A DNA stretch of 64,000 bases from Solwaraspora sp. WMMA2065 (lineage in GTDB: Bacteria > Actinomycetota > Actinomycetes > Mycobacteriales > Micromonosporaceae): assembly GCF_030345075.1 (NCBI RefSeq), contig NZ_CP128361.1, forward strand, positions 5,828,001-5,892,000. Direction: 5' to 3'. Shown piece by piece: positions 1-64,000 of this stretch. The position numbers and the translations under genes are program-made. How positions within the stretch are numbered: the stretch's first letter is position 1; each line of letters starts with the position of its first letter. The notes under the pieces were generated by a model. The model saw only the letters and a list, made by a program, of their open reading frames with translations. It ran no database searches and was not told the DNA's origin.

Positions 1-207
1 GTCGTGCACGATGACGCCGATTGCGCTGCGGTGCGACCGGGCCAGTGACTGCGCGTGGGCGTTCGGGACGTACTGCAGCTCCTCGACCGCAGCCAGTACC
101 CGCTCGCGCAGGGCTTCGGTGACCGGTTTGCTGCTGCCGTTGATGATCCGCGAGGCGGTGGCCGGGGACACGCCGGCGCGCTTCGCGACATCGGCCAGTG
201 TGGCCAC
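1..207 (-). CDS. LacI-family transcriptional regulator, N-terminal part (cut by window edge)
   Basis: The reverse strand gives 69 codons open to the window edge, starting at a GTG whose complement is 205-207. The first residues read VATLADVAKRAGVSPATASR, the classic LacI helix-turn-helix and hinge, followed by the start of the periplasmic-binding-like effector domain (SAIGVIVHD). A GAAAGGAG ribosome site lies about 7 bases upstream. It is divergent from an oxidoreductase and sugar-isomerase pair, so it is probably a local carbohydrate-responsive repressor. The effector domain lies outside the window, so the ligand cannot be guessed. Confidence 0.93.
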   Translation of the reverse strand, partial: MATLADVAKRAGVSPATASRIINGSSKPVTEALRERVLAAVEELQYVPNAHAQSLARSHRSAIGVIVHD

Positions 208-373
208 GACCCGCTCCTTTCCCGGGCTCCCGCAGCGGAGCGGGAGCCGGCCAGGCCGGAGGCTCGCGGCATTGTGCGCGGCCCGGAATGCTTGCGGTGA
301 GGATAGCGTGACTGGCCGGCGGTGAGCCGGGAAAGCCCTTGCCGAACGCCGTGGAGAGGCAGTAGCGTACGCC

Positions 374-387
374 GGAAAGCGCTTACC
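374..387. promoter_or_regulatory. LacI-type operator between divergent lacI and sugar genes
   Basis: GGAAAGC-GCTTACC is a near-perfect dyad with a central CG step, the hallmark of LacI/GalR operators; six of seven arm positions pair. A weaker related copy (GGGAAAGCCCTTGCC) lies at about 330-344. The stretch 208-512 holds no gene and is the shared control region of the lacI gene and the oxidoreductase operon. It ends in an AAGGAGG ribosome site before 513. Confidence 0.6.
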
Positions 388-512
388 TCAGGGGTTCCCA
401 CTGCCTCGCTGACCTGCGCCGGACACCTGACACTTCCCGCCAGCCCAACTTTCTCGCTAGCACAGCTCGCTAGCACGAACTCCCACCACCACCAAGTCGA
501 AGGAGGCGAGGC

Positions 513-1685
513 ATGGCCCGCACCACCATCGGGATCATCCTCAACGGTGTCACCGGTCGGATGGGATACCGGCAGCACCTGGTCCGGTCCTTGCTCGCCA
601 TCCGGGACCAAGGTGGACTGTTGCTGGCCGACGGCACCCGGCTGTGGCCGGAACCAGTGCTGGTCGGGCGGAACGAGAACAAGCTGCGTGAAGTCGCCGA
701 CCGGCACGGCCTCACCGAGTGGACCACCGATCTCGCCGCCGCGATGGCCCGCCCCGACCTGCAGATCTACTTCGACGCGCAGGTCACCGCGCAGCGGGAG
801 AAGTCGCTGCGGCTGGCGATCGAGGCGGGCAAACACATCTACACCGAGAAGCCCACCGCCGAGGATCTGGCCGGTGCGGTCGACCTGGCCCGGCTCGCCG
901 ACGCGGCCGGGATCAAGCACGGTGTCGTGCAGGACAAGCTGTTCCTGCCCGGCCTGCGTAAGCTCGATCGGCTGGTCAAGGGCGGCTTCTTCGGCCGGAT
1001 CCTGTCGGTACGCGGCGAATTCGGCTACTGGGTGTTCGAGGGGGACTGGCAGTCCGCGCAGCGGCCGTCGTGGAACTACCGGGCGGCGGACGGCGGCGGG
1101 ATCACCGTGGACATGTTCCCGCACTGGCACTACGTGCTGGAGCAGATCTTCGGCCGGGTGACGTCGGTGACCGCGCAGGTGGCCACTCACGTCGACCGCC
1201 GCTGGGACGAGTCGGGCGAACCGTACGACGCCACGGCGGACGACGCCGCGTACGGCATCTTCGAGATCGACCGGCCGGGGCCCGACGGTGGCCGGATCAT
1301 CGCCCAGATCAACTCGTCCTGGGCGGTCCGGGTGTACCGCGACGAACTGGTGGAGTTCCAGGTGGACGGCACCGAGGGCAGTGCGGTCGCCGGGTTGCGC
1401 GACTGCCGGGTCCAGCACCGCTCGACCACGCCGAAACCAGTGTGGAACCCGGACCTGCCGGTCACCGAGGAGTTCCGCGCGCAGTGGCAGACGGTGCCCG
1501 ACAACGAGGAGTTCGACAACGGGTTCAAGGCGCAGTGGGAGCTTTTCCTGCGGCACGTCGTCGAGGACGCCCCGTACGGCTGGGACCTGTGGGCCGGCGC
1601 GCGGGGGGTGCAGCTCGCCGAACTGGGCCTGCGGTCGGCACGGGAGGGCCGGCGGATCGAGGTGCCGGAGCTGACCGGTGAGTGA
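513..1685 (+). CDS. Gfo/Idh/MocA-family NAD(P)-dependent oxidoreductase
   Basis: This 390-residue cytoplasmic protein has an N-terminal Rossmann segment with a GVTGRMG turn (about residues 12-18) and the family EKP motif (112-114, within IYTEKPTAEDL), whose lysine is catalytic in characterised members. The C-terminal half fits the alpha/beta substrate domain. The start is fixed by AAGGAGG eight bases upstream. It overlaps the next gene, a TIM-barrel isomerase, by eight bases. Such pairs usually act on sugars, polyols or inositol-type compounds by oxidising a hydroxyl to a keto group. The exact substrate cannot be read from sequence. It is probably repressed by the divergent LacI regulator through the dyad at 374-387. 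Confidence 0.9.
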   Translation: MARTTIGIILNGVTGRMGYRQHLVRSLLAIRDQGGLLLADGTRLWPEPVLVGRNENKLREVADRHGLTEWTTDLAAAMARPDLQIYFDAQVTAQREKSLRLAIEAGKHIYTEKPTAEDLAGAVDLARLADAAGIKHGVVQDKLFLPGLRKLDRLVKGGFFGRILSVRGEFGYWVFEGDWQSAQRPSWNYRAADGGGITVDMFPHWHYVLEQIFGRVTSVTAQVATHVDRRWDESGEPYDATADDAAYGIFEIDRPGPDGGRIIAQINSSWAVRVYRDELVEFQVDGTEGSAVAGLRDCRVQHRSTTPKPVWNPDLPVTEEFRAQWQTVPDNEEFDNGFKAQWELFLRHVVEDAPYGWDLWAGARGVQLAELGLRSAREGRRIEVPELTGE

Positions 1686-2535
1686 CCCGTTCGCCGGGAT
1701 CGAGGTACCGGCGGCCGGTGTCGGGCCGGTGCCGCCCCGGTTCGCGCTCAACGCGGCGACCACCCGACGCTGGCCGCTGCCGGAGCTGGTCGCCGGCTGC
1801 GTCGCCGTCGGGGTCCGCGGGGTCGGCCTGTGGCGCGAGGAGACCGCCGCGTACGGACTGCGCCGCACCGCCGAACTGTGCCGGGGTGCCGGTCTGCCGG
1901 TCACCTCGCTGTGCCGGGGCGGCTTTTTCGGCTCGGACGACTGGTACGACGACAACCGGCGCGCCATCGACGAGGCCGCCGAACTCGGCGCCCCGGTCCT
2001 CGTGCTGGTCTCGGGCGGCCAGGACGGCCGAGATCTGGATGGTGCCCGGGCCCGGGTCGGTGACGCGGTCGGCCGACTGGTTCCGTACGCGTTGCAGGCC
2101 GGGGTGACCCTGGCGATCGAGCCGTTGCATCCGATGTTCTGCGCCGACCGGTGCGTGGTGTCGACGCTCGGCCAGGCGCTGGATCTCGCTGAGCCGTACC
2201 CGGCGGAGGCGGTCGGCGTGGTGGTCGACACCTACCACGTGTGGTGGGACGACCAGGTGTGGGCGCAGATCGAGCGGGCCGGTCGGGCCGGTCGGATCGC
2301 CTGCTTCCAACTCGCCGACTGGATCACCCCGCTGCCGGCGGGGGTCCTGCTGGGACGCGGTCTGCCGGGCTCCGGCTGCATCGACCTCGGCAGGTTCGCC
2401 ACGGCGGTGGACGCGGCCGGCTACACCGGGCCGGTGGAGGTCGAGGTGTTCCACGAGCTGGTGTGGCAGCGACCGGGAGCCCAGGTGCTGGCGGCCACGG
2501 TCGCGGGCTACCGGTCAGCGGTCGGCGACCGGTAG
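1678..2535 (+). CDS. Sugar phosphate isomerase/epimerase family protein (TIM barrel)
   Basis: This 285-residue protein starts at a GTG that overlaps the oxidoreductase stop. It fits the xylose-isomerase-like TIM barrel family (AP endonuclease family 2 fold). Metal-ligand type segments are visible: AIEPLHP (Glu), VVDTYHVWW (Asp/His) and the C-terminal VEVEVFHE (Glu). Family members include inositol-catabolism dehydratases/isomerases and hydroxypyruvate isomerase-like enzymes. Translational coupling with the Gfo/Idh/MocA enzyme suggests sequential steps on one sugar-like substrate. The specific reaction is not determinable here. Confidence 0.85.
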   Translation: MSDPFAGIEVPAAGVGPVPPRFALNAATTRRWPLPELVAGCVAVGVRGVGLWREETAAYGLRRTAELCRGAGLPVTSLCRGGFFGSDDWYDDNRRAIDEAAELGAPVLVLVSGGQDGRDLDGARARVGDAVGRLVPYALQAGVTLAIEPLHPMFCADRCVVSTLGQALDLAEPYPAEAVGVVVDTYHVWWDDQVWAQIERAGRAGRIACFQLADWITPLPAGVLLGRGLPGSGCIDLGRFATAVDAAGYTGPVEVEVFHELVWQRPGAQVLAATVAGYRSAVGDR

Positions 2536-2541
2536 CCCGCC

Positions 2542-2559
2542 CTGACCGTGCACGGTCAG
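2542..2559. terminator. 18-bp palindrome between convergent genes, possible bidirectional terminator
   Basis: CTGACCGTG-CACGGTCAG is a perfect palindrome in the short gap between the convergent isomerase and thioredoxin genes, and it includes the thioredoxin stop. A transcript could fold it as about seven pairs with a tetraloop. There is no U-tract, which is usual in actinobacteria. Confidence 0.35.
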
Positions 2560-2918
2560 TGGTTGTGCGATGCCAGCTGCTTGCGAACGTCGTCCATGTC
2601 GAGCGCCCTGACCTGCTCGATCAGCGACTCCAATGCGGACTCCGGGAGCGCGCCGGGCTGCGCGAAGACGACGACGCCGTCGCGGATGGCCATGATCGTC
2701 GGGATTGACCGGATGTCGAACTTGGCGGCGAGCGCCTGCTGCGCCTCGGTGTCCACCTTGCCGAAGGTGATGTCGGTGTGCTTCTCGGACGAGCGCTCGT
2801 AGACGGGCGCGAACCGCACGCAGGGTTTGCACCAACTCGCCCAGAAATCAACCAGGACGATGCCGTCGCCGGAGGTTACCTCGTCGAAGTTCTCGGCGGT
2901 TAGCTCAGCGGTTGCCAT
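2556..2918 (-). CDS. Thioredoxin
   Basis: This 120-residue single-domain thioredoxin carries the redox motif WCKPC (C30 and C33) after DFWASWC, and the cis-proline loop SIPTI (P73). It would act as a cytoplasmic disulfide reductase recycled by thioredoxin reductase. The middle pair is KP instead of the usual GP of TrxA, so its redox potential or clients may differ. The ATG follows a GGAGAC ribosome site. No reductase gene is adjacent. A SigR-type promoter lies 54-79 bases upstream, implying induction by thiol-oxidative stress. Confidence 0.95.
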   Translation of the reverse strand: MATAELTAENFDEVTSGDGIVLVDFWASWCKPCVRFAPVYERSSEKHTDITFGKVDTEAQQALAAKFDIRSIPTIMAIRDGVVVFAQPGALPESALESLIEQVRALDMDDVRKQLASHNH

Positions 2919-2971
2919 CGATGTCTCCGATCGCCAGATGTGGGGCCGTGATTCCCCGGTCTACCGTGGGA

Positions 2972-2997
2972 AACCGCTCTGCGTGCTACGGCATTCC
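2972..2997 (-). promoter_or_regulatory. SigR-type (thiol-stress ECF sigma) promoter of thioredoxin gene
   Basis: On the reverse strand GGAAT (2993-2997, preceded by G) is followed after exactly 18 bases by GTT (2972-2974). This matches the GGAAT-N18-GTT consensus established for SigR/SigH in Streptomyces and mycobacteria, whose regulons typically include thioredoxins. The predicted start of transcription near 2963 gives a leader of about 45 bases before the ATG at 2918. Confidence 0.7.
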
Positions 2998-3422
2998 CGA
3001 TCGATACCTCGCGAAACGCGCCAACTCGCGGTCACTCATCGTGATGGGAGCGTTTCCAGCAGTTCTTGCAGGTGGTGCCCGGTTTCATCGAAAAGTGGCG
3101 GGGTGACTAGGACAAACACCGCCGCTGGTGGATCGGTTGGGTCTTCGATTTGACTACTCACTGTAACGTAACAAAACGATAACTGTGACTTCCGTCTCCG
3201 CTCCTGCCCTTCCCGAGCCGGGGTGGGTCCGGCAGAATCTCAAGACATCAGAGCGTGGACGGCGGGTGCCGGGGAGGGCCCCGCCGTTCATTGCGTCCAG
3301 GCCCGGAAACGAGGCCCGTCCAGGAGCGCGGGGACGCGCGGCCACCGGCCCACCGGTCGCCCCTGGGGCGCGACGTCCCGCATCCCGGTGCCGGTGTGAC
3401 GGGTCCGTAGGCTCTGCAGAGC
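2998..3422. other. Intergenic stretch between divergent thioredoxin and RNA methyltransferase genes
   Basis: About 420 bases without a convincing coding region. A locally AT-richer segment (about 3140-3185) contains TTGACT at 3150-3155 and repeated GTAAC. A TAGGCT hexamer (3408-3413) sits nine bases before the methyltransferase GTG and is a likely -10 element for a leaderless or nearly leaderless transcript. Nothing else is recognised. Confidence 0.5.
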
Positions 3423-4139
3423 GTGGAACAGTGGCAGAGCGCAGCGCGGTCGGGTCCGCCGGTCGGCGACGGAGTCAGTGACGACGCCCGGGCCGACGTG
3501 GCGCAGATCGGCGTCGGCCCGTGGCCCGGTGACTGGCCCTCGGACCCACGTTACGACCCCGAACTGCTCGCCGCCGGGGACCGCCGCAACGTCGTCGACC
3601 GTTACCGGTACTGGCGCCGCGAGTCGATCGTCGCCGACCTCGACCAGCGCCGGCACTCGTTCCATGTGGCGATCGAGAACTGGCAGCACGACCTGAACAT
3701 CGGCACGGTGGTCCGTAACGCGAACGCCTTTCTCGCCGCCGAGGTGCACATCGTCGGGCGGCGTCGGTGGAACCGCCGGGGTGCCATGGTCACCGACCGG
3801 TACCAGCACGTCCGCCACCACGCCGACATCGCCGGTCTGCTGGCCTGGGCAGGTCGGCTCCGACTGCCGGTCGTCGGGATCGACAATTTGGCCGGTTCCC
3901 GGCCGATCGAGACGGTACGGTTGCCGCGCCGCTGCGTCCTGCTGTTCGGACAGGAGGGCCCCGGTCTGTCCGACGACGCCCGGGCCGGCTGCGAGCTGCT
4001 GTTCTCGATCGCCCAGTACGGTTCCACCCGGTCGATCAACGCCGGCGTGGCGAGCGGCATCGCGATGCACGCGTGGATCCAGGCGCACGCCGGGCCACCG
4101 CCGGACCCCGCCGGGCCACCGGCACCGACCCGGCGGTAG
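3423..4139 (+). CDS. TrmH/SpoU-family RNA 2'-O-methyltransferase
   Basis: This 238-residue SPOUT enzyme shows the three SpoU motifs in order: NIGTVVRNANAF (motif 1, with the catalytic Arg), LLFGQEGPGLS (motif 2) and QYGSTRSINAGVASGIAMH (motif 3). These form the trefoil-knot AdoMet site. It would transfer a methyl group to a ribose 2'-OH of tRNA or rRNA. The N-terminal 60 residues resemble the extension seen in actinobacterial TrmH-like proteins. The target RNA is not determinable. The GTG start follows TAGGCT by nine bases without a clear ribosome site, suggesting a leaderless mRNA. Confidence 0.9.
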   Translation: MEQWQSAARSGPPVGDGVSDDARADVAQIGVGPWPGDWPSDPRYDPELLAAGDRRNVVDRYRYWRRESIVADLDQRRHSFHVAIENWQHDLNIGTVVRNANAFLAAEVHIVGRRRWNRRGAMVTDRYQHVRHHADIAGLLAWAGRLRLPVVGIDNLAGSRPIETVRLPRRCVLLFGQEGPGLSDDARAGCELLFSIAQYGSTRSINAGVASGIAMHAWIQAHAGPPPDPAGPPAPTRR

Positions 4140-4303
4140 CCGCGCACGGGCCGGACGGCAGCCGCGTCGACCGGGCTGAGGCCGGGTGGACTCGGGCGGT
4201 AGCGGCGAAGGTCCTGGCCAGGTGGGCGTACCGACCCGCGACAGAGGGAAAGAACGACTGAAAAAGCCGGTTCGCTTGACGGGGGAGCGGCGCGGCGAGC
4301 AAC

Positions 4304-5041
4304 GTGGGTGGCGTGGGTGTGATGGTGAGCTGTCCTCGCTGCGGAGGCCCGGTGCGGCCGCCTGACCTGATGCACACCGAGTCCCGCTGTGACGGTTGCG
4401 GGCCGGTGCCCCCGCTGCACGTCGCCGAGCACATCGGGGCCGAGATCGTCGCGAGTGTGGCGCACCGGCTGCTGGCCACCGCCGGGCCGGGTGCGGCCGT
4501 GCCGGTGCCACTGTGGGCGATCTGGCCGCTGCTGGCAGGCTGGACGTTGACCGGTGTCGGCTGGGTCGGCGACGACCGGGAGGCGGTCCGGGCGACGGTC
4601 ACCGCGTTCAGCGGCCCCGCTCCGGTCTCCGGCGGGCCGGCAGATCTGGTGCTGGTGGCCGAGGAGCCCGGGGTGGGTCTGGGCACCCGGTTCGCCGGGC
4701 TACCCGGCCCGGATCCCGGGCAGTTGCTGGCCGGAGTGCTCGGTGACCGGCCGGCGGTCGGTGACCGTCGATCCACCGGCGGTAGCGGTCCGGGCGGTGG
4801 CGGTCCGCACGCCAAGTTGCGGGCTGGTGGACATCCGACTCCCTTGTGGTCGATTCCGGCCGAGCCGGACCGCTGTGCCTACGTCGGCGAGGCGCGCGGC
4901 CTGTGGCTGTACGCAGTGGCCTGGCCGGCGAACGCCGGCTACCTGCTGGCCGAGGAGATCGTCCTGCACGACCTGTCCGAGGAGGTGCCGGCCGGGATCG
5001 TGTACGGCGCGCCGTCGCCGTACCTGCACGGGAAAGCGTGA
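4304..5041 (+). CDS. DUF6758 family zinc-ribbon-like protein
   Basis: This protein of about 245 residues starts with a CPRCGG...CDGCG Cys4 zinc-ribbon pattern, then conserved blocks with GWTLTGVGWVGDD, LVLVAEEPGVGLGTRFAGLPGPDPG, and a C-terminal GEARGLWLYAVAWP segment. From memory this order matches the actinobacterial DUF6758 family, whose function is unknown. A Gly-rich insert (about residues 160-170) separates the blocks. Several in-frame starts exist (GTG 4304, 4313, 4319; ATG 4322); the ATG puts the zinc ribbon at the very N terminus and may be the true start. No signal peptide or membrane segment is seen. Confidence 0.78.
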   Translation: MGGVGVMVSCPRCGGPVRPPDLMHTESRCDGCGPVPPLHVAEHIGAEIVASVAHRLLATAGPGAAVPVPLWAIWPLLAGWTLTGVGWVGDDREAVRATVTAFSGPAPVSGGPADLVLVAEEPGVGLGTRFAGLPGPDPGQLLAGVLGDRPAVGDRRSTGGSGPGGGGPHAKLRAGGHPTPLWSIPAEPDRCAYVGEARGLWLYAVAWPANAGYLLAEEIVLHDLSEEVPAGIVYGAPSPYLHGKA

Positions 5042-5147
5042 ACACCTTTTCCCACGATCAACTACACCACCGTGGGACGATGGGCTGATATTCTAGTAAC
5101 GCCGGGACGAGCGTCGCGGCGCGCCACACGGAGGGGGATGGCCCGCA

Positions 5148-5306
5148 ATGGTCAAGAAGGTCCTCACCTGGGGCGGAATCGCGTTCCTGATTTTCTTCGT
5201 CGCGTTCCGGCCTGACTCGGCGGCCGACGTGTTCAAGTCGGTGGGCGGCGGGATCGTCGACATAGCGCAAGGGTTCGGCGACTTCTTCACCAGCCTCGTG
5301 GCCTAG
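5148..5306 (+). CDS. Small single-TM membrane protein, 52 residues
   Basis: A 52-codon frame from ATG 5148 to TAG 5304-5306 starts MVKKVLTWGGIAFLIFFVAF and ends FFTSLVA: a short basic N terminus, one membrane helix (about 6-20), then a small amphipathic tail. A GGAGGGGG ribosome site lies about ten bases upstream. It ends six bases before the PH-domain protein gene, so the two are almost certainly co-transcribed. Small proteins of this type next to bPH-domain proteins recur in actinobacteria (family knowledge, not checked). Function unknown. Confidence 0.75.
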   Translation: MVKKVLTWGGIAFLIFFVAFRPDSAADVFKSVGGGIVDIAQGFGDFFTSLVA

Positions 5307-5312
5307 TCGCCC

Positions 5313-6197
5313 ATGGGCAACCCCTCCGAGCCCCCCGACGCTGACGACGAGGCCGCACGCCGGCGCCGTCAACGCGACACCGAGCCGATTCCGCAGATCC
5401 ATCCGGAGGACGGCCCCCACTTCGGTGCGGGGCCGTCCTACGGGGATGGTCCGGCGTACTCGGATGGTCCGGCGTACGCCAGCAGCGCCGGTTACGGCGG
5501 CCGGTCCGGTGGTGGCACCCGCCAGGTGCCCGACGAGCCGATCATCAGTTACTCGCCGCCGGACATCTCCGCCGACGAGCTTGCCGGCCTGCAGGTCGAC
5601 GCCTCCGGCATGCCGGTGCAGCCGCGCCGGGTGCTGCCACTTGAGGACGAGCCGACCCCGCTGGTCGCGCGGTACCTCTTCCCCACCGAACGCTACCGGG
5701 GCGAGTGGAAACGGCACTGGATCCACCTGATCACCCCACTGCTGATCGGGGTGGTCGCGACCTTCGTCCTCGGCTACCTCTCCGGCTTTCTCGCCGGGCA
5801 GGACGTCGGTGGGCTGACCACGGTGGCGGTGCTGCTCTGGCTCGGTGTGCTCGGCTGGGTCGGCTGGAAGATCGCCGACTGGTGGTTCGACCGCTTCATT
5901 CTCACCAACAAGCGGGTGATGGTGGTGAACGGCATCGTCACCCGTAACGTGGCGATGATGCCGCTGCTGCGGGTGACCGACATGAAGTACGAGCAGTCAC
6001 CGCTCGGCCGCTTCCTCAACTACGGCACGTTCATTCTCGAGTCGGCCGGCCAAGAGCAGGCGCTACGCGAGGTCAAGCACCTGCCGAACCCGAACGAGCT
6101 CTACCTCCGGGTGGTCGAGGAGATGTACGAGCCGCAGGCTGTGGAGGCACGGTTGAGCAAGGACGAAGCCGCCGCCAAGGCGGAAGACGGAGCGTGA
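5313..6197 (+). CDS. PH-domain (bPH2/YdbS-like) membrane protein
   Basis: This 294-residue protein has a disordered acidic N terminus (about residues 1-120) with short GPxY repeats (GPSYGDGPAYSDGPAY). Two membrane helices follow (about 137-160 and 168-188), then a bacterial PH-like domain beginning FDRFILTNKRVMVVNGIVTRN. The domain would face the cytoplasm. Bacterial PH-like domains occur in envelope proteins of mostly unknown function. It follows the 52-residue membrane protein by six bases, and the two may form a complex. Confidence 0.85.
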   Translation: MGNPSEPPDADDEAARRRRQRDTEPIPQIHPEDGPHFGAGPSYGDGPAYSDGPAYASSAGYGGRSGGGTRQVPDEPIISYSPPDISADELAGLQVDASGMPVQPRRVLPLEDEPTPLVARYLFPTERYRGEWKRHWIHLITPLLIGVVATFVLGYLSGFLAGQDVGGLTTVAVLLWLGVLGWVGWKIADWWFDRFILTNKRVMVVNGIVTRNVAMMPLLRVTDMKYEQSPLGRFLNYGTFILESAGQEQALREVKHLPNPNELYLRVVEEMYEPQAVEARLSKDEAAAKAEDGA

Positions 6198-6300
6198 CGG
6201 CGTCGCGGTTGCGTCCCTCCGCCCGGCCCCGCCACCGGTCGGTCCGACCCCGACACCGTCCTGTCCGGCGTACCGTGTCCGGCGACGGGGGAGGTAGCCG

Positions 6301-6924
6301 ATGACGCCCAGGGACTCCGTGGAGGAGGACTTCCGCGAGTTCGTCGCATCCCGTTCCGGGGCGCTGCTGCGTACCGCCTATCTGCTCGCCGGTGACTGGG
6401 CGACCGCCGAGGACCTGCTGCAGACCGCGCTGACCAAGACGTACCTGGCCTGGAAGCGGCTCGGCCAGATCGAGGCGGTCGAGCCGTACGCCCGCCGGGT
6501 GCTGGTCAACACCGCGACCAGTTGGTGGCGTCGACGCTGGCACGGTGAACGTCCCACGGAGACGCTGCCGGAACGGGCCGGCCCGGACCTCATCCAACAG
6601 CAGCTGGACCGGGACGTGCTCTGGCGCCATGTCAAGGCGTTGCCAGCCCGGCAACGTGCGGTACTGGTACTGCGCTACTACGAAGACCTCTCCGAGGCCC
6701 AGACCGCCGCGCTGTTGAACATCTCACCGGGCACGGTGAAGAGTCAGACTTCCCGGGCGCTCGGCACGCTGCGCAAACGGCTCGCCGCCGAGGAACCACA
6801 CCTCGCTCCGGCCACAGTCACATCCCGCCCAACCCGGCCCGCCGTGGCGGTGCCGACCACCGCCCGCCCGCTGCCGGCACCGACCCAGGCGGCACCGGTC
6901 CGATCCACCCGAGTAGTGGTGTAG
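6301..6924 (+). CDS. RNA polymerase sigma-70 factor, SigE family (ECF)
   Basis: This 207-residue ECF sigma factor has region 2 near the N terminus (FREFVASRSGALLRTAYLL...WATAEDLLQTALTKTYLAW) and region 4 helix-turn-helix with YYEDLSEAQTAALLNISPGTVKSQ. The C-terminal tail of about 40 residues is Pro/Thr-rich and dispensable-looking. This architecture fits the actinobacterial SigE family (ECF41-unrelated short type). The next gene, eight bases or so downstream of its stop, encodes a membrane protein that may serve as the partner or anti-sigma factor. The ATG is preceded by GGGGAGGTAG. Confidence 0.93.
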   Translation: MTPRDSVEEDFREFVASRSGALLRTAYLLAGDWATAEDLLQTALTKTYLAWKRLGQIEAVEPYARRVLVNTATSWWRRRWHGERPTETLPERAGPDLIQQQLDRDVLWRHVKALPARQRAVLVLRYYEDLSEAQTAALLNISPGTVKSQTSRALGTLRKRLAAEEPHLAPATVTSRPTRPAVAVPTTARPLPAPTQAAPVRSTRVVV

Positions 6925-6994
6925 CGAACCGGTGACTCCCCTTTCCGGACCGCCCAGCGACAACCTTCCACCGACACGGCGGCGTCCATCTGTC

Positions 6995-8278
6995 GTGGCG
7001 ACCGACGACCTTGAGCGAGCGCTGCGGCAGTGCCTTAGCGACCAGGCCGTCGACCCACCCGCGGTCGCCGATCTCGCCGACCGCGCGGTGCGTCGGGCCC
7101 GGCGGTCCCGCCGGGCCCGCAACGGAGCCGCTGCGGCGGTCGGTCTCTGCCTGTTCGCCACCGCCGGCGTCGCCAGTAGCCATCTGCTGGTCGTTGACGG
7201 CTTGGAACCGCCGACCCTGGCTGAACCGCTGGCGGTGACCGGCGGGGACGTCGCAGCCAGCACCCCGGCCGCTCCGGCTGCCCCGCTGCCGTTCAGTGAA
7301 GACCTGCGCAGTCAACCGCTGGCCGCCACCCAGGCACCTCCGGTCGACCTCGTGGTGGCCGGCGAACTGCACACCGTCGACGGCCAGCGGATGGACCTCG
7401 CCCAGATCGGTGGCGTCGCCCAGGCCAGCCGGTTGGCGGACGGTTGGCTCGTCGTTACCGAGACATCGGCAGACGGTGCGGCCGGAGTGTGGTTCGTGGC
7501 CCCCGACACCGCTCCGCAGGTGGTACTGGCCGGTGTCGACGCGGTTGCGGTCGATCCGGTCGGTACCCGGATCGCCTGGCGGCACGGCGCCGAGCTGACC
7601 GTGGCCTCGGTGGTGCACGGTGAGCTGGCCGGCGCCAGACGCGGTCGGGCACCGGAGCAGAGCCGGCCGGTCGGCTTCGCCGGCGACGCCGTACTGCTGG
7701 AACGCGAGGGAGGCGGCGAGCGGCGCCGCGGCTACGGCGTCTGGCGGCCCGGCCAGGGTGAGGGGACCAGCTGGAGCGAGACAGCCAGTGTCGTGTACGG
7801 CGCGTTGCCGGACGGACAGACCGTCGTCGCCCAGGTGCACGATGCGTCCGGCGGTCCCTGCCTGGCCCTGCTGGATGTCGAACAGGGCCTCACCGCGGTG
7901 AAGACCGCCTGTACGGTGCCGTTGACCGGAGACGGCCGGGGAGCGGTCTCCGCGGACGGCAGGTGGCTGGTAGCCAACGGAGTCGCGGACGCGCGGGCGG
8001 CCAGCGAGCCGGAGCTGGCCCTGCTCGTCGACCTGAACCAGGTCTTCGACGACCAGATCGGCGCGGTGCGGGAAGCCGGGCAGCGGCTTGCCGGCAGCAC
8101 CGTCTGGGTGGATCAGGACAGCGTGGTGCACGCGGCCGGCGTCAACCAGTTGGTCCAGATCAACGTGGACCGGATCAGCACTGGCCAGGGTGGAGCGGTG
8201 GAGCACATCGCCGTACCAGCCTCGACCGCCGTCGACGCCGAACCGGTGCTGGTCGCCGGTGCCCCGGACCGCCGATGA
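6995..8278 (+). CDS. Single-TM protein linked to SigE-family sigma factor, putative anti-sigma/sensor
   Basis: From GTG 6995 the protein is 427 residues: a cytoplasmic N terminus (DDLERALRQCLSDQAVDPPAVADLADRAVRRARRSRRARN), one membrane helix (GAAAAVGLCLFATAGVASS) and a long exterior domain that reads like a WD40/TolB-type beta-propeller (repeated hydrophobic/Asp-Gly blades). N termini starting DDLERAL are typical of proteins paired with SigE-family factors. It has no HxxxCxxC zinc anti-sigma motif, so an anti-sigma role is inference from position. A longer reading from GTG 6932 is possible. The stop overlaps the next ATG (ATGA). Confidence 0.75.
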   Translation: MATDDLERALRQCLSDQAVDPPAVADLADRAVRRARRSRRARNGAAAAVGLCLFATAGVASSHLLVVDGLEPPTLAEPLAVTGGDVAASTPAAPAAPLPFSEDLRSQPLAATQAPPVDLVVAGELHTVDGQRMDLAQIGGVAQASRLADGWLVVTETSADGAAGVWFVAPDTAPQVVLAGVDAVAVDPVGTRIAWRHGAELTVASVVHGELAGARRGRAPEQSRPVGFAGDAVLLEREGGGERRRGYGVWRPGQGEGTSWSETASVVYGALPDGQTVVAQVHDASGGPCLALLDVEQGLTAVKTACTVPLTGDGRGAVSADGRWLVANGVADARAASEPELALLVDLNQVFDDQIGAVREAGQRLAGSTVWVDQDSVVHAAGVNQLVQINVDRISTGQGGAVEHIAVPASTAVDAEPVLVAGAPDRR

Positions 8279-9132
8279 CTGTCGACAGCCGGATCGACCT
8301 GCACACCCATTCCACCGCCAGCGACGGCACCGTCGATCCGGCGGACCTGGTCCGGCAGGCCAGCGCCGCAGGTCTCACGGTGCTGGCACTCACCGACCAT
8401 GACACCACCGCCGGCTGGGCACCGGCGGCCGCGGCCCGCCCGCCCGGGCTCACGCTGATCCGGGGCGCCGAGATCTCCTGCCGGTGGTACGGCACCGAGC
8501 CGTCCATCCCGCTGCACCTGCTCGGCTACCTGTTCGATCCGACCTACGCTCCGTTGACCGCCGAGCTGGACCGGATCCGGGCGGCCCGGGCGGTACGCGG
8601 CGAGCGTATCGTTGACCGGCTGCGCGCCGACGGCTTCGACATCAGCTGGGACGCGGTGCTCGGCTACGCCGCCGGCGGCTCCGTCGGCCGGCCGCACATC
8701 GCCCAGGCCCTGATCCGGGCCGGCCTGGTCGCCGACACCGACGAGGCGTTCCGGCCGGAATGGCTCGGCCAGCGTTACCGGCTGCCAAAGGACGACCTCG
8801 ACGTCTTCGCCGCCGTCCGGCTGGTGCACGAGGCGGGCGGGGTCACGGTTTTCGCCCACCCGGCCGCGACCAAGCGAGGGCGGACCGTGCCGGACAGCAT
8901 GGTCGCCGACCTGGCGGCGGCCGGGCTGACCGGCCTGGAGGCTGACCACGCCGATCACCGGCCGGACCAGCGGGCACACGTACGCCGGCTCGCCGACGGG
9001 CTCGGGCTGGTCGCCACCGGTTCCTCCGACTACCACGGCAGCCACAAGACGGTCCGGCTGGGCGAGCACACCACCACTGCGGCGGCGTACGAACGGCTGG
9101 TGGCGGCGGCTCACGGCGTACCACCGATCTGA
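8275..9132 (+). CDS. PHP-domain phosphoesterase (YciV/TrpH-like)
   Basis: This 285-residue protein begins RIDLHTHSTASDGT (His10 and His12 metal ligands), followed by LALTDHDTT, an AEISC glutamate, VFAHPAA and GSSDYHG near the end. These are the four PHP motifs that bind a trinuclear metal centre. E. coli RnaAM (YciV) of this family trims RNA 5' ends and hydrolyses 3',5'-bisphosphate nucleotides. Here the activity is inferred from family only. The ATG overlaps the stop of the preceding membrane-protein gene, so it is translationally coupled to the sigma-factor operon. Confidence 0.88.
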   Translation: MTVDSRIDLHTHSTASDGTVDPADLVRQASAAGLTVLALTDHDTTAGWAPAAAARPPGLTLIRGAEISCRWYGTEPSIPLHLLGYLFDPTYAPLTAELDRIRAARAVRGERIVDRLRADGFDISWDAVLGYAAGGSVGRPHIAQALIRAGLVADTDEAFRPEWLGQRYRLPKDDLDVFAAVRLVHEAGGVTVFAHPAATKRGRTVPDSMVADLAAAGLTGLEADHADHRPDQRAHVRRLADGLGLVATGSSDYHGSHKTVRLGEHTTTAAAYERLVAAAHGVPPI

Positions 9133-9221
9133 CCCCGACCAGGACCCGGGTGCTGAGCGCGACCAAGGATCCGGTCCTGCCCCGTCCGGACCGGCGATTC
9201 GTCGGTCACTAGGTTGACCTG

Positions 9222-9836
9222 GTGAGCTTCAAGCTGTTCGGCGAGGTCTTCGTGACCCTGCTGGTGATCACCGATCCGCCCGGCATGGTGCCGATCTTCC
9301 TCGCACTCACCGGAGCGTTGCCGGTCCGGGAACGCCGTCGGGCCGCCTGGCAAGCGGTGGCGCTGGCCCTCGGCGTGATCGTGGTCTTCGCGGTCGCCGG
9401 GCAGACGCTGCTCGCCTACCTGCACATCGAGTTGCCGGCGCTGCAGGCCGCGGGCGGACTGTTGCTCATCCTGGTGGCGCTGGAACTGCTCACCGGCAAG
9501 GCCGACGACCCGGGCCAGCAGGCGACGTCCAACATCGCGTTGGTCCCGCTGGGCACCCCGCTGCTGGCTGGTCCGGGTGCGATCGTGGCGACCATGCTGT
9601 TCGTGCAGCGTGCCGAGACCGTCGCCGACCATCTGGCGATCGCGCTCGGCATCGTCGCGGTGATGGTGGTGGTCTGGCTGACGTTGCGGTTCTCCGGCGG
9701 CATCGTCAAGGTGCTCCGGCCGGGCGGCATCGAGGTGCTGACCCGGATCGCCGGCCTGCTGCTCGCCGCGATCGCAGTCCAGCTGATCGCCGACGCCGTC
9801 GCCGCCTTTGTCCGCTCCTATGTGGCCGCCGGCTGA
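9222..9836 (+). CDS. MarC family integral membrane protein
   Basis: This 204-residue protein has six hydrophobic helices and the conserved start FVTLLVITDPPGMVPIFLALT with a repeated PxG half in the second part (LVPLGTPLLAGPGAI), the internal duplication typical of MarC/UPF0056. The family's transport function is not established. TAGGTT (9210-9215) lies six bases before the GTG start and no ribosome site is visible, so the mRNA is probably leaderless. Confidence 0.9.
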   Translation: MSFKLFGEVFVTLLVITDPPGMVPIFLALTGALPVRERRRAAWQAVALALGVIVVFAVAGQTLLAYLHIELPALQAAGGLLLILVALELLTGKADDPGQQATSNIALVPLGTPLLAGPGAIVATMLFVQRAETVADHLAIALGIVAVMVVVWLTLRFSGGIVKVLRPGGIEVLTRIAGLLLAAIAVQLIADAVAAFVRSYVAAG

Positions 9837-9867
9837 CCGTCGGCGGTCCCGTGGCAGGATCGGGGAC

Positions 9868-10824
9868 GTGTCCCGACCTTCCTCCCCGTCGGGCCGGCGG
9901 CCCTCCGGCGCCGCCCGTCCGGCCAAGGGTGCCCGTCCCGCCCAGGCCGAGCAGCTCGGTTTCGACGGTATGCCCGAGCGGCTCTTCGTCTGTACGCCGA
10001 GCAAGCTGGCCGCGTTCGTGGACTGTCCCCGTCGCTTCCGCTACAGCTACGTCGACCGGCCGGCGCCGCCCAAAGGCCCGCCGTGGGCGCACAACTCACT
10101 CGGCGCCAGCGTGCACACCGCGCTGCGGGCCTGGTTCGCCCGCCCGGTGCAGCAGCGCCGCCCGGAGGCGGCGGCAGCCCTGCTCAAGGGCACCTGGGTG
10201 CGCGACGGGTACCGCGACGAGGAGCAGGAACGCGCCGCGTACCGGCAGGCCCTGCAGTGGCTGGAGGCGTACCTGGAGCAGCTTGACCCGAACGTCGAGC
10301 CGCTCGGCGTCGAACGGGTGGTGGCGGCGAAGACGGCGGTGCTGGCCTTCAACGGTCGGGCCGACCGGATCGACGCCCGGACCGGCCCGGACGGCCCGGA
10401 GGCGGTGATCGTCGACTACAAGACCGGGCGGGCCGGGCTGACATCCGACGACGCGCGTGGCTCGCAGGCGCTCGCGCTGTACGCGTACGCCGCGCAGCGG
10501 GTCTTCCGCCGGCCCTGCCGGCGGGTGGAGCTGCACCATCTGCCGACCGGTACGGTGAGCTCCTTCGAACACAGCAGTGAGTCGCTCGACCGGCAGGTCA
10601 CCCGGGCGGAGGCGACGGCCCGGGACATCACCGCTGCGGAGCGGGCCGTCGCCGACGGCGCAGACCCGGACGACGCGTTTCCGGCGTCGCCGGGCACGCT
10701 CTGCGGCTGGTGCGACTACCGACGGGTGTGCCCGGCCGGTGACGGCTACCCGGAGCAGCAGCAGTGGGCCGCCGTCGACCGGCTGCTCACGGCGCCCCCG
10801 CAGCCGCGTACGCCGCAGGAGTGA
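9868..10824 (+). CDS. RecB-family PD-(D/E)XK exonuclease with probable 4Fe-4S cluster
   Basis: This 318-residue protein has the PD-(D/E)XK nuclease core: GRADRID (163-169), then VIVDYKTG (180-187, D183 and K185), then a QALALYAYA motif (about 200-208). Cys53 (FVDCPRRF) plus a C-terminal trio C279, C282, C288 (CGWCDYRRVC) reproduces the N-one/C-three cysteine spacing of the iron-sulfur staple of AddB and Cas4. No helicase domain or Cas genes are nearby, so it is a stand-alone nuclease, probably in repair. GTG 9868 follows CAGGAT by seven bases, suggesting a leaderless mRNA. Its 3' end overlaps the convergent MpaB-like gene by 38 bases. Confidence 0.87.
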   Translation: MSRPSSPSGRRPSGAARPAKGARPAQAEQLGFDGMPERLFVCTPSKLAAFVDCPRRFRYSYVDRPAPPKGPPWAHNSLGASVHTALRAWFARPVQQRRPEAAAALLKGTWVRDGYRDEEQERAAYRQALQWLEAYLEQLDPNVEPLGVERVVAAKTAVLAFNGRADRIDARTGPDGPEAVIVDYKTGRAGLTSDDARGSQALALYAYAAQRVFRRPCRRVELHHLPTGTVSSFEHSSESLDRQVTRAEATARDITAAERAVADGADPDDAFPASPGTLCGWCDYRRVCPAGDGYPEQQQWAAVDRLLTAPPQPRTPQE

Positions 10825-11674
10825 CCGGGGCGGCGGCCCGTTCCGCCCGGTCGCGTGCGGCGGCGCGGATCGGCCCCTCCACCAGGTTGCGCGGCACCGC
10901 CCGCAACGCCAACCGCAGGCCACGGGCAGCGACCGCCGCGCAGCGGTCGGTGGTCGGCAGGCCAAGGCCGCCGTACATCCGCCGGGCCCAGGCCGGCAGC
11001 AGGCCGATCGCGGTGGCCGCCACCCCGAGGTACGCCAGCCGGGGCGGGCCGAAACCCAACCCGAGCCGCCACGGCAGACTGAGCTGACCGGGTACCGGCG
11101 GGGCGGTGAGGAACAGCGCGGTGTCGGCCGCCTCGCGGGTCATCCGCAGGTCCGGTCGGACCGCCCGGTAGTACGCGTCGACATCGGCCGCGCTGCCGGG
11201 GACGCTGTCCGGGTCGAGCCCGACCAGTGCCGCGCTGCGCCGCTGCTCGGCGTAGTAGCGGTCCACCTCGTCCGGGGTCAGCCGCAGGCCGGCGCGGGTG
11301 GCGGTGTCCAGGAACGACTCGACCTCGGCGACGTGTACCCAGCGCAGCAGGTCGGGTTCGTCGACGCGGAACTCGGTGCCGGTGGACGGGTCGGTGGCCC
11401 GCAGGCGGGCGTGCAGCCGGCGGATCCGGGCGGCGGCGGCGTCCGCCTCGGCGGTGGTGCCCCAGACCGTGGTCGCCACGTAGGTGGACGTGCGCATCAG
11501 CCGGCCGAATGGATCGGCGCGGTAGCTCGAGTTCTGTGCAACCCCGGCGATGGCCCTCGGGTGCAGCGCCTGCAGGTACAGGCTGCGTAGCCCGGCGACG
11601 ACGAGAACAGGCTCGTCGTGCACCCGCCAGGTGACCGATCCGGGCCCGAACAGCCCGAGGCCGTCGTCGGTCAC
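10787..11674 (-). CDS. Oxygenase MpaB family protein (DUF2236)
   Basis: From the GTG at 11674 this 295-residue protein reads as the DUF2236/MpaB fold: an N-terminal LFGPGSVTWRVHDEPVLV, LYLQALHPRAIAGVAQNSSY (the histidine in LHP is a likely haem/metal ligand), then WVHVAEVESFLDTA (second histidine) and YYAEQRRSAALVGLDP. Relatives include latex-clearing protein Lcp and the fungal oxygenase MpaB. The start overlaps the stop of the upstream fur gene (GTGA), so the two are translationally coupled. The substrate is unknown. Confidence 0.85.
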   Translation of the reverse strand: MTDDGLGLFGPGSVTWRVHDEPVLVVAGLRSLYLQALHPRAIAGVAQNSSYRADPFGRLMRTSTYVATTVWGTTAEADAAAARIRRLHARLRATDPSTGTEFRVDEPDLLRWVHVAEVESFLDTATRAGLRLTPDEVDRYYAEQRRSAALVGLDPDSVPGSAADVDAYYRAVRPDLRMTREAADTALFLTAPPVPGQLSLPWRLGLGFGPPRLAYLGVAATAIGLLPAWARRMYGGLGLPTTDRCAAVAARGLRLALRAVPRNLVEGPIRAAARDRAERAAAPVTPAAYAAAGAP

Positions 11675-12090
11675 CGGGCCGCCCGCGCCTGACAACCGGG
11701 ACACAACCCCCAGAAGGTGACTTCCGCCTCGTCAATCGCGAAGCCGTGGTCGGCGGTCGGCTCCAGGCACGGCGCGGCGCCGACCGCGCAGTCGACGTCG
11801 CCGACCACGCCGCATTCGCGGCAGACCACGTGATGGTGGTTGTCCCCGGTGCGCCGCTCGTACCGTGCCGCGCCACCGGCCGGCTCGATCCGTCGGGCCA
11901 GACCGGCCTCGGCGAAGACATTGAGCACGTCGTAGACCGCCTGGGTGGAGACGGATTCGATGCGGCTGCGCACCTGACGGGCGATCTCGTCTACGCCGAG
12001 ATGCCCGCCTTGCGCGAGCACGTCGAGGACGGCGAGCCGTGGCCGGGTGACTCGCAGACCCCGGCTGCGCAACTCCTCCTCTGCCGGCAT
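11671..12090 (-). CDS. Fur-family transcriptional regulator
   Basis: This 139-residue regulator has a winged helix with the recognition segment STQAVYDVLNVFAEAGLARRIE (about 48-69), a metal-site stretch HHHVVCRECG (His85-87, C90, C93) and a second CxxC (C130, C133) for structural zinc. The pattern resembles FurA/CatR-type regulators, which sense iron or peroxide and usually pair with katG. Here the partner is an MpaB-like oxygenase with an overlapping start. The ATG at 12090 was chosen because it gives the usual length; ORF sequence upstream is not Fur-like. Confidence 0.9.
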   Translation of the reverse strand: MPAEEELRSRGLRVTRPRLAVLDVLAQGGHLGVDEIARQVRSRIESVSTQAVYDVLNVFAEAGLARRIEPAGGAARYERRTGDNHHHVVCRECGVVGDVDCAVGAAPCLEPTADHGFAIDEAEVTFWGLCPGCQARAAR

Positions 12091-12206
12091 CTGTCCATCG
12101 AAACACGCAGGTGGGCGCGGTACAAGATAGAACCGTGGGCACCGTGGCGGTGGCCACAGCGGGTTCGGGTGGTTGCCGCGCGGTGCGCGTGCGCCAGGTC
12201 CGCCGG

Positions 12207-12527
12207 TCAGAACACCAGCCGGGAGCAGAGCAGACAAGTCAGGATGATCATGACAGCGGCAGCGATCATGCCGACGCCGTAGGTGACCGTACGGGCGTTG
12301 CGCTCCTCGCCGTCGAGCGCCGCCAGGTTCTGCAACGGCAGCGTACCGGGTGGCGCCGGATTGACCAGCACCGGTGGACGCCAGCCGGGCGGCGGCGGAG
12401 CGCCGACCGGCGGCCCGCTGTAGTTGACTGGCCCGACACCGGCCGACCTGCCCGGTCCACCGCCGGGACCGTCCGGGTCCGGGCGCCGCCAGTACGCGTC
12501 GTCGCCCGCGCCGTCATCTGTGGTCAC
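12207..12527 (-). CDS. Small membrane protein with C-terminal TM helix
   Basis: From a GTG at 12527 the protein is 106 residues: an acidic, Pro/Gly-rich disordered N terminus (DDAYWRRPDPDGPGGG...GAPPPPGWRPP) followed by LPLQNLAALDGEERNARTVTYGVG and a C-terminal helix (MIAAAVMIILTCLLC). It looks like a tail-anchored or type III membrane protein. No known domain was recognised. It lies between the fur gene and the FmdB-type gene on the same strand but is separated by over 100 bases from each. Confidence 0.6.
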   Translation of the reverse strand: MTTDDGAGDDAYWRRPDPDGPGGGPGRSAGVGPVNYSGPPVGAPPPPGWRPPVLVNPAPPGTLPLQNLAALDGEERNARTVTYGVGMIAAAVMIILTCLLCSRLVF

Positions 12528-12644
12528 GACAGACGACGTTACCAATTCACCTGCCTGCCCTGACGGCTCGGCCAGTGCGGTGTCGGGCTCCGAAGGATCA
12601 CCGGCGGGGCGGTAGCCTGGTGGAGTGCGAACAACGGACGAGCG

Positions 12645-12827
12645 GTGACCGGCCTGACCGTGCCGGACGGCCGTGGTGGCGATGATCGTCTCGTCGACCT
12701 GAGCGACGACGACGCGCCGCTGCTGCCCGAGCAGACCAGCGACGACACCGACCTGGGCTGGGGCGAGCGGACCACCAGATCGGACGACGCATGGTTGTTG
12801 GCCGAGCGGCCGCCGCACTGGAGCTGA
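12645..12827 (+). CDS. Small acidic conserved actinobacterial protein, 60 residues
   Basis: GTG 12645 opens a 60-codon frame: a variable start, then LPEQTSDDTDLGWGE and a C-terminal DDAWLLAERPPHW. The DDTD-x-GWGE and RPPHW signatures are ones I recall from short acidic actinobacterial proteins of unknown function. It lies divergent to the small membrane protein gene and convergent with the FmdB-type gene (28 bases apart). TAGCCT at 12613-12618 is a possible -10 element. Confidence 0.6.
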   Translation: MTGLTVPDGRGGDDRLVDLSDDDAPLLPEQTSDDTDLGWGERTTRSDDAWLLAERPPHWS

Positions 12828-12855
12828 CAGTGGGTCTGCCCGCCGTCGGTCCGGG

Positions 12856-13242
12856 TCAGCTGTTCGCTGACCCGGCTGCGGCAGGTGCCTTGGTCGAGCC
12901 GCCGGACGCCGACGTACCGCCGGAACTGCTCGACGAGCTGCCACCGCTGTCGGTCTTGCCACCGCTGTCGGTCTTGCCGCCGGAGGATGCCGCGCCGTCC
13001 TTTTTCTCCGCGGGCTTGTCCGACGACGGCGCCGAGGAGCCGTTGGCCGAGCCGCCGCCCTGGCCGCTGCGCGAGTCGGTCCGGTAGAAGCCGGAGCCCT
13101 TGAAGACGATGCCCACCGAGTTGAACACCTTGCGAAGTTTCCCGGCGCACGACGGGCAGTCGCGCAGTGGCTCGTCGGTGAACGACTGCACCGCCTCGAG
13201 CTGGTGTCCGCACGCGGTGCAGGCGTACTGGTACGTAGGCAC
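12856..13242 (-). CDS. FmdB-family zinc-ribbon protein with disordered tail (Ruc/Rv0991c-like)
   Basis: From the GTG at 13242 (ribosome site AGGAGAC) the protein is 128 residues. An N-terminal Cys4 zinc ribbon, PTYQYACTACGH...CPSCAGKLRK (C8, C11, C29, C32), is followed by VFNSVGIVFKGSGFYRTDSR and then a long Ser/Gly/Lys-rich disordered tail. This is the layout of M. tuberculosis Rv0991c (Ruc), described as a redox-regulated chaperone of the heat-shock response. Synteny supports orthology: the 5-FTHF cyclo-ligase, galU, moeA-like, rimJ and glpR genes follow as in Rv0992c-Rv0996. A CIRCE element lies 29-53 bases upstream. The tail contains a perfect tandem duplication of GKTDSG. Confidence 0.87.
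   Translation of the reverse strand: MPTYQYACTACGHQLEAVQSFTDEPLRDCPSCAGKLRKVFNSVGIVFKGSGFYRTDSRSGQGGGSANGSSAPSSDKPAEKKDGAASSGGKTDSGGKTDSGGSSSSSSGGTSASGGSTKAPAAAGSANS
12941..12976. repeat. Two perfect 18-bp tandem units in the FmdB-type gene
   Basis: The unit CCACCGCTGTCGGTCTTG is repeated back to back (12941-12958, 12959-12976). The length is a multiple of three, so the protein gains a duplicated GKTDSG in the disordered tail without a frame change. Confidence 0.9.
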
Positions 13243-13270
13243 GGTCTCCTCCGACACTGGCTAGGCCATC

Positions 13271-13295
13271 TGGCACTCAACCCATTCGAGTGCCA
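13271..13295. promoter_or_regulatory. CIRCE element (HrcA operator) upstream of FmdB-type gene
   Basis: TGGCACTC-N9-GAGTGCCA is a perfect inverted repeat with the diagnostic nine-base spacer of CIRCE (consensus TTAGCACTC-N9-GAGTGCTAA; actinobacterial versions often carry GGCACTC). It lies 29-53 bases before the GTG at 13242, where HrcA would block transcription until heat shock. In M. tuberculosis the homologous Rv0991c is reported in the HrcA regulon. Confidence 0.85.
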
Positions 13296-13342
13296 ATGAT
13301 CCGCCATCGGACCCCGCTACGTCCAGCGGGAAGCGGCAGAGC

Positions 13343-14029
13343 TCACCGCATGGGAGTGAACCAGCGCACCTCCGACGGTGTGATCACCGCTGCCACCGGT
13401 CGGTCGTGCGGCTCTGCCGGGACCCGGGGCAGGAGCTCGCCGTCGTGCAGCAGCGCGACCACCGGTACGCCACCGGGTACCCGGGCGAGCGCCCGGTCGT
13501 AGGAGCCGCCACCACGACCCAGCCGTACGCCGTGGTGGTCGACGGCGAGGGCCGGTACCACGATGAGCCCGACATCGGCCACCGCCGAGCGGCCCAGCCG
13601 GGGACCGGCCGGTTGGCGCAGACCAGCGGTGCCTGTCCGGCCGGATGTGCCTGTCCGGCCGGATGTGCCTGTCCGGCCGGATGTGCCTGCCCGGCCCGTC
13701 GTGCCGGTCGGATTCGGCCCGTCGAACCGGGCCCAGTCGAGGTCCCGGTCGGGCAGCAGGACCGGCAGCAGCACTCGGTCCGGTCCGCCGACCGCCTCGG
13801 CGAGCAGACCGGCGAGCCCCGGACCACCGGGTTCGCTGCCGATCGGCAGGTACCCGGCGACCTGCGCCGGCCTGACCCGATCGATCAGCTGACGTACGGT
13901 GGCCCCGACCCGGCGACCGGCCAGGGTGAGCTGATCGGACGTCAGCTTGCGCCGCTGCGCGAGAATGTCAGCACGGAGTCTGTCCTTGCTCGATGGACAG
14001 AGGTTCGCTCCATCGGGAAAATCCGACAC
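13343..14029 (-). CDS. 5-formyltetrahydrofolate cyclo-ligase
   Basis: This 228-residue enzyme (GTG start, complement 14027-14029) converts 5-formyl-THF to 5,10-methenyl-THF with ATP. Family features are SKDRLRADILAQRRKL near the N terminus, VAGYLPIGSEP, and the C-terminal VPALAVDHHGVRLGRGGGSYDRAL, which carries the conserved GRGGGYYD-like phosphate loop (here GRGGGSYD). A low-complexity insert of about 20 residues built from GTSGRT repeats interrupts the middle (about residues 110-133) and is absent from typical family members. The gene is the counterpart of Rv0992c. Confidence 0.92.
   Translation of the reverse strand: MSDFPDGANLCPSSKDRLRADILAQRRKLTSDQLTLAGRRVGATVRQLIDRVRPAQVAGYLPIGSEPGGPGLAGLLAEAVGGPDRVLLPVLLPDRDLDWARFDGPNPTGTTGRAGTSGRTGTSGRTGTSGRTGTAGLRQPAGPRLGRSAVADVGLIVVPALAVDHHGVRLGRGGGSYDRALARVPGGVPVVALLHDGELLPRVPAEPHDRPVAAVITPSEVRWFTPMR
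13631..13702. repeat. 18-bp tandem repeat in the 5-FTHF cyclo-ligase gene
   Basis: Three identical units GCCTGTCCGGCCGGATGT (13631-13648, 13649-13666, 13667-13684) are followed by one diverged copy (13685-13702). They encode GTSGRT repeats in frame on the reverse strand. Copy number is likely variable between strains. Confidence 0.92.
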
Positions 14030-14113
14030 TCAACACTCCTGGTGGCAACCGCGGCGGAATATCTGGCTTGTGTCAGCATCGCACCATCAGGTGCAGAATC
14101 CTCTGGGGGAAGC

Positions 14114-16519
14114 GTGACCCTGCGCGGACGGTTGACCACCGCTTTCCTCACGGTCGTGCTCGGACCTGTCCTGCTCGGGGCGTTCTTCGTCGGCGCGACC
14201 GTCGCGGCGGTCGGGCAGAGCCGCTCCACCGAACGCCTCGACCTGGCCACCGCCAGCGTCGGCACTTCAGTCAACGCGCTGTGTAGCCAGCTGGAGGCTG
14301 CTGCGGGCGCAGTGGCTCTGCTGCTGCCCGATCGGGCCCGACTGGCCGTTGCCGCTGACCAGGCGGTGGCCCGCAGCCTCGCCTCCGCAGTCCAGGTGAC
14401 CGGCCCGGACGGTGCGTCGATCGTGGCCACCGCCGACCCGCCGTCGGCGCCCTGGGTCGACTGTGCGAGCGGGCGGGACGACAACGGTGGAGCTGACAGC
14501 ACCGGTAGTGGACAGTCGTGGCAGGCGCCACCGGTGGACACTGGCCCTGGACCGCCGACCGGCACCGGGTCGCCGGACGCCGCCGACTCGGCGACGGCAC
14601 CCGCGCCGGACGGCGCCGGTGGCAGCGGGGCGATGCCGACCCTCGCGGCGATCGTCGAGGTCCGGGACGAGAACGACGTCCTGGTCGGTCAGGTGTCAGC
14701 GGTCAAGCTGCTGGACCCCGACCTCGTCGCCCGGCTCGCCGCATCGACCGGCGTGGGCATCACCCTGCTCGCCGGCACCGACCGGGCCACGGTGGTACAC
14801 AGCACCGAGCCGCCCGAGGTGCGGGGAAACGTGGTGGCCACCGCCGGCCAGCTCGCCGACGGCGGGACCAGCTGGACCGACGGCGGCCGGCAGGTGCGCC
14901 GGCTCGGCCCGGACGACGGTCAGCTGCTGCCGATGGTGCTGTCCACCCCACGCGACCAGCTGTCCGGCCTGTACGCGGTGCTGGTGGCGACGGTCGTCCT
15001 GGCAGGACTGCTCGCGGTGGTCGCCGCCTGGTGGCTGGCCCGGTCCACCACGCAGCCACTGGCCGAACTCGCCGACGCCGCGAGTCGGGTGGTCGACGGT
15101 GACCTGGCCGCCCGGGTTCCGGTACGCGGCTCGGACGAGGTGAGCGAGCTCGCCACCATCTTCAACCGGATGACCCGCGAGGCCCAGGCGTACGTGCAGG
15201 CCCTGACCGCGAGCCGGGACCAGCTGCGCGGCCAGCTGACGATTCTGGGCGACACCCTGTCGAGCACCCACGATCTGCAGCGCATCCTGCGGGTGATCCT
15301 GCAGACCGCGCTTGCCGCGACCGGGGCGCGGGACGGTGCCGTCCTGGTGCTCGACCCGGCGGCCGGGGTACTGGTCGGCCAGTCGTCCAACCGGTCGACC
15401 CCGGCCGACACCGGCCCGGCCACCACGTCGTCCGGCACCGGCCCGGCGGTCGATCAGCCGGCGGGACCGGACACAGCCGCCAGCCAGGCGGGGCCGGACG
15501 GGACGCTGCACGTGCCGCTCGGCAGTGGGCTGCTCGGCACGGTGGCCGTCAGTGGTCAGCCGAAACGGGGACGGATCGAACGCGACGGTCCGGCCCTGTC
15601 GGCGTACGAGCCGGCCTGCCGGACCTATGTCGCGGTGCCCTTCTCGGTGCCGAACTGGACCGATGAGCTCGGCGTGGGGGCGCCCGGGGCGGGGGGGCAG
15701 CGTACCCCCGGCCGGCACGGTCCGGGCGCGCCCGCCGCGTTCGGGGTGCTGGCCGTCTACGACCGGCTCGGCGGCGACGAGTTCGACGACGCCGATCTGA
15801 TGACGCTGCGCACCTTCGCCGGGCATGCGGCGGTGGCGGTCAACAACGTACGGATGCACAAGGAGGCCGAGCGGCTGTCGGTGACCGACCCGCTGACCGG
15901 GCTGTGGAACTACCGGCACCTGCGGGAGTCGATCCACCGGGAGATCGAACGGGCCAACCGGTTCGGTCGGATGCTCGCCGTACTCGTGCTCGACCTGGAC
16001 CGGTTCAAGGACATCAACGACACGTACGGGCACGCGGCCGGGGACAGCGTCCTGGTCGAGTTCGCCCGCCGGATCCGCGCCGAGATCCGTGAGGTGGACC
16101 TGGCCTTCCGACAGGGCGGCGAGGAGTTCGTGGTGCTGCTGCCGGAGACCGACGTCCGTGGCGCGGCCACCGTCGCGGAGCGGCTCTGCGCCGCGATCCG
16201 CGACCGCCCGATCCGGGTCGAGCCGTACGCCGGGGCCGGCCGGCGCGGGCACGCCACCGTGTCGGTAACGGTATCGATCGGCATCGCCGTCTACCCGGAC
16301 CACGCCGGCGACGGCGAGGAGGTCCTCGACGCCGCCGACGACGCGCTGTACGCCGCGAAAGCAGCTGGCCGGGACACTTTTCATGTCGCTGACCGGGCGC
16401 CGGCCCGGTCGACCCGGGTACCGGCAGGCGGCGGCGCGGCCACCCCGGAGGGCGGACCGTCGCGCGGTGGCGGCGCGTCTTTCGGGCCACACCCGCCGAG
16501 ACAGACCCGTGGCCGATAG
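14114..16519 (+). CDS. Membrane-bound diguanylate cyclase (sensor-HAMP-GAF-GGDEF)
   Basis: From GTG 14114 the protein is 801 residues: TM1 (about 9-35), an exterior sensor region with a Gly/Asp-rich linker, TM2 (about 292-315), HAMP (about 317-370, ending SELATIFNRM), a GAF-like domain with a long low-complexity insert (about 385-580) and a C-terminal GGDEF domain. The active-site signature is GGEEF (668-672), preceded at the correct distance by REVD (659-662), the RxxD inhibitory site, so it should be an active cyclase with product feedback. DLDRFKDINDTYGH supplies the metal/nucleotide residues. It sits nine bases before galU, inside an otherwise conserved cell-division locus. Confidence 0.92.
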   Translation: MTLRGRLTTAFLTVVLGPVLLGAFFVGATVAAVGQSRSTERLDLATASVGTSVNALCSQLEAAAGAVALLLPDRARLAVAADQAVARSLASAVQVTGPDGASIVATADPPSAPWVDCASGRDDNGGADSTGSGQSWQAPPVDTGPGPPTGTGSPDAADSATAPAPDGAGGSGAMPTLAAIVEVRDENDVLVGQVSAVKLLDPDLVARLAASTGVGITLLAGTDRATVVHSTEPPEVRGNVVATAGQLADGGTSWTDGGRQVRRLGPDDGQLLPMVLSTPRDQLSGLYAVLVATVVLAGLLAVVAAWWLARSTTQPLAELADAASRVVDGDLAARVPVRGSDEVSELATIFNRMTREAQAYVQALTASRDQLRGQLTILGDTLSSTHDLQRILRVILQTALAATGARDGAVLVLDPAAGVLVGQSSNRSTPADTGPATTSSGTGPAVDQPAGPDTAASQAGPDGTLHVPLGSGLLGTVAVSGQPKRGRIERDGPALSAYEPACRTYVAVPFSVPNWTDELGVGAPGAGGQRTPGRHGPGAPAAFGVLAVYDRLGGDEFDDADLMTLRTFAGHAAVAVNNVRMHKEAERLSVTDPLTGLWNYRHLRESIHREIERANRFGRMLAVLVLDLDRFKDINDTYGHAAGDSVLVEFARRIRAEIREVDLAFRQGGEEFVVLLPETDVRGAATVAERLCAAIRDRPIRVEPYAGAGRRGHATVSVTVSIGIAVYPDHAGDGEEVLDAADDALYAAKAAGRDTFHVADRAPARSTRVPAGGGAATPEGGPSRGGGASFGPHPPRQTRGR

Positions 16520-16528
16520 TCTCGCGGC

Positions 16529-17488
16529 ATGTCGGAGCATGCAGCCACCCCAGCAACGACCCCCACCGCAAACGCGGATCAGCGGGCGGTGAAGGCGGTC
16601 ATCCCTGCCGCCGGGCTCGCCACCCGGTTCCTGCCGGCCACCAAGGCCGTGCCGAAGGAACTCCTCCCGCTGGTCGACCGGCCGGTCCTGCAGTACATCG
16701 TCGAGGAGGCCACCGCCGCCGGGATCAACGACGTACTGTTGATCACCGGCCGTGGCAAGACCTCCATGGTCGACCACTTCGACCGGCAGCCCTACCTGGA
16801 AGGCCGGCTCGCAGACAAGGGCGACCAGGAGCGGCTGGCCGCGATCCGGCGGCCGAGCGAGCTGGCCGAAATCTACACCTGCCGCCAGCACGAACCGCTC
16901 GGGCTGGGCCACGCGGTGGGCTGCGCGCAGAGCCACGTCGGCAACGAACCGTTCGCGGTGCTGCTCGGCGACGAGTTCGTCGACGAGAACGACCCGCTGC
17001 TGCCGGCCATGATCGACCTGCAGGCCCGAGCCGGCGGGATCGTGCTGGCCTTCATGGAGGTGCCGCCGGCCGAAACCAAGCGGTACGGCATCGCGTCGGT
17101 CGAACCGGCCGCCGAGTCGGTGCAGAACGGCGCCGACATCGTCCGGGTCACCGGGCTGGTGGAGAAGCCGTCGGCCGAGGACGCGCCGAGCAACCTCGCG
17201 GTGCTGGGCCGCTACGTGCTGCCGCCGAGCATCTTCGAGGCGATCAAGCGGACCAAACCGGGCAGCGGCGGCGAGATCCAGCTGACCGACGCGATGGCGA
17301 TGCTGCTGGCCGAGGGGACACCGGTGCACGGCATCGTCTACCGGGGCACCCGCTACGACACTGGAGCGCCCCTGGGCTACCTGCAGGCCGTGGTGCAGAT
17401 TGCCTGTCAGCGGGAAGGGCTCGGCGACGAGTTCCGGGCGTGGCTGAAGGAGTTCGTGGCCGACGCGCCAGGGGTGCCCTCTACATGA
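16529..17488 (+). CDS. galU: UTP-glucose-1-phosphate uridylyltransferase
   Basis: This 319-residue enzyme makes UDP-glucose for envelope polysaccharides and trehalose. It shows the nucleotidyltransferase start IPAAGLATRFLPATKAVPKE, LLGDEF (metal Asp) and VEKPS, with the GalU-type C-terminal RYDTGAPLGYLQA. The ATG follows TAGTCT (16517-16522) by six bases without a ribosome site, suggesting leaderless transcription. Its stop overlaps the start of the Glp gene (ATGA). Confidence 0.95.
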   Translation: MSEHAATPATTPTANADQRAVKAVIPAAGLATRFLPATKAVPKELLPLVDRPVLQYIVEEATAAGINDVLLITGRGKTSMVDHFDRQPYLEGRLADKGDQERLAAIRRPSELAEIYTCRQHEPLGLGHAVGCAQSHVGNEPFAVLLGDEFVDENDPLLPAMIDLQARAGGIVLAFMEVPPAETKRYGIASVEPAAESVQNGADIVRVTGLVEKPSAEDAPSNLAVLGRYVLPPSIFEAIKRTKPGSGGEIQLTDAMAMLLAEGTPVHGIVYRGTRYDTGAPLGYLQAVVQIACQREGLGDEFRAWLKEFVADAPGVPST

Positions 17489-18804
17489 CCGCGACGGCCG
17501 GTGCCGAGGCGGCCTTCAACGAGCTGACGCCGCTCGCCGAATACCTGGGCAGTGTGCTGCGCAGGATTCGGCCGCTGCCGCCGCTCGACCTCGACCTGAC
17601 CCAGGCGCACGGCAACCTCCTCGCCGAGGATGTCGTGGCACCGCACGCCTTTCCCGCGTTCGACCAGGCCGTCATCGACGGCTACGCGGCACGCTGGGAG
17701 GACATCGCCTCGGCCGGCCGGGGGAGCAGGGTGATCCCGGCCAGCCGGTCGGCGACCCCGGCCGTACCCCGCTCGGTGCGCCTCAACGTGGTGGGCGACC
17801 TGGGCGCGGCGAGCTGGCGGCCGGTCCGGCTGACCCCGGGCACCTGCTTCTCGGTGGCGGCCGGGGCGCCGTTGCCGATCGCCGCCGACGTGGTGGTGCC
17901 GATCGACTGGACCGATCAGGGCATGGCCGCAGTGGAGATCTTCCAGGTGCCCCGGCGCGGCTCCGGGCTGCGGCGGGCCGGCGACGAACTGCCGGCCGGG
18001 GCGGTCCTGGCCCGCGCCGGCTCGTACGTGACGCCGGCGATGGTGGCGGTCTTCGCCGCTACCGGGATCGGGCACGTGGCGGTCCGGCCCAGTCCGCGGG
18101 TGGTGATCGTGGCGACCGGTGACGAACTGGTCGACGTGGGCCGCAGCAGCCAGCCGGGGCAGGTGGTGGACGCGAACTCGCACGCGCTCACCGCCGCTGT
18201 CGCCGAGGTGGGCGCGCTGGCGTACCGGGTGGGCATCTGCGACGACGATCCGGAGGGGCTGCGGGGGCTGCTCGAGGATCAGGCGATGCGGGCCGATCTG
18301 ATCATCACCACCGGCGGCACCGGCACCGGGCCCGGCGACATGGTCCGGCGGATCTTTTCCCGACGGGAAGGGGGCCGTGCGGGGCCGGTCACCTTCACCG
18401 AGGTCGCGCTCTATCCCGGAACGGCCCTCGGATTCGGTACGGTCGGAGCCGAGGAGGTGCCCGTGGTCTGCCTGCCCGGGGAACCCGGCTCCGCGCTGGT
18501 CGGGTTCGAGGTGCTGGCCCGGCCGGTGATCCAGTTGCTGGCCGGTGCCGAGCCGGTGTTCCGGCCGAGTGTGCGTGCCCATCTGCTGGAGACCGTGTCA
18601 TCGCCGGTCGGCCTGCGGGAGTTCCGTCCGGCCAACGTCGCGGAGCGGCGTGGCGGCGGCTACACCGTGCAGCCGCTGCCCGGCGGGCCGTTCACCCTGT
18701 CCGGGCTGGCCGAGGCGAACGGCCTGCTGGTGCTCGGTGAGCGGGTGACCACCGCCGCCGCCGGTTCCACCGTCGACGTGTTGCTGCTGGATCGGCAGCG
18801 GTGA
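17485..18804 (+). CDS. glp: Gephyrin-like molybdotransferase Glp (MoeA-like)
   Basis: This 439-residue MoeA-fold protein has a domain-I start TPLAEYLGSVLRRIRPLPPLDLDLTQAHGNLLAEDV, FDQAVIDGYA, PIDWTD, VIVATGDELVDVG and TTGGTGTGPGDM. In canonical MoeA the corresponding motif is SGGVSVGD-like. The genome context (galU upstream, rimJ and a GlpR-like membrane protein downstream) matches the locus of corynebacterial Glp, reported to bind FtsZ and its receptor GlpR in the divisome. A molybdenum-cofactor role is not excluded, but no other moa/moe genes are here. The start overlaps galU by four bases and the stop overlaps the next gene by four. Confidence 0.87.
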   Translation: MTATAGAEAAFNELTPLAEYLGSVLRRIRPLPPLDLDLTQAHGNLLAEDVVAPHAFPAFDQAVIDGYAARWEDIASAGRGSRVIPASRSATPAVPRSVRLNVVGDLGAASWRPVRLTPGTCFSVAAGAPLPIAADVVVPIDWTDQGMAAVEIFQVPRRGSGLRRAGDELPAGAVLARAGSYVTPAMVAVFAATGIGHVAVRPSPRVVIVATGDELVDVGRSSQPGQVVDANSHALTAAVAEVGALAYRVGICDDDPEGLRGLLEDQAMRADLIITTGGTGTGPGDMVRRIFSRREGGRAGPVTFTEVALYPGTALGFGTVGAEEVPVVCLPGEPGSALVGFEVLARPVIQLLAGAEPVFRPSVRAHLLETVSSPVGLREFRPANVAERRGGGYTVQPLPGGPFTLSGLAEANGLLVLGERVTTAAAGSTVDVLLLDRQR

Positions 18805-19442
18805 TCGGGGACGAGGCTCCGGGCTGGCCGGTGGTGCTCACCGACGGTCCGGTGCTGCTGCGGCCGTACCGTCGCAGTGACGCCGCCGACTGGTCGGCGG
18901 TCCGGCAGCGCAACCATCGCTGGCTGGCCCCGTGGGAGCCGGCCCCGCCGGGGCCGTGGCACGAGCTCAACTCCCCGGACGCGTTCCGCTATCTCTACCG
19001 TGACCAGCGTCGACAGTCGCGGCGCGGTGAGAGCATGCCGTTCGCGGTCTGTCTGGTCGAGACGGGCGGCGAGCGGCTGGTGGGTCACCTGAACATCGGC
19101 AACATCGTGCGGCGGGCGTTCTGCTCCGGCTACGCCGGCTACTGGGTGGACGCGGCTGTCGCCGGGCGGGGGGTGATCCCGACCGCGTTGGCCCTGGCGG
19201 TGGACCATGCCTTCGCCGCCGGTGGACTGCACCGGATCGAGGTCAACGTCCGACCGGAGAACATCCCGTCACGGCGTGTAGTCGAGAAGCTGGGTTTCCG
19301 TGAGGAGTCCTACCATCATCGTTACATGCACATCGACGGTGCCTGGCGTGACCACATCGGATACGCCCTGACCAGCGAGGATGTGCTGGTCGAAGGAGGA
19401 CTGCTGGCTCGCTGGCGGCGGCTGCAGGCCAGTGCCCACTGA
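18801..19442 (+). CDS. GNAT N-acetyltransferase, RimJ/RimL type
   Basis: This 213-residue acetyltransferase starts at a GTG overlapping the Glp stop. It shows LRPYRRSDAADWSAVRQRNHRWLAPWE, GHLNIGNIVRR, the acetyl-CoA loop VAGRGVIPTALALAVDHAF and the C-terminal HRIEVNVRPENIPSRRVVEKLGFREE of the RimJ/RimL group, which acetylate protein N termini. It is syntenic with Rv0995 (annotated rimJ). The substrate here is unproven; position suggests co-expression with Glp and GlpR. Confidence 0.9.
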   Translation: MIGDEAPGWPVVLTDGPVLLRPYRRSDAADWSAVRQRNHRWLAPWEPAPPGPWHELNSPDAFRYLYRDQRRQSRRGESMPFAVCLVETGGERLVGHLNIGNIVRRAFCSGYAGYWVDAAVAGRGVIPTALALAVDHAFAAGGLHRIEVNVRPENIPSRRVVEKLGFREESYHHRYMHIDGAWRDHIGYALTSEDVLVEGGLLARWRRLQASAH

Positions 19443-19591
19443 ACACAACCGCCGGCCGTGGTCGGCGCGGCGTACAAAATTCCTGGTCGGACGCCCGTAA
19501 CCTCAAGTAACGAGAAGGTACGGCAACCTATCAAGCCTTTCATGTCCGTGCATGGGCGGCGGGTTGCCTCGGGGTGACGGGAGGGGTGAGG

Positions 19592-20422
19592 GTGCCGACC
19601 TCGGTGCTCCTCGCCGTCCTCGCCGCCGCCGGGCTGCTCGCCCTCGCACCGGCGCTGGTCCGCCGGTACGACGCTACCGAGCGCCTGGTGGCGGAGCGGG
19701 CGCAGTCGACGGCGCGGGTGCTGCAACGCCGCCGCCGTCGGCGCACCGTGCCCGGAAAACGGCCGGTCAACCCGCCCCGACGGCTCAGTGTGCGCCGTGC
19801 GGTCGGTCCGGAAGGTGGTACGGCGTCCGACGCCGGGTCGTTCAACGATCCGTCCGCTCCAATGCCGGCCGCCGGTCGACCAGGTGCCGGTCGACGGGGT
19901 GGCCGGCTGCGCCTCGTCCCGACCGTCGGCGTCCGACCGCGCCGTGCACCGGCTCGTCGGCACACCCCGGCGGTGGTCCGTCGACGCCGGGTCTTCGCCG
20001 CGTTGCTGCTGCTCAACCTGGTCGAGCTGATCGGCGTGCTGGTGGTCGGCCCCGGCTTCTGGATCAGCTTCGCGGTCACCGCAGTGCTGCTCGCCGTCTA
20101 CCTGGTGCACCTGCGCAACCGGGCGATCGCCGAGCGCCGACGCCGTCGGCACCGCGCCCGGGAAGCGGCCTGGCTGGCCGCCCGGCAGGCCGAAGTACGC
20201 CGCGAGCAGGCCCGCCGGGCCGCCGCCCGCCGGGAGCAGCAGCGCCGGCTCGCCGCCCAGCGGGAGGTGATGCGCCGCGCCGCGATGGGCCTGGACCGGC
20301 CGCGTGACCTGCCGGCCGCGGCCAGCGGCGGCGGGGTCGGCGGGTCAGTCTCCTACCGCCGTACGGGTGGCCTGCGGGGCCGGGCCTACGAGGCCGGCCG
20401 CAGCTACGACGGCCGGTCCTGA
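19592..20422 (+). CDS. glpR: GlpR/SepX-like divisome membrane receptor
   Basis: This protein of 276 residues has an N-terminal membrane helix (VPTSVLLAVLAAAGLLALAPALV) followed by RRYDATERLVAERAQSTARVL, a basic disordered linker (about 45-130), two more hydrophobic helices (FAALLLLNLVELIGVLVVGPG and WISFAVTAVLLAVYLVHL) and an Arg/Ala-rich coiled-coil tail. This fits GlpR, the membrane partner of Glp in corynebacteria, and SepX, which acts in Streptomyces septation. GTG 19592 was chosen because GGAGGGG lies at the right distance; GTG 19574 and 19586 are alternatives. Confidence 0.8.
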   Translation: MPTSVLLAVLAAAGLLALAPALVRRYDATERLVAERAQSTARVLQRRRRRRTVPGKRPVNPPRRLSVRRAVGPEGGTASDAGSFNDPSAPMPAAGRPGAGRRGGRLRLVPTVGVRPRRAPARRHTPAVVRRRRVFAALLLLNLVELIGVLVVGPGFWISFAVTAVLLAVYLVHLRNRAIAERRRRRHRAREAAWLAARQAEVRREQARRAAARREQQRRLAAQREVMRRAAMGLDRPRDLPAAASGGGVGGSVSYRRTGGLRGRAYEAGRSYDGRS

Positions 20423-20520
20423 CCGGGGCTCCCGGGCGGGATCGATTCGCGCACCGGGTGCCCGACCTGTTAGCCTTGTCGCCGGTCCACTGCTGGTCTG
20501 GCAGCGGGTCACCCGATTCT

Positions 20521-20597
<77 letters not shown>

Positions 20598-20615
20598 CCA
20601 AGAGGCAGCAGACCA

Positions 20616-20654
20616 AGGGCGGGTTCTCGGGGATCGAGAGACCGCCCTCGTTTG
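20616..20654 (+). terminator. Hairpin terminator after tRNA-Ala
   Basis: AGGGCGG (20616-20622) pairs with CCGCCCT (20642-20648), with an inner CTCG/CGAG stem and a short mismatch between, followed by CGTTT. It lies 19 bases after the tRNA and is probably its rho-independent terminator. Confidence 0.65.
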
Positions 20655-20702
20655 ACCACGCTGACGGTTCATCATCCACCCAGGAGACAGTCGCCGGCGG
20701 CC

Positions 20703-21806
20703 TCAGGCCGAGGCGGTGGGCGAGGACGCGGCGGGGAACGACACCTGGACACGAAGGCCGTCGTGGCCGGTGGACGAGGCCGCGATGATGCCGTCGTGTG
20801 CCCGGGTGATCGAGCGGGCTATCGCCAGTCCGAGCCCGGCCCCGCCGCTGTGGTCGATACGGGTCCCGGACCGGCGCCGGAAAGGCTCGAACAGGGCCGA
20901 CACCTCCTCGACCGGCACGTCGTCGCCGGTGTTCGACACGACCAGGGCAGGGTCGTCACCGACCTGCACCTCGATGACCCCGCCGGGCCGGTTGTACTTC
21001 AGGGCATTCTGCACAAGGTTGGCGACCAGCCGCTCCAGCAGCACCTGCTCGCCGAGCACCGCCCGGGGCTGGAGCCGGCTGGTGATCGTGACCCCGGCTT
21101 CGGTAGCCCGCGCCTGATGAGCGTCGAGCACCGCGGCCACGATCCGGTCGAGCCGCTGTGGTGTCCGGGCGACCAGACCGCGGTCGCTCTCGCTGAGCAC
21201 CAGCAGCCCTTCGATCAGGCGCTCGTTGCGCTCATTGGTCGCCAGCAACTGGGTCGTGAGGAGTTCGAGCTGCTCGGCGGTCAGGGTCCGGGCCATGCCG
21301 ACCTCGATCAGTGTCCGTTGCACGGCGAGCGGGGTACGCAGCTCGTGGGACGCGTCCGCGGCAAACCGGCGTTGTGCCTCGTAGCCGACGGCTATCCGAT
21401 CCATCATCTCGTCGATCGCTCGGCCCAGCTCGGCCAGCTCGGAACGGCCCGGACCTGGGCGGAGCCGGTAACCCAGATTCGTCGGTCCGACGTTCGCGAT
21501 CTCGGCCGCCAGCTTCCGGATCGGCCGCAGGCACCACCGCACCATCGGGTACGCGGCGGCCAACATCACCGCCAGCGCGGCGGCGAGGGCGATCGCAGGG
21601 GGGATGCTGGGTCGCCGGAACATCTGCACACAGATGAACGAGGCATCGCTGTCCGGCGCCTGTCCCGGTGGAACGCCGCACCAATCAATACTGAAGGCCT
21701 GCCACCACGCGAGTGCCTGCCCGGCGAGCACCGGCGCGAACTGGGCCGTGAACAGGAGCACGCCACACAGCAGCAAGATCCGTCGGGTCGGTGTCCAGAA
21801 ACTCAT
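20703..21806 (-). CDS. Sensor histidine kinase
   Basis: This 367-residue kinase has TM1 (about 9-32), a short exterior loop containing a cysteine pair (DWCGVPPG...SFICVQM), TM2 (about 69-90), HAMP, the H box ADASHELRTPL (His154), N box NLVQNALKYN and G box GGAGLGLAIARS. Its ATG overlaps the response-regulator stop (ATGA), so the two are coupled. The divergent neighbour is a trypsin-like exported protease, which may be a target of the system or may generate its signal. Confidence 0.93.
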   Translation of the reverse strand: MSFWTPTRRILLLCGVLLFTAQFAPVLAGQALAWWQAFSIDWCGVPPGQAPDSDASFICVQMFRRPSIPPAIALAAALAVMLAAAYPMVRWCLRPIRKLAAEIANVGPTNLGYRLRPGPGRSELAELGRAIDEMMDRIAVGYEAQRRFAADASHELRTPLAVQRTLIEVGMARTLTAEQLELLTTQLLATNERNERLIEGLLVLSESDRGLVARTPQRLDRIVAAVLDAHQARATEAGVTITSRLQPRAVLGEQVLLERLVANLVQNALKYNRPGGVIEVQVGDDPALVVSNTGDDVPVEEVSALFEPFRRRSGTRIDHSGGAGLGLAIARSITRAHDGIIAASSTGHDGLRVQVSFPAASSPTASA

Positions 21807-22462
21807 GGACCTAGCTGGTATCCGGCACGTGGCACCGTGTGGATCACCTCAGGTTCACCCAGCTTGCGGCGCAGCGTCATTACGGTCATGCGGACTGAGT
21901 TGGTGAACGGGTCAGCGTGCTCGTCCCAGGCCTGTTCCAGCAGGTCCTCGGCGCTGACGACGCCACCACCGGCCCGCATCAGCACGTGCAGAACGGCGAA
22001 CTCCTTCGGAGACAGCGACAGCAGCCGACCGTCGCGGGTGGCCGTGTGCCGCATGGCGTCCAGCACGATCCCGCTGCGCTCCAACACCGGCGGCAACGCC
22101 GGGCCCGAGCGCCGGGACAGAGCCTGGACCCGGGCGACGAGCTCGGCGAACGCGAACGGCTTGGTCAGGTAGTCGTCGGCACCGAGGCCGAGACCTTCGA
22201 CACGGTCGCGGATGCCGGCCGCTGCGGTCAGCAGCAGCACCCGGGTGCCGTCACCGGAGTCGACGATCGATCGGCACACCTCGTCACCGGTGTGTCCCGG
22301 CATGTCCCGGTCGATGACGGCCACGTCGTACCGGTTGACCCCGAGTCGTTCCAAGGCTCCGTCTCCGTCGTACACCACGTCGACGGCCATCGACAGCCGG
22401 CGCAGTCCTTCGCCGACCGTGTCGGCCAGCAATCGCTCGTCGTCCGCCACCAGCACCCGCAC
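21803..22462 (-). CDS. OmpR/PhoB-family response regulator
   Basis: This 219-residue regulator starts at a GTG (complement 22460-22462). The receiver domain has the acidic pair ADDE, phospho-acceptor Asp51 (AVIDRDMPG; note DRD rather than the usual DxM spacing) and the K of YLTKPF. The C-terminal winged helix ends VIHTVRRAGYQL-like (VIHTVPRAGYQLGP, with Pro replacing Arg/Gly of the common TVRGxGY). It would phospho-relay with the coupled kinase and probably binds the direct repeats at 22513-22529. Confidence 0.93.
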   Translation of the reverse strand: MRVLVADDERLLADTVGEGLRRLSMAVDVVYDGDGALERLGVNRYDVAVIDRDMPGHTGDEVCRSIVDSGDGTRVLLLTAAAGIRDRVEGLGLGADDYLTKPFAFAELVARVQALSRRSGPALPPVLERSGIVLDAMRHTATRDGRLLSLSPKEFAVLHVLMRAGGGVVSAEDLLEQAWDEHADPFTNSVRMTVMTLRRKLGEPEVIHTVPRAGYQLGP

Positions 22463-22512
22463 GCCGTGTCCTTCCGCTGCCCGTCCCGGCTGCCGACAGA
22501 TTCGCACAACTC

Positions 22513-22529
22513 GGATAAAGGATGGATAA
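22513..22529. promoter_or_regulatory. Direct repeat, likely OmpR-type regulator site
   Basis: GGATAA occurs at 22513-22518 and again at 22524-22529, an 11-base period (one helical turn), the usual geometry for tandem OmpR/PhoB winged-helix dimers. It lies in the 132-base region between the divergent response regulator (start 22462) and protease (start 22595) genes, so one site could control both. Confidence 0.5.
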
Positions 22530-22594
22530 GGGCGTCGCTGACGCTCTCCTGACCACCGGGCCGCAAGCATGATCCCATCCCATGACGCTTCTCA

Positions 22595-23566
22595 TTGGTG
22601 CCGGTGATAATTTTGCGTAGATATGTGCTGAGTTCTCTTCTGATCCTCCTGGTGGCCACAGCTGTTGTTCCCATCGGGGCCCGTAGCGCGGCGGCGATCG
22701 CGTACGGCGCGGACGCACCCGACGGGGCCTACCGGTTCTCGGTCCTGCTCACCATGACCGAGCTGCCCACCGCCGACGGTGGCACCCGGGACAGCTCGTG
22801 CTCCGGGGCACTGATCGCACCGCGTTGGGTGATCACCGCCGGGCACTGCTTCCGAGGTGACGACGGTCGCTGGGTGAGTCGCACCGTGGCCGGTCGTACC
22901 ACCGCGACGGTCGGGCGCACCGAACTGAACGGTGAGGGCGGACAGGAAGTCGAGGTCATCGCGGTACACCAGGCCGAGACGAGCGACGTGGCCCTCGCCG
23001 AGCTCGGCACCGCCGTCACCGGCATCACGCCACTGACGATCGCCACCACGCCGCCGGCGGTGGGCGAGACGCTCCGTCTTACCGGATACGGACTGGTCGG
23101 CGACGGCGATGCGATCGTCCCCGCTACGCGGCTGCAGACCGGCCAGTTCATCGTCGAGGCGGTCGGCGAGACCCTGATCGAGACTTCCGGTCGGGAACCC
23201 CGTCCGGACACCAGCCCGTGCGCGCACGACTCCGGCGGTCCATACTTCCGCGAACGAGCCGATGGAACGGCCGAACTGGTGGCTGTCGTCAGCTCGGGAC
23301 CGGGCTGTCCGCACTCCGGAGCGGACTTCAGCGCCCGCGCCGACAATCTCGCCGCATGGGTCGCCGACACGATGGCCGGAACATCGGATCGGGACCGGAT
23401 CGTCCTCGGCGCCGCAGCTCTCCTCGTGGCCTGTTTTGCATTGGCGGCCATCACTGCACTGAGATTGAGGCGCGTCGGCCGACCGTTCCTCAGCCCTGCT
23501 GAGCGGCCCACTCGGCGACCCGGCGGGCGCTCTCGGACTCGGACAGGTCCTCGACCCGGGTCATGA
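22595..23566 (+). CDS. Trypsin-like serine protease with C-terminal membrane anchor
   Basis: This 323-residue S1-family protease has a signal peptide (about 1-35, ending GARSAAAIA), then the catalytic triad His84 (VITAGHCF), Asp131 (ETSDVALAEL) and Ser213 (AHDSGGPYF), and a C-terminal membrane helix (about 269-288, IVLGAAALLVACFALAAI) followed by a basic tail. The domain would sit outside, tethered to the membrane. It is divergent from a two-component system. The last 77 bases overlap the convergent VOC gene. GTG 22601 is an alternative start. Confidence 0.88.
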   Translation: MVPVIILRRYVLSSLLILLVATAVVPIGARSAAAIAYGADAPDGAYRFSVLLTMTELPTADGGTRDSSCSGALIAPRWVITAGHCFRGDDGRWVSRTVAGRTTATVGRTELNGEGGQEVEVIAVHQAETSDVALAELGTAVTGITPLTIATTPPAVGETLRLTGYGLVGDGDAIVPATRLQTGQFIVEAVGETLIETSGREPRPDTSPCAHDSGGPYFRERADGTAELVAVVSSGPGCPHSGADFSARADNLAAWVADTMAGTSDRDRIVLGAAALLVACFALAAITALRLRRVGRPFLSPAERPTRRPGGRSRTRTGPRPGS

Positions 23567-23987
23567 TCGACCAGCGCACCCCGTACGGGTCGCGGATGCT
23601 GGCGAACCGGTCACCGGAGACGAAGGTCGCCGCCGGCTCGCGTACCGTCGCGCCGGCCGCGACCGCGCGGGCCAGCGTCGCGTCGACGTCCGGGCAGTAC
23701 AGGCCGATCGAGTAGCAGTCCTCGTCGCCGGCGGGCGGGGCGACCAGGCCGTACGCCGGGGACGGCTCGCCGAGCTGCAGCTGGCCGTTGCCGAAGTCGA
23801 GCACCGCGTGCACCACGGCGCCGCCCATCTCGGTCACGTCCACCACCCGGGCGCCGAACACGTCCCGGTAGAAGGCGATCGCGCCGCGCGCGTCCGGAAT
23901 GGCCAGGAACGGGGTGAGGCTGGTGACGCCGTGCGGCGTACCGTTGCTGGTGTGCCGGCCGTCGGCGGCCGCGAGAGTGTCGGACAT
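23490..23987 (-). CDS. VOC (glyoxalase/bleomycin resistance) superfamily protein
   Basis: This 165-residue PhnB/YycE-type protein begins with a short tail, then LTPFLAIPDARGAIAFYRDVFGARVVD and ends with the family segment FVSGDRFASIRDPYGVRWSIMTRVEDLS. The paired beta-alpha-beta modules place His/Glu metal ligands in this fold, although one PhnB-type subgroup lacks metal. Function is unknown. It is divergent (89 bases) from an AraC regulator, which may control it. Confidence 0.88.
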   Translation of the reverse strand: MSDTLAAADGRHTSNGTPHGVTSLTPFLAIPDARGAIAFYRDVFGARVVDVTEMGGAVVHAVLDFGNGQLQLGEPSPAYGLVAPPAGDEDCYSIGLYCPDVDATLARAVAAGATVREPAATFVSGDRFASIRDPYGVRWSIMTRVEDLSESESARRVAEWAAQQG

Positions 23988-24076
23988 GGTCCCGACCCTA
24001 GGCAGCGGCCGGGCGGGTGGCTTGCAGATTCGCGACAGCCGGCCGGCCGGTGTCGCAGGCTCGTAGCCTGGCTGCC

Positions 24077-24865
24077 GTGGACCCGGCGCAGCGCGGCATT
24101 CTGTACCCGGCCCGGCTGCCGACCTTCGCCCGGCTGCCACCGCCGGAGCCGGTCGCGTCACTGGTCCGCTGGTTCTGGATCCCCGAGTGGCGGATCGCGC
24201 CGGGCCGTACCTCCCGGCAGCAGATCCTCTCGTTTCCCGCCTGCAACCTGGTAGTCGGCCCGGACGGGGTGGAGCTGGCCGGTCCGACGACCCGGGTCTC
24301 GTCCCGGGACCTGACCGGCACCGGCTGGGCGGTCGGGGCACTGCTGCGCCCGGCGGCGGTGCCGCACTTCACCTCGGACCCTGCCGCGCTGCGGGACGCC
24401 TCCCGGCTGCTGGACCTGCCCGACCTGCAGTTGCCGGTGGTCGGGGCGATGACTGGTGCCGTTGACGCGCCGCAGCGGCACGCTGGTGCGGTGGCGGCGT
24501 TCGTCGACTGGTTGAGCGCCACGGTCGGGCCGCCTGGCCCGGAGGCGCTGCTGGCCAACACCCTGGCGGAGCTCGTCGACACCGACCACTCGGTGCTGCG
24601 GGTCGAGGACGTCGCCGCCCGGCTGCACGTGTCGACCCGCACGGTGCAGCGGTTGGCCCGCCGCCACGTCGGCCTGCCGCCGTTGACGATGATCCGCCGA
24701 CGCCGGCTGCAGGAAGCGGCGCACCTGCTGCGGACCGAACCGGGCACCGACCTCGCCGGTCTGGCTGCCCAACTGGGCTACGCCGACCAGGCCCACCTGG
24801 CCAACGAGTTCCGTACGGTGCTCGACTTCACGCCGAGTGCGTACCGGGGCGAAGGCCGGCGATGA
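24077..24865 (+). CDS. AraC-family transcriptional regulator
   Basis: This 262-residue protein has an N-terminal DUF6597-like effector domain (LVRWFWIPEWRIAPGRTSRQQILSFPACNLVV) and a C-terminal AraC double helix-turn-helix (VAARLHVSTRTVQRLARRHVG...LAAQLGYADQAHLANEFRTVLDFTPSAYR). TAGCCT (24064-24069) is seven bases before the GTG without a ribosome site, suggesting a leaderless mRNA. It is divergent from the VOC gene and its 3' end overlaps the convergent tetR gene by 38 bases. Confidence 0.9.
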   Translation: MDPAQRGILYPARLPTFARLPPPEPVASLVRWFWIPEWRIAPGRTSRQQILSFPACNLVVGPDGVELAGPTTRVSSRDLTGTGWAVGALLRPAAVPHFTSDPAALRDASRLLDLPDLQLPVVGAMTGAVDAPQRHAGAVAAFVDWLSATVGPPGPEALLANTLAELVDTDHSVLRVEDVAARLHVSTRTVQRLARRHVGLPPLTMIRRRRLQEAAHLLRTEPGTDLAGLAAQLGYADQAHLANEFRTVLDFTPSAYRGEGRR

Positions 24866-25484
24866 GCAGGTTGACCAGGCGGCGGGCGTCGTAGCGGGGG
24901 TCGGTGTCGGCGCCGACGCAGAGATTGCCGACCCCGCGCATCAGTTGGTAGGCGTCGATGTCGGGACGGATCTCGCCGGCCGTGACGGCGGCGTCGAGCA
25001 GCTCGGTGCACACCGGGACCAGCCGGCCGAGGAAGTACTCGTGCAGCGTCTGGAAGGCGGCGGCGTCGGACTGCAACGCCCCGGCGAGACCGTGCTTGGT
25101 GATCAGGAAGTCGACGAAGAGGTCGACCCAACGGGCCAGGGCGGCGTGCGCGGTGGCGCTCTCCGCCAGCAGGGTCGGGCCGGCGTCGGCGCAGGCTTCG
25201 ACCTGGTGTCGGAAGACCGCGACGATCAGATCGGACCGGGTGGGGAAGTGGCGGTAGATCGTGCCGACACCGACGCCGGCCCGGGTGGCGATGTCGCGTA
25301 CCGGGACGTCGACGCCGGATGCGATGAACGCCGCCGCCGCCGCGTCCAGCAGGGCCTGCTCGTTGCGCCGGGCGTCGGCCCGCTGCCGGCGCGGCCGGTC
25401 CGGCTCGGCTTTCGGTCGCTCCGGTCCGGCTGTTGACCCCTCCGGTCCCTCCGACCTGCTGCTGTCGCCGTCGGTGTCGACCAT
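24828..25484 (-). CDS. TetR-family transcriptional regulator
   Basis: This 218-residue regulator has a disordered charged N terminus (about 1-40), then the TetR helix-turn-helix with VPVRDIATRAGVGVGTIYRHFPTRSDLIVAVF, and an all-helical ligand domain. The ATG at 25484 follows GGAGGG at the correct distance; the in-frame ATG at 25499 overlaps that site. It is divergent from an aldo-keto reductase gene, with two CGGAAC dyads between, so it probably represses itself and the reductase operon. Confidence 0.92.
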   Translation of the reverse strand: MVDTDGDSSRSEGPEGSTAGPERPKAEPDRPRRQRADARRNEQALLDAAAAAFIASGVDVPVRDIATRAGVGVGTIYRHFPTRSDLIVAVFRHQVEACADAGPTLLAESATAHAALARWVDLFVDFLITKHGLAGALQSDAAAFQTLHEYFLGRLVPVCTELLDAAVTAGEIRPDIDAYQLMRGVGNLCVGADTDPRYDARRLVNLLIAGLRPGTHSA

Positions 25485-25514
25485 GCGCGGTCCCTCCATT
25501 GCCCACTTGTCAAC

Positions 25515-25555
25515 CGGAACGTTGTTCCGTATCGTCTTAGCGGAACGCTGCTCCG
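25515..25555. promoter_or_regulatory. Tandem TetR operators
   Basis: CGGAAC-GTT-GTTCCG (25515-25529) is a perfect dyad. CGGAAC-GCT-GCTCCG (25541-25555) is the same with one mismatch. Centres are 26 bases apart and both lie between the divergent tetR and aldo-keto reductase starts, the typical arrangement for a TetR repressor. Confidence 0.78.
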
Positions 25556-25608
25556 CTTCGCTGTCAGCGTGCCAGATCAGGCGACCCCGATCAAGGAGAA
25601 ACAACGCC

Positions 25609-26628
25609 ATGCAGTACCGCACCCTCGGCCGCACCGGCGTGCAGGCCAGCACCCTCGCCCTCGGCGCGATGAACTTCGGCGCGATCGGCGACACCAGCCA
25701 GGACGAGGCCACCGCCATCGTCGACGCCGCGCTCGACGCCGGGATCAACCTCATCGACACGGCCGACTGGTACAGCCATGGCCAGTCGGAGGAGATTCTC
25801 GGCAAGGCCATCGCCGGCCGCCGCGACGACATCGTGCTCGCCACCAAGGCCAACATGCCGATGAGCGACGAACGCAACCACCAGGGCAGCTCCCGCCGCT
25901 GGCTGGTCACCGCCCTGGACGACAGCCTGCGCCGGCTCGGCGTCGACCACGTCGACCTCTATCAGATCCACCGCTGGGACCCGGCGACCAGCGATGAGGA
26001 GACCCTGTCCGCGCTGACCGATCTGCAACGGGCCGGCAAGATCCGCTACTTCGGCTCGTCGACCTTCCCCGCCTACCGGATCGTCCAGGCCCAGTGGGCC
26101 GCCCGGGAACACCGGACCAGCCGGTACGTGACCGAGCAGCCCGGGTACTCGATCCTGCAACGCGGCATCGAGGCCCACGTCCTGCCGGTGACCCAGGAGT
26201 ACGGCATGGGGGTGCTCGCCTGGAGCCCGCTCGCCTCCGGCTGGCTGTCCGGCGCGATCCGCGCCGACCGGGAGATCAGCACCAGCCGGTCCGGCAAGAT
26301 GCCGCAGCGGTACGACCTGGACATCCCCACCAATCGGGCCAAGCTCGACGCGGTCGAGAAACTGGCCGCCGTCGCTGACGCCGCCGGCCTGACGATGATC
26401 CAACTCGCGCTCGGCTTCGTCACCGCACACCCTGGGGTGACCAGCGCGATCATCGGCCCGCGCACGATCGACCACCTGCATTCGCAGTTGGCTGCCGCAG
26501 ACACCGTGCTGACCGCCGACGTGCTCGACGCCGTCGACGCGATCGTCGCCCCCGGTGTCGACCTGGCTCCGCATGAGAAGCACGACGCCCCGCCCGCTCT
26601 GCTCGACCCGGCGCTCCGCCGCCGCTGA
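25609..26628 (+). CDS. Aldo/keto reductase
   Basis: This 339-residue NADPH-dependent oxidoreductase of the AKR fold has the tetrad residues in context: Asp and Tyr in [13 protein letters not shown], Lys in VLATKANMP and His in YQIHRWDP, plus the cofactor segment [21 protein letters not shown] lies 11 bases before the ATG. It starts an operon running into a decayed LLM oxidoreductase. Substrate unknown; repression by the divergent TetR gene is likely. Confidence 0.93.
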
Positions 26629-26647
26629 CCGCGTACTGGATGGACTG

Positions 26648-27434
26648 ATGCCACCGACACCCCGGCTCAGCTTCGGGATCATGACCGCCCCATCCCAGGT
26701 CGACTACCACGACGTGTCGCGCGTCTGGCGCGACGCGGACTCGATCCCGGCCATCGAACACGCCTGGCTCTACGACCACCTCATGCCGATCTTCGGCGAC
26801 CCGAGCGGGCCGACGTACGAAGGCTGGACCCTGCTCGCCGCGCTTGCCGCGCAGACCCGGCGGCTGCGTCTAGGCCTGTTGGTGACCAGCAACCGCTTCC
26901 GGCCACCGGCGATGCTGGCCAAGATGGCCGCGACCGTCGACATCGTCTCCGGCGGCCGGCTCGACTTCGGCATCGGTGCCGGCTCGCGGCCCGGTCACCC
27001 GCCGGCTGTGGACCGAGGCCGAACCGTTCGACTTCCACGGCACCCACCACCGCCTGGCCGGGGCGTACGGCAGCCCGAAGCCGGTGCAGCGCCCGTACCC
27101 GCCGATCCTGATCGGCGGACGGTCGGCGGCCCTGCTGCGGGTGGTCGCCGCGCACGCCGACCTGTGGAACATCCCCGGCGGTGACATCGCCGACGCGGCC
27201 AGCCGTAGCGCGCTGCTGGACCGCTACTGCGCCGAGATCGGCCGCGACCCGGCGACCATCACCCGCTCCATCCACCTGCCGGTCTCCTACGACCAGCCCG
27301 GCGCCACCCGGGCCGCCGTCAGCGCGGCGGTCGACGCCGGCTTCGGGCACATAGTCCTCGGCCTCTCGACGCCCTACCCACCCGACGTGGCCCGCTGGGT
27401 CGCCGACGAGTTCATCATCAGTACGCCGTCCTGA
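26648..27434 (+). pseudogene. LLM-class flavin-dependent oxidoreductase, internal deletion and frameshift
   Basis: The first frame from ATG 26648 encodes a luciferase-like N terminus ([18 protein letters not shown]...[13 protein letters not shown]...[14 protein letters not shown]). It then runs out of register near 26990. A second frame resumes the family sequence directly at [18 protein letters not shown] and continues through [16 protein letters not shown] to the TGA at 27432-27434. From the family, about 30-40 residues between GIGAGSRP and RRLWTE are missing, and the deletion is not a multiple of three. The flavin barrel cannot form. It would have used FMN or F420. It shares the operon with the intact aldo-keto reductase. 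Confidence 0.8.
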
Positions 27435-27664
27435 GGCTCCAGCCGGTGGCTCGGGCGCGGCGATCACCGAGGCTGTCACCGCTCGGCGGAAGTCGTCAGG
27501 GTTCTCGACCAACGGCAGGTGGCCGGACCCGGCGAGGCTCACGCGCTGACTGTCGGGCAGCGCCTCATGCAGTGAGTCGACGGCCCAGCGGGGGCGAATG
27601 TCCTCGGAGCCGTCGATGATCAGCACTGGCAGGTCGAGCGCACGGCGGGTTCGGGTGGCGGTTC
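27435..27664 (-). pseudogene. Alpha/beta hydrolase C-terminal fragment
   Basis: Reverse-strand reading gives LDLPVLIIDGSEDIRPRWAVDSLHEALP followed by GSGHLPLVENPDDFRRAV, the last strand, acid loop and catalytic-histidine loop (GSGHLP) of a proline-iminopeptidase-like alpha/beta hydrolase. The nucleophile-bearing N-terminal two thirds are absent. Upstream sequence is replaced by transposon-related DNA from about 27665. The frame does not stop near the expected C terminus either, so this is a remnant. Confidence 0.65.
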
Positions 27665-27712
27665 GGGGAGACCTACCGGTGGCGACACCGACAGGGTGCC
27701 CGGACCGACCTC

Positions 27713-28023
27713 ACGACGGCCGCGATCTGGTGGTTGTGGACCGCTGGTTCCCGTCGACCCGACTGTGCTCCGGACTGCGGCGCCCTGGCCGTCCGGATGC
27801 CGTTGGCCGTCCGGTCGTGGACCTGCCGGTGCGGGCAGGCCCACGACCGGGACGTCGACGCGGCCCGCAACATCCTCGCGGAGGGGCTCTCCGTGACTGC
27901 CTGTGGAGGCGGTGTAAGACCTCACCGGGAGTCCTCCTCTCGGACGGGGCGGTCGTCGGCGAAGCAGGAACCCCTGGGGCGACCCAGGGAATCCCTGTTC
28001 CTTCAGGGCGGGGAGGAAGTCAA
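27713..28023 (+). mobile_element. IS200/IS605-family (TnpB-only type) remnant
   Basis: About 95 residues of the TnpB C terminus remain: LVVVDRWFPSTRLCS, then after a one-base frameshift (around 27769-27775) CGALAV, WTCRCGQAHDRDVDAARNILAEGL and TACGGGVRP. These are the zinc ribbon and the RuvC-III Asp (HDRDVDAARN). The N-terminal part with RuvC-I/II and the transposase TnpA are missing. The copy ends with a typical IS605-type right end at about 28023, just before the tartrate dehydrogenase gene end. Confidence 0.78.
27988..28023 (+). ncRNA. Remnant 3' end of TnpB-associated omega RNA
   Basis: The tail GGAATCCCTG...CAGGGCGGGGAGGAAGTCAA resembles the conserved IS605/IS1341 right end, in which a stem (here CCCTG/CAGGG) precedes GGGGAGGAnGTCAA. 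In living elements this is the 3' part of the guide RNA scaffold, and the guide is the flanking DNA. With tnpB broken it should be inactive. The assignment is from remembered family consensus. Confidence 0.5.
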
Positions 28024-28046
28024 GCCGGACCTGGGTGGCCCAGTGG

Positions 28047-29129
28047 TCAATCCGGTAGGTTCTTGATGATGGCTTCGGTGACAGCCTTGGTGCTGGCGCT
28101 GCCGCCGATATCCCGCGTCAGCAGCCCTTGTGCCGTGGTTGCCTCGATCGCGGCGTTTATCTTCCTGGCCTCGTCGGGCAGGCCGAGATGGGTCAGCATC
28201 ATCGCTGCGCTGCCAATGGCGCCGATGGGATTGCAGATTCCCATCCCGGCGATGTCGGGCGCGGACCCGTGAACCGGCTCGAACATGCTCGGGTACCGCC
28301 GTTCCGGATTCAGATTCGCACTCGGGGCGAGGCCGAGGCTACCCGCGAGAGCGCTGCCGAGGTCGGAAAGGATGTCCGCGTTGAGATTGGATGCGACGAC
28401 GACCGAGAGATCCTCCGGGTGTAGGACGAACTTGGCCGCCATCGCGTCCACAAGGACGCTTTCCGTTTCGACGTCCGGATAGTCTGCGGCGACCCGCCGG
28501 AACGTGTCGTCCCAGAGGACCATACCGTACTGCTGGGCGTTACTCTTGGTGACGCTGGCCACCTTCTTGCGGGTCCTGGTCAGAGCGAGGTCGAACGCGA
28601 ACCGCATGATTCGTTCGCAGCCGACCTCGGTGAACAGGGCGGACTGGACGGCAACCTCTCCGCCCGCACCGCGGGCGGAGAGGTTGCGTCCGCCGAGGCC
28701 GGCGTATTCGCCTTCGGTGTTCTCGCGGACGACGACCCAGTCGAGCTCTACGGTGTCAGCCTTCCGTAGTGGGCTGGTGACGCCTGGCAGGAAAGTCACC
28801 GGCCGGACGTTCGCCCAATGGTCGAATCCCTGACAGATGCGCAGGCGAAGACCCCACAGGCTGATGTGGTCAGGCACCGTGGGCCACCCAACGGCACCGA
28901 AATAGATGGCGTCGAAGTCGCGCAACGTGTCCAGACCGTCCTCAGGCATCATGATCCCGTGCTCGGCATAGTAGTCCGAACCCCACGGGAACTCCGCCCA
29001 CTGGAATCCGAAACGACCACCGGAGCGCCCTTCCAGTGCGTCAAGTACGTCCCGTCCAGCGGCGACTACCTCCCGACCGACGCCGTCGGCGGGAATGACG
29101 GCGATACGGAAGTGGTGCTGATTGCTCAT
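28047..29129 (-). CDS. Tartrate dehydrogenase/decarboxylase family enzyme (TtuC-like)
   Basis: This 360-residue beta-decarboxylating dehydrogenase belongs to the isopropylmalate/isocitrate dehydrogenase fold. Landmarks are IAVIPADGVGREVV, RENTEGEYAGLGGR (substrate loop), VTKSNAQQYGMVLWDD (catalytic Lys) and SNLNADILSDLGSALAGSLGLAPSAN with EPVHGSAPDIAG (NAD binding). The RENTEGEYAGLGGR and W-rich N terminus (FPWGSDYYAEHG) fit tartrate dehydrogenase/D-malate dehydrogenase. Such enzymes can yield D-glycerate from meso-tartrate or pyruvate from D-malate. A nearby glycerate kinase favours a glycerate-yielding route. The ATG follows GGAG. A LysR-type box lies 90 bases upstream. Confidence 0.87.
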   Translation of the reverse strand: MSNQHHFRIAVIPADGVGREVVAAGRDVLDALEGRSGGRFGFQWAEFPWGSDYYAEHGIMMPEDGLDTLRDFDAIYFGAVGWPTVPDHISLWGLRLRICQGFDHWANVRPVTFLPGVTSPLRKADTVELDWVVVRENTEGEYAGLGGRNLSARGAGGEVAVQSALFTEVGCERIMRFAFDLALTRTRKKVASVTKSNAQQYGMVLWDDTFRRVAADYPDVETESVLVDAMAAKFVLHPEDLSVVVASNLNADILSDLGSALAGSLGLAPSANLNPERRYPSMFEPVHGSAPDIAGMGICNPIGAIGSAAMMLTHLGLPDEARKINAAIEATTAQGLLTRDIGGSASTKAVTEAIIKNLPD

Positions 29130-29218
29130 GGCAACTCCGGCCTCGTGGTAGATGGTAGGCACAAATCAGTGAACCCGGATGCTCGATAGGCGTCCAACAC
29201 CGCTATCCGATCGGATGC

Positions 29219-29233
29219 ATTGGTCCAGCCTAT
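29219..29233. promoter_or_regulatory. LysR-type box upstream of ttuC-like gene
   Basis: ATTGG-TCCAG-CCTAT differs at one position from the ATAGG-N5-CCTAT dyad found at three other promoters of this cluster. It keeps the T-N11-A spacing and lies about 97 bases upstream of the ATG at 29129. Confidence 0.55.
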
Positions 29234-29246
29234 GATTCCTGCTGCA

Positions 29247-30647
29247 CTACGCCTCGCAGCTGTGGGTGTGCTCGGCCGTCATGCGCTGCGTACCGGCGAA
29301 GGCCTTGACGGTGCGGGGCCGCCCCAACTTGATCCGGTCGAGGGCCTTGATCCTGTCCTTCTTGCTCCGATCGCGCCACGTGTCGTCGTCGGTGTCGAAG
29401 GAGAGCGGCTGCAGGTAGTCCACAGGGTCGATGACCCACCGCACGTGCGGCCGGTCGGCATCCGGCACACCCATGAGGTTCATCTGCTCGAGGTAGCCGG
29501 CGTACACCGCCAGGGAGCAGCCCTCCCGAGTCCGGGTGCCCGACGTCAGGTGGTTCGGCACGTAGATGCGGGGACGGACGATCGACTGGTAGTGGATGAG
29601 GTCGCGCAGACCGTTGTTGGTGTAGTTGGCGGTCGATGCCGTTGCCAGATGCAGGTCGGTCTGGGGCAGCAACGCGAGGCGGCCCCGGATGCGCTCGCCA
29701 TCCTCGGGGGTGCCGGGCCAGCCGTTGCCGATGCCCTCCTTCAGCGCGCCTGCGGTGTTCTGCCACCCGAAGCTGAAGTTGCTGCCGTGCCGCAAGGTGA
29801 TGTGGAAGTAGATACTCACGGTGCCGCCGGAGCCGCCGCCGGTGCGCAGGTTCATCTGCCCGGGCTGCGGGTTGGACCCCGGGGTCAGCGAAGTCCCCGA
29901 CGGAAAGAGGGCCGAGTCGCGCGGGTCGACGAGAATCTCGGTACGCGGCGGCGGGTACTCCGGGTCCTGCGGCACCGCGACCGAGTGCAGGTGCCGGAAG
30001 GCCACCACCTGAGCGAAGGGTTCGAGTACGTCGAGCCGGACCATCTCGGTACCGGGAACGGAGTCGGCGCTGGTGACCGGCACGGTCCGCAGGACGGCGT
30101 CAGAGGGGATCCGGGTCTGCGGATCGGTGTTGACCAGCGGGTCAGCCTTCAGCCGAGCGAAGTCGGCGGCCAGCACGGCGCAGGTCTCCTCCGAGGCGTA
30201 GATGGTTGCACCGGTCATGGCCGCGATGTAGGCCGCGTTGTCGGCATGGTCGCCGTGCCCGTGGCCGAGCAGAACAGCGTCAGGCCGGGCATCGACGAGG
30301 TCGGCGATCACCAGCGGAGTACGGCCACGCTCCACCTCCAGCCGGCTGATGAACGTGTCGAGGTACAGCAGGCGGCCGCCGACCGCGACGGCGAACGACG
30401 AGTTGGACAGCCACGATGCGACCACGCGTTCCTCGGGCAGGGCGCCGGTCTGAGGGTTGACGTTCTCTGGGCCGAAGAGCCGCAGCCGGGCAGCGATGCC
30501 GGCGTCCGAGAGGCGCCTACCGCCGCCCTTGGACGGGCTCCAGCCGGTGCCGAGCTTGGTCGCCAGTGCCGGTTCAGTGACGATTGCCGAGCCGACGGCG
30601 GCGCCCGACAGCGCGGTGGCCGAGGCGAGGAACAACCTTCGTTTCAT
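29247..30647 (-). CDS. Exported metallo-beta-lactamase-fold hydrolase
   Basis: This 466-residue protein starts MKRRLFLASATALSGAAVGSA, a Tat-like or Sec signal with a twin arginine, and cleavage near EPALAT. The MBL motif LLGHGHGDHADN supplies H129, H131, D133 and H134 of the dinuclear zinc site. Further family histidines follow in FRHLHSVAVP and NHLTSG. It is much longer than simple lactonases and lacks a clear beta-lactamase signature, so the substrate (lactone, ester or other) is open. AGAGGAA precedes the ATG. A LysR-type box (30783-30797) is 136 bases upstream, linking it to the neighbouring catabolic genes. Confidence 0.8.
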   Translation of the reverse strand: MKRRLFLASATALSGAAVGSAIVTEPALATKLGTGWSPSKGGGRRLSDAGIAARLRLFGPENVNPQTGALPEERVVASWLSNSSFAVAVGGRLLYLDTFISRLEVERGRTPLVIADLVDARPDAVLLGHGHGDHADNAAYIAAMTGATIYASEETCAVLAADFARLKADPLVNTDPQTRIPSDAVLRTVPVTSADSVPGTEMVRLDVLEPFAQVVAFRHLHSVAVPQDPEYPPPRTEILVDPRDSALFPSGTSLTPGSNPQPGQMNLRTGGGSGGTVSIYFHITLRHGSNFSFGWQNTAGALKEGIGNGWPGTPEDGERIRGRLALLPQTDLHLATASTANYTNNGLRDLIHYQSIVRPRIYVPNHLTSGTRTREGCSLAVYAGYLEQMNLMGVPDADRPHVRWVIDPVDYLQPLSFDTDDDTWRDRSKKDRIKALDRIKLGRPRTVKAFAGTQRMTAEHTHSCEA

Positions 30648-30782
30648 CGGATTCCTCTCATTGCCTGGTGCAGGCATGGAGTAGGGACGGGGTGCGGGGA
30701 CGGGGTGCGGGTCGGAGCTGAGATCGACTCACTCAACCAATGTGATCGTCGCCACGTCCAAGACCGGTGTCCTCTCGACGCG

Positions 30783-30797
30783 ATAGCGCGGCCCTAT
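30783..30797. promoter_or_regulatory. LysR-type box upstream of MBL-fold hydrolase gene
   Basis: ATAGC-GCGGC-CCTAT is the cluster's dyad with one mismatch in the left arm, about 140 bases upstream of the ATG at 30647 and just after the 3' end of the glycerate kinase gene (30839). Confidence 0.55.
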
Positions 30798-30838
30798 GGG
30801 TCGTCGCGACGTGCGTCGAGCCGGCACCGGCTTCAACG

Positions 30839-31972
30839 TCAACCGGTGAGATGGTCCAGGGCTATCCGTCGTCCGATATCGGTGAGCAGCTCAGCGGCAT
30901 TCGACTGGCATCGGTCGAGGTCGGGGTCGATACTGGTGAGCGGGTAGGCACCGGCAAAGCCGGCGGCAGCGAGGTCGGCCGCATCGAGCGTCGACTGGCC
31001 GGCCACCGCGACGACCGGCACACCTGCGGCGTGCGCCGCTGCCGCAACCCCCACCGGAGTCTTTCCGGCCAGGCTCTGCTGATCGAGGCGCCCCTCTCCG
31101 GTGACCACCAGACGGGCGCTGGTCAGGGCCGTGGCGAAGTCGGTCAGGTCCAGGAAGACCTCGATACCCCGGCGAATGGTCGCACCGAGTGCCAGGGCGG
31201 CGAATCCGACGCCGCCGGCGGCCCCAGCCCCGGGCGCTGCGGCCAGCCCCGCACCGGCTGCCTGTCCGACTGCTGTGGCGAACCGGCTCAGAGCCTGCTC
31301 AAGCAGGTTGACCTGCGCGGGGTCGGCACCCTTCTGCGGTCCGTACGTGGCGGCCGCGCCTCGGCTACCAAGCAGGGGATTGTCAACGTCGGCGGCCACC
31401 GTCACCGAGACGCCACGCAACAGGTCGTGCACGGGATTCAGGTCGACGGAGGCTACCTCGGCGAGCCGGCGACCGCCGCGCGGAATGTTCTGCTGATCGC
31501 GGTCGAGCACCCGGGCGCCCAGCGCCTGCAGCAGGCCGGCTCCACCATCGGTGCTGGCGCTGCCACCCAGGCCGATGACGAGGTGACGGCAGCCGCTGCG
31601 GACCGCTGCGACGATGACCTGCCCGAGTCCGTACGACGAGGCGTCCAAGGGGGCGGGAACGCCGTCGGGTAGCTGGCTGAGCCCGCACGCGTCGGCGAGC
31701 TCGACGACCGCCACCTCGCCGCGGACCGCGTAACTCGTTCGTACGGTCTGGCCGGTCGGTCCGTCGACCTCCACCGGAACCAGGTCGAAGCCGACATCTG
31801 ACAGGAGCGCGACGGTGCCGTCGCCGCCATCGGCCATCGGGCGGCAGTCGACCTGGACGCCGGGTCGGACGGCCCGTAGCCCGGCACGCAGCGCCAGAGC
31901 GACGTTCGTCGCGTCGAGTGACCCCTTGAACTTGTCCGGTGCCACGAGACACGTCGTCCTGGTGGTGGGCAT
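30839..31972 (-). CDS. Glycerate kinase (GlxK/GarK type)
   Basis: This 377-residue kinase phosphorylates D-glycerate, normally giving 2-phosphoglycerate in this family. Signatures are VAPDKFKGSLDA near the N terminus, PMADGGDGT, IGLGGSASTDGGAGLLQALG, VTVAADVDNPLLG, GEGRLDQQSLAGKTPVGVA and a C-terminal AGAYPLTS. GGGAGG lies before the ATG (complement 31970-31972). It is monocistronic on the reverse strand with a perfect 8-bp-arm LysR dyad about 110 bases upstream. Together with the TtuC-like enzyme it would feed hydroxy-acid carbon into glycolysis. Confidence 0.93.
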   Translation of the reverse strand: MPTTRTTCLVAPDKFKGSLDATNVALALRAGLRAVRPGVQVDCRPMADGGDGTVALLSDVGFDLVPVEVDGPTGQTVRTSYAVRGEVAVVELADACGLSQLPDGVPAPLDASSYGLGQVIVAAVRSGCRHLVIGLGGSASTDGGAGLLQALGARVLDRDQQNIPRGGRRLAEVASVDLNPVHDLLRGVSVTVAADVDNPLLGSRGAAATYGPQKGADPAQVNLLEQALSRFATAVGQAAGAGLAAAPGAGAAGGVGFAALALGATIRRGIEVFLDLTDFATALTSARLVVTGEGRLDQQSLAGKTPVGVAAAAHAAGVPVVAVAGQSTLDAADLAAAGFAGAYPLTSIDPDLDRCQSNAAELLTDIGRRIALDHLTG

Positions 31973-32075
31973 GTCGGCCTCCCGCTGCTGGTGGACAGGG
32001 CTGCCGGGTGGACCGGAAGCCTCACCAACCTTGGGCGGGCCCGGGTGCGGCGTCCAACACGCACGATCTACCCCT

Positions 32076-32096
32076 CTCATAGGTGCGGCCTATGAG
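32076..32096. promoter_or_regulatory. LysR-type operator upstream of glycerate kinase gene (perfect dyad)
   Basis: CTCATAGG-N5-CCTATGAG, perfect over eight bases per arm, contains the core ATAGG-TGCGG-CCTAT (32079-32093) with T-N11-A spacing. It lies 104-124 bases upstream of the ATG at 31972, in the region between the divergently organised kinase and the lysR terminator. Confidence 0.78.
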
Positions 32097-32193
32097 ATCG
32101 GCTGGATGATCCGGCACCTGGCGTGCGGGCATGGCGGCCGGGTCGGGCACCGCGCTGTTCAGCGCGTCGGTGCGGGCGTCGACGGGCCGCACA

Positions 32194-32219
32194 CGGCGGC
32201 CTGGTCGGTCAGGCCGCCG
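32194..32219 (-). terminator. Terminator of lysR gene
   Basis: CGGCGGCCTG (32194-32203) pairs perfectly with CAGGCCGCCG (32210-32219) across a six-base loop. The hairpin overlaps the stop codon of the LysR gene (end 32209). There is no U-tract, which is usual in high-GC actinobacteria. Confidence 0.55.
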
Positions 32220-33114
32220 GCTGGTCGAGCCGCTCGTCGCGGTACCTCCGGGCGATGTCGATGAATGCCCGTGCGGCGGGCGTCAGCTGGGTGCGGCGAC
32301 TGACCAGGACGATCCGCAGGTACGCCGTGGGGCGGATCGGCAGCACGTCCGCCCCGGCCCTGATCGCGAGATCCTTCCACGCGGCGGGCAGGATCGCATC
32401 GGCCACCCCGGCGAGGACGAGGGGAAGGATGGACGTCCGGTGGGCGACCTCGGCGACGAGCCGGGCCTGACTTCCCTGCGCCAGGATGTGATCGACGAGC
32501 TGTCGCATGAGGGAACCGGGCTGGGAGGCGATGAGCCGGTGTCCGTCGAAATCGTCGGCGGTGACGTGGTCGCGGCCATGGAAAGGGCCACCGGGAGCGG
32601 TGAACAGCATCAGTGGCTGGTTCTCCAGGGGCACGACGTCGAGCTCGGCGACCCGGACGATGTCGGGCGCGCCGAGCAGGCCGATCTCGACGGCACCGGT
32701 ACGCACCGCGTCGATCACCTCGTCCGGTACGAAGGCGGCGTTGACGCTGACAGTGACGTCGGGATGAGCGGCGGCGAACCGCTGCATGATCGGTGCCAGG
32801 GGCTCGATGCCGGCGGACGGCATCGAGGTGACCTCAACCCGGCCTCGGGCCACCCCCTTGATGGCGTCGATGGTGGCCTGTGCGGTCGCCAGGTCGCGGA
32901 TGACCTGCCGGGCCGGACCGATCAGCTGCTTGCCGGCGTCACTGAGCACCACGCCGCGTCCGACCCGGTGGAACAGCGCGACGCCCAGCTCGCGCTCCAG
33001 TCCGGCGATGGCCTGTGACAGTGACGGTTGCGCGATGTAGAGCTTCTCGGCTGCCTTGCCGAAGCCTTCAGCGTCGACGACTGCGAGGAAGTATCGGAGC
33101 TGGCGGGCGTCCAT
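32209..33114 (-). CDS. LysR-family transcriptional regulator
   Basis: This 301-residue regulator has the N-terminal winged helix MDARQLRYFLAVVDAEGFGKAAEKLYIAQPSLSQAIAGLERELG and a C-terminal periplasmic-binding-like effector domain (about 92-295). It lies between the glycerate kinase and the ABC importer genes and is the only regulator in the 28-37 kb stretch. ATAGG-CGCTG-GCTAC (33308-33322), a degraded copy of the cluster's box, lies about 200 bases upstream and may serve autoregulation. The ligand is likely a hydroxy-carboxylate, by inference from the neighbours. Confidence 0.92.
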   Translation of the reverse strand: MDARQLRYFLAVVDAEGFGKAAEKLYIAQPSLSQAIAGLERELGVALFHRVGRGVVLSDAGKQLIGPARQVIRDLATAQATIDAIKGVARGRVEVTSMPSAGIEPLAPIMQRFAAAHPDVTVSVNAAFVPDEVIDAVRTGAVEIGLLGAPDIVRVAELDVVPLENQPLMLFTAPGGPFHGRDHVTADDFDGHRLIASQPGSLMRQLVDHILAQGSQARLVAEVAHRTSILPLVLAGVADAILPAAWKDLAIRAGADVLPIRPTAYLRIVLVSRRTQLTPAARAFIDIARRYRDERLDQPAA

Positions 33115-33835
33115 CGCGCGTCAGCACCGGCTGCCGGTACGGGTCTGGGGCAGCTGAGGGTGCCTCCCGGTCGGTGCCGCCCTTCTCCGGCTGCGATCTG
33201 TCATGCGCGCGCACCCTTCGCTGATTCTCATGATCAGATCGGCCTGACCTGGCGATATGCAACCAGGTGGCGGCCGATAGGTCCAGACCCCGTTCGGGAT
33301 TCGTTAGATAGGCGCTGGCTACGAGTGGGAAGTGTCGACCGAGGGTAGCGGGCGACGGCCGATCGAACGCCGCAGCCACGTCCGCGCCGCCACGAGCCGT
33401 ACGGTTTCGGCGGGAACCGGCAGGTGGCCGCGCCGAAACTGCCGTTCCGTCAATGGCTGCGGCCCACCTGCGCTTCTGTCTGCTATAGACGCTTTGGGCG
33501 TTTGATCCGCAGTTTCGCGCGCGCGATCGCTGAGGGCTCCTCGATAGGTCGTGCCTATGAATGAGATCGATGCAGCGTCTTGGACGTCACTATGTCGGCC
33601 GAGTTAACTGTTGTGCTGCAGGACACAGTCAGCTCTGGAGGAATCACGTGCCTAGATCCCCACCACCGGCCGACCAGGAGAAACAGGGCGGTGCGTCCGC
33701 GCCCGTCCGAGAACTGGATCGCCGCCGACCCCCGACTGGCGTGTCAGCGCGCCGACGAACGGTCCCGACCGTTCCCACCACCACGGCCACCAACCAGAGC
33801 CAGTCGCCTAGCCGACGAGTCCAAGGGAGTCCTGT
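33115..33835. other. Divergent control region between lysR and the ABC importer operon
   Basis: About 720 bases. It contains the clear LysR box at 33544-33558, a weak one at 33308-33322, a run of alternating CG (about 33517-33526) and an AT-richer stretch near 33480-33500. A 110-codon frame starts at GTG 33648 after GGAGGAATCAC and overlaps the importer ATPase start in another frame. It has Pro/Arg/Thr composition without recognisable domain, so it is either a leader peptide or chance. No other gene is seen. Confidence 0.5.
33544..33558. promoter_or_regulatory. LysR-type operator upstream of ABC importer operon
   Basis: ATAGG-TCGTG-CCTAT has both five-base arms identical to those of the glycerate kinase operator. 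It lies 278 bases upstream of the ATPase ATG (33836) and 90 bases upstream of the possible leader GTG at 33648. Confidence 0.7.
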
Positions 33836-34687
33836 ATGGTCCATCCGTCCCCGCTGCGCGCCGACCCGGAACGAGCCGTCCCGCAGCCCGACGAACGGCC
33901 CGACACGCTGCTCAGCGTGTCCCACGCCTCGATCGGCTACTGGGTCAACGGCACGTTCGCCCGAGCTGTGGCAGACGTGAGCTTCGACGTCACCGCTGGC
34001 GAGACGATCATGTTGATCGGCCCGTCCGGATGCGGAAAGTCGACCCTTCTCAAGACCATCGCGGGGTTCCTCGAACTCGCTGACGGCACGATCACCGTGG
34101 CCGGTCGACGCACACTCGCCCCCGGGCCGGACCGGGCGGTCGTCTTCCAGGAGTTCGACCAGCTGTTCCCCTGGCGTGACGTACTCGACAACGTCGCATA
34201 CCCGTTGCGTCGCAACGGTCGTAAGAGGTCCGACGCGGACCAGCAGGCGCGCCGCTACCTCGAGATGATGGGGCTGAGTCGAGCCCTCGACCGCCACCCC
34301 CACCAGCTCTCGGGCGGGATGAAGCAGCGGGTGGCGATCGCGCGCGCCTTCGCGCTGGAGCCGGTCATGCTGCTGATGGACGAGCCGTTCGGGGCTCTGG
34401 ACGCGCTCACCCGGGCCCGCCTGCAGGCCGAGCTCAACGCCATCGCGAAACGAACCGGGGTCACCATCCTGTTCGTCACCCACAGCATCGAGGAGGCAAT
34501 TGTCCTCGGTGACCGGGTCGTCGTTCTGACCGACCCGCCTTCGGTGGTCCGTGAGACCGTCCAGATCACCGACGAAGCCAAGGTGGTGGGTTCAGAGGAG
34601 TACCGCAGCGTACGGACACATCTGGGCAGCCTGCTGCACCGGGACGGGAAGGGGGCTGACGAGGATGTCGCTGAGTTCACCGACTGA
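33836..34687 (+). CDS. ABC transporter ATP-binding protein, NitT/TauT type
   Basis: This 283-residue ATPase has Walker A GPSGCGKST (62-70), the Q loop FQEFDQLFPW (105-113, the nitrate/taurine-family version), signature LSGGMKQR (158-165), Walker B MLLMDEP (178-184) and H loop VTHSIEEA. It energises uptake with the downstream permease and binding protein. GGGAG precedes the ATG. Its 3' end overlaps the permease start by 23 bases. Confidence 0.95.
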   Translation: MVHPSPLRADPERAVPQPDERPDTLLSVSHASIGYWVNGTFARAVADVSFDVTAGETIMLIGPSGCGKSTLLKTIAGFLELADGTITVAGRRTLAPGPDRAVVFQEFDQLFPWRDVLDNVAYPLRRNGRKRSDADQQARRYLEMMGLSRALDRHPHQLSGGMKQRVAIARAFALEPVMLLMDEPFGALDALTRARLQAELNAIAKRTGVTILFVTHSIEEAIVLGDRVVVLTDPPSVVRETVQITDEAKVVGSEEYRSVRTHLGSLLHRDGKGADEDVAEFTD

Positions 34688-35549
34688 ACAATCGACCATC
34701 ACCCGTACCGAGGGGGACGTCCCGGCCCCGCCGTCGGCCGACGCCGCCCCGCCGCGCAGTGTCAGGGACTGGCGGTGGGGGGCGATGCCGGTGTGGCTGC
34801 GCCGGGTTCTCGTCGTCGTCCTGCTGCTGACCGGGTGGCAGCTCTACGTCACGATATCGGGCGTCAACCCCCTGCTGTTCTCCTCACCCGCAGACGTGGG
34901 TCGGGCCCTGGTCGCGGGTTTCCAGAACGGTGAACTGCTGCGATCGACCGGCACCACCATGCGGGTCCTGTTGCTCGGCATGCTGTTCGGCAGCCTCATC
35001 GCCGTCGTGCTGACCACACTCGCGGTGTGGACGCGCTTCGGTGAGGACGTACTCGTCGTCTTCTCCTCGATGCTGAACCCACTGCCGTCGATCGCCGTGC
35101 TGCCGCTGGCGATCCTGTGGTTCGGGCTCAGTGAGACGGCTCTGGTGTTCGTGGTCGCCAACGCGGTGATCTGGCCGATTGCAATCAATGTCAACACCGG
35201 CTTCCGGACGGCGAACCGGACGATTATAGCGGTCGGCCGCAACATCGGGCTCAAGCGCTGGCGCATGATCTCCGAGGTGCTCTTCCCGGCCGCCCTGCCA
35301 CACACGATCTCGGGAGTCAAGACTGCCTGGGCCTTCGGCTGGCGCACCATCGTCGCCTCCGAACTCGTGTTCGGCGTCGCAGGAGGTGGGGGTGGCCTCG
35401 GCTACTTCATCAACAACAGCCGCTACTACCTTGACATCCCCGACGTCTTCGCCGGCCTGGTGACGATCGCGGTCATCGGTCTACTGATCGACATGGTCTT
35501 CATCCTGATCGAGCGGCGCACTGTCGTTCGATGGGGAATGAAGACATAG
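34665..35549 (+). CDS. ABC transporter permease, NitT/TauT type
   Basis: This 294-residue protein has a cytoplasmic N terminus and about six membrane helices, with the EAA loop region (AVGRNIGLKRWRMISEVLFPAALPHTISGVKTAW) of the SsuC/TauC family. It probably works as a homodimer. ATG 34665 lies inside the ATPase gene and follows GAGGATG context; overlapping starts are normal in this operon type. The binding protein gene follows after 107 bases. Confidence 0.93.
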   Translation: MSLSSPTEQSTITRTEGDVPAPPSADAAPPRSVRDWRWGAMPVWLRRVLVVVLLLTGWQLYVTISGVNPLLFSSPADVGRALVAGFQNGELLRSTGTTMRVLLLGMLFGSLIAVVLTTLAVWTRFGEDVLVVFSSMLNPLPSIAVLPLAILWFGLSETALVFVVANAVIWPIAINVNTGFRTANRTIIAVGRNIGLKRWRMISEVLFPAALPHTISGVKTAWAFGWRTIVASELVFGVAGGGGGLGYFINNSRYYLDIPDVFAGLVTIAVIGLLIDMVFILIERRTVVRWGMKT

Positions 35550-35656
35550 CCGGACCGCCGACCTGTCGGAATCCGGTTCCCGCCACCACCGTAGGTGGAA
35601 CGCACCGTCCGCCCGACCCTCCGTCCGATATCAGCAGACAAGGTGGGGATCACCCT

Positions 35657-36673
35657 ATGATTTCAGCTAGTTCTCGAGCCGCTCGGCGATCCCGATATGT
35701 TGCCGCGACCGCTCTGGCCGCACTTTTGTCGACCTCGGCCGCATGCGGCTCCAACGAGGCCGACGTGCAGGCCAGCGACGGTATGCCGGCCAAGGTGACG
35801 ATTGCGTACCAGCCGGGCCTGTCATACGCTCCGCTCATTCTACTCAAGCAGAACGGCACCCTGGAGAAGGAGTTTCCCAACACGACCTTCGAGTGGACGG
35901 AGCTATCGTCGAGCGCGGCAGTGCAGGACGGCATGATTTCAGGCGACATCCAGGTCGGCGCCGGAAGCGCGGCACAGATGATTCTGGCCCGGGACAAGGG
36001 GGTCGACTGGCGGTACCTGGCCTCGCTCAACGACGCGGAACTTTGGCTGATGGCCAAGGACGAACGGCTCACGTCGCTCAGTGATTTCACGTCCTCCGAC
36101 AAGATCGCGATGCCCTCGCTGACGTCGATTCAGGCGTTGGTCCTTCGAAAGGGAGCCCAGGACCAGCTCGGCGACGCCGAAGCGCTCGACACGAACATCG
36201 TGCCCATGTCCCATCCGGATGGCTTGCAGAACCTGGTGAGCGGACAGATCGCCGCGCACCTGACCTCACCGCCGTTCCAGTTCGACGAGCAGGATCAGGG
36301 CATGCGTGTCGTGCTGAAGAGCAGCGACCTCTTCGGGCCGATCATGTTCAACGGTGTATTCATGATGAACGAGTACTACGAGCAGAACACCGAGTTCTCG
36401 ACCCGGCTCTACTCGATCCTGGAAGAGCAGATCGCCGCGCTCGCGGACGACCCGGCGGCGGCGGCGGCTGAGCTCTCGGCGAACTCCGGTGGCAAGACCA
36501 CACCTGAGAGCTTCGAGAAGTACCTCACCAACCCGGCGATCACCTACACCACCGAGCCGCACGGTCTTCAGGACATCGCCGGTTTCATGGAAGAGATCGG
36601 AATGATCTCGGAGACACCGGACAGCTGGAAGGACCTCACCTTCCCCACCGTCCACGAGAGCGCCGGCAGCTGA
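35657..36673 (+). CDS. ABC transporter substrate-binding lipoprotein, NitT/TauT/SsuA type
   Basis: This 338-residue protein has a twin-basic N terminus and lipobox LSTSAAC with lipidation at Cys30. The mature part has the SsuA-like start KVTIAYQPGLSYAPLILLKQNGTLEKEF and GDIQVGAGSAAQMILARDKG. The ligand is unknown: family members bind sulfonates, nitrate, pyrimidine precursors or aromatic acids. Because the operon shares a LysR box with tartrate- and glycerate-processing genes, a hydroxy-carboxylate or related compound is a reasonable guess. A strong terminator follows. Confidence 0.9.
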   Translation: MISASSRAARRSRYVAATALAALLSTSAACGSNEADVQASDGMPAKVTIAYQPGLSYAPLILLKQNGTLEKEFPNTTFEWTELSSSAAVQDGMISGDIQVGAGSAAQMILARDKGVDWRYLASLNDAELWLMAKDERLTSLSDFTSSDKIAMPSLTSIQALVLRKGAQDQLGDAEALDTNIVPMSHPDGLQNLVSGQIAAHLTSPPFQFDEQDQGMRVVLKSSDLFGPIMFNGVFMMNEYYEQNTEFSTRLYSILEEQIAALADDPAAAAAELSANSGGKTTPESFEKYLTNPAITYTTEPHGLQDIAGFMEEIGMISETPDSWKDLTFPTVHESAGS

Positions 36674-36697
36674 CGCCACAACCCACCCGCCATACGG

Positions 36698-36737
36698 GTC
36701 AGACGAGCCGTCGGCGACCGCCGACGGCTCGTCTGAC
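36698..36737. terminator. Long perfect hairpin terminator after importer operon
   Basis: GTCAGACGAGCCGTCGGCG (36698-36716) is exactly complementary to 36719-36737, with two bases between. This 19-bp arm I-shaped hairpin without a U-tract lies 25 bases after the binding-protein stop and before the convergent sulfotransferase gene, so it may stop transcription both ways. Confidence 0.85.
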
Positions 36738-36851
36738 GCACTGGCCACCCAGAGGACCGATACGACTGACCCGGCCTGATCCGGCTGCGGAATCAGCTCG
36801 GCCTGTCCGGTGATCGGGCCGCGCGCCCGACCAACTCGACCGCGCACCCGA

Positions 36852-37766
36852 TCAGACGGTGATCGGGCCGCGGTGCAGCCAGTCGACCAGCTCGGGTACG
36901 GCGAGTTTGGCGACCTGCTCCTCGTAGCGCCGCAGGTCGCCGTCGTCGAGCAGGTCACGCCACTGGCCGGTGGCGCCCCGGTTGAAGAACTGCTTCGGGT
37001 CCCGCCACATCGCCAGGACGGGGGCGAATTCCTTGGCGCGGTTGCGCATGGAATCGAAGGTGGCCGCCTGCACCAGCTCCGGCCAGCGCTGTTCGGGCAC
37101 CTCGATGTCGAGCTGTTCGGCGATCGCCCGCATCTGGCCCTCAAGGTCGGACTTCAGCTCGTCGTAGTGCAGGAGCAGGACGTTTGACCGGTCACGCTCC
37201 GCCCAGAAACCTGACATGTGGTGCAGCATCGACGGCAGGCCGATCTGCACGTCGGGGTGTTCCATCCAGGCCCAGAACCGGTCGTACTCGGATTCCAGCT
37301 GCGGTGGCGCGTCGTCGGTGAGCTCGCCGGTCAGATCGTCGTTGCCGACCGCCGCGTCGCGTAGCTTCAGGACCACGTCGTAGTCGGTGTTCTGGAAGTG
37401 TGCGTCCCAGGACAAAGCGACGTCGCGCGGGTCTCGGCCGACCGCGATGTAGGTGACCCCGTCGTGGATCGGCAGGCCGTCGAACGGGGTGTGGGTCTTG
37501 ATGATGCGTCGGTGCTGCTGCGCCTCGTAGAACGCGAACACGTCGGCCTGGCTGCGCGTCTTCATGTCGGGCCAGAGGGTGATGTCGTCCAGCGGGCGGG
37601 GTAGCTCCGGCGTCTGGAAGATCAGCAGAGCGCAGATCGTCTGGGTCCATGTCGTGCCGCATTTAGCGGGTGTCGAGATCACGATGTCGCCGTCGCGGAA
37701 GGGAAATCCCCCCCAACGGGCGCTGTCCATGATCGCATTGTGGTACCGAACCGTGGGTTGGCGCAC
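36852..37766 (-). CDS. Sulfotransferase family protein (PAPS-dependent)
   Basis: This 304-residue cytosolic sulfotransferase shows the 5'-phosphosulfate loop STPAKCGTTWTQTI (31-44), the 3'-phosphate segment VGRDPRDVALSW (109-120) and the C-terminal FFNRGATGQWRDLL, which matches the RKGxxGDWK-like motif. It transfers sulfate from PAPS to a hydroxyl or amine. The GTG at 37766 follows GGAGGG. No PAPS-synthesis or natural-product genes are adjacent. Function in this genome is unknown; lipid or small-molecule sulfation is possible. Confidence 0.9.
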   Translation of the reverse strand: MRQPTVRYHNAIMDSARWGGFPFRDGDIVISTPAKCGTTWTQTICALLIFQTPELPRPLDDITLWPDMKTRSQADVFAFYEAQQHRRIIKTHTPFDGLPIHDGVTYIAVGRDPRDVALSWDAHFQNTDYDVVLKLRDAAVGNDDLTGELTDDAPPQLESEYDRFWAWMEHPDVQIGLPSMLHHMSGFWAERDRSNVLLLHYDELKSDLEGQMRAIAEQLDIEVPEQRWPELVQAATFDSMRNRAKEFAPVLAMWRDPKQFFNRGATGQWRDLLDDGDLRRYEEQVAKLAVPELVDWLHRGPITV

Positions 37767-37866
37767 CGGCCCTCCAGTCTGAATTGGTCGAGTCGTCCAA
37801 ATCAGACCGTAGACTCCACAGTGTAGCTTTGTCCAGAGTTGATCTAAGAACCCGGCACCTGACCAG

Positions 37867-37908
37867 ACAGCGACGGGGCCAGCCGACCTCGGCTGGCCCC
37901 GTCGCTGT
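37867..37908. terminator. Long perfect hairpin terminator
   Basis: ACAGCGACGGGGCCAGCCGA (37867-37886) is exactly complementary to 37889-37908 with two bases between. It lies 22 bases downstream (reverse strand) of the small exported protein gene ending at 37931, so it ends the operon that starts at 44426. Confidence 0.85.
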
Positions 37909-37930
37909 CCGTGCCCTGGCCCCGTCGTGA

Positions 37931-38464
37931 TCAGGGCTGTCTGGACCGTGGCCGGCGCGCGGCCACCGCCAAGGCGGCCAACGCCAGCGCGGCGAGGCCG
38001 ATCGGCCATGCCCAACGCCACCAACCGGCTCCGGCCGTACCGCCAGATTCGTCCTCGGCCGCTGCGGCGGCCAGATCGGCGACCGGCGGCGCCTGACCCT
38101 CCACCGCCTGTACATCGACCGTCGCCGTGCTGTCGTACGGCGCCGGAGCGCTCACCGTCACCTGCCAGTCACCCGGGCTGAGCACCGGGCCACTGGCATA
38201 GAATCCCTGCCCTTCACCGGCCGGTTCGAGCTGCAACGGGCCGACCGACCGCCCCCCGTCAGCGGTGGCGGTCAGCACCAGCCGGACCGGAAGGTCGAGC
38301 CGGTGCCCATCGTCATGGAAGGCCTGCACGGTCACCCCGGTGGCACCGTCGCCGGCCACCTCCAGATCGAGTTTGCCGTTGTGCGCCTGCGCGGGACCGG
38401 CCGCCGGCAGCACCGCCAGCAACAGGCCGAACAGAACGGCGGCCGATCCACGCGTACGACGCAT
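37931..38464 (-). CDS. Exported protein with Ig-like domain and C-terminal membrane anchor
   Basis: This 177-residue protein has a signal peptide (MRRTRGSAAVLFGLLLAVLPAAGPAQA, cleavage about 27), a beta-rich domain starting HNGKLDLEVAGDGATGVTVQAFHDDGHRLD that resembles CopC/YtkA-like Ig folds, a linker, and one membrane helix (about 150-168, WAWPIGLAALALAALAVAA) with a basic tail. The N-terminal His after cleavage could bind metal, but this is speculation. The gene lies 94 bases after the giant ThuA protein gene on the same strand and is probably in its operon. Confidence 0.72.
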   Translation of the reverse strand: MRRTRGSAAVLFGLLLAVLPAAGPAQAHNGKLDLEVAGDGATGVTVQAFHDDGHRLDLPVRLVLTATADGGRSVGPLQLEPAGEGQGFYASGPVLSPGDWQVTVSAPAPYDSTATVDVQAVEGQAPPVADLAAAAAEDESGGTAGAGWWRWAWPIGLAALALAALAVAARRPRSRQP

Positions 38465-38558
38465 GGTGTCTTCCTTCCTGTCTCGTCGACGGGTCGGTGA
38501 CCTGTCGATAGGACGGTGGCCCCGCCCGGCACCGAGGACCGGGCGGGGCCACCGCGGA

Positions 38559-41500
38559 TCAGAGTTGCTGGTCGGGGTCGATCCGGGTGGGGTCCTCCGC
38601 CAGCCGACCGGCACCGGTGACCGGCTTTCCGCCGTTCGCCTTCACCCCGGCCGCGCTCGCCGTGCCACCGAGCCGTTCGATCATGGCGTCGGCGTCACGG
38701 ATCAGGGTGTCCCGCACGTCGGCGTCGGTGACCAGATCCGGGTCGGCGGCGAGGGCCTTGAACGCGGTCAGCTGCTGGATCGCCCGCTTGTCCTTGCCGG
38801 CCGCCTCCGACAGCCGGACCGCGTCCAGCTTGTTGGACAGCTTGCGGTCCGCCTTCTTGGACAACCGTCCGGTCGACTTGAACCTGTCGATCAGGTTCTG
38901 CATGTCCCGGAACGAGGTGGTGACGAAGAACCGAACCGTCGAGGTGGTGTCGTTGCCCGCCTTGTCGGTCGCGGTCACGGTTAGCTCGTGCAGGCCGAGC
39001 GGCAGGTCGTACATCACCTGGAGGGTGTCGTTCGCGTACGGCTGCCCGTCCAGCGTGCCGACGACGGTGTCGATGCCGGAGGTCGGGTCGACCGCCTGCC
39101 ACGACACCCGTACGTCCTGGCTGTCGCCGTACAGCTGGCCGTCGGCCAGCCCGGAGATCAGCAGGGTCGGCTTGCTGCCGTCGATCTTCACCACGGCCGA
39201 CTTCAGCGCCTCGACGTTGCCGGCGAGGTCGGTGGCCCGGTAGAGCAGCTCGTGGTCACCGTCGCCGGTCACCTCGACCGGCTCGTCGTACGGCGTCCAG
39301 TCACCGCCGTCGAGCGACCACTCCAGCAGCTCGACCCCGGAACCGTCGTCGGTCGAGGAGAGCACCACCGGGATGGTGCCGTCGTGCCAGCCGTTGTCGT
39401 TCGCCGGGGCGAACTCCGCCGAGCTGACCGGCGCCGTGGCGTCGATCTGGAAGGTGACGGACCGGGTCTGCTCCACGTTGCCGGCGGCGTCGGTGGACCG
39501 GAACCGCAGCTCGTGGCTGCCGTCCCCACTCACCGCTACCGGCTCGGTGTACGCCGTCCACCCGGTCTCGTCGTCGAGCGAGTACTCGGTACCCGCCACC
39601 CCGCTGCCACCGTCTTCGTCGGTGGCGGTCAGGGTGACCGCGACCGGTCCGGGGTACCAGCCCTCGACCGGTCCAGCCGGCTCGCCGGTCCCGCTGACCT
39701 CGGCCTCGGTCACCGGCGCCGTGGTGTCCTCCTCCGAAACCTCCGTGGTCAACCGGAAGTAGTCGAACGACACGGTCTTCGACTCCGTCTGGTTGGCGCC
39801 GAGGCTGAACAGCCCGACCATCGGGTTAGCCCCGACAGCCGCGTTGGTGAGCGACTCGAACTGCGTCCAGTCGGTGCCGTCGGCCGAGTACGCGGCGGTG
39901 TAGGTGTCACCGACGCGGGCCAGCCGCAGGTGCCACACCGCCGAGGTCAGCTCGCTGACCTGCGGCTGCGGGTTCTGCACCGCCGCACCGATCTCGCTGC
40001 GGTACTCGATGCGCCGACTGACCGGGCTGCCGACGGTGTTGTCGGCGATGAAGTCCAACTTGAGATAGTTGTCGTCATCGGCGTACACCAGCAGCCCGGC
40101 CTGCTGGTACTGCTCGTCCAGCAGGCTGCCGTCGACCTTCGTCTGCACGGTCCAGTCGCCGTCCGGCGCGGTCTGCAGGATGAAGTTCGTCGGCCCGGAG
40201 TTGCCCGCACCGTAGATGTCACCGTTCGACACGTCGATGTGCAGCGACCCGTCGGCGACCCGGTAGGCCGCCGCGTCCTCCCGGACGATGGCGTCCCAGC
40301 GGCACGCGTCCAGCGCGCTCCCGTCGAACTCGTCGGACGGCTCGACCGGACCGGCCGGCTCATCCGGCGTCACCTGGAACCAGTCGAAGGCGGCGTCGAC
40401 CACCGGAGCCTCGGTCCCACCGTTGAGCGCGAACACGCCGATCTGCGGGTTCCCGATGCCAGTCAGTGCCGCCGACCGGCCGACCGGGGCGAAGGTCTGT
40501 CCGTCGGCCGACATGGCCGCCGTCAGGTTCGTCCCGTCGCTGGTCACCCGCAGGTAGATGGTGTCACCTGCGGGCGCGTCGGTGGCGTCGGCACCCTCGT
40601 TGCGCGGGGTGCCGCCGGTCTCCCGGATGAACTCCACCCGGCGGCTGCCGCTGTACAGCAGGTCCAGCTTGGCGTAGTTGTCGTCGTCGCCGTAGACCAG
40701 CAGACCAGCCTGCTGGTAATTGGCGGTAACCGGCAACGTCACCTTGGTGGTGGCCTGCCAGGCGCCGTCCGGCGCGGGCTGCAGGACCAGGTTGGTGGCG
40801 TCGTTGCGGCCGCCGTAGAGGTCACCGACGCCGGTCGGCAGCAGGAGCGTGCCGTCGGCCACCGAGTACACCTGGCTCTCCCGGACCACCGTCCACCGGT
40901 CGCGGTCCAGCCCGTCGCCGAGGAAGTCGTCCGACCGTGCTCCGAAGCAGGACGTGTTCGGTGCCTCGACCCGCACCGACACGTACGCCGATGCCGTCGC
41001 GCCCCGGGCGTCGGTCACCACCAGGGTGGCGACGAAGGTTCCCGGTGCGGTGTACGTGTGGCTGGCGTCCAGGGTGTCGGCGGTGCCGCCGTCACCGAAG
41101 TCCCAGGCGTACGTCAACGGGGTGTCGCCCTCGGCATCGGTGGCCGTGCCGTCGAACGCCACGGTGAGCGGCGCGGTGCCGGACGTCGGCGTCGCGGTGA
41201 CGCTGACCTGCGGCGGCGCGTTCTCGGTGACGCCTCGGCCGAGGAAGTCCATCCAGTTGACGTTGAACAGCGAGTTCGCGCCACCGCCCGGGTCCCGGGC
41301 GACGAAGTACAGCACCGCCGCGTCGGCGCCGCCGGTGACCGGCGCGGTCACGTCGGTCCAGGTCTGCCAGCCGCCGGTACCCGCGACGTCAGCGGAGGCG
41401 ACCACCGGACCGTCGACGGCGTCGGCGCGGACCTCGATCCGGCCGCCGGCCGTCGCCGATGCGACCCGGAACCCGATCGAGTCGACGTTGGTCAGGTTGG

Positions 41501-44426
41501 CCGGGTCGACCGACCACCAGTCGCCGTCCTCGATGAAGCCGATGTTCTCGCCGCCACCGGCCGGGTCGCCGGTGGTTTCGGTCCGGACGCCCGGGTCGCC
41601 GCCGCCGGTGGCGCCGTCCACCCGTCCGGTCGAGCTGAAGTACTCGGCCTGCTTGCGCTTGGGCTGCAGCAGTTCGATCGCCCGGCCGGTCAGTGGCGCG
41701 GCACCGCCGACCCCGCCGTCGTCGGTGTAGGTGGCCTCGAACACGCCGAAGACGTTCGCCTCGGCGCCGTGGCCGGCGGCGAGCTGGGTCTGCACCGTGC
41801 CGGAGCAGCCAGTGTGCTGCTCCAACGGGTGGGCGTGCTCGTCGTGGCCGAGCAGCACCTGCAGCTCCACCCGGTCACAGTCGATTTCGCCGTCCTCCGG
41901 GTCGGTCACGGTGATCGTGTACTCAACCTGGTCGCCCCAGTCGAAGAAGCCGCCGGCCGGCGGGAAGTCGATGGTCACCGTCGGTGCGGTGTTACCGACC
42001 GTCACCGGTACGTTGGCAACCGCCGTACGCTCGTTGGGGTTGGTCACGGTCAGCTGCGCGGTGTAGTTGCCGGCCTCGGTGTAGGTGTGGGTCGGGTTGG
42101 CCTCGGTGGAGGTCCCGCCGTCGCCGAAGGCCCAGGCGTAGGCCAGCGTGCCGCCGTCCGGGTCGCGCGAGCCCGCGCTGGAGAACTCCACGGTCAACGG
42201 TGCCTGGCCGGAGGTCGGGGTGGCGCTGGCCTGCGCGATCGGTGCCCGGCTACCGGCGACGTAGTCGATCCGGTAGACCCCCGAGTCGTCGTTGTTGCCG
42301 CCGAAGCCGCTGCCCCACTCGATCAGGTACAGGGCGCCGTCGGGGCCGAACTCGAAGTCCATCGGGCGGACGAAGCTCATCCCGGTCAGCAACTGGTTGA
42401 TGTCCACCAGCTCGGTGCCGTCAGCGGACACCTGCATGGTGTACATCTTCGACTGGTTCCACTCGCCCAGCAGCGCCTTGCCGTCGTAGTACGCCGGCCA
42501 CTTGCGGTCCGAGGCCAGCTCGGTGTCGTAGCGGTAGACCGGCCCGCCCATCGGCGCACCGCCGCCACCGATTTCGGGGTAGCGCGGGTCACCGCTGTAG
42601 CCGTAGTCCACGGTGGCGGGGATCGCCGGTGGCAACTCGGTAAGTCCGGTGTTGTTGGGGGAGTCGTTCACCGGCGCCGAGCAGTCGAACTTCGCGCCGC
42701 TGGGGCCGGACGGGAACTGGTAGTCGTTGTACGCCTCGTTCGTCCCGGTGCAGTACGGCCAGCCGTAGTTGCCGGGGGTGTCGACGATGTTCCACTCGAC
42801 CAGGCCCCGGGGGCCCCGGTTGGGGTTGTCCGAGTTGGCGTCCGGGCCGTAGTCCGCCACGTAGAGCGTGTCGGTGGCCAGGTCCACGCCGATCCGGAAC
42901 GGGTTGCGGAAGCCCATCGCGTAGATCTCCGGGCGGGTCTGCGCGGTGCCCGGTGCGAACAGGTTGCCCTCCGGGATGGTGTACGTCCCGTCGTCCTCCG
43001 GGTGGATCCGGATCACCTTGCCGCGCAGGTCGTTGGTGTTACCGGAGGTACGCTGCGCGTCGTAGTCCTGCCGCCCGGCCCGCTCGTCGATCGGGGTGTA
43101 GGCGCTCGACTCGAACGGGTTGGTGTTGTCCCCGGTCGCCAGGTAGAGGTTGCCCTGGCTGTCGAAGGTCATGGTGCCGCCGGCGTGGCAGCAGGTGTTG
43201 CGCTGGGTGTCGACCTGCAGTACGGCCTCCTCGCTGGCCGGGTCGATGCTGTCGCCGACCACGGTGAACCGGGACAGCAGGTTGCGGGCCACGCCGTCGT
43301 TGGGGGCGTAGTAGAGGTACACCCAGCCGTTGTCGGCGAAGTCCGGGTCGAGCCGGATGCCGATCAGGCCGTCCTCGTTGCCGGTGAACACGTCGAGGTC
43401 GATCGCGGTGACCGTGTTGCCGGTGTCCGGCTTGACGATCTGTACCCGGCCGTCACGCTCGATGTAGAAGACCCGTCCGTCCGGGGCGATGTCCAGCTCC
43501 ATCGGGTTGCTGGTGTTGTTGTCCAGGGTGATCTTCTCGAAGCTCTCGGTCAGCGAGGCGCCGCAGTCGGAGTCGACGACCCCGGCGGCGGACTGGATGC
43601 CGCCGAGCAGGTGGTCGAGGAACTCCGGCTCGGCGAACGACTCGTTGGTGTGGCCGCCGCCGGTGTACCAGGCCCGGCCGCCGTCGTAGTCGCTGCACCA
43701 GGCGATCGGGTGGTCGGCACCCATCGCGCCGGCACCTGGGGTGTAGCTGGTCTCGTCCAGGCTGGCCAGTACGTGCACGTCGCCGCGCGGGTTGGTCTGG
43801 AAGTTGTACCACTCGTCGTAGCGGGTCCATTCGGCGGGCAGTCCGTCGGTGGACGGGTGGGCCGGGTCCTCGACCTTGACTACGGCGTTCTGGTTGGCCG
43901 GGTGGCCGGAGAAGTAGGCGCCGACCAGTTCGCCGTACCAGGGCCAGCTGTACTCGGTGTCGGAGGCGGCGTGGATCCCGACGTACCCGCCACCGGCCTG
44001 GATGTAGCGCTCGAAGGCGGCCTGCTGGGCGGTGTCGAGGACGTCGCCGGTGGTGGACAGCCAGATGACCGCCCGGTAGTTGGCCAGGTTGGCGTCGGTG
44101 AATTCGGCGCCGTCCTCGGTGGTGTCGACGGTGAAGCCGTTGTCGGCACCGAGCTGCTCGATCGCGGCGATGCCAGCCGGGATGGAGCCGTGCCGGAAGC
44201 CGGCGGTCTTGGAGAAGACGAGCACGGAGTACGGCTCGTCGGCGGCCGCCTCGAAATCGCCCGGGCTGGCCTGCACGGCGGGGCCCGGATCGACCGGGTT
44301 GCCCGGGTTGCCCGGTGCGGCCTGCGCGGCAGGGGCGCCGAGCAGGGCAGTAGACAACATGGAGAGCGAAAGTATCGCAGCGGTTAGCGGGCCACGTCGA
44401 AGGTGGCGTCGGCGGGTTCGGGACAC
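38559..44426 (-). CDS. Giant secreted ThuA / glucose-sorbosone dehydrogenase / PKD / FIMAH protein
   Basis: From the GTG at 44426 (AGGAGACCAC upstream) the protein is 1,955 residues with a signal peptide ending APAAQAA. Approximate order: ThuA domain (50-290, VLVFSKTAGFRHGSIPAG); PQQ-type glucose/sorbosone dehydrogenase propeller (300-720, with CCHAGGTMTF and AMGFRNPFRIGVD); PKD domain (735-815); CBM6-like jelly roll (950-1085); second PKD (1090-1175); two laminin-like DUF1349-type domains (1185-1365, 1375-1565); two OmpL47-type repeats (1580-1765); an Ig-like domain; and a C-terminal helical FIMAH domain (about 1860-1930, MQNLIDRFKSTGRL). It likely oxidises or binds extracellular sugars. No sortase motif or anchor is seen. 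Confidence 0.88.
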   Translation of the reverse strand: MSRTRRRHLRRGPLTAAILSLSMLSTALLGAPAAQAAPGNPGNPVDPGPAVQASPGDFEAAADEPYSVLVFSKTAGFRHGSIPAGIAAIEQLGADNGFTVDTTEDGAEFTDANLANYRAVIWLSTTGDVLDTAQQAAFERYIQAGGGYVGIHAASDTEYSWPWYGELVGAYFSGHPANQNAVVKVEDPAHPSTDGLPAEWTRYDEWYNFQTNPRGDVHVLASLDETSYTPGAGAMGADHPIAWCSDYDGGRAWYTGGGHTNESFAEPEFLDHLLGGIQSAAGVVDSDCGASLTESFEKITLDNNTSNPMELDIAPDGRVFYIERDGRVQIVKPDTGNTVTAIDLDVFTGNEDGLIGIRLDPDFADNGWVYLYYAPNDGVARNLLSRFTVVGDSIDPASEEAVLQVDTQRNTCCHAGGTMTFDSQGNLYLATGDNTNPFESSAYTPIDERAGRQDYDAQRTSGNTNDLRGKVIRIHPEDDGTYTIPEGNLFAPGTAQTRPEIYAMGFRNPFRIGVDLATDTLYVADYGPDANSDNPNRGPRGLVEWNIVDTPGNYGWPYCTGTNEAYNDYQFPSGPSGAKFDCSAPVNDSPNNTGLTELPPAIPATVDYGYSGDPRYPEIGGGGAPMGGPVYRYDTELASDRKWPAYYDGKALLGEWNQSKMYTMQVSADGTELVDINQLLTGMSFVRPMDFEFGPDGALYLIEWGSGFGGNNDDSGVYRIDYVAGSRAPIAQASATPTSGQAPLTVEFSSAGSRDPDGGTLAYAWAFGDGGTSTEANPTHTYTEAGNYTAQLTVTNPNERTAVANVPVTVGNTAPTVTIDFPPAGGFFDWGDQVEYTITVTDPEDGEIDCDRVELQVLLGHDEHAHPLEQHTGCSGTVQTQLAAGHGAEANVFGVFEATYTDDGGVGGAAPLTGRAIELLQPKRKQAEYFSSTGRVDGATGGGDPGVRTETTGDPAGGGENIGFIEDGDWWSVDPANLTNVDSIGFRVASATAGGRIEVRADAVDGPVVASADVAGTGGWQTWTDVTAPVTGGADAAVLYFVARDPGGGANSLFNVNWMDFLGRGVTENAPPQVSVTATPTSGTAPLTVAFDGTATDAEGDTPLTYAWDFGDGGTADTLDASHTYTAPGTFVATLVVTDARGATASAYVSVRVEAPNTSCFGARSDDFLGDGLDRDRWTVVRESQVYSVADGTLLLPTGVGDLYGGRNDATNLVLQPAPDGAWQATTKVTLPVTANYQQAGLLVYGDDDNYAKLDLLYSGSRRVEFIRETGGTPRNEGADATDAPAGDTIYLRVTSDGTNLTAAMSADGQTFAPVGRSAALTGIGNPQIGVFALNGGTEAPVVDAAFDWFQVTPDEPAGPVEPSDEFDGSALDACRWDAIVREDAAAYRVADGSLHIDVSNGDIYGAGNSGPTNFILQTAPDGDWTVQTKVDGSLLDEQYQQAGLLVYADDDNYLKLDFIADNTVGSPVSRRIEYRSEIGAAVQNPQPQVSELTSAVWHLRLARVGDTYTAAYSADGTDWTQFESLTNAAVGANPMVGLFSLGANQTESKTVSFDYFRLTTEVSEEDTTAPVTEAEVSGTGEPAGPVEGWYPGPVAVTLTATDEDGGSGVAGTEYSLDDETGWTAYTEPVAVSGDGSHELRFRSTDAAGNVEQTRSVTFQIDATAPVSSAEFAPANDNGWHDGTIPVVLSSTDDGSGVELLEWSLDGGDWTPYDEPVEVTGDGDHELLYRATDLAGNVEALKSAVVKIDGSKPTLLISGLADGQLYGDSQDVRVSWQAVDPTSGIDTVVGTLDGQPYANDTLQVMYDLPLGLHELTVTATDKAGNDTTSTVRFFVTTSFRDMQNLIDRFKSTGRLSKKADRKLSNKLDAVRLSEAAGKDKRAIQQLTAFKALAADPDLVTDADVRDTLIRDADAMIERLGGTASAAGVKANGGKPVTGAGRLAEDPTRIDPDQQL

Positions 44427-44610
44427 GTGGTCTCCTAGTCCTGGTGAACACACTGTCGGGTGGGCCGACCCGCCGAGGGTCGTCCCGTCTGGCCCGGTGA
44501 ACGCGCTGCCACGACGCGGTCACCGAGCTTTTGTTAAGCCGTTGGACAAAATTAGGGACTGCCGGCTTTGTTTCCGGCAAGGGCTATGCGTGTAACGGTT
44601 TGATAAACGC

Positions 44611-45273
44611 TCAGCCGCTGAACCAGCTGGGAACCATCGCAAGCGCGACGAATCGGATTGATCTGCCGATGAAGCAGACCACTGCGAACACGCTGGCCGG
44701 CATCCGGGTGCCACCGGCCACCACCGTCGTGACCAGCAGCGGAGGCACGCCGATCACGCTGCTCGCGAACAGGGTCGGTATGACGAACGCCGGCTCGTAC
44801 AGTCGGCGGTGCTCCCTGGCCACCCAGCCCGCCCAGCCGGACAACCTGCTGCGCAGCCCCTGCGGCAGCCGGTCGCCGATCGCCGGACCGATCCGGCGCA
44901 ACCATCCGGCCCGTGGCCTGCCGTCCGTCGGCGGCGTGTCCGTCGCCGTGTCGTCCGTCGGCGTCGGGTTTGTCGCCGTCGTGTCCGTCGGCGTCGTGCC
45001 GTCGGCCGCTACCGCGCTGGCCGTGGCCGCCGCCTTCGGCGCGGTCCGCTTGGCCAGCCACCGGCGCAGCCACGGCGACTGGATCACCCCCCGCGACGCC
45101 AGGAACATGGCGAGCTTGGCGACGGTCTGGCCGAGCGCTGCGGCGACACCCAGCGCCACCGGCGGGGAGGACGTGGTGGCGGTCAATGCGATGAGGTACG
45201 GCTCGATCGGAGTCACCGGCGACACCGCCGACAGGGCACCAACCGCGACGGTGGCCAGCAGAACCGCGATCAC
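44611..45273 (-). CDS. Small multi-TM membrane protein, possible VTT/DedA-like
   Basis: From the GTG at 45273, which overlaps the stop of the phosphatidyltransferase gene (GTGA), the protein is 220 residues. It has a first helix (VIAVLLATVAVGAL), a hydrophobic pair (EPYLIALTATTSSPPVALGVAAALGQTVAKLAMFLASRG) reminiscent of the glycine-rich re-entrant part of VTT/YqaA-like proteins, a long Thr/Pro/Asp-rich cytoplasmic insert (about 85-115), and two or three C-terminal helices. The family assignment is tentative. Coupling suggests it acts with the phospholipid enzyme. Confidence 0.6.
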   Translation of the reverse strand: MIAVLLATVAVGALSAVSPVTPIEPYLIALTATTSSPPVALGVAAALGQTVAKLAMFLASRGVIQSPWLRRWLAKRTAPKAAATASAVAADGTTPTDTTATNPTPTDDTATDTPPTDGRPRAGWLRRIGPAIGDRLPQGLRSRLSGWAGWVAREHRRLYEPAFVIPTLFASSVIGVPPLLVTTVVAGGTRMPASVFAVVCFIGRSIRFVALAMVPSWFSG

Positions 45274-45866
45274 GAGGAGGCGGCGCGCAGACCCGGAAGG
45301 TCGACAGCGAGCGGGATCCGGGCCACCACGACGAGCGAAGCGAGCTTCACCGCGGCGATCGCCAAGGTGAACGCCACCGGAAGCACCGGCGACGGTGCCA
45401 GCACCACCAGCAGCACCAGGCCGCCGGTGTTCAACGCCTTCGCCACCGGCGACCAGTTGAACCGGTACACCTGGGTGTGCACAAGATGGAAGTAGTTCGG
45501 GCTCAGCAGTGGCCACCGCAGGAAACTCAGGCTCAGCACCAGATCCACCACGACGAACTGCACGACGAAGATGACCAGCGGAACGCCCATCGACGGCAGC
45601 AGCGGGATCAGCGCGGCGGCGACCGCCAGGCAGCAGACCCGGTCGCAGACGATGTCGTAGACGGCACCGAACCGGGTCTCCTGCCGCAGCAGCCGGGCGG
45701 CCAGACCGTCCGCCATGTCACCGATCCAGTAGCAGCCGATCGCGACGCCGGTGAGTACCGTGCTGTCGCCGACGACGGCCAGCACGGCCAAGCCGACGGC
45801 GACCACGGTCCGGACCGTGGTGATGAGATTCGGTACGTTGCGGACCGGCCCGGCAGGCCCGTCCAC
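45270..45866 (-). CDS. CDP-alcohol phosphatidyltransferase family protein
   Basis: This 198-residue membrane enzyme has the full signature D50-x2-D53-G54-x2-A57-R58-x8-G67-x3-D71-x3-D75 (within GDMADGLAARLL...GAVYDIVCDR), which binds the CDP-alcohol and two metals. Six hydrophobic helices are expected. It joins a CDP-linked lipid to an alcohol, giving for example phosphatidylglycerol phosphate or phosphatidylinositol phosphate; the acceptor is not predictable. It is coupled to the small membrane protein gene. Confidence 0.92.
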   Translation of the reverse strand: MDGPAGPVRNVPNLITTVRTVVAVGLAVLAVVGDSTVLTGVAIGCYWIGDMADGLAARLLRQETRFGAVYDIVCDRVCCLAVAAALIPLLPSMGVPLVIFVVQFVVVDLVLSLSFLRWPLLSPNYFHLVHTQVYRFNWSPVAKALNTGGLVLLVVLAPSPVLPVAFTLAIAAVKLASLVVVARIPLAVDLPGLRAASS

Positions 45867-46058
45867 CCAACCGTGCGGCGCGGCTGTGGCGGCACCGGCG
45901 GACAGGTGCGTGTCGCAGGCTCCCGGAGACGTGATGGCCGGCCCCCGCCTTCCTTGTCGACACCGAGTGTGGACTGACAGACGGTAGCACGGCCGGCGGA
46001 CCCCGCCGCGTGGCCGAATCGCCCCGCCACCACGCGTGGCCGAACTGCTTCTTCGGGG

Positions 46059-49115
<3,057 letters not shown>

Positions 49116-49191
49116 TCTATTTGCCCGGCCGCGACCGGCCTGAACGGGCCGTGACCCGTGCACCGGTGGGCGGTCCGCTGGGAGCGGAGGT

Positions 49192-49590
49192 TCAGCGGTC
49201 GAAGCCCCAGGCGTGGTAGGACTCCACGGTCAGCCAGGCGGACACCCGGGGGCGCTCCCGGTTCGGGTAGCGGTCACCGGTGTAGTGCCGGGCGAGTCGG
49301 TCGATCCCGGCCAGCTCGGGGTCCGGCTCGATGGTCACCCTGCCGTGCAGACTGACATGCCGGTACCAGGAGTCGCCGTCCAGCACGGTCAGCGACACCC
49401 GTGGGTCGGCCCGCAGATGCTCCAGCCGCTTGCGCCCGGCGTCCAGGTTGAGCAGCACCCGGCCGTCGTCCCACAGGTACCAGGTGGCGACGGTCACCGG
49501 CGTGCCGCTCGGGCTCACCGTACCCATCACCGACGGGTTCGGCCGGCCCAGCATTTCGACCAGGTGTTGCGGCATCGGCGGCTTGGCCAT
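49192..49590 (-). CDS. F420/FMN split-barrel protein (PPOX class, TIGR03618-like)
   Basis: This 132-residue split beta-barrel protein contains PSVMGTVSPSGTPVTVATWYLWDDGRVLLNL, HLRADPRVSLTVLDGDSWYRHVSLHGRV and a C-terminal RPRVSAWLTVESYHAWGF. It belongs to the pyridoxamine-5'-phosphate-oxidase-like clade, many of which use F420H2 in actinobacteria to reduce substrates such as biliverdin or fatty-acid analogues. The cofactor is inferred from family. AAGGAG precedes the ATG at 49590. Confidence 0.88.
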   Translation of the reverse strand: MAKPPMPQHLVEMLGRPNPSVMGTVSPSGTPVTVATWYLWDDGRVLLNLDAGRKRLEHLRADPRVSLTVLDGDSWYRHVSLHGRVTIEPDPELAGIDRLARHYTGDRYPNRERPRVSAWLTVESYHAWGFDR

Positions 49591-49666
49591 CGACGGAGCT
49601 CCTTCCAGCGGGCGACGGGTCGACTGGTCGCCTACGGTCACCGACTCTACGGCCGCCAGGCGCCGC

Positions 49667-51328
49667 TCACACCTGATCGCGCAGGCTTTCCGTCCGTTGC
49701 TCGACCGTGGTCCGCAGCTGTTCCAGCTCGGTCGCGACCGCCGAGCCGTCCTGACCGTCGACGGTTGCCAGGACGGCGGCCAGGCCGTCCAGCGCGGCCG
49801 TCGCCGCGCCGCTGGCGAACATCCGCTGATAGAGATCGCGGTACGCGGCCTCGTACACTTCGGTGTACGCGTCGCTGGCCAGGAACCGTTCCTTGAGCGG
49901 GTGCCCGGCCGACCGGCCGGGACCGCCGCCCTGCGGCGCCGCCCCGGAGCCGGCCCTGTCGGGTGGCTGGAATCCGTCGGGTGGCTGGAATCCGTCGGGT
50001 GGCTGGAATCCGTCGGGTGGCGCGAACCTGTCCTGTGGTGCCGTGCCGTTCTGCGGCGTGGCACCGCCGTCGCCACCACCGAACCGGCCACCGCCCATGG
50101 TCACCGCGTCCTGCGGCCCGAGGGTGGCGTCGCCACTGAACGTCAGGTTGTGGTCCCAGCTGACCACCGTGAACTTCCGGGTGGCCAGGTCGTACCAAAG
50201 GTAGTAGTTGCGGCCGGGACCGGCCATGTCGTCGAAGTTGAGCAGCAGGTTCTGGGCGGCGACGTAGCGGGCGAACGACTCGACGTCGACGTGATCGGCC
50301 AGCTCGTCGTCGAATTCGTCGTCGGACGCCTCGGACACCCAGCGGATCAGGTTGATCACCGGCTGCAGGTCCTGGCTTCCGGTGAGGTTGATCTGCTTGA
50401 AGTCATCCTGGTACTCGACCGGATCCTCGCCCTGGTAGGTGAACGAACCGCCGGCCAACGACTTGTAGAGCACGCCACTGTCACCCAGCCCGGCGGCGTA
50501 GTGCTCGTCGGGGTGTTCCACCACGAGGCGGGCGGTGGTGGGCCGGTCGTTGACCGTGAACGCGCTGTACGCGTACCGCTGGGTGGCCATCCCGGCGGTA
50601 TCGAGCAACGACAGGGCGAGGGCCTCGTTGGCCACGGCGCTACCGCCACCCATTCCGCCGACCCGCACTGCGATCTCCTGTAGTCCCTGGTAGCGCCGTC
50701 CCTCGACAAACGTGTCGAAGCTGATCAGCCAGGGCAGGTTCTCCGGTTCCTCGGCGGCCAGCCCGGCCCGGCCCATACCGCCGCCCGGCCCGCCTGCGCC
50801 CTGCTGCTGTCCCTGCCCACCGTCGGGTCGCTGCCCTGCACCGGACTGTCCGCCGTCGGGGGCGGCCCCGCCGCGTTGCACGGTCTCACCGTCGCGGGTC
50901 AGACCGGACAGGGTGGAGTTGCCTTTGAGCCGGATTCCCACGCTCGGGATCGTGGTCGAGTCGACCACCAGGTCCGCCTCGAGGTACTCCTTCTCGCCGT
51001 CGTCGAAGTAGGCGTCGAGCATCCGTTGGTAGTCGGCGTCGGCGAAGACCAGCGAGATCTCGTGGGCCACCGTTGGGTCGAACAGGTCAATGGTGCCGGC
51101 GATGTCGACCGTCACCAGGTCGGTCGCGGCGTCGGCCGCGCTGGTGACGTACGGCCGGATCCGGGTGCTGCCCAGCACGACCGTGACCACCAGCAGGAAT
51201 ACGGCGCAGCTGGCCAGCAGCCGGTAGTTGTGCCGGATGCGCAGCGGGATCCGGTGCCGTAACCGGTGCTTCGGCGCAGCGGCCGGCGGCACGGCCGGTG
51301 GATTCGGGGTGGACGGTGTACCGCTCAT
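49667..51328 (-). CDS. CotH-family protein (spore-coat-like kinase), membrane-anchored
   Basis: This 553-residue protein has a cytoplasmic N terminus, one membrane helix (about 36-55, LLASCAVFLLVVTVVLG), then a CotH-like domain: SVGIRLKGNSTL, PWLISFDTFVEGRRYQGLQEIAVR, EALALSLLDTAGMATQRYAYSAFTVN, QNLLLNFDDMAGPGRNYYLWYD and SWDHNLTF. CotH is an atypical protein kinase in Bacillus spores, so catalytic Asp/Asn residues in NFDD and WDHN fit. Two low-complexity inserts are present; one is built from PPDGFQ repeats. Its start overlaps the DUF4956 stop by one base (TGATG). Confidence 0.9.
   Translation of the reverse strand: MSGTPSTPNPPAVPPAAAPKHRLRHRIPLRIRHNYRLLASCAVFLLVVTVVLGSTRIRPYVTSAADAATDLVTVDIAGTIDLFDPTVAHEISLVFADADYQRMLDAYFDDGEKEYLEADLVVDSTTIPSVGIRLKGNSTLSGLTRDGETVQRGGAAPDGGQSGAGQRPDGGQGQQQGAGGPGGGMGRAGLAAEEPENLPWLISFDTFVEGRRYQGLQEIAVRVGGMGGGSAVANEALALSLLDTAGMATQRYAYSAFTVNDRPTTARLVVEHPDEHYAAGLGDSGVLYKSLAGGSFTYQGEDPVEYQDDFKQINLTGSQDLQPVINLIRWVSEASDDEFDDELADHVDVESFARYVAAQNLLLNFDDMAGPGRNYYLWYDLATRKFTVVSWDHNLTFSGDATLGPQDAVTMGGGRFGGGDGGATPQNGTAPQDRFAPPDGFQPPDGFQPPDGFQPPDRAGSGAAPQGGGPGRSAGHPLKERFLASDAYTEVYEAAYRDLYQRMFASGAATAALDGLAAVLATVDGQDGSAVATELEQLRTTVEQRTESLRDQV
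49958..50029. repeat. 18-bp tandem repeat in cotH gene
   Basis: Three identical units GTCGGGTGGCTGGAATCC (49958-49975, 49976-49993, 49994-50011) plus one diverged copy (50012-50029) encode PPDGFQ repeats in frame on the reverse strand. Confidence 0.92.
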
Positions 51329-52005
51329 CACAGGTCCGTCTGGTCGTAGCCGGTGAGCACCGTGACCCGCTGGCCGCCGGTCAGCCCGCTCAACGCCGCG
51401 ATCAGTTCGCCCGGCTCGGTGCCCTTGCTCAACCTGACCGTGTACATCAGCTCGGTCAGCGCTCCGCCCCGGATCGACTCGATGCTGACCAGCTCGAACT
51501 CGGTGGTCAGCCGCAGCAGCACGTCCTGTACGGCGTGCGTGTGGTCGCGGTCCGGTGGCACCTGCACCTTCACCACCTGGCGTTGCACGTTGAGCGCGAA
51601 CCAGTTGAAGCGGTACATCACCCCGATGATCAGGCAGATCGCGACCGTGGCGATCACCGCGAGCAGGTAGAACCGGGTGCCGCAGGCCATGCCGACGCCC
51701 ATCACCAGGAAGATGAAGCCGACGTCGCGGGTCTCCTTGATCGCGTTGCGGAACCGGACCACGGACAGCGCGCCGACCAGGGCGAAGGCCCGGGCGATGT
51801 TGGAGCCGACGACCAGCATGATCAACGAGATCAGCATCCCGAGGATGATCAGTGTCTGAACGTACGACTGGCTGTACGACACGTTGCGGTGGGTGGCCCG
51901 GTAGACCCAGCCGATGACTGCGCTGAGCACGAAGGACAGCGCCAGCGACGCGGCGATGTCGCCGAGGCTGAACGTGCTGGACAGGTCCTGGAAGGTGATG
52001 TCCAT
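51328..52005 (-). CDS. DUF4956 membrane protein
   Basis: This 225-residue protein has four N-terminal membrane helices (LALSFVLSAVIGWVY, LIILGMLISLIMLVVG, FIFLVMGVGMACG, LLAVIATVAICLIIGVMY) with the conserved ARAFALVGALSVVRFRNAIKETRD loop between helices. A cytoplasmic ferredoxin-like/ACT-type domain follows (about 140-225). DUF4956 proteins recur beside VTC polyphosphate polymerases and CotH proteins. The role is unknown. The gene is coupled to both neighbours. Confidence 0.9.
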   Translation of the reverse strand: MDITFQDLSSTFSLGDIAASLALSFVLSAVIGWVYRATHRNVSYSQSYVQTLIILGMLISLIMLVVGSNIARAFALVGALSVVRFRNAIKETRDVGFIFLVMGVGMACGTRFYLLAVIATVAICLIIGVMYRFNWFALNVQRQVVKVQVPPDRDHTHAVQDVLLRLTTEFELVSIESIRGGALTELMYTVRLSKGTEPGELIAALSGLTGGQRVTVLTGYDQTDL

Positions 52006-52006
52006 G

Positions 52007-52924
52007 TCAGGCCCGCCCGCCGCTCGCGCCGACGGCCAGCAGTTCGCCGGCCGGCCGGTCCGGAGGCGGTGGTGGCGCGTCGGCCGGCAGATGGAACACC
52101 GACCGCGGGGCCCGCCCGAACGCCTCGACACACTGGCAGTACTTGCTGACCCGCACGACCGACAGGTCGGCCTGCGCAGCGAGGTCGGTCAACCAGTACG
52201 GGACCCGTTCGTTCGCCTTCACCTCCATGATCGAACGCCACGGCGGGACGATGAACCGATTTTCGGCGTCGACGCCCAGGTGCAGATCACGGTCCCGACC
52301 CCGGACCCGGGTGTCCAGGGTGACCCGCAGGCCGAGATCGGCACCGGTGCCGACGAACGCCTGCCGGTGGTAGCCGGTGATCGCCACCGGGCGCAGGTCC
52401 AGGCCGCTGACCAGGCCGAGGACCTCCTGCACGAAGCCCCGCTGCGGCTCGGTGTGGTCGATCATGGCGCGGCCGTCGCACAGTTGACGGGCCAGTCGGT
52501 ACGGCAGCGCGATCCGCCGTTTCTGGGTGACCCGGTTGACCCGCTGCTTGATCTCGACGTGGACGGTGGTGTCGTCGTCGATGCCGGTCCGGTCGCCGTA
52601 GTGCCGGATCCGCAGTTTGCGGCGGAACCGCAGCCCTTCGATCTTTTCCCAGTAGAACCGCAGGTCGTCGGTGTCGTAGTAGAGGCTCCACACCCCGTAC
52701 CCGGTGGTCCCGGCATGGCTGTCCCGGTCGAGTCGGCGGGCGAGTTGGTCACGCAGTGCCGGTACCGCCGCGTTGTCGACCAGGTACTTGATCTCGTACC
52801 GGTTGAACGCGTGCAGCCGGGTGACGCCCCGCAGCGCGTGACCGGCCCGGTCGTCCGTACCGTGGCCGGCCCGGTCGTCCGGTCCTGGTCCGGTCGTCGT
52901 CGGCGGTGCCGATTCGGGTCGCAT
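52007..52924 (-). CDS. VTC-domain polyphosphate polymerase-like protein
   Basis: This 305-residue protein carries the VTC tunnel fold: FNRYEIKYLVDN (basic/acidic active-site residues), SLYYDTDDLRFYWEKIEGLRFRRKLRIRHYG, VHVEIKQRVNRVTQKRR, and WRSIMEVKANERVPYWL with the catalytic Glu/Lys of EVKAN. Yeast Vtc4 uses this domain to make polyphosphate from ATP. A role in polymerising nucleotide phosphate is therefore likely but not shown. The gene opens the VTC/DUF4956/CotH operon and is divergent from a two-component system. Confidence 0.9.
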   Translation of the reverse strand: MRPESAPPTTTGPGPDDRAGHGTDDRAGHALRGVTRLHAFNRYEIKYLVDNAAVPALRDQLARRLDRDSHAGTTGYGVWSLYYDTDDLRFYWEKIEGLRFRRKLRIRHYGDRTGIDDDTTVHVEIKQRVNRVTQKRRIALPYRLARQLCDGRAMIDHTEPQRGFVQEVLGLVSGLDLRPVAITGYHRQAFVGTGADLGLRVTLDTRVRGRDRDLHLGVDAENRFIVPPWRSIMEVKANERVPYWLTDLAAQADLSVVRVSKYCQCVEAFGRAPRSVFHLPADAPPPPPDRPAGELLAVGASGGRA

Positions 52925-52932
52925 GGGCAGGT

Positions 52933-52972
52933 CCTCACCTTCAGGTAGGGCGGATTCGGTGCGAAGGTGAGG
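52933..52972. promoter_or_regulatory. Inverted repeat in the VTC operon / two-component divergent promoter
   Basis: CCTCACCTTC (52933-52942) and GAAGGTGAGG (52963-52972) are perfect 10-bp arms with a 20-base spacer. A third, one-mismatch copy GAAGTTGAGG lies at 53012-53021. The left arm also overlaps the VTC ribosome-binding region. The 200-base gap 52925-53125 holds no gene. Spacing of two helical turns and recurrence suggest a response-regulator site. Confidence 0.5.
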
Positions 52973-53125
52973 AAACACCGCGCAGATCAAAACAACCTCG
53001 GAACGGGATGTGAAGTTGAGGCGAACGGCCGATGACCGAAGCGCGTCCGTTGGTGCCTGTGCTTGCCCGGCCACCCCACAGCCGGCTCCCAGCCGGCTCC
53101 GAGACTGCGCCGGTATGCATGGCGG

Positions 53126-53881
53126 ATGACCTCACCCGCCGAGATCGGCCAGGTAGCCGACGCCGGACCGGACCGGGCTCCCCGGATCCTGGTCGTCGAC
53201 GACGAGCCGAACATCTGCGCCCTGCTCGCCGCCACGTTGCGGCTGATCCGGTTCGACGTCCGAGCGGTGGACGGCGGCCGCGCCGCCCTGGTGGCGATCG
53301 AGGAGTTCGAGCCGGATCTGGTGGTCCTCGACGTGATGATGCCGGATCTGGACGGCTTCGAGGTGGCCCGGACGATGCGCCGGGGCGGCCGCCGGCACGT
53401 ACCCGTGCTGTTCCTGACCGCGCGGGACGCGGTGCAGGACCGGATCGCCGGGCTGACCGTCGGAGCCGACGACTACGTCGCCAAGCCGTTCAGCCTGGAG
53501 GAGGTGGTGCTGCGGATCCGGGCGATCCTGCGGCGCAGCGGCGTCGTCGACGAGCCCGAGCCGACCGACCGGGTGCTGCGCTACGCCGACCTGGAGCTCG
53601 ACGAGGACGCCCACGAGGTACGCCGGGCCGGCCAGCGCGTCGATCTGTCGCCGACCGAGTTCAACCTGCTGCGGTATCTGCTGGTCAACGCCGGCCGGGT
53701 GGTCAGCAAGAGCCAGATTCTGGACCGGGTGTGGAGCTACGACTTCGACGGCGACGGCCGGATCGTCGAGTCGTACGTCTACTACCTGCGCAAGAAGATC
53801 GACCAGCACCAGCCGGCGCTGATCCACACCGTCCGGGGGGTCGGCTACACGCTGCGACTGCCCCGGTCGGGCGGTGTCTGA
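53126..53881 (+). CDS. OmpR/PhoB-family response regulator
   Basis: This 251-residue regulator has a short leader, receiver domain (VVDDEPNI, phospho-acceptor Asp69 in VVLDVMMPD, K in VAKPFS) and a C-terminal winged helix (SPTEFNLLRYLLVNAGRVVSKSQILDRVW ... VESYVYYLRKKID, ending TVRGVGYTLR) of the TrcR/PrrA-like group. The stop overlaps the kinase ATG (TGATG). It is divergent from the VTC/CotH operon, a natural target. Confidence 0.95.
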   Translation: MTSPAEIGQVADAGPDRAPRILVVDDEPNICALLAATLRLIRFDVRAVDGGRAALVAIEEFEPDLVVLDVMMPDLDGFEVARTMRRGGRRHVPVLFLTARDAVQDRIAGLTVGADDYVAKPFSLEEVVLRIRAILRRSGVVDEPEPTDRVLRYADLELDEDAHEVRRAGQRVDLSPTEFNLLRYLLVNAGRVVSKSQILDRVWSYDFDGDGRIVESYVYYLRKKIDQHQPALIHTVRGVGYTLRLPRSGGV

Positions 53882-55482
53882 TGCGGCACCTGAAACGGTT
53901 CCGTTCCCCGATCACCGTACGGCGGTGGTCGCACTGGACGCTGCGGTCCCGGCTGGTGCTGGCCACCGCGGTCCTCACCGCCGTCGCCCTGCTGCTGGCC
54001 AACACGGCCGGTCTGGTCCTGCTGCGGCAGAGCCTGACCGACCGGCTCGACGAGCAGTTGCGGCTGATGAGCCGACCGTACGCCGGGTCCGCGCCGCCCA
54101 CCCTCGACCAGGACGGTCCCCGACCCCGACCCTTCCCCGGCGCCTCCCTGCAACCGGCCCAGTCGGTCCTGCTGTACGCCGCCGACGGGACCCTCACCCA
54201 GCAGTTCTCCTCCGACCCGGATGCCGCCCTGCCCGCGTTGGACGACTATCCGGCGCTGGTCGAGCGGGCCGCTGCCCGGCGTTCCTACACGGTGCCCGCC
54301 GTCGATGGTGACGGATCCTGGCGGGTGCTCGCGGTGCCGCGCGCCGACGGCGGGCTCGCTGTGGTCGGCGTCTCGCTGCGCCAGGTCGACGCGACCGCCG
54401 ACACGCTGCTCATGATCGACGCCGTGGTGGTGCTGCTGATCCTGGTGCTGCTCGGTCTGGTCGCCGCCGCGACGGTCCGGCTCGGGCTGCGCCCGCTGAC
54501 CCGGATGGAACGCATCGCCGCCGAGATCACCGGCGGCAACCTGGCCCGGCGGGTCCTCGACGCCGACCCGCACACCGAGGTCGGCCGGCTCGGCGGCGCG
54601 TTGAACTCGATGCTGGACCGGATCGGGGCCGAGGTCGCCGCCCGGACCGCCTCGGAGCAGCGACTCCGGCAGTTCGTCGCGGACGCGTCGCACGAACTGC
54701 GCACCCCGCTCACCTCGATCCGGGGATTCGCCGAACTGTACCGGCGGGGCGGGGCGACGCCCGGCCCGGAACTCGACGAGGCGATGCGCCGGATCGAGGC
54801 GGAGGCGGCCCGGATGGGGCTGCTGGTGGAGGACCTGCTGCTGCTGGCCCGGCTGGACCAGCGTCGGCAGCCGGTGCGTCGACCGGTGGATCTGCTCGCG
54901 GTCACCGCCGACACGATCCGCGACGCGTCCGCCCGGGCTCCCGACCGTCGGGTCCGGATGGCACCGGCCGGACCGGTCGGCTCCACCGCACCCGACCTGG
55001 AGCCGGTCGCACCCGAACTGCAGCCGGTCTCGGTGCCGGGGGACGAGCCGGCGCTGCGCCAGGTGGCCGCCAACCTGGTGGCGAACGCGCTGCAGCACAC
55101 CCCGCCGGCGGCCGAGATCACCGTACGGGTGGGGTATCTGCCGGCCGGCGCTGGCGGTGCCCCGTCGGACCGGCCGCTCGCGGCGGTCGGGCGGGACCTG
55201 CCGGCGGACGCGCCGCTTGCGGTGATCGAGGTGACCGACACCGGTCCCGGCGTGCCGGCGGCGCATGCCGGGCGGGTCTTCGAGCGGCTGTACCGGGTGG
55301 ATCCCAGCCGTACCCGGGCGCGAGGTGGCGGCTCCGGCCTCGGGCTGGCGATCGTCGCGGCGATCGTGGACGGTCACGCCGGCCGGATCGAGCTGTACGA
55401 CCGGCCGGGCGGTGGTGCCGTGTTCCGCGTACTGCTGCCCGAGCCGATGTTGTGCCGGCCCGCGCCGGCCCTCATGCTGTAG
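53881..55482 (+). CDS. Sensor histidine kinase
   Basis: This 533-residue kinase has TM1 (about 25-50), an exterior sensor domain (about 50-175), TM2 (about 178-205), HAMP, the H box ADASHELRTPL with His271, N box NLVANALQHT, and a G box GGSGLGLAIVAAIVDGH. The dimerisation and ATPase domains are complete, with a proline-rich insert between. It phosphorylates the coupled regulator. The stimulus is unknown. Confidence 0.95.
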   Translation: MRHLKRFRSPITVRRWSHWTLRSRLVLATAVLTAVALLLANTAGLVLLRQSLTDRLDEQLRLMSRPYAGSAPPTLDQDGPRPRPFPGASLQPAQSVLLYAADGTLTQQFSSDPDAALPALDDYPALVERAAARRSYTVPAVDGDGSWRVLAVPRADGGLAVVGVSLRQVDATADTLLMIDAVVVLLILVLLGLVAAATVRLGLRPLTRMERIAAEITGGNLARRVLDADPHTEVGRLGGALNSMLDRIGAEVAARTASEQRLRQFVADASHELRTPLTSIRGFAELYRRGGATPGPELDEAMRRIEAEAARMGLLVEDLLLLARLDQRRQPVRRPVDLLAVTADTIRDASARAPDRRVRMAPAGPVGSTAPDLEPVAPELQPVSVPGDEPALRQVAANLVANALQHTPPAAEITVRVGYLPAGAGGAPSDRPLAAVGRDLPADAPLAVIEVTDTGPGVPAAHAGRVFERLYRVDPSRTRARGGGSGLGLAIVAAIVDGHAGRIELYDRPGGGAVFRVLLPEPMLCRPAPALML

Positions 55483-55541
55483 CCGGGGGTCGGCGCGGTC
55501 CGCGGTCCGGGCGGCCGGCCGATCTTGTTGGAGGAGTCCCG

Positions 55542-57419
55542 GTGCCACGGCGTGTCCTGACCGGTTACCTCGCGGTGCAGGCTGTTCTTGGCGCGGCGGT
55601 CTTCGGGGCCCCGGCTGCCGCCGCCGTCTGGTGGGGGGCGATCGGCGTGGTCAGCGTGGCCGCGGTCGGTTGGGGAATTCACCGGCACCGGCCGCCCCGC
55701 CGGCTTCCCTGGCTGCTGCTGGCCGGCGGCGCCGGGGCGCTGGCGGTCGGCGACGTCCACTACGAGTTGTCGCGGCGTACGGCGGGTGCCGTCGGCGAGG
55801 TTCTGTCGCTGATCGCCGACGCCGCCTACCTGGCGACCTTCGGCCTGCTTGCGGCCGGGGTGCTCAGCCTGACCCGGACCACGGTGTCGTTGCGGGACCG
55901 GTCCGCTCTGCTGGACACCCTGGTGCTGGTCGTGGTGACCGGCCTGGTCACCTGGACCCTGGTGGTCGGCCCGGCGGTGACCGATGTGAATCTGCCGGCG
56001 GTGGAGAAGGCGCTGCTGGCCGTGCACGGTCTCGGTGGGGTGCTGGTCGTCGTGGTGATGCTGCGCCTGGCGGCCGCCGCCTGGCGGGATCCGACGGTGA
56101 TCGGGCTGGCGGTCGGCGCGGCCGGCATGCTGACCGCCGACGTCTGGTACGCGGCCGCCGAACTCAACGCCGGCTGGCAGCCGGGGCATCCGGCCGAACT
56201 CGGCTGGTACGTGTTCTACGTCAGCTGGGGGGTCGCCGCCCTGCACCCGAACATGGCTCGGCTGGCCACCCGGTCCGACCCGGGCCCGGACGACGTCGCC
56301 GCGATGCGGGTAGGTCTGTTGACGATCACCTGTCTGACCGTGCCGTTCCTGCTGGTGATCCAGGCGTTCGCCGGAGCGCCGGCCGAGCTGCCCGACGGGT
56401 TGGTGACCGCTGCGGCGGCCGGTCTCACCACGATGCTCGCGGTGACCCGGGTGGTCGATTCGGTGACCGGGCACCGGGCCGCGGTGCACCGGGAACGGTC
56501 GCTGCGCAAAGCCGGGACGCGGCTGCTGTCGGCCACCACGATCGCGCAGGTGGCCGAGATGGTCCGCCGGTCGGTCGGTGAGCTGCTGCCGGCCGGGACC
56601 GATCACCAGGTCCTGTTCGCCGTGCGCCGCCCGGTGGCGGGGGCCGGCGGCGGGCCGCCCGACCCGGAGTCGGTGGCCGAATGGCAGCCCCAGGTCGTCG
56701 TCGACGACCCGTTGCCGGTGGACGCGGCGCGGCGGCGTACCCGGATCATGCCGATCCGGCTGTTGCATCCCGATCTGGCCGACCGGCTCGCCCCGGCACC
56801 GGCCGCCCTGGTGGCCGGCCTGGCCGTGCCGGCCTCGTCCGGCGGGACCGGTACCGCGCTGCTGGTCGGGGCGGCTGCCGGGGTGCTGGCCGCCAGCCGG
56901 GACGCGATCGAGGTGGTCGCCGCTCAGGCGGCGCTGGCCCTGCACCGGATCGCCGCGACCGAGGACGCCGCCCGGCGGGACCGGGACCGGTATCTCAATC
57001 TGGTCGCGGGCACCGTCGGCGACGCGGTGGTGATCGTCGGAGCTGACGACCGGATCCGGTACGCGAGTCCGCCGTGCAGCCGGCTGTTCGGGGTCGAGCC
57101 GGCGGTCCTCGCCGACTGGCGGGACCTGGTGCACCCCGCCGACCAGGAGCAGGTGTCCCGGACCCTCGGCGCGGCCGGCGACCGGCACGACGGGTCGGCG
57201 GTGGGCGACCAGTGGGTGCTGCGCCGGCCGGACGGCAGCCATGTGCTGCTCGAGGTGCGGTGCAGGGATCTGCGGCTGGTGCCGGGGGTACGCGGCCTGG
57301 TGCTGACCTTCAGCGATCTGGCTGATCAGCGTCGCCGTGACTCGGAGCTGGCGCTTCGCCGGATCGACCGCAGCGCGCCGGGGCAGAACAGACGCAGCCT
57401 CCGCCGCCGCTTTCGCTGA
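55542..57419 (+). CDS. Multi-TM protein with GAF-like and PAS domains, lacking a C-terminal output domain
   Basis: From GTG 55542 (GGAGGA upstream) the protein is 625 residues. About eight membrane helices fill residues 1-300; a coiled linker (HRERSLRKAGTRLLSATT) leads to a GAF-like region (about 330-470), then a PAS domain (about 485-610, AVVIVGADDRIRYASPPCSRLFGVEPAVL). It ends RRSLRRRFR shortly after the PAS. Similar Micromonosporaceae proteins usually continue with GGDEF-EAL; here there is only a 30-residue tail with basic residues. It may be a truncated c-di-GMP protein or a true sensor without output. Confidence 0.75.
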   Translation: MPRRVLTGYLAVQAVLGAAVFGAPAAAAVWWGAIGVVSVAAVGWGIHRHRPPRRLPWLLLAGGAGALAVGDVHYELSRRTAGAVGEVLSLIADAAYLATFGLLAAGVLSLTRTTVSLRDRSALLDTLVLVVVTGLVTWTLVVGPAVTDVNLPAVEKALLAVHGLGGVLVVVVMLRLAAAAWRDPTVIGLAVGAAGMLTADVWYAAAELNAGWQPGHPAELGWYVFYVSWGVAALHPNMARLATRSDPGPDDVAAMRVGLLTITCLTVPFLLVIQAFAGAPAELPDGLVTAAAAGLTTMLAVTRVVDSVTGHRAAVHRERSLRKAGTRLLSATTIAQVAEMVRRSVGELLPAGTDHQVLFAVRRPVAGAGGGPPDPESVAEWQPQVVVDDPLPVDAARRRTRIMPIRLLHPDLADRLAPAPAALVAGLAVPASSGGTGTALLVGAAAGVLAASRDAIEVVAAQAALALHRIAATEDAARRDRDRYLNLVAGTVGDAVVIVGADDRIRYASPPCSRLFGVEPAVLADWRDLVHPADQEQVSRTLGAAGDRHDGSAVGDQWVLRRPDGSHVLLEVRCRDLRLVPGVRGLVLTFSDLADQRRRDSELALRRIDRSAPGQNRRSLRRRFR

Positions 57420-57526
57420 CTATGACAGTTGATGTCGCTTTTGGTGGTTGTTCCGTTCCGTGCTGAACGGCAAACTGGCCTTGTCTGGCCCGTTGTGCGG
57501 CAGGGGTTCACCTGGTTAAGCTTTTC

Positions 57527-57578
57527 AAGCGCGCCCCTATCGCCCGCTTCCCCCGTGGCAGGCGATCGGGGCGCGCTT
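57527..57578. terminator. Hairpin terminator in gap 57420-57748
   Basis: AAGCGCGCCCC-TATCGCC (57527-57544) pairs with GGCGATCGGGGCGCGCTT (57561-57578) with one internal mismatch and a 16-base loop. It is between the convergent PAS and PMT genes and could serve both. The rest of the 329-base gap has no recognisable gene. Confidence 0.75.
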
Positions 57579-57748
57579 CTCTGTCTTCCAACGCTCTCCG
57601 GCACCCTCGCCCACCTGCTGTCGCAGCCGACGCTGCTGATCACAGTGGAGATACGGGCCAGGTGAGTCCACGATCGGCTGACGGCACCCGTCCGGCGGCC
57701 GTGGACCACCGGACGGGCAGCGGGCCGGTAGCGGGCCGGCCGCGATGG

Positions 57749-59416
57749 TCAGATCCAGCGCCCGCCGAGCCACATCCGCGCCGACCAGTCCTCGTACGGC
57801 AGCGGCTCACCGACGAAGATCGGGTAGAAATACGCGAAGCAGACGGCGACCAGCAGGACGTAGGTGCCGGCGATCACCGCGCCGACCAGCCGCCGGTCGT
57901 TGCCGGCCGGGTCGGCGACCGCCGTCCCGCCGGACGGTGTGACGATCGCACCGAGCACATAGGTCACCGCGAGGACCAGGAACGGCAGCGCTGGCGCGGT
58001 GTAGAAGGAGAACATCGTCCGGCCCTCGGTGGCGTAGTAGAACCACGGCAGCAGCCCGGCGGCCACCCCGGCGAGGATCGCCCCCGCCCGCCAGTCCCGC
58101 CGGGCGATACCGAGCCAGACCAGCGCCGCCAGGGCCGGCAGGAACGACCACCACAGCAGCGGAGTGCCCAGCAGCAGCACTTCCTCGGCGCAGCTAGGTG
58201 CTCCGCAGGCGGTCTGGTCGGTCCAGTGGAAGGCGACCGGGCGGCCCAGCAGCAGCCACTGCCACGGCCACGACTGGTAGCGGTGTTCCGTCTCCAACGT
58301 GCTGTGGAAGCCGTACGCCTGGGTGTGGTAATGCCAGAGGTTCAGCAGGGCGCCGATGAACGGTGCCTCGGACATGCCGTTGTCCGCCCGGTAGTGCCGC
58401 AGGTAGCCGCCGTCGGTCGCCAGCCAGCCCGACCAGCTGGCGAGGTAGGTGCCGAGGATCAGCACCCCGCCGAGGACCAGCCAACCGATCTCGCCGAGCG
58501 CCGCGTCCAGCCACGGCCGGCGGACCCCGGCGGACCGGCGGGCACCGGCCTCCCACCAGATCACCAGCAGGCCGAACACCGGGATGAACCACAGTGCGCT
58601 CCACTTGACGGCGAGACCGCAGCCGAGCAGTAGCGCCGCGATCAGCCGCCACCACGGTACGGCGAACGGCGGTCGGCCGGCGCGGCCCGGCAGAGTCGGA
58701 TCGAGCCCGTCGTCGACCGCCCGCAGCCACCGTCGCCGGCTCCAGTCCCGGTCGACTACCAGCGCGGCGAAGGCGGCGAGCACGAAGAACGCGAGGAAGA
58801 TGTCGAGCAGGGCGGTCCGGGACAGCACCAGATGGAAGCCGTCCAGGGCGAGCAGCAGCCCGGCTACGCAGCCGAGGACGGTGGAGTGGAACAACCGCCG
58901 GGCCGTCCGGGTGATGATCAGCACCATCAGGATGCCGGCGACCGCCGCCGAGATTCGCCAACCGAACTCGGTGAAGTCGAACCAGCGGACGCCCAGCGAG
59001 ATGATCCACTTGCCGAGCGGCGGATGCACCACGTACGCCGGGGTGTTGTTGGTCTCGTCCCACTCGAAGCCGTACTGACGCAGCTCGTTGGCCTCGTTGG
59101 CGTAGTAGAGCTCGTCGAAGATCAGGCCCGGCGGGTGGCTCAGGTTGACCAGCCGCAGTACGCCGGCGATCGTCACCACCACGGCGGTGGCCAGCCAGGA
59201 CCACGGCTCCAGCCAGTTGTCCAGCGGTGCCAGCCTGCGGCGGACCACGGCCGGCAGCCCGACCCCGCCGGTCGGCGTCGACGACCCGGCGGAGCCGTCG
59301 GGGCCGACCGGGTGGGCCCCCGCCGGACCGGCGTCCGGCGGACGGACCGGCCGGTCCGCTGTCGCCGTCACCGCTGGTTCACCGCTTGCCGCGTCCGAAG
59401 CTGCCGCCGAGATCAC
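57749..59416 (-). CDS. Protein O-mannosyltransferase (PMT, GT39 family)
   Basis: This 555-residue polytopic enzyme has a disordered N terminus (about 1-60), then the PMT start NLSHPPGLIFDELYYANEANELRQYGFEWDETNNTPAYVVHPPLGKWII. The GLIFDELYY loop holds the catalytic Asp-Glu. About ten membrane helices follow, with a C-terminal YYFPIFVGEPLPYEDW-like end (YFYPIFVGEPLPYEDW). It transfers mannose from polyprenyl-phosphate-mannose to exported proteins. The rsmI gene, often adjacent to pmt in actinobacteria, is not seen. Confidence 0.93.
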   Translation of the reverse strand: MISAAASDAASGEPAVTATADRPVRPPDAGPAGAHPVGPDGSAGSSTPTGGVGLPAVVRRRLAPLDNWLEPWSWLATAVVVTIAGVLRLVNLSHPPGLIFDELYYANEANELRQYGFEWDETNNTPAYVVHPPLGKWIISLGVRWFDFTEFGWRISAAVAGILMVLIITRTARRLFHSTVLGCVAGLLLALDGFHLVLSRTALLDIFLAFFVLAAFAALVVDRDWSRRRWLRAVDDGLDPTLPGRAGRPPFAVPWWRLIAALLLGCGLAVKWSALWFIPVFGLLVIWWEAGARRSAGVRRPWLDAALGEIGWLVLGGVLILGTYLASWSGWLATDGGYLRHYRADNGMSEAPFIGALLNLWHYHTQAYGFHSTLETEHRYQSWPWQWLLLGRPVAFHWTDQTACGAPSCAEEVLLLGTPLLWWSFLPALAALVWLGIARRDWRAGAILAGVAAGLLPWFYYATEGRTMFSFYTAPALPFLVLAVTYVLGAIVTPSGGTAVADPAGNDRRLVGAVIAGTYVLLVAVCFAYFYPIFVGEPLPYEDWSARMWLGGRWI

Positions 59417-59530
59417 CCCGTGATCGTAGGCCGCCGCCCGACGTCGCGGGACCTCCCCGCCGAAGAATATATTTCGGGTCGTCGATGCGCTGCGCTACGG
59501 GTGGTCGATGCCTGCTCCGGTCGGTCGATG

Positions 59531-60418
59531 TCAGCCGGTCCAGACGGTGGCCAGGAACCCGGCGGCCAGCAGGACCGGCGCCAGCAACGCGGCGACGGTG
59601 GCAACCCGACGGGCCGTCGCGGTGGCCAGCCGGCGGGCACCGCTGCCCCAGACCAGCAGTACGCCGAGCAGCACGGTCAGCCCCCAGCCGACCGACCACC
59701 GCAGGTGCAGCACGACCAGGTCGGCCACGACGTACGCGGTGTCCCGTTCACGGTGCAACATCCGGGCGGTCAGCTCGGCGCCGGTGGCCTGGTCAACCGG
59801 CGGTACGCCGAACAGCCGCACCCGGTCGACAGTGAAGCCGGTCTGCGCGGCGAACTCGCCGAGGCACCGTCGGCCGTACCCGTCGCCGGTGCAGTCGGTG
59901 ACCGTCGCGGTGCCGTTGACGCCCCGGCCGACGGCCAGCCACAGTGGTTCGGCGCTGACCCAGCCGAGGAACGCCGCAGCCGCCGCGACGACCACGATCC
60001 AGGCGATGCCGGTCGCCGGCCGGCGGGAACGCCGGACCCTCGTCCGCCGTTGACGGGCGGCCGCCCGGCGGAGCGGGCGGCGGCCCGGCGGCCGTTCCGC
60101 CACCGGCACCGCCGCCGGCCTGCCGTTGCCCGCCGGCCTGCCGGTGTCGCCCGGTCCGCCGTCATCCGGGTCGGCGCTGTCGGCTGGCGCGGCGGTGTCG
60201 GTCGGCTCGCCGGCATCCGGGGTCACGGGCGTGGCCGGTTCGGCGGCAGGTGATGCCACGGCACCGGCCGGTCCGCCGTCGGTCGGTTCGCCACCGTGCC
60301 ACCAGGTGCCCTCCGGCCCGGCCGTCGCCCAGGGGCTCGGCCGCCGCCGACGCTGCTCGGGAGCGCCCGCCGGCTCCCGGGTGGGTGGGGCGGTCGGCGG
60401 CTCGTCGGACTCCGGCAT
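59531..60418 (-). CDS. Membrane protein with disordered N terminus
   Basis: This 295-residue protein starts at ATG (complement 60416-60418). The N-terminal 150 residues are Pro/Gly/Asp/Arg-rich and disordered. Then come a membrane helix (GIAWIVVVAAAAAFLGWVS), an exterior region with a Cys pair (VTDCTGDGYGRRCLGEF, likely disulfide), and two C-terminal helices (WSVGWGLTVLLGVLLVWG and VATVAALLAPVLLAAGFLAT). No known domain is recognised. It is divergent from metG. Confidence 0.7.
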   Translation of the reverse strand: MPESDEPPTAPPTREPAGAPEQRRRRPSPWATAGPEGTWWHGGEPTDGGPAGAVASPAAEPATPVTPDAGEPTDTAAPADSADPDDGGPGDTGRPAGNGRPAAVPVAERPPGRRPLRRAAARQRRTRVRRSRRPATGIAWIVVVAAAAAFLGWVSAEPLWLAVGRGVNGTATVTDCTGDGYGRRCLGEFAAQTGFTVDRVRLFGVPPVDQATGAELTARMLHRERDTAYVVADLVVLHLRWSVGWGLTVLLGVLLVWGSGARRLATATARRVATVAALLAPVLLAAGFLATVWTG

Positions 60419-60556
60419 GCTGGGTTCCCCGGTCACCCCGCCATTTGACACCCCGGCACGCGGAGCCGGGGCGAACCCCCGAAGGCGTGTCGCGCTCCGC
60501 CGGGCGGCTCGGCAACCCGTTCGCGTACGCCCGGTGACACTAACTAGGCTGGTCGT

Positions 60557-62359
60557 ATGAGTCACGTTCTCGCGGCGGTCGCCTGGCCCTACGCCAACGG
60601 GCCCCGCCACATCGGCCACGTCTCCGGTTTCGGGGTGCCCTCCGACGTGTTCAGCCGGTACATGCGGATGGCCGGCCACGACGTGCTCATGATCTCCGGC
60701 ACCGACGAGCACGGCACCCCGATCCAGGTGCAGGCCGACAGCGAGGGGCTGAAGCCGCGCGAGCTGGCCGACCGGTACAACCGGGTGATCGTCGAGGACC
60801 TGCACGGGCTCGGCCTGTCCTACGACCTGTTCACCCGGACCACCACCGGCAACCACTACCAGGTGGTCCAGGAGCTGTTCGAGACGTTGCACCGCAACGG
60901 CTACATCGTTGCGAAGACCACCCTCGGCGCGATCTCCCCGTCCACCGGTCGCACCCTGCCGGACCGCTACATCGAGGGCACCTGTCCGATCTGCGGCTAC
61001 GACGCCGCCCGGGGCGACCAGTGTGACAACTGCGGCAACCAGCTCGACCCGGTTCAGCTGATCGACCCGCGCTCGAAGATCAACGGGGAGACGCCGAACT
61101 TCGTCGAGACCGAGCACTTCTTCCTCGACCTGCCGGCGTTCGCCGAGGCGCTCGGCACCTGGCTGGACGCCCGCGACGGCTGGCGGCCCAACGTCCTGCG
61201 GTTCTCCCGCAACCTGCTCGACGACCTGCAGCCCCGGGCGATCACCCGGGACCTGGAGTGGGGCGTGCCGATCCCGCTGGACGGCTGGCGCGAGCGCGGC
61301 GACAAGCGGATCTACGTCTGGTTCGACGCGGTGATCGGTTACCTGTCGGCCTCGATCGAGTGGGCCCGGCGGTCCGGTGACCCGGACGCCTGGCGCCGCT
61401 GGTGGACGGCGGACGCCCAGGGCAAGGAGGCACGCGCCTACTACTTCATGGGCAAGGACAACATCGTCTTCCACTCGGTGATCTGGCCGTCGCTGCTGCT
61501 CGGCTACTCCGGCGAGGGCGACCATGGCGGTGAGTCAGGTCAGCTCGGCCGGCTCAACCTGCCCACCGAGGTGGTTTCCAGCGAGTTCCTGACCATGGAG
61601 GGGCGCAAGTTCTCCTCCTCCCGCCAGGTGGTCATCTACGTGCGGGACTTCCTGGCCCGCTACGACGCCGACGCGCTGCGCTACTTCATCGCCGTGGCCG
61701 GCCCGGAGAGCCAGGACACCGACTTCACCTGGGCGGAGTTCCGGCGCCGCAACAACGACGAGCTGGTCAACGACTGGGGCAACCTGGTCAACCGGTCGAT
61801 CTCGATGGCCGCCAAGAACTTCGGCGCCATCCCGCCGGTCGACCCGGCCGGGCTGACCGCCGCCGACGAGGCGCTGCTGGCGACCAGCCGGGCCGCGTTC
61901 GGCACGGTCGGCGCACTGATCGAACGGCACCGGCAGAAGCAGGCGATCGGTGAGGCGATGCGGGTGGTCGCCGAGGCCAACCGCTACCTGTCCGACCAGG
62001 CCCCGTGGAAGCTCAAGGGCGAGGCGGACAAGCCCCGGATGGGCACCGTCCTGCACGTCGCCCTGCAGGTGGTCGCGGACGCGAACACCCTGCTCACCCC
62101 GTTCCTGCCGCACTCGGCGCAGAAGATCCACGAGCTGCTCGGCGGCGCCGGCGTACACGCGCCGATGCCCCGGATCGTCGAGGTCGACGACCTCGACGCC
62201 GGTCCGGCGTACCCGATCCTCACCGGCGACTACCGCGACGGTGCCCGGTGGGAGTCCACCCCGGTCGAGGCCGGCCGGCCACTGGCCGCGCCGAAGCCGG
62301 TGTTCCGCAAGCTCGACGAGTCGATCGTCGACGAGGAGCTGGCCCGGCTCACCGCCTGA
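60557..62359 (+). CDS. metG: Methionyl-tRNA synthetase
   Basis: This 600-residue class I synthetase has the HIGH motif at 18-21 ([11 protein letters not shown]), a zinc knuckle CPICGYD...CDNCG, and the KMSKS-equivalent KFSSSR (351-356). The C-terminal anticodon domain includes [14 protein letters not shown]. The length fits the actinobacterial form without a C-terminal EMAP domain. TAGGCT (60545-60550) is six bases before the ATG and there is no ribosome site, suggesting a leaderless mRNA. Confidence 0.96.
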
Positions 62360-62363
62360 CCGG

Positions 62364-63002
62364 GTGACCGACTACCTGGCCGGGTTGCTGCTCGGCCTCG
62401 GCCTGATCATGCCGATCGGGCCGCAGAACGTCTTCGTGGTCAGCCAGGGGCTGGCGGTCGGCCTGCCGCGTGCGCTGTGGGCGGTGCTGGCCGCCGGCTG
62501 CTGCGACACGCTGCTGATCGTCGCCGGGGTCGCCGGCGTGTCCGGCCTGATCGCCACCGTGCCGGGCGTGCGGCCGGCGCTGCTCGCCTGCGGCGCGGTC
62601 TTCCTCACCTACCTGGGCGTGCGGTCCATCCGTACCGCCGGCGGGCACCTCGCCGTCGGCCCACCGGGCGGGCCGGGTCCGGGGCCGGCGGCCGGGTCGG
62701 CCCGCCAGGTCGTCGGGCGTACGGTCAGCGTCTCGCTGCTCAACCCGCACGCCATCCTCGACATGGTCGGGGTGATCGGGGCAGCGGTGATCGCCCAGCC
62801 GGCGGACTCCCGGGCGACGTTCGCCGCCGGGACGCTCTCCGCGTCGTGGACCTGGTTCCTGATCCTGGCGGTCGGTGCCGCCCAGGCGCGTCGCTTCCTG
62901 ACGCCGCGGGTGATCGCCTGGTTCGACCGGGTGTCCGGCGCGATCATGCTGGTCTTCGCCGGCTACTTCGCCCTCGAGCTGACCCACCTGGCCGCCGGGT
63001 GA
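62364..63002 (+). CDS. LysE/ArgO-family amino acid exporter
   Basis: This 212-residue membrane protein has about six helices and the LysE signature GLGLIMPIGPQNVFVVSQGL near the N terminus, with NPHAILDMVGVIG in the middle (the conserved NPhA). It would export basic amino acids such as lysine or arginine. The GTG start lies four bases after metG. No lysG regulator is adjacent. Confidence 0.9.
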   Translation: MTDYLAGLLLGLGLIMPIGPQNVFVVSQGLAVGLPRALWAVLAAGCCDTLLIVAGVAGVSGLIATVPGVRPALLACGAVFLTYLGVRSIRTAGGHLAVGPPGGPGPGPAAGSARQVVGRTVSVSLLNPHAILDMVGVIGAAVIAQPADSRATFAAGTLSASWTWFLILAVGAAQARRFLTPRVIAWFDRVSGAIMLVFAGYFALELTHLAAG

Positions 63003-63021
63003 GCGCGGTGCTCCCGCCGGT

Positions 63022-64000
63022 TCACAGCGGGTACGGCAGGTCGGTCGCGCCTTCGTCGGAAATCTCCACGCTCGGTGCCCACACCTCGTACACGCCGCGT
63101 TCGTAGCACTGCGCGCCGAGCGACGCGACCGCCTCCGGGGTGGGCCGGCACAGCCGCAGCCGGCTCCACCCGGAATCCTGCCTCAGCACCTGACAGCGGG
63201 CGTCGCGCCAGGTGGCGAGCCGCACCCGGCGGGCCAGCGAGTCGACCGGGTAGCGAGCGGCCCGGGTCATCGCCAGCACCCGGAACTCGTGCGGCGGGTC
63301 GGCGACCGCCTCGTAGGTCTGGCCGTCGTGGGTGCCGACCAGCTGGGTCGACTGCGGCAGGTCGCCGGTGCGCAGGTACTCCTGGTCGGACGGGACGTCG
63401 GGGATCCCGTCGAGCAGGTGTCGTCGCTGCGGCCCGGCCATCCGGATCCAGCCGCGCTGCTCTGGCTGGTAGGTGTACAGCACCACCTCGGCACCGTCCG
63501 GGGTGTACGCCAGCAGGGCGGCGTTGGCCGGCATCGGCAGGTCGGTGCAGCCGGCGGTGACGAACTCGGGGATCAGATGGCGCCCGCTCGGGGTGAACCC
63601 GGTGCCGAGCACCGGCGGGCCGATCCGGTCCCGGGGCGGCATGGCCGCCAGCCCCTGGTACGCCGGCCCGGCCGGGATCTCGTAGTCGTCGGCGCCGATG
63701 GCCCGCCAGCGCAGTGCGTACGCCACCTCCAGGCTGTCCCGCCCGCCCTCGTCGTCGGTGCGCAGCAGGGCCAGGTCGGCCGGGGTACGCAGGTGCGCGA
63801 TGTCGTACTCGCGGTAGCAGAAACCGGCCGGTGCCCAGCCACGCAGGAAGCCGGCCACCTGTCGGCCGGAAAGTACCTTCATCATCCGGGTGCCGCGCCG
63901 GACCGTCGCGGTACGCCGGACCACGGTATTTGCCGGATGGTCGGCGGCCGACGGCGTCTGACTCAGCTGATGTACGTCCGCCCAGCTGGCGGCCCGGGTC
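63022..64000 (-). CDS. Unidentified protein, probably cut by window edge
   Basis: The reverse frame is open to the window edge. A conservative start is an ATG near 63885 (MMKVLSGRQVAGFLRGW), but the reading frame upstream also has protein-like composition (WADVHQLSQTP), so the gene may continue outside the window. Visible blocks are AGFCYREYDIAHLRTPADLALLRTD, YEIPAGPAYQGLAAMPPRDRIG, GFTPSGRHLIPEFV, LVGTHDGQTYEAV and LARRVRLATWRDARCQVL. No signal peptide, membrane helix or known domain is recognised. It converges on the LysE gene. Confidence 0.7.
   Translation of the reverse strand, partial: TRAASWADVHQLSQTPSAADHPANTVVRRTATVRRGTRMMKVLSGRQVAGFLRGWAPAGFCYREYDIAHLRTPADLALLRTDDEGGRDSLEVAYALRWRAIGADDYEIPAGPAYQGLAAMPPRDRIGPPVLGTGFTPSGRHLIPEFVTAGCTDLPMPANAALLAYTPDGAEVVLYTYQPEQRGWIRMAGPQRRHLLDGIPDVPSDQEYLRTGDLPQSTQLVGTHDGQTYEAVADPPHEFRVLAMTRAARYPVDSLARRVRLATWRDARCQVLRQDSGWSRLRLCRPTPEAVASLGAQCYERGVYEVWAPSVEISDEGATDLPYPL

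Follow-up and report, generated by a model that had tools for sequence, protein, structure and literature searches.

A single LysR-type regulator and a shared promoter layout in a candidate tartrate-type catabolic module of Solwaraspora sp. WMMA2065

The window analysed in this study, a 64,000-nucleotide stretch of the genome of Solwaraspora sp. WMMA2065, contains a group of genes predicted to specify a tartrate dehydrogenase/decarboxylase, a hydrolase, a glycerate kinase and an ABC importer (Table 1), which raises the question of whether these genes are controlled as one regulon and, if so, which compound this regulon serves. An earlier note on this DNA proposed a single LysR regulon for a tartrate-like compound. 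Based on the sequence comparisons described here, we consider it likely that a single LysR activator controls these genes and that they form an accessory module for the catabolism of tartrate or of an acid closely resembling it.

The four dyad boxes on which this proposal was founded were all recovered exactly in place, being ATTGGTCCAGCCTAT upstream of ttuC (29219-29233), ATAGCGCGGCCCTAT upstream of the gene for a metallo-beta-lactamase-like (MBL) hydrolase (30783-30797), ATAGGTGCGGCCTAT upstream of the glycerate kinase gene (32079-32093) and ATAGGTCGTGCCTAT upstream of the ABC importer genes (33544-33558), the latter two without mismatches. The T-N11-A dyad that characterises LysR recognition sites is present in each of the four, and there is indeed one LysR gene amid the boxes. 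The box preceding the glycerate kinase gene is perfect as previously claimed, while its arms, when read by eye, measure 9 bp rather than 8 bp. Absent from the earlier note was TTGGAC, a -35-like element located exactly 21 nt after each of the four boxes, and the composite motif ATAGG-N5-CCNAT-N21-TTGGAC was employed in searches with the reversed motif as control.

When up to one mismatch was allowed, the composite motif was found at four sites in the 6.74-Mb genome, all within the cluster, with no match to the control; at up to three mismatches there were eight sites, five of which lie in the cluster, versus ten control matches. A fifth, weaker copy, with three mismatches, faces lysR. Matches to the bare box with up to two mismatches in the window were not above chance (six, against 3.79 +/- 1.97 expected), as 15 of 100 shuffles of the window also reached six. 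Genome-wide, the bare box occurs at ten sites with up to one mismatch, four of them in the cluster, against 22 matches to its reversed control, and both exact copies in the genome are located inside the cluster; random scatter of the box, which had been named as grounds for rejecting the proposal, was not seen.

The five predicted transcription units carry one promoter layout, consisting of the dyad, 21 nt and TTGGAC, which is weaker at lysR. A -10 element of the form T-N-N-A-N-T is readable 18-19 nt beyond TTGGAC in three of the five, and no clear -10 was found by eye for the glycerate kinase or lysR promoter. In LysR promoters the recognition site is usually centred near -65 and the activation site near the -35. 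A less conserved ATCG / GTC element is observed between box and -35, which would fit the activation site. In several relatives (loci L059, L061, L063-L065, L148, L150 and L153) the ttuC ATG follows the -35 hexamer by 30-32 nt and no ribosome site is visible, an arrangement that fits leaderless starts; if these are taken as the inferred start point, the dyad centre would lie approximately 66 nt upstream, the usual position of a LysR recognition site. Several of the listed ORF starts are too early, and the likely starts given in Table 1 were picked by eye, guided by the ribosome sites and by where the promoters lie, and the reading frames were checked.

Table 1. Predicted genes and promoter copies of the module (positions within the window)
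Feature	Position	Strand	Remarks
ttuC-like tartrate dehydrogenase/decarboxylase	28047..29129	-	360 aa from likely ATG 29129; beta-decarboxylating dehydrogenase family
ttuC promoter	29192..29233	-	ATAGG-CTGGA-CCAAT, 21 nt, TTGGAC, 18 nt, TTCACT; conserved in L048-L050
Probably exported MBL hydrolase	29247..30647	-	466 aa; likely start 30647
MBL promoter	30756..30797	-	ATAGG-GCCGC-GCTAT, 21 nt, TTGGAC, 19 nt, TTGAGT; conserved in L048-L050
Glycerate kinase (PF02595)	30839..31972	-	377 aa from likely ATG 31972
Glycerate kinase promoter	32052..32093	-	ATAGG-CCGCA-CCTAT, 21 nt, TTGGAC; 0 mismatches; conserved in L048-L050
LysR-type regulator	32209..33114	-	301 aa; PF00126 and PF03466
Weaker promoter copy facing lysR	33281..33322	-	GTAGC-CAGCG-CCTAT, 21 nt, CTGGAC; nearer consensus in L049 and L050
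ABC importer promoter	33544..33585	+	ATAGG-TCGTG-CCTAT, 21 nt, TTGGAC, 18 nt, TTAACT; 0 mismatches
ABC importer ATPase, SsuB/TauB/NrtD-like	33836..34687	+	PF00005; best NCBIfam models below cut-offs
ABC importer permease, SsuC-like	34665..35549	+	294 aa from likely ATG 34665; PF00528; NCBIfam models below cut-offs
ABC importer substrate-binding protein, SsuA/NMT1-like	35657..36673	+	Likely start 35657; PF13379; SsuA_fam 76.4 bits, below cut-off 163.5

Conservation was assessed in 43 wide loci totalling 729,869 bases, namely the window, 40 loci found by LysR and two found by TtuC; one LysR match, the second in genome G238, was left outside this comparison. These loci hold 77 composite sites versus no reversed-control match, and when offsets of 0-54 were scanned the spacing from box (up to one mismatch) to TTGGAC was 21 nt in all 60 cases, drawn from 42 loci. 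The ttuC gene is present in 38 of the 43 loci and is preceded by a composite site in 35 of these, as is the DASS transporter gene in 16 of 18, while the pairing of ttuC with a site is absent from eight of the 43. Many relatives possess DASS or DctA transporters instead of the ABC importer. The full variant, with SsuABC-like importer, glycerate kinase and MBL hydrolase, was found in four genomes, and a composite copy precedes the MBL gene in all four clusters. Genomes G260 and G312 each contain an additional composite match that lies outside the cluster. The confinement of composite sites to the cluster, together with the wide-locus counts, argues for a conserved LysR-ttuC regulon; the single regulon proposed earlier is thereby upheld at sequence level, since box and LysR-ttuC pairing recur at a rigid spacing in many actinobacterial genomes.

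The assignments of TtuC and glycerate kinase made in the earlier note were substantiated. TtuC scores 519.8 bits against TIGR02089 (equivalog cut-off 470.4), a model passed by all seven TtuC proteins tested, and its best PDB match is the tartrate dehydrogenase/decarboxylase 3flk (E 1.8e-105), while the kinase scores 410.4 bits with PF02595 and 374.5 bits with TIGR00045 (cut-off 168.45). For the LysR protein no NCBIfam cut-off was reached among the 25 models shown. The substrates with which the importer family is mainly associated are sulfonates, taurine or nitrate; among the NCBIfam models shown, the importer reached no cut-off of the SsuABC, TauABC or nitrate ligand-defined families, and its ligand is not readable from the sequence, the protein set being SsuABC-like by family only. 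A riboswitch in the long importer leader was rejected for want of an Rfam match above the gathering score in 26000-40000, as was a mobile-element remnant, for which there was no Pfam match.

Contrary to the view that no system with this combination has been described, LysR-TtuC-glycerate kinase modules are already known. The ttu (TAR) region of Agrobacterium/Allorhizobium vitis, which is plasmid-borne and accessory, groups an annotated glycerate kinase with LysR and TtuC in a single cluster. Its TtuC is 58-59% identical to that of the window, whereas its LysR (L107, cut at the locus end) shares 24% over 261 columns with the LysR of the window, which does not class as ttuA-type; the similarity of its annotated glycerate kinase to the PF02595 kinase is not significant (E 0.54). 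It further differs in that pyruvate kinase and transporters of the MFS and Tct types are present, and neither a composite site nor an MBL match was found in L107. Plasmid pCZY of Paenarthrobacter ureafaciens (L105), an example of actinobacterial LysR-ttuC-DASS or LysR-ttuC-DctA-glycerate kinase loci, resembles the window in its LysR (54% identity), TtuC (78%), glycerate kinase (44%) and two exact composite sites, but carries DASS and DctA symporters and pyruvate kinase, with no ABC importer and no MBL match in the stretch. In Rhizobium SSA_523 (L102), an MBL homologue belongs to a gene run that also includes a tartrate dehydrogenase, a MOFRL glycerate kinase and genes which look Tct-like by eye; in A. 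tumefaciens Q15/94 (L103) it adjoins two tartrate dehydrogenases, a glycerate kinase and an annotated Tct transporter, with a GntR-type regulator nearby. The homologue in these two loci is 59% identical to the MBL protein of the window, and both loci lack a LysR match and a composite site.

In the mechanism that we propose, the LysR tetramer, upon binding a dicarboxylate inducer, would move to the activation site that covers the -35 and bring RNA polymerase to these promoters. The ABC importer would take up the acid, TtuC would convert meso-tartrate to D-glycerate by oxidative decarboxylation, and the glycerate kinase would allow glycerate to enter glycolysis. The apparently Tat-exported MBL protein probably frees the importable acid from an ester or lactone outside the cell, this being the least certain step.

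It could be argued that the boxes carry no specific regulon signal and belong to a motif common to actinobacterial promoters or LysR sites in general, given that at least one composite match (up to one mismatch) is present in 65 of 354 family genomes, many not beside this LysR, and that perfect composite sites lie near different LysR genes in L070 and L071, which shows that this LysR does not have the motif to itself. The restriction of all four sites of the organism's own genome to the cluster, the clean reversed control in the wide loci and the lack of both ttuC and site in L067 and L158, where LysR identity is 40% or less, render this highly improbable. More weight is due to the proposition that the module handles D-malate, or some other 2-hydroxydicarboxylate, rather than tartrate, with TtuC producing pyruvate from D-malate and the glycerate kinase serving another glycerate source. 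A table in PMC8307300 names the enzyme K07246 tartrate dehydrogenase/decarboxylase/D-malate dehydrogenase, LysR and a predicted tartrate dehydrogenase are drawn as a pair in a carnitine locus of A. baumannii (PMC6562126), and for 27 of the 38 ttuC-bearing wide loci the fetched stretch contains no glycerate kinase of the PF02595 family. TtuC-type enzymes also act on D-malate, and with the pair in the carnitine locus this counts against tartrate as a settled substrate. However, conversion of D-malate to pyruvate requires no glycerate kinase, whereas the kinase gene here has its own promoter copy, a PF02595-family kinase occurs in the same stretch as ttuC in seven further wide loci outside this clade (L058, L059, L105, L106, L139, L140 and L145), and two rhizobial plasmids bring MBL homologues together with tartrate dehydrogenase and glycerate kinase. 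We regard D-malate or another such acid as an unlikely answer and a tartrate-like compound as a plausible substrate.

The MBL protein invites a further question, as it may possibly act on a compound outside tartrate metabolism and ride along under the same promoter. It is barely at the PF12706 cut-off (27.2 bits against 27), its matches to PDB sequences are short, weak and centred on the metal motif, and an AlphaFold2 model built from two sequences only has a mean pLDDT of 31.8, so that neither structure nor activity could be assigned from these searches. In addition, a 52% homologue (L111) has a TRAP transporter as neighbour and no TtuC match within 19 kb, and the Bradyrhizobium homologue examined is inside a type II secretion locus. 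Against such an unrelated function stand the regulon promoter copy preceding the MBL gene in every cluster of the full variant and the finding that homologues (51-59%) are located close to genes for tartrate dehydrogenase on plasmids of rhizobia. Two of these plasmids have different transporters and no detected relative of this LysR, and the linkage gives independent support for a connection with tartrate. In Bradyrhizobium the homologue is about 16 kb away from such a gene. The metal ligands H129, H131, D133, H134, H219, H221 and H366 (HxHxDH and further His) are invariant in all eight aligned proteins, and the N-terminus, MKRRLFLAS, is twin-arginine-like with a signal peptide read by eye; export and action outside the cell are plausible. 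Tentatively, importer and exported MBL protein may constitute a new entry route in which bound tartrate, for example plant hydroxycinnamoyl-tartrate or tartrate lactone, is cut outside the cell; the MBL family would then mark bound-tartrate catabolism in actinobacteria and rhizobia under unrelated regulators.

In the literature searched, mostly without subscription papers, no report was recognised that joins tartrate dehydrogenase with the box, an ABC importer or such a hydrolase, and what looks new within this scope is the promoter code, together with the exchange of transporters and the combination of ABC importer and MBL hydrolase. The code ATAGG-N5-CCTAT, 21 nt, TTGGAC represents a sharp and testable signature of an actinobacterial tartrate-type regulon, by which unknown neighbouring genes can be assigned to the pathway. 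Unrelated transporters (DASS, DctA and ABC) appear to be swapped under one regulator, whose promoter is retained, and an uncharacterised, probably exported metallo-hydrolase family is tied to tartrate genes in two phyla.

The earlier note had claimed one dyad, ATAGG-N5-CCTAT, in four intergenic regions of the module, and all four were found where it had placed them, upstream of ttuC, of the gene for a metallo-beta-lactamase-like (MBL) hydrolase, of the glycerate kinase gene and of the ABC importer genes. Within the window, the bare box at up to two mismatches is unremarkable (six found, 3.79 expected). The proposed tie between box and cluster held in a genome scan (6.74 Mb), where both exact copies and four of the ten one-mismatch sites lie within the cluster, the reversed control giving 22 at one mismatch. 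Overlooked in the earlier note was TTGGAC, a -35-like hexamer which lies exactly 21 nt past every box on the coding strand of the downstream gene. The resulting 42-bp composite, at up to one mismatch, occurs four times in the genome, always in the cluster, with none in the control; at up to three mismatches there are eight sites (control, ten), five of them in the cluster. The fifth cluster site faces lysR, and a single site at this tolerance is weak evidence by itself; it is nearer the consensus in L049 and L050, two of the three other loci with the full variant of the module (the third being L048), so that each of the five transcription units would seem to own a copy.

Coordinates of features in the window and in loci fetched from other genomes (L-numbers)
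Feature	Locus	Position	Remark
Dyad before ttuC	window	29219	
Dyad before MBL gene	window	30783	
Dyad before glycerate kinase gene	window	32079	
Dyad before ABC importer	window	33544	
Composite site facing lysR	window	33281-33322	at most 3 mismatches
Importer leader	window	33618-33835	~220 nt from inferred start
TnpB-like stretch	window	27650-28030	downstream of ttuC
Sulfotransferase (PF00685)	window	36852-38024	flanks importer
TnpB-like stretch	L048	13069-13476	
ttuC-lysR run	L051	8405-10408	lysR ~15 nt after ttuC
Box of perfect site	L070, L071	1501	different LysR gene
Amidohydro_2 protein	L103	10226-11080	follows MBL gene
Exact composite site	L152	8662	near lysR
Exact composite site	L154	8660	near lysR
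Exact composite site	L157	8677	near lysR

Counted from the box start, ATCG at offsets 22-25 and GTC at 33-35 are further conserved columns between box and -35 hexamer, and across loci a T..A.T hexamer (offsets 61-66) follows about 19 nt past TTGGAC. In the window this hexamer is readable for ttuC, the MBL gene and the importer at 18-19 nt, and no clear copy was found for the glycerate kinase or lysR promoters. In eight loci (L059, L061, L063-L065, L148, L150 and L153) the ttuC start codon lies 30-32 nt past the -35 hexamer and no ribosome site can be made out before it by eye, so that these starts resemble those of leaderless messages; transcription would thus begin there, placing the dyad centre near -66. 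The recognition site of LysR regulators usually lies at -65. Their affinity is high for the recognition site (T-N11-A motif) and low for an activation site, and their binding shifts with inducer (PMC11739112). Because of the dyad position and this arrangement, activation by the module's LysR is the likeliest mode of control suggested by the promoter anatomy. The importer leader is long, L049 and L050 share its final ~100 nt with good conservation, and an Rfam search of it returned nothing above a gathering score.

With LysR as query, and the own genome counted throughout, matches came from 6 of the 61 relatives, 2 of the 7 genus genomes and 28 of the 354 family genomes; a LysR alignment matched in 19 of the 394 class genomes. 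Wide loci numbered 43, comprising the window, 20 of 30 non-window family matches, 20 of 24 non-window class matches and two found by TtuC similarity. The ttuC gene was found in 38 of them, and conservation in relatives is borne out by a composite site (at most two mismatches of 16) within 350 nt before ttuC in 35 of these 38; the exceptions are L062, where the site precedes a DASS symporter gene and ttuC comes after, L152 and L154. Among the five wide loci without ttuC (L067, L147, L156, L157 and L158), LysR lies close to a contig end in L147, and composite sites are present in L156 and L157 although ttuC is absent. No ttuC was seen in the short flanks of 14 further matches (34-43% in LysR), namely nine of the ten remaining family matches, four from the class and one from the relatives search. 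L051 differs from the usual order in that only one composite site stands ahead of ttuC and lysR, which form a single run. The exact sites near lysR in L152, L154 and L157 are aimed at genes that may be further regulon members.

The 43 loci (729,869 bases) hold 77 composite sites against none in the reversed control, and the box-to-TTGGAC distance is 21 nt in all 60 cases (42 loci); these loci are not independent, as 71 sites collapse to 62 distinct ones and L048 differs very little from the window. For the composite at up to one mismatch, the reversed control gave 39 matches in the 354 family genomes (~0.1 per genome); one genome (G006) has all four matches inside its cluster copy, and two (G260, G312) each have four in the cluster and one elsewhere. 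Perfect sites close to a different LysR gene in L070 and L071 suggest that another LysR group uses the same promoter geometry; since the layout is common to other LysR regulators, gene context is needed for it to be diagnostic.

The importer is SsuABC-like, and family models define no ligand for it. Among the wide loci, only the window, L048, L049 and L050 gave matches to its permease, its binding protein and the MBL hydrolase, and only these have a site directly before glycerate kinase. DASS symporters (over 40% identity) are carried by 18 of the 43 loci (five checked by Pfam) and DctA-type symporters by seven (one checked), with a composite site before the symporter gene in 16 and three loci, respectively. 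The importer is preceded by one within the 350-nt limit in two of four clusters, the site in L049 and L050 lying ~360 nt from the ATPase gene. Judged from these sequences, transporters are exchanged under one promoter layout among LysR-ttuC relatives. The sulfotransferase beside the importer is kept in L048 and without a match in L049 or L050, and therefore probably lies outside the module.

TtuC passes the tartrate dehydrogenase equivalog model TIGR02089 (519.8 bits; cut-off 470.4), as did all six homologues tested from other loci, and its best solved relative is 3flk; the glycerate kinase belongs to PF02595. TtuC-type enzymes convert meso-tartrate to D-glycerate and D-malate to pyruvate. A review describes D-tartrate use via oxaloacetate or glycerate in E. 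coli and Pseudomonas (PMC7970118). Downstream of ttuC lie, as judged by eye, the decayed C-terminus of a transposon-associated (TnpB-like) protein and a right end, with a similar stretch in L048; Pfam gave nothing for the overlapping ORF.

The MBL hydrolase has a twin-arginine-like N-terminus by eye (MKRRLFLAS), and all eight aligned sequences keep the same metal ligands. Of the 354 family genomes, four have the gene, and these are the four that carry the full variant. Homologues were found in nine of 72,556 plasmid records (Rhizobium, one; Agrobacterium, one; Bradyrhizobium, seven). In Rhizobium SSA_523 a TctA-like permease (by eye) and a MOFRL glycerate kinase flank the homologue, and a tartrate dehydrogenase lies ~2.1 kb ahead of it. 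The homologue of A. tumefaciens Q15/94 (from Clematis; L103) belongs to a Tct gene run, 2.2 kb past a tartrate dehydrogenase, and the Amidohydro_2 protein that follows it may act as its partner. The single Bradyrhizobium record examined (of seven near-equal in score) has the homologue inside a type II secretion locus, with a cluster of tartrate dehydrogenase, glycerate kinase and LysR genes ~16 kb away. The class sample gave matches in four of 394 genomes, own genome included: in G487 a homologue at 52% adjoins a TRAP transporter, with no TtuC match within 19 kb and two ttuC-like genes elsewhere, and the other two reach only 33-36% identity, one of them (G733) ~9 kb from a ttuC-like gene (42%). 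Linkage to tartrate genes is thus repeated and not universal. Our best guess, though rated less likely than not, is that the hydrolase would be an exported activity freeing importable tartrate.

TAR regions of A. vitis, according to PMC9219206 and the gene table of one plasmid, are plasmid-borne and include a LysR gene (ttuA) along with ttuC. Their LysR is only 24% identical to that of the window and their kinase has no significant similarity to its glycerate kinase; because of this, the window, which would work like a ttu module, stands outside that family and is assembled from partly different parts. The closest named relative is an actinobacterial version on the Paenarthrobacter ureafaciens plasmid pCZY, with DctA, glycerate kinase and pyruvate kinase. 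Within the searches made, what is new lies in the promoter code, in the exchanged importer and in the MBL component.
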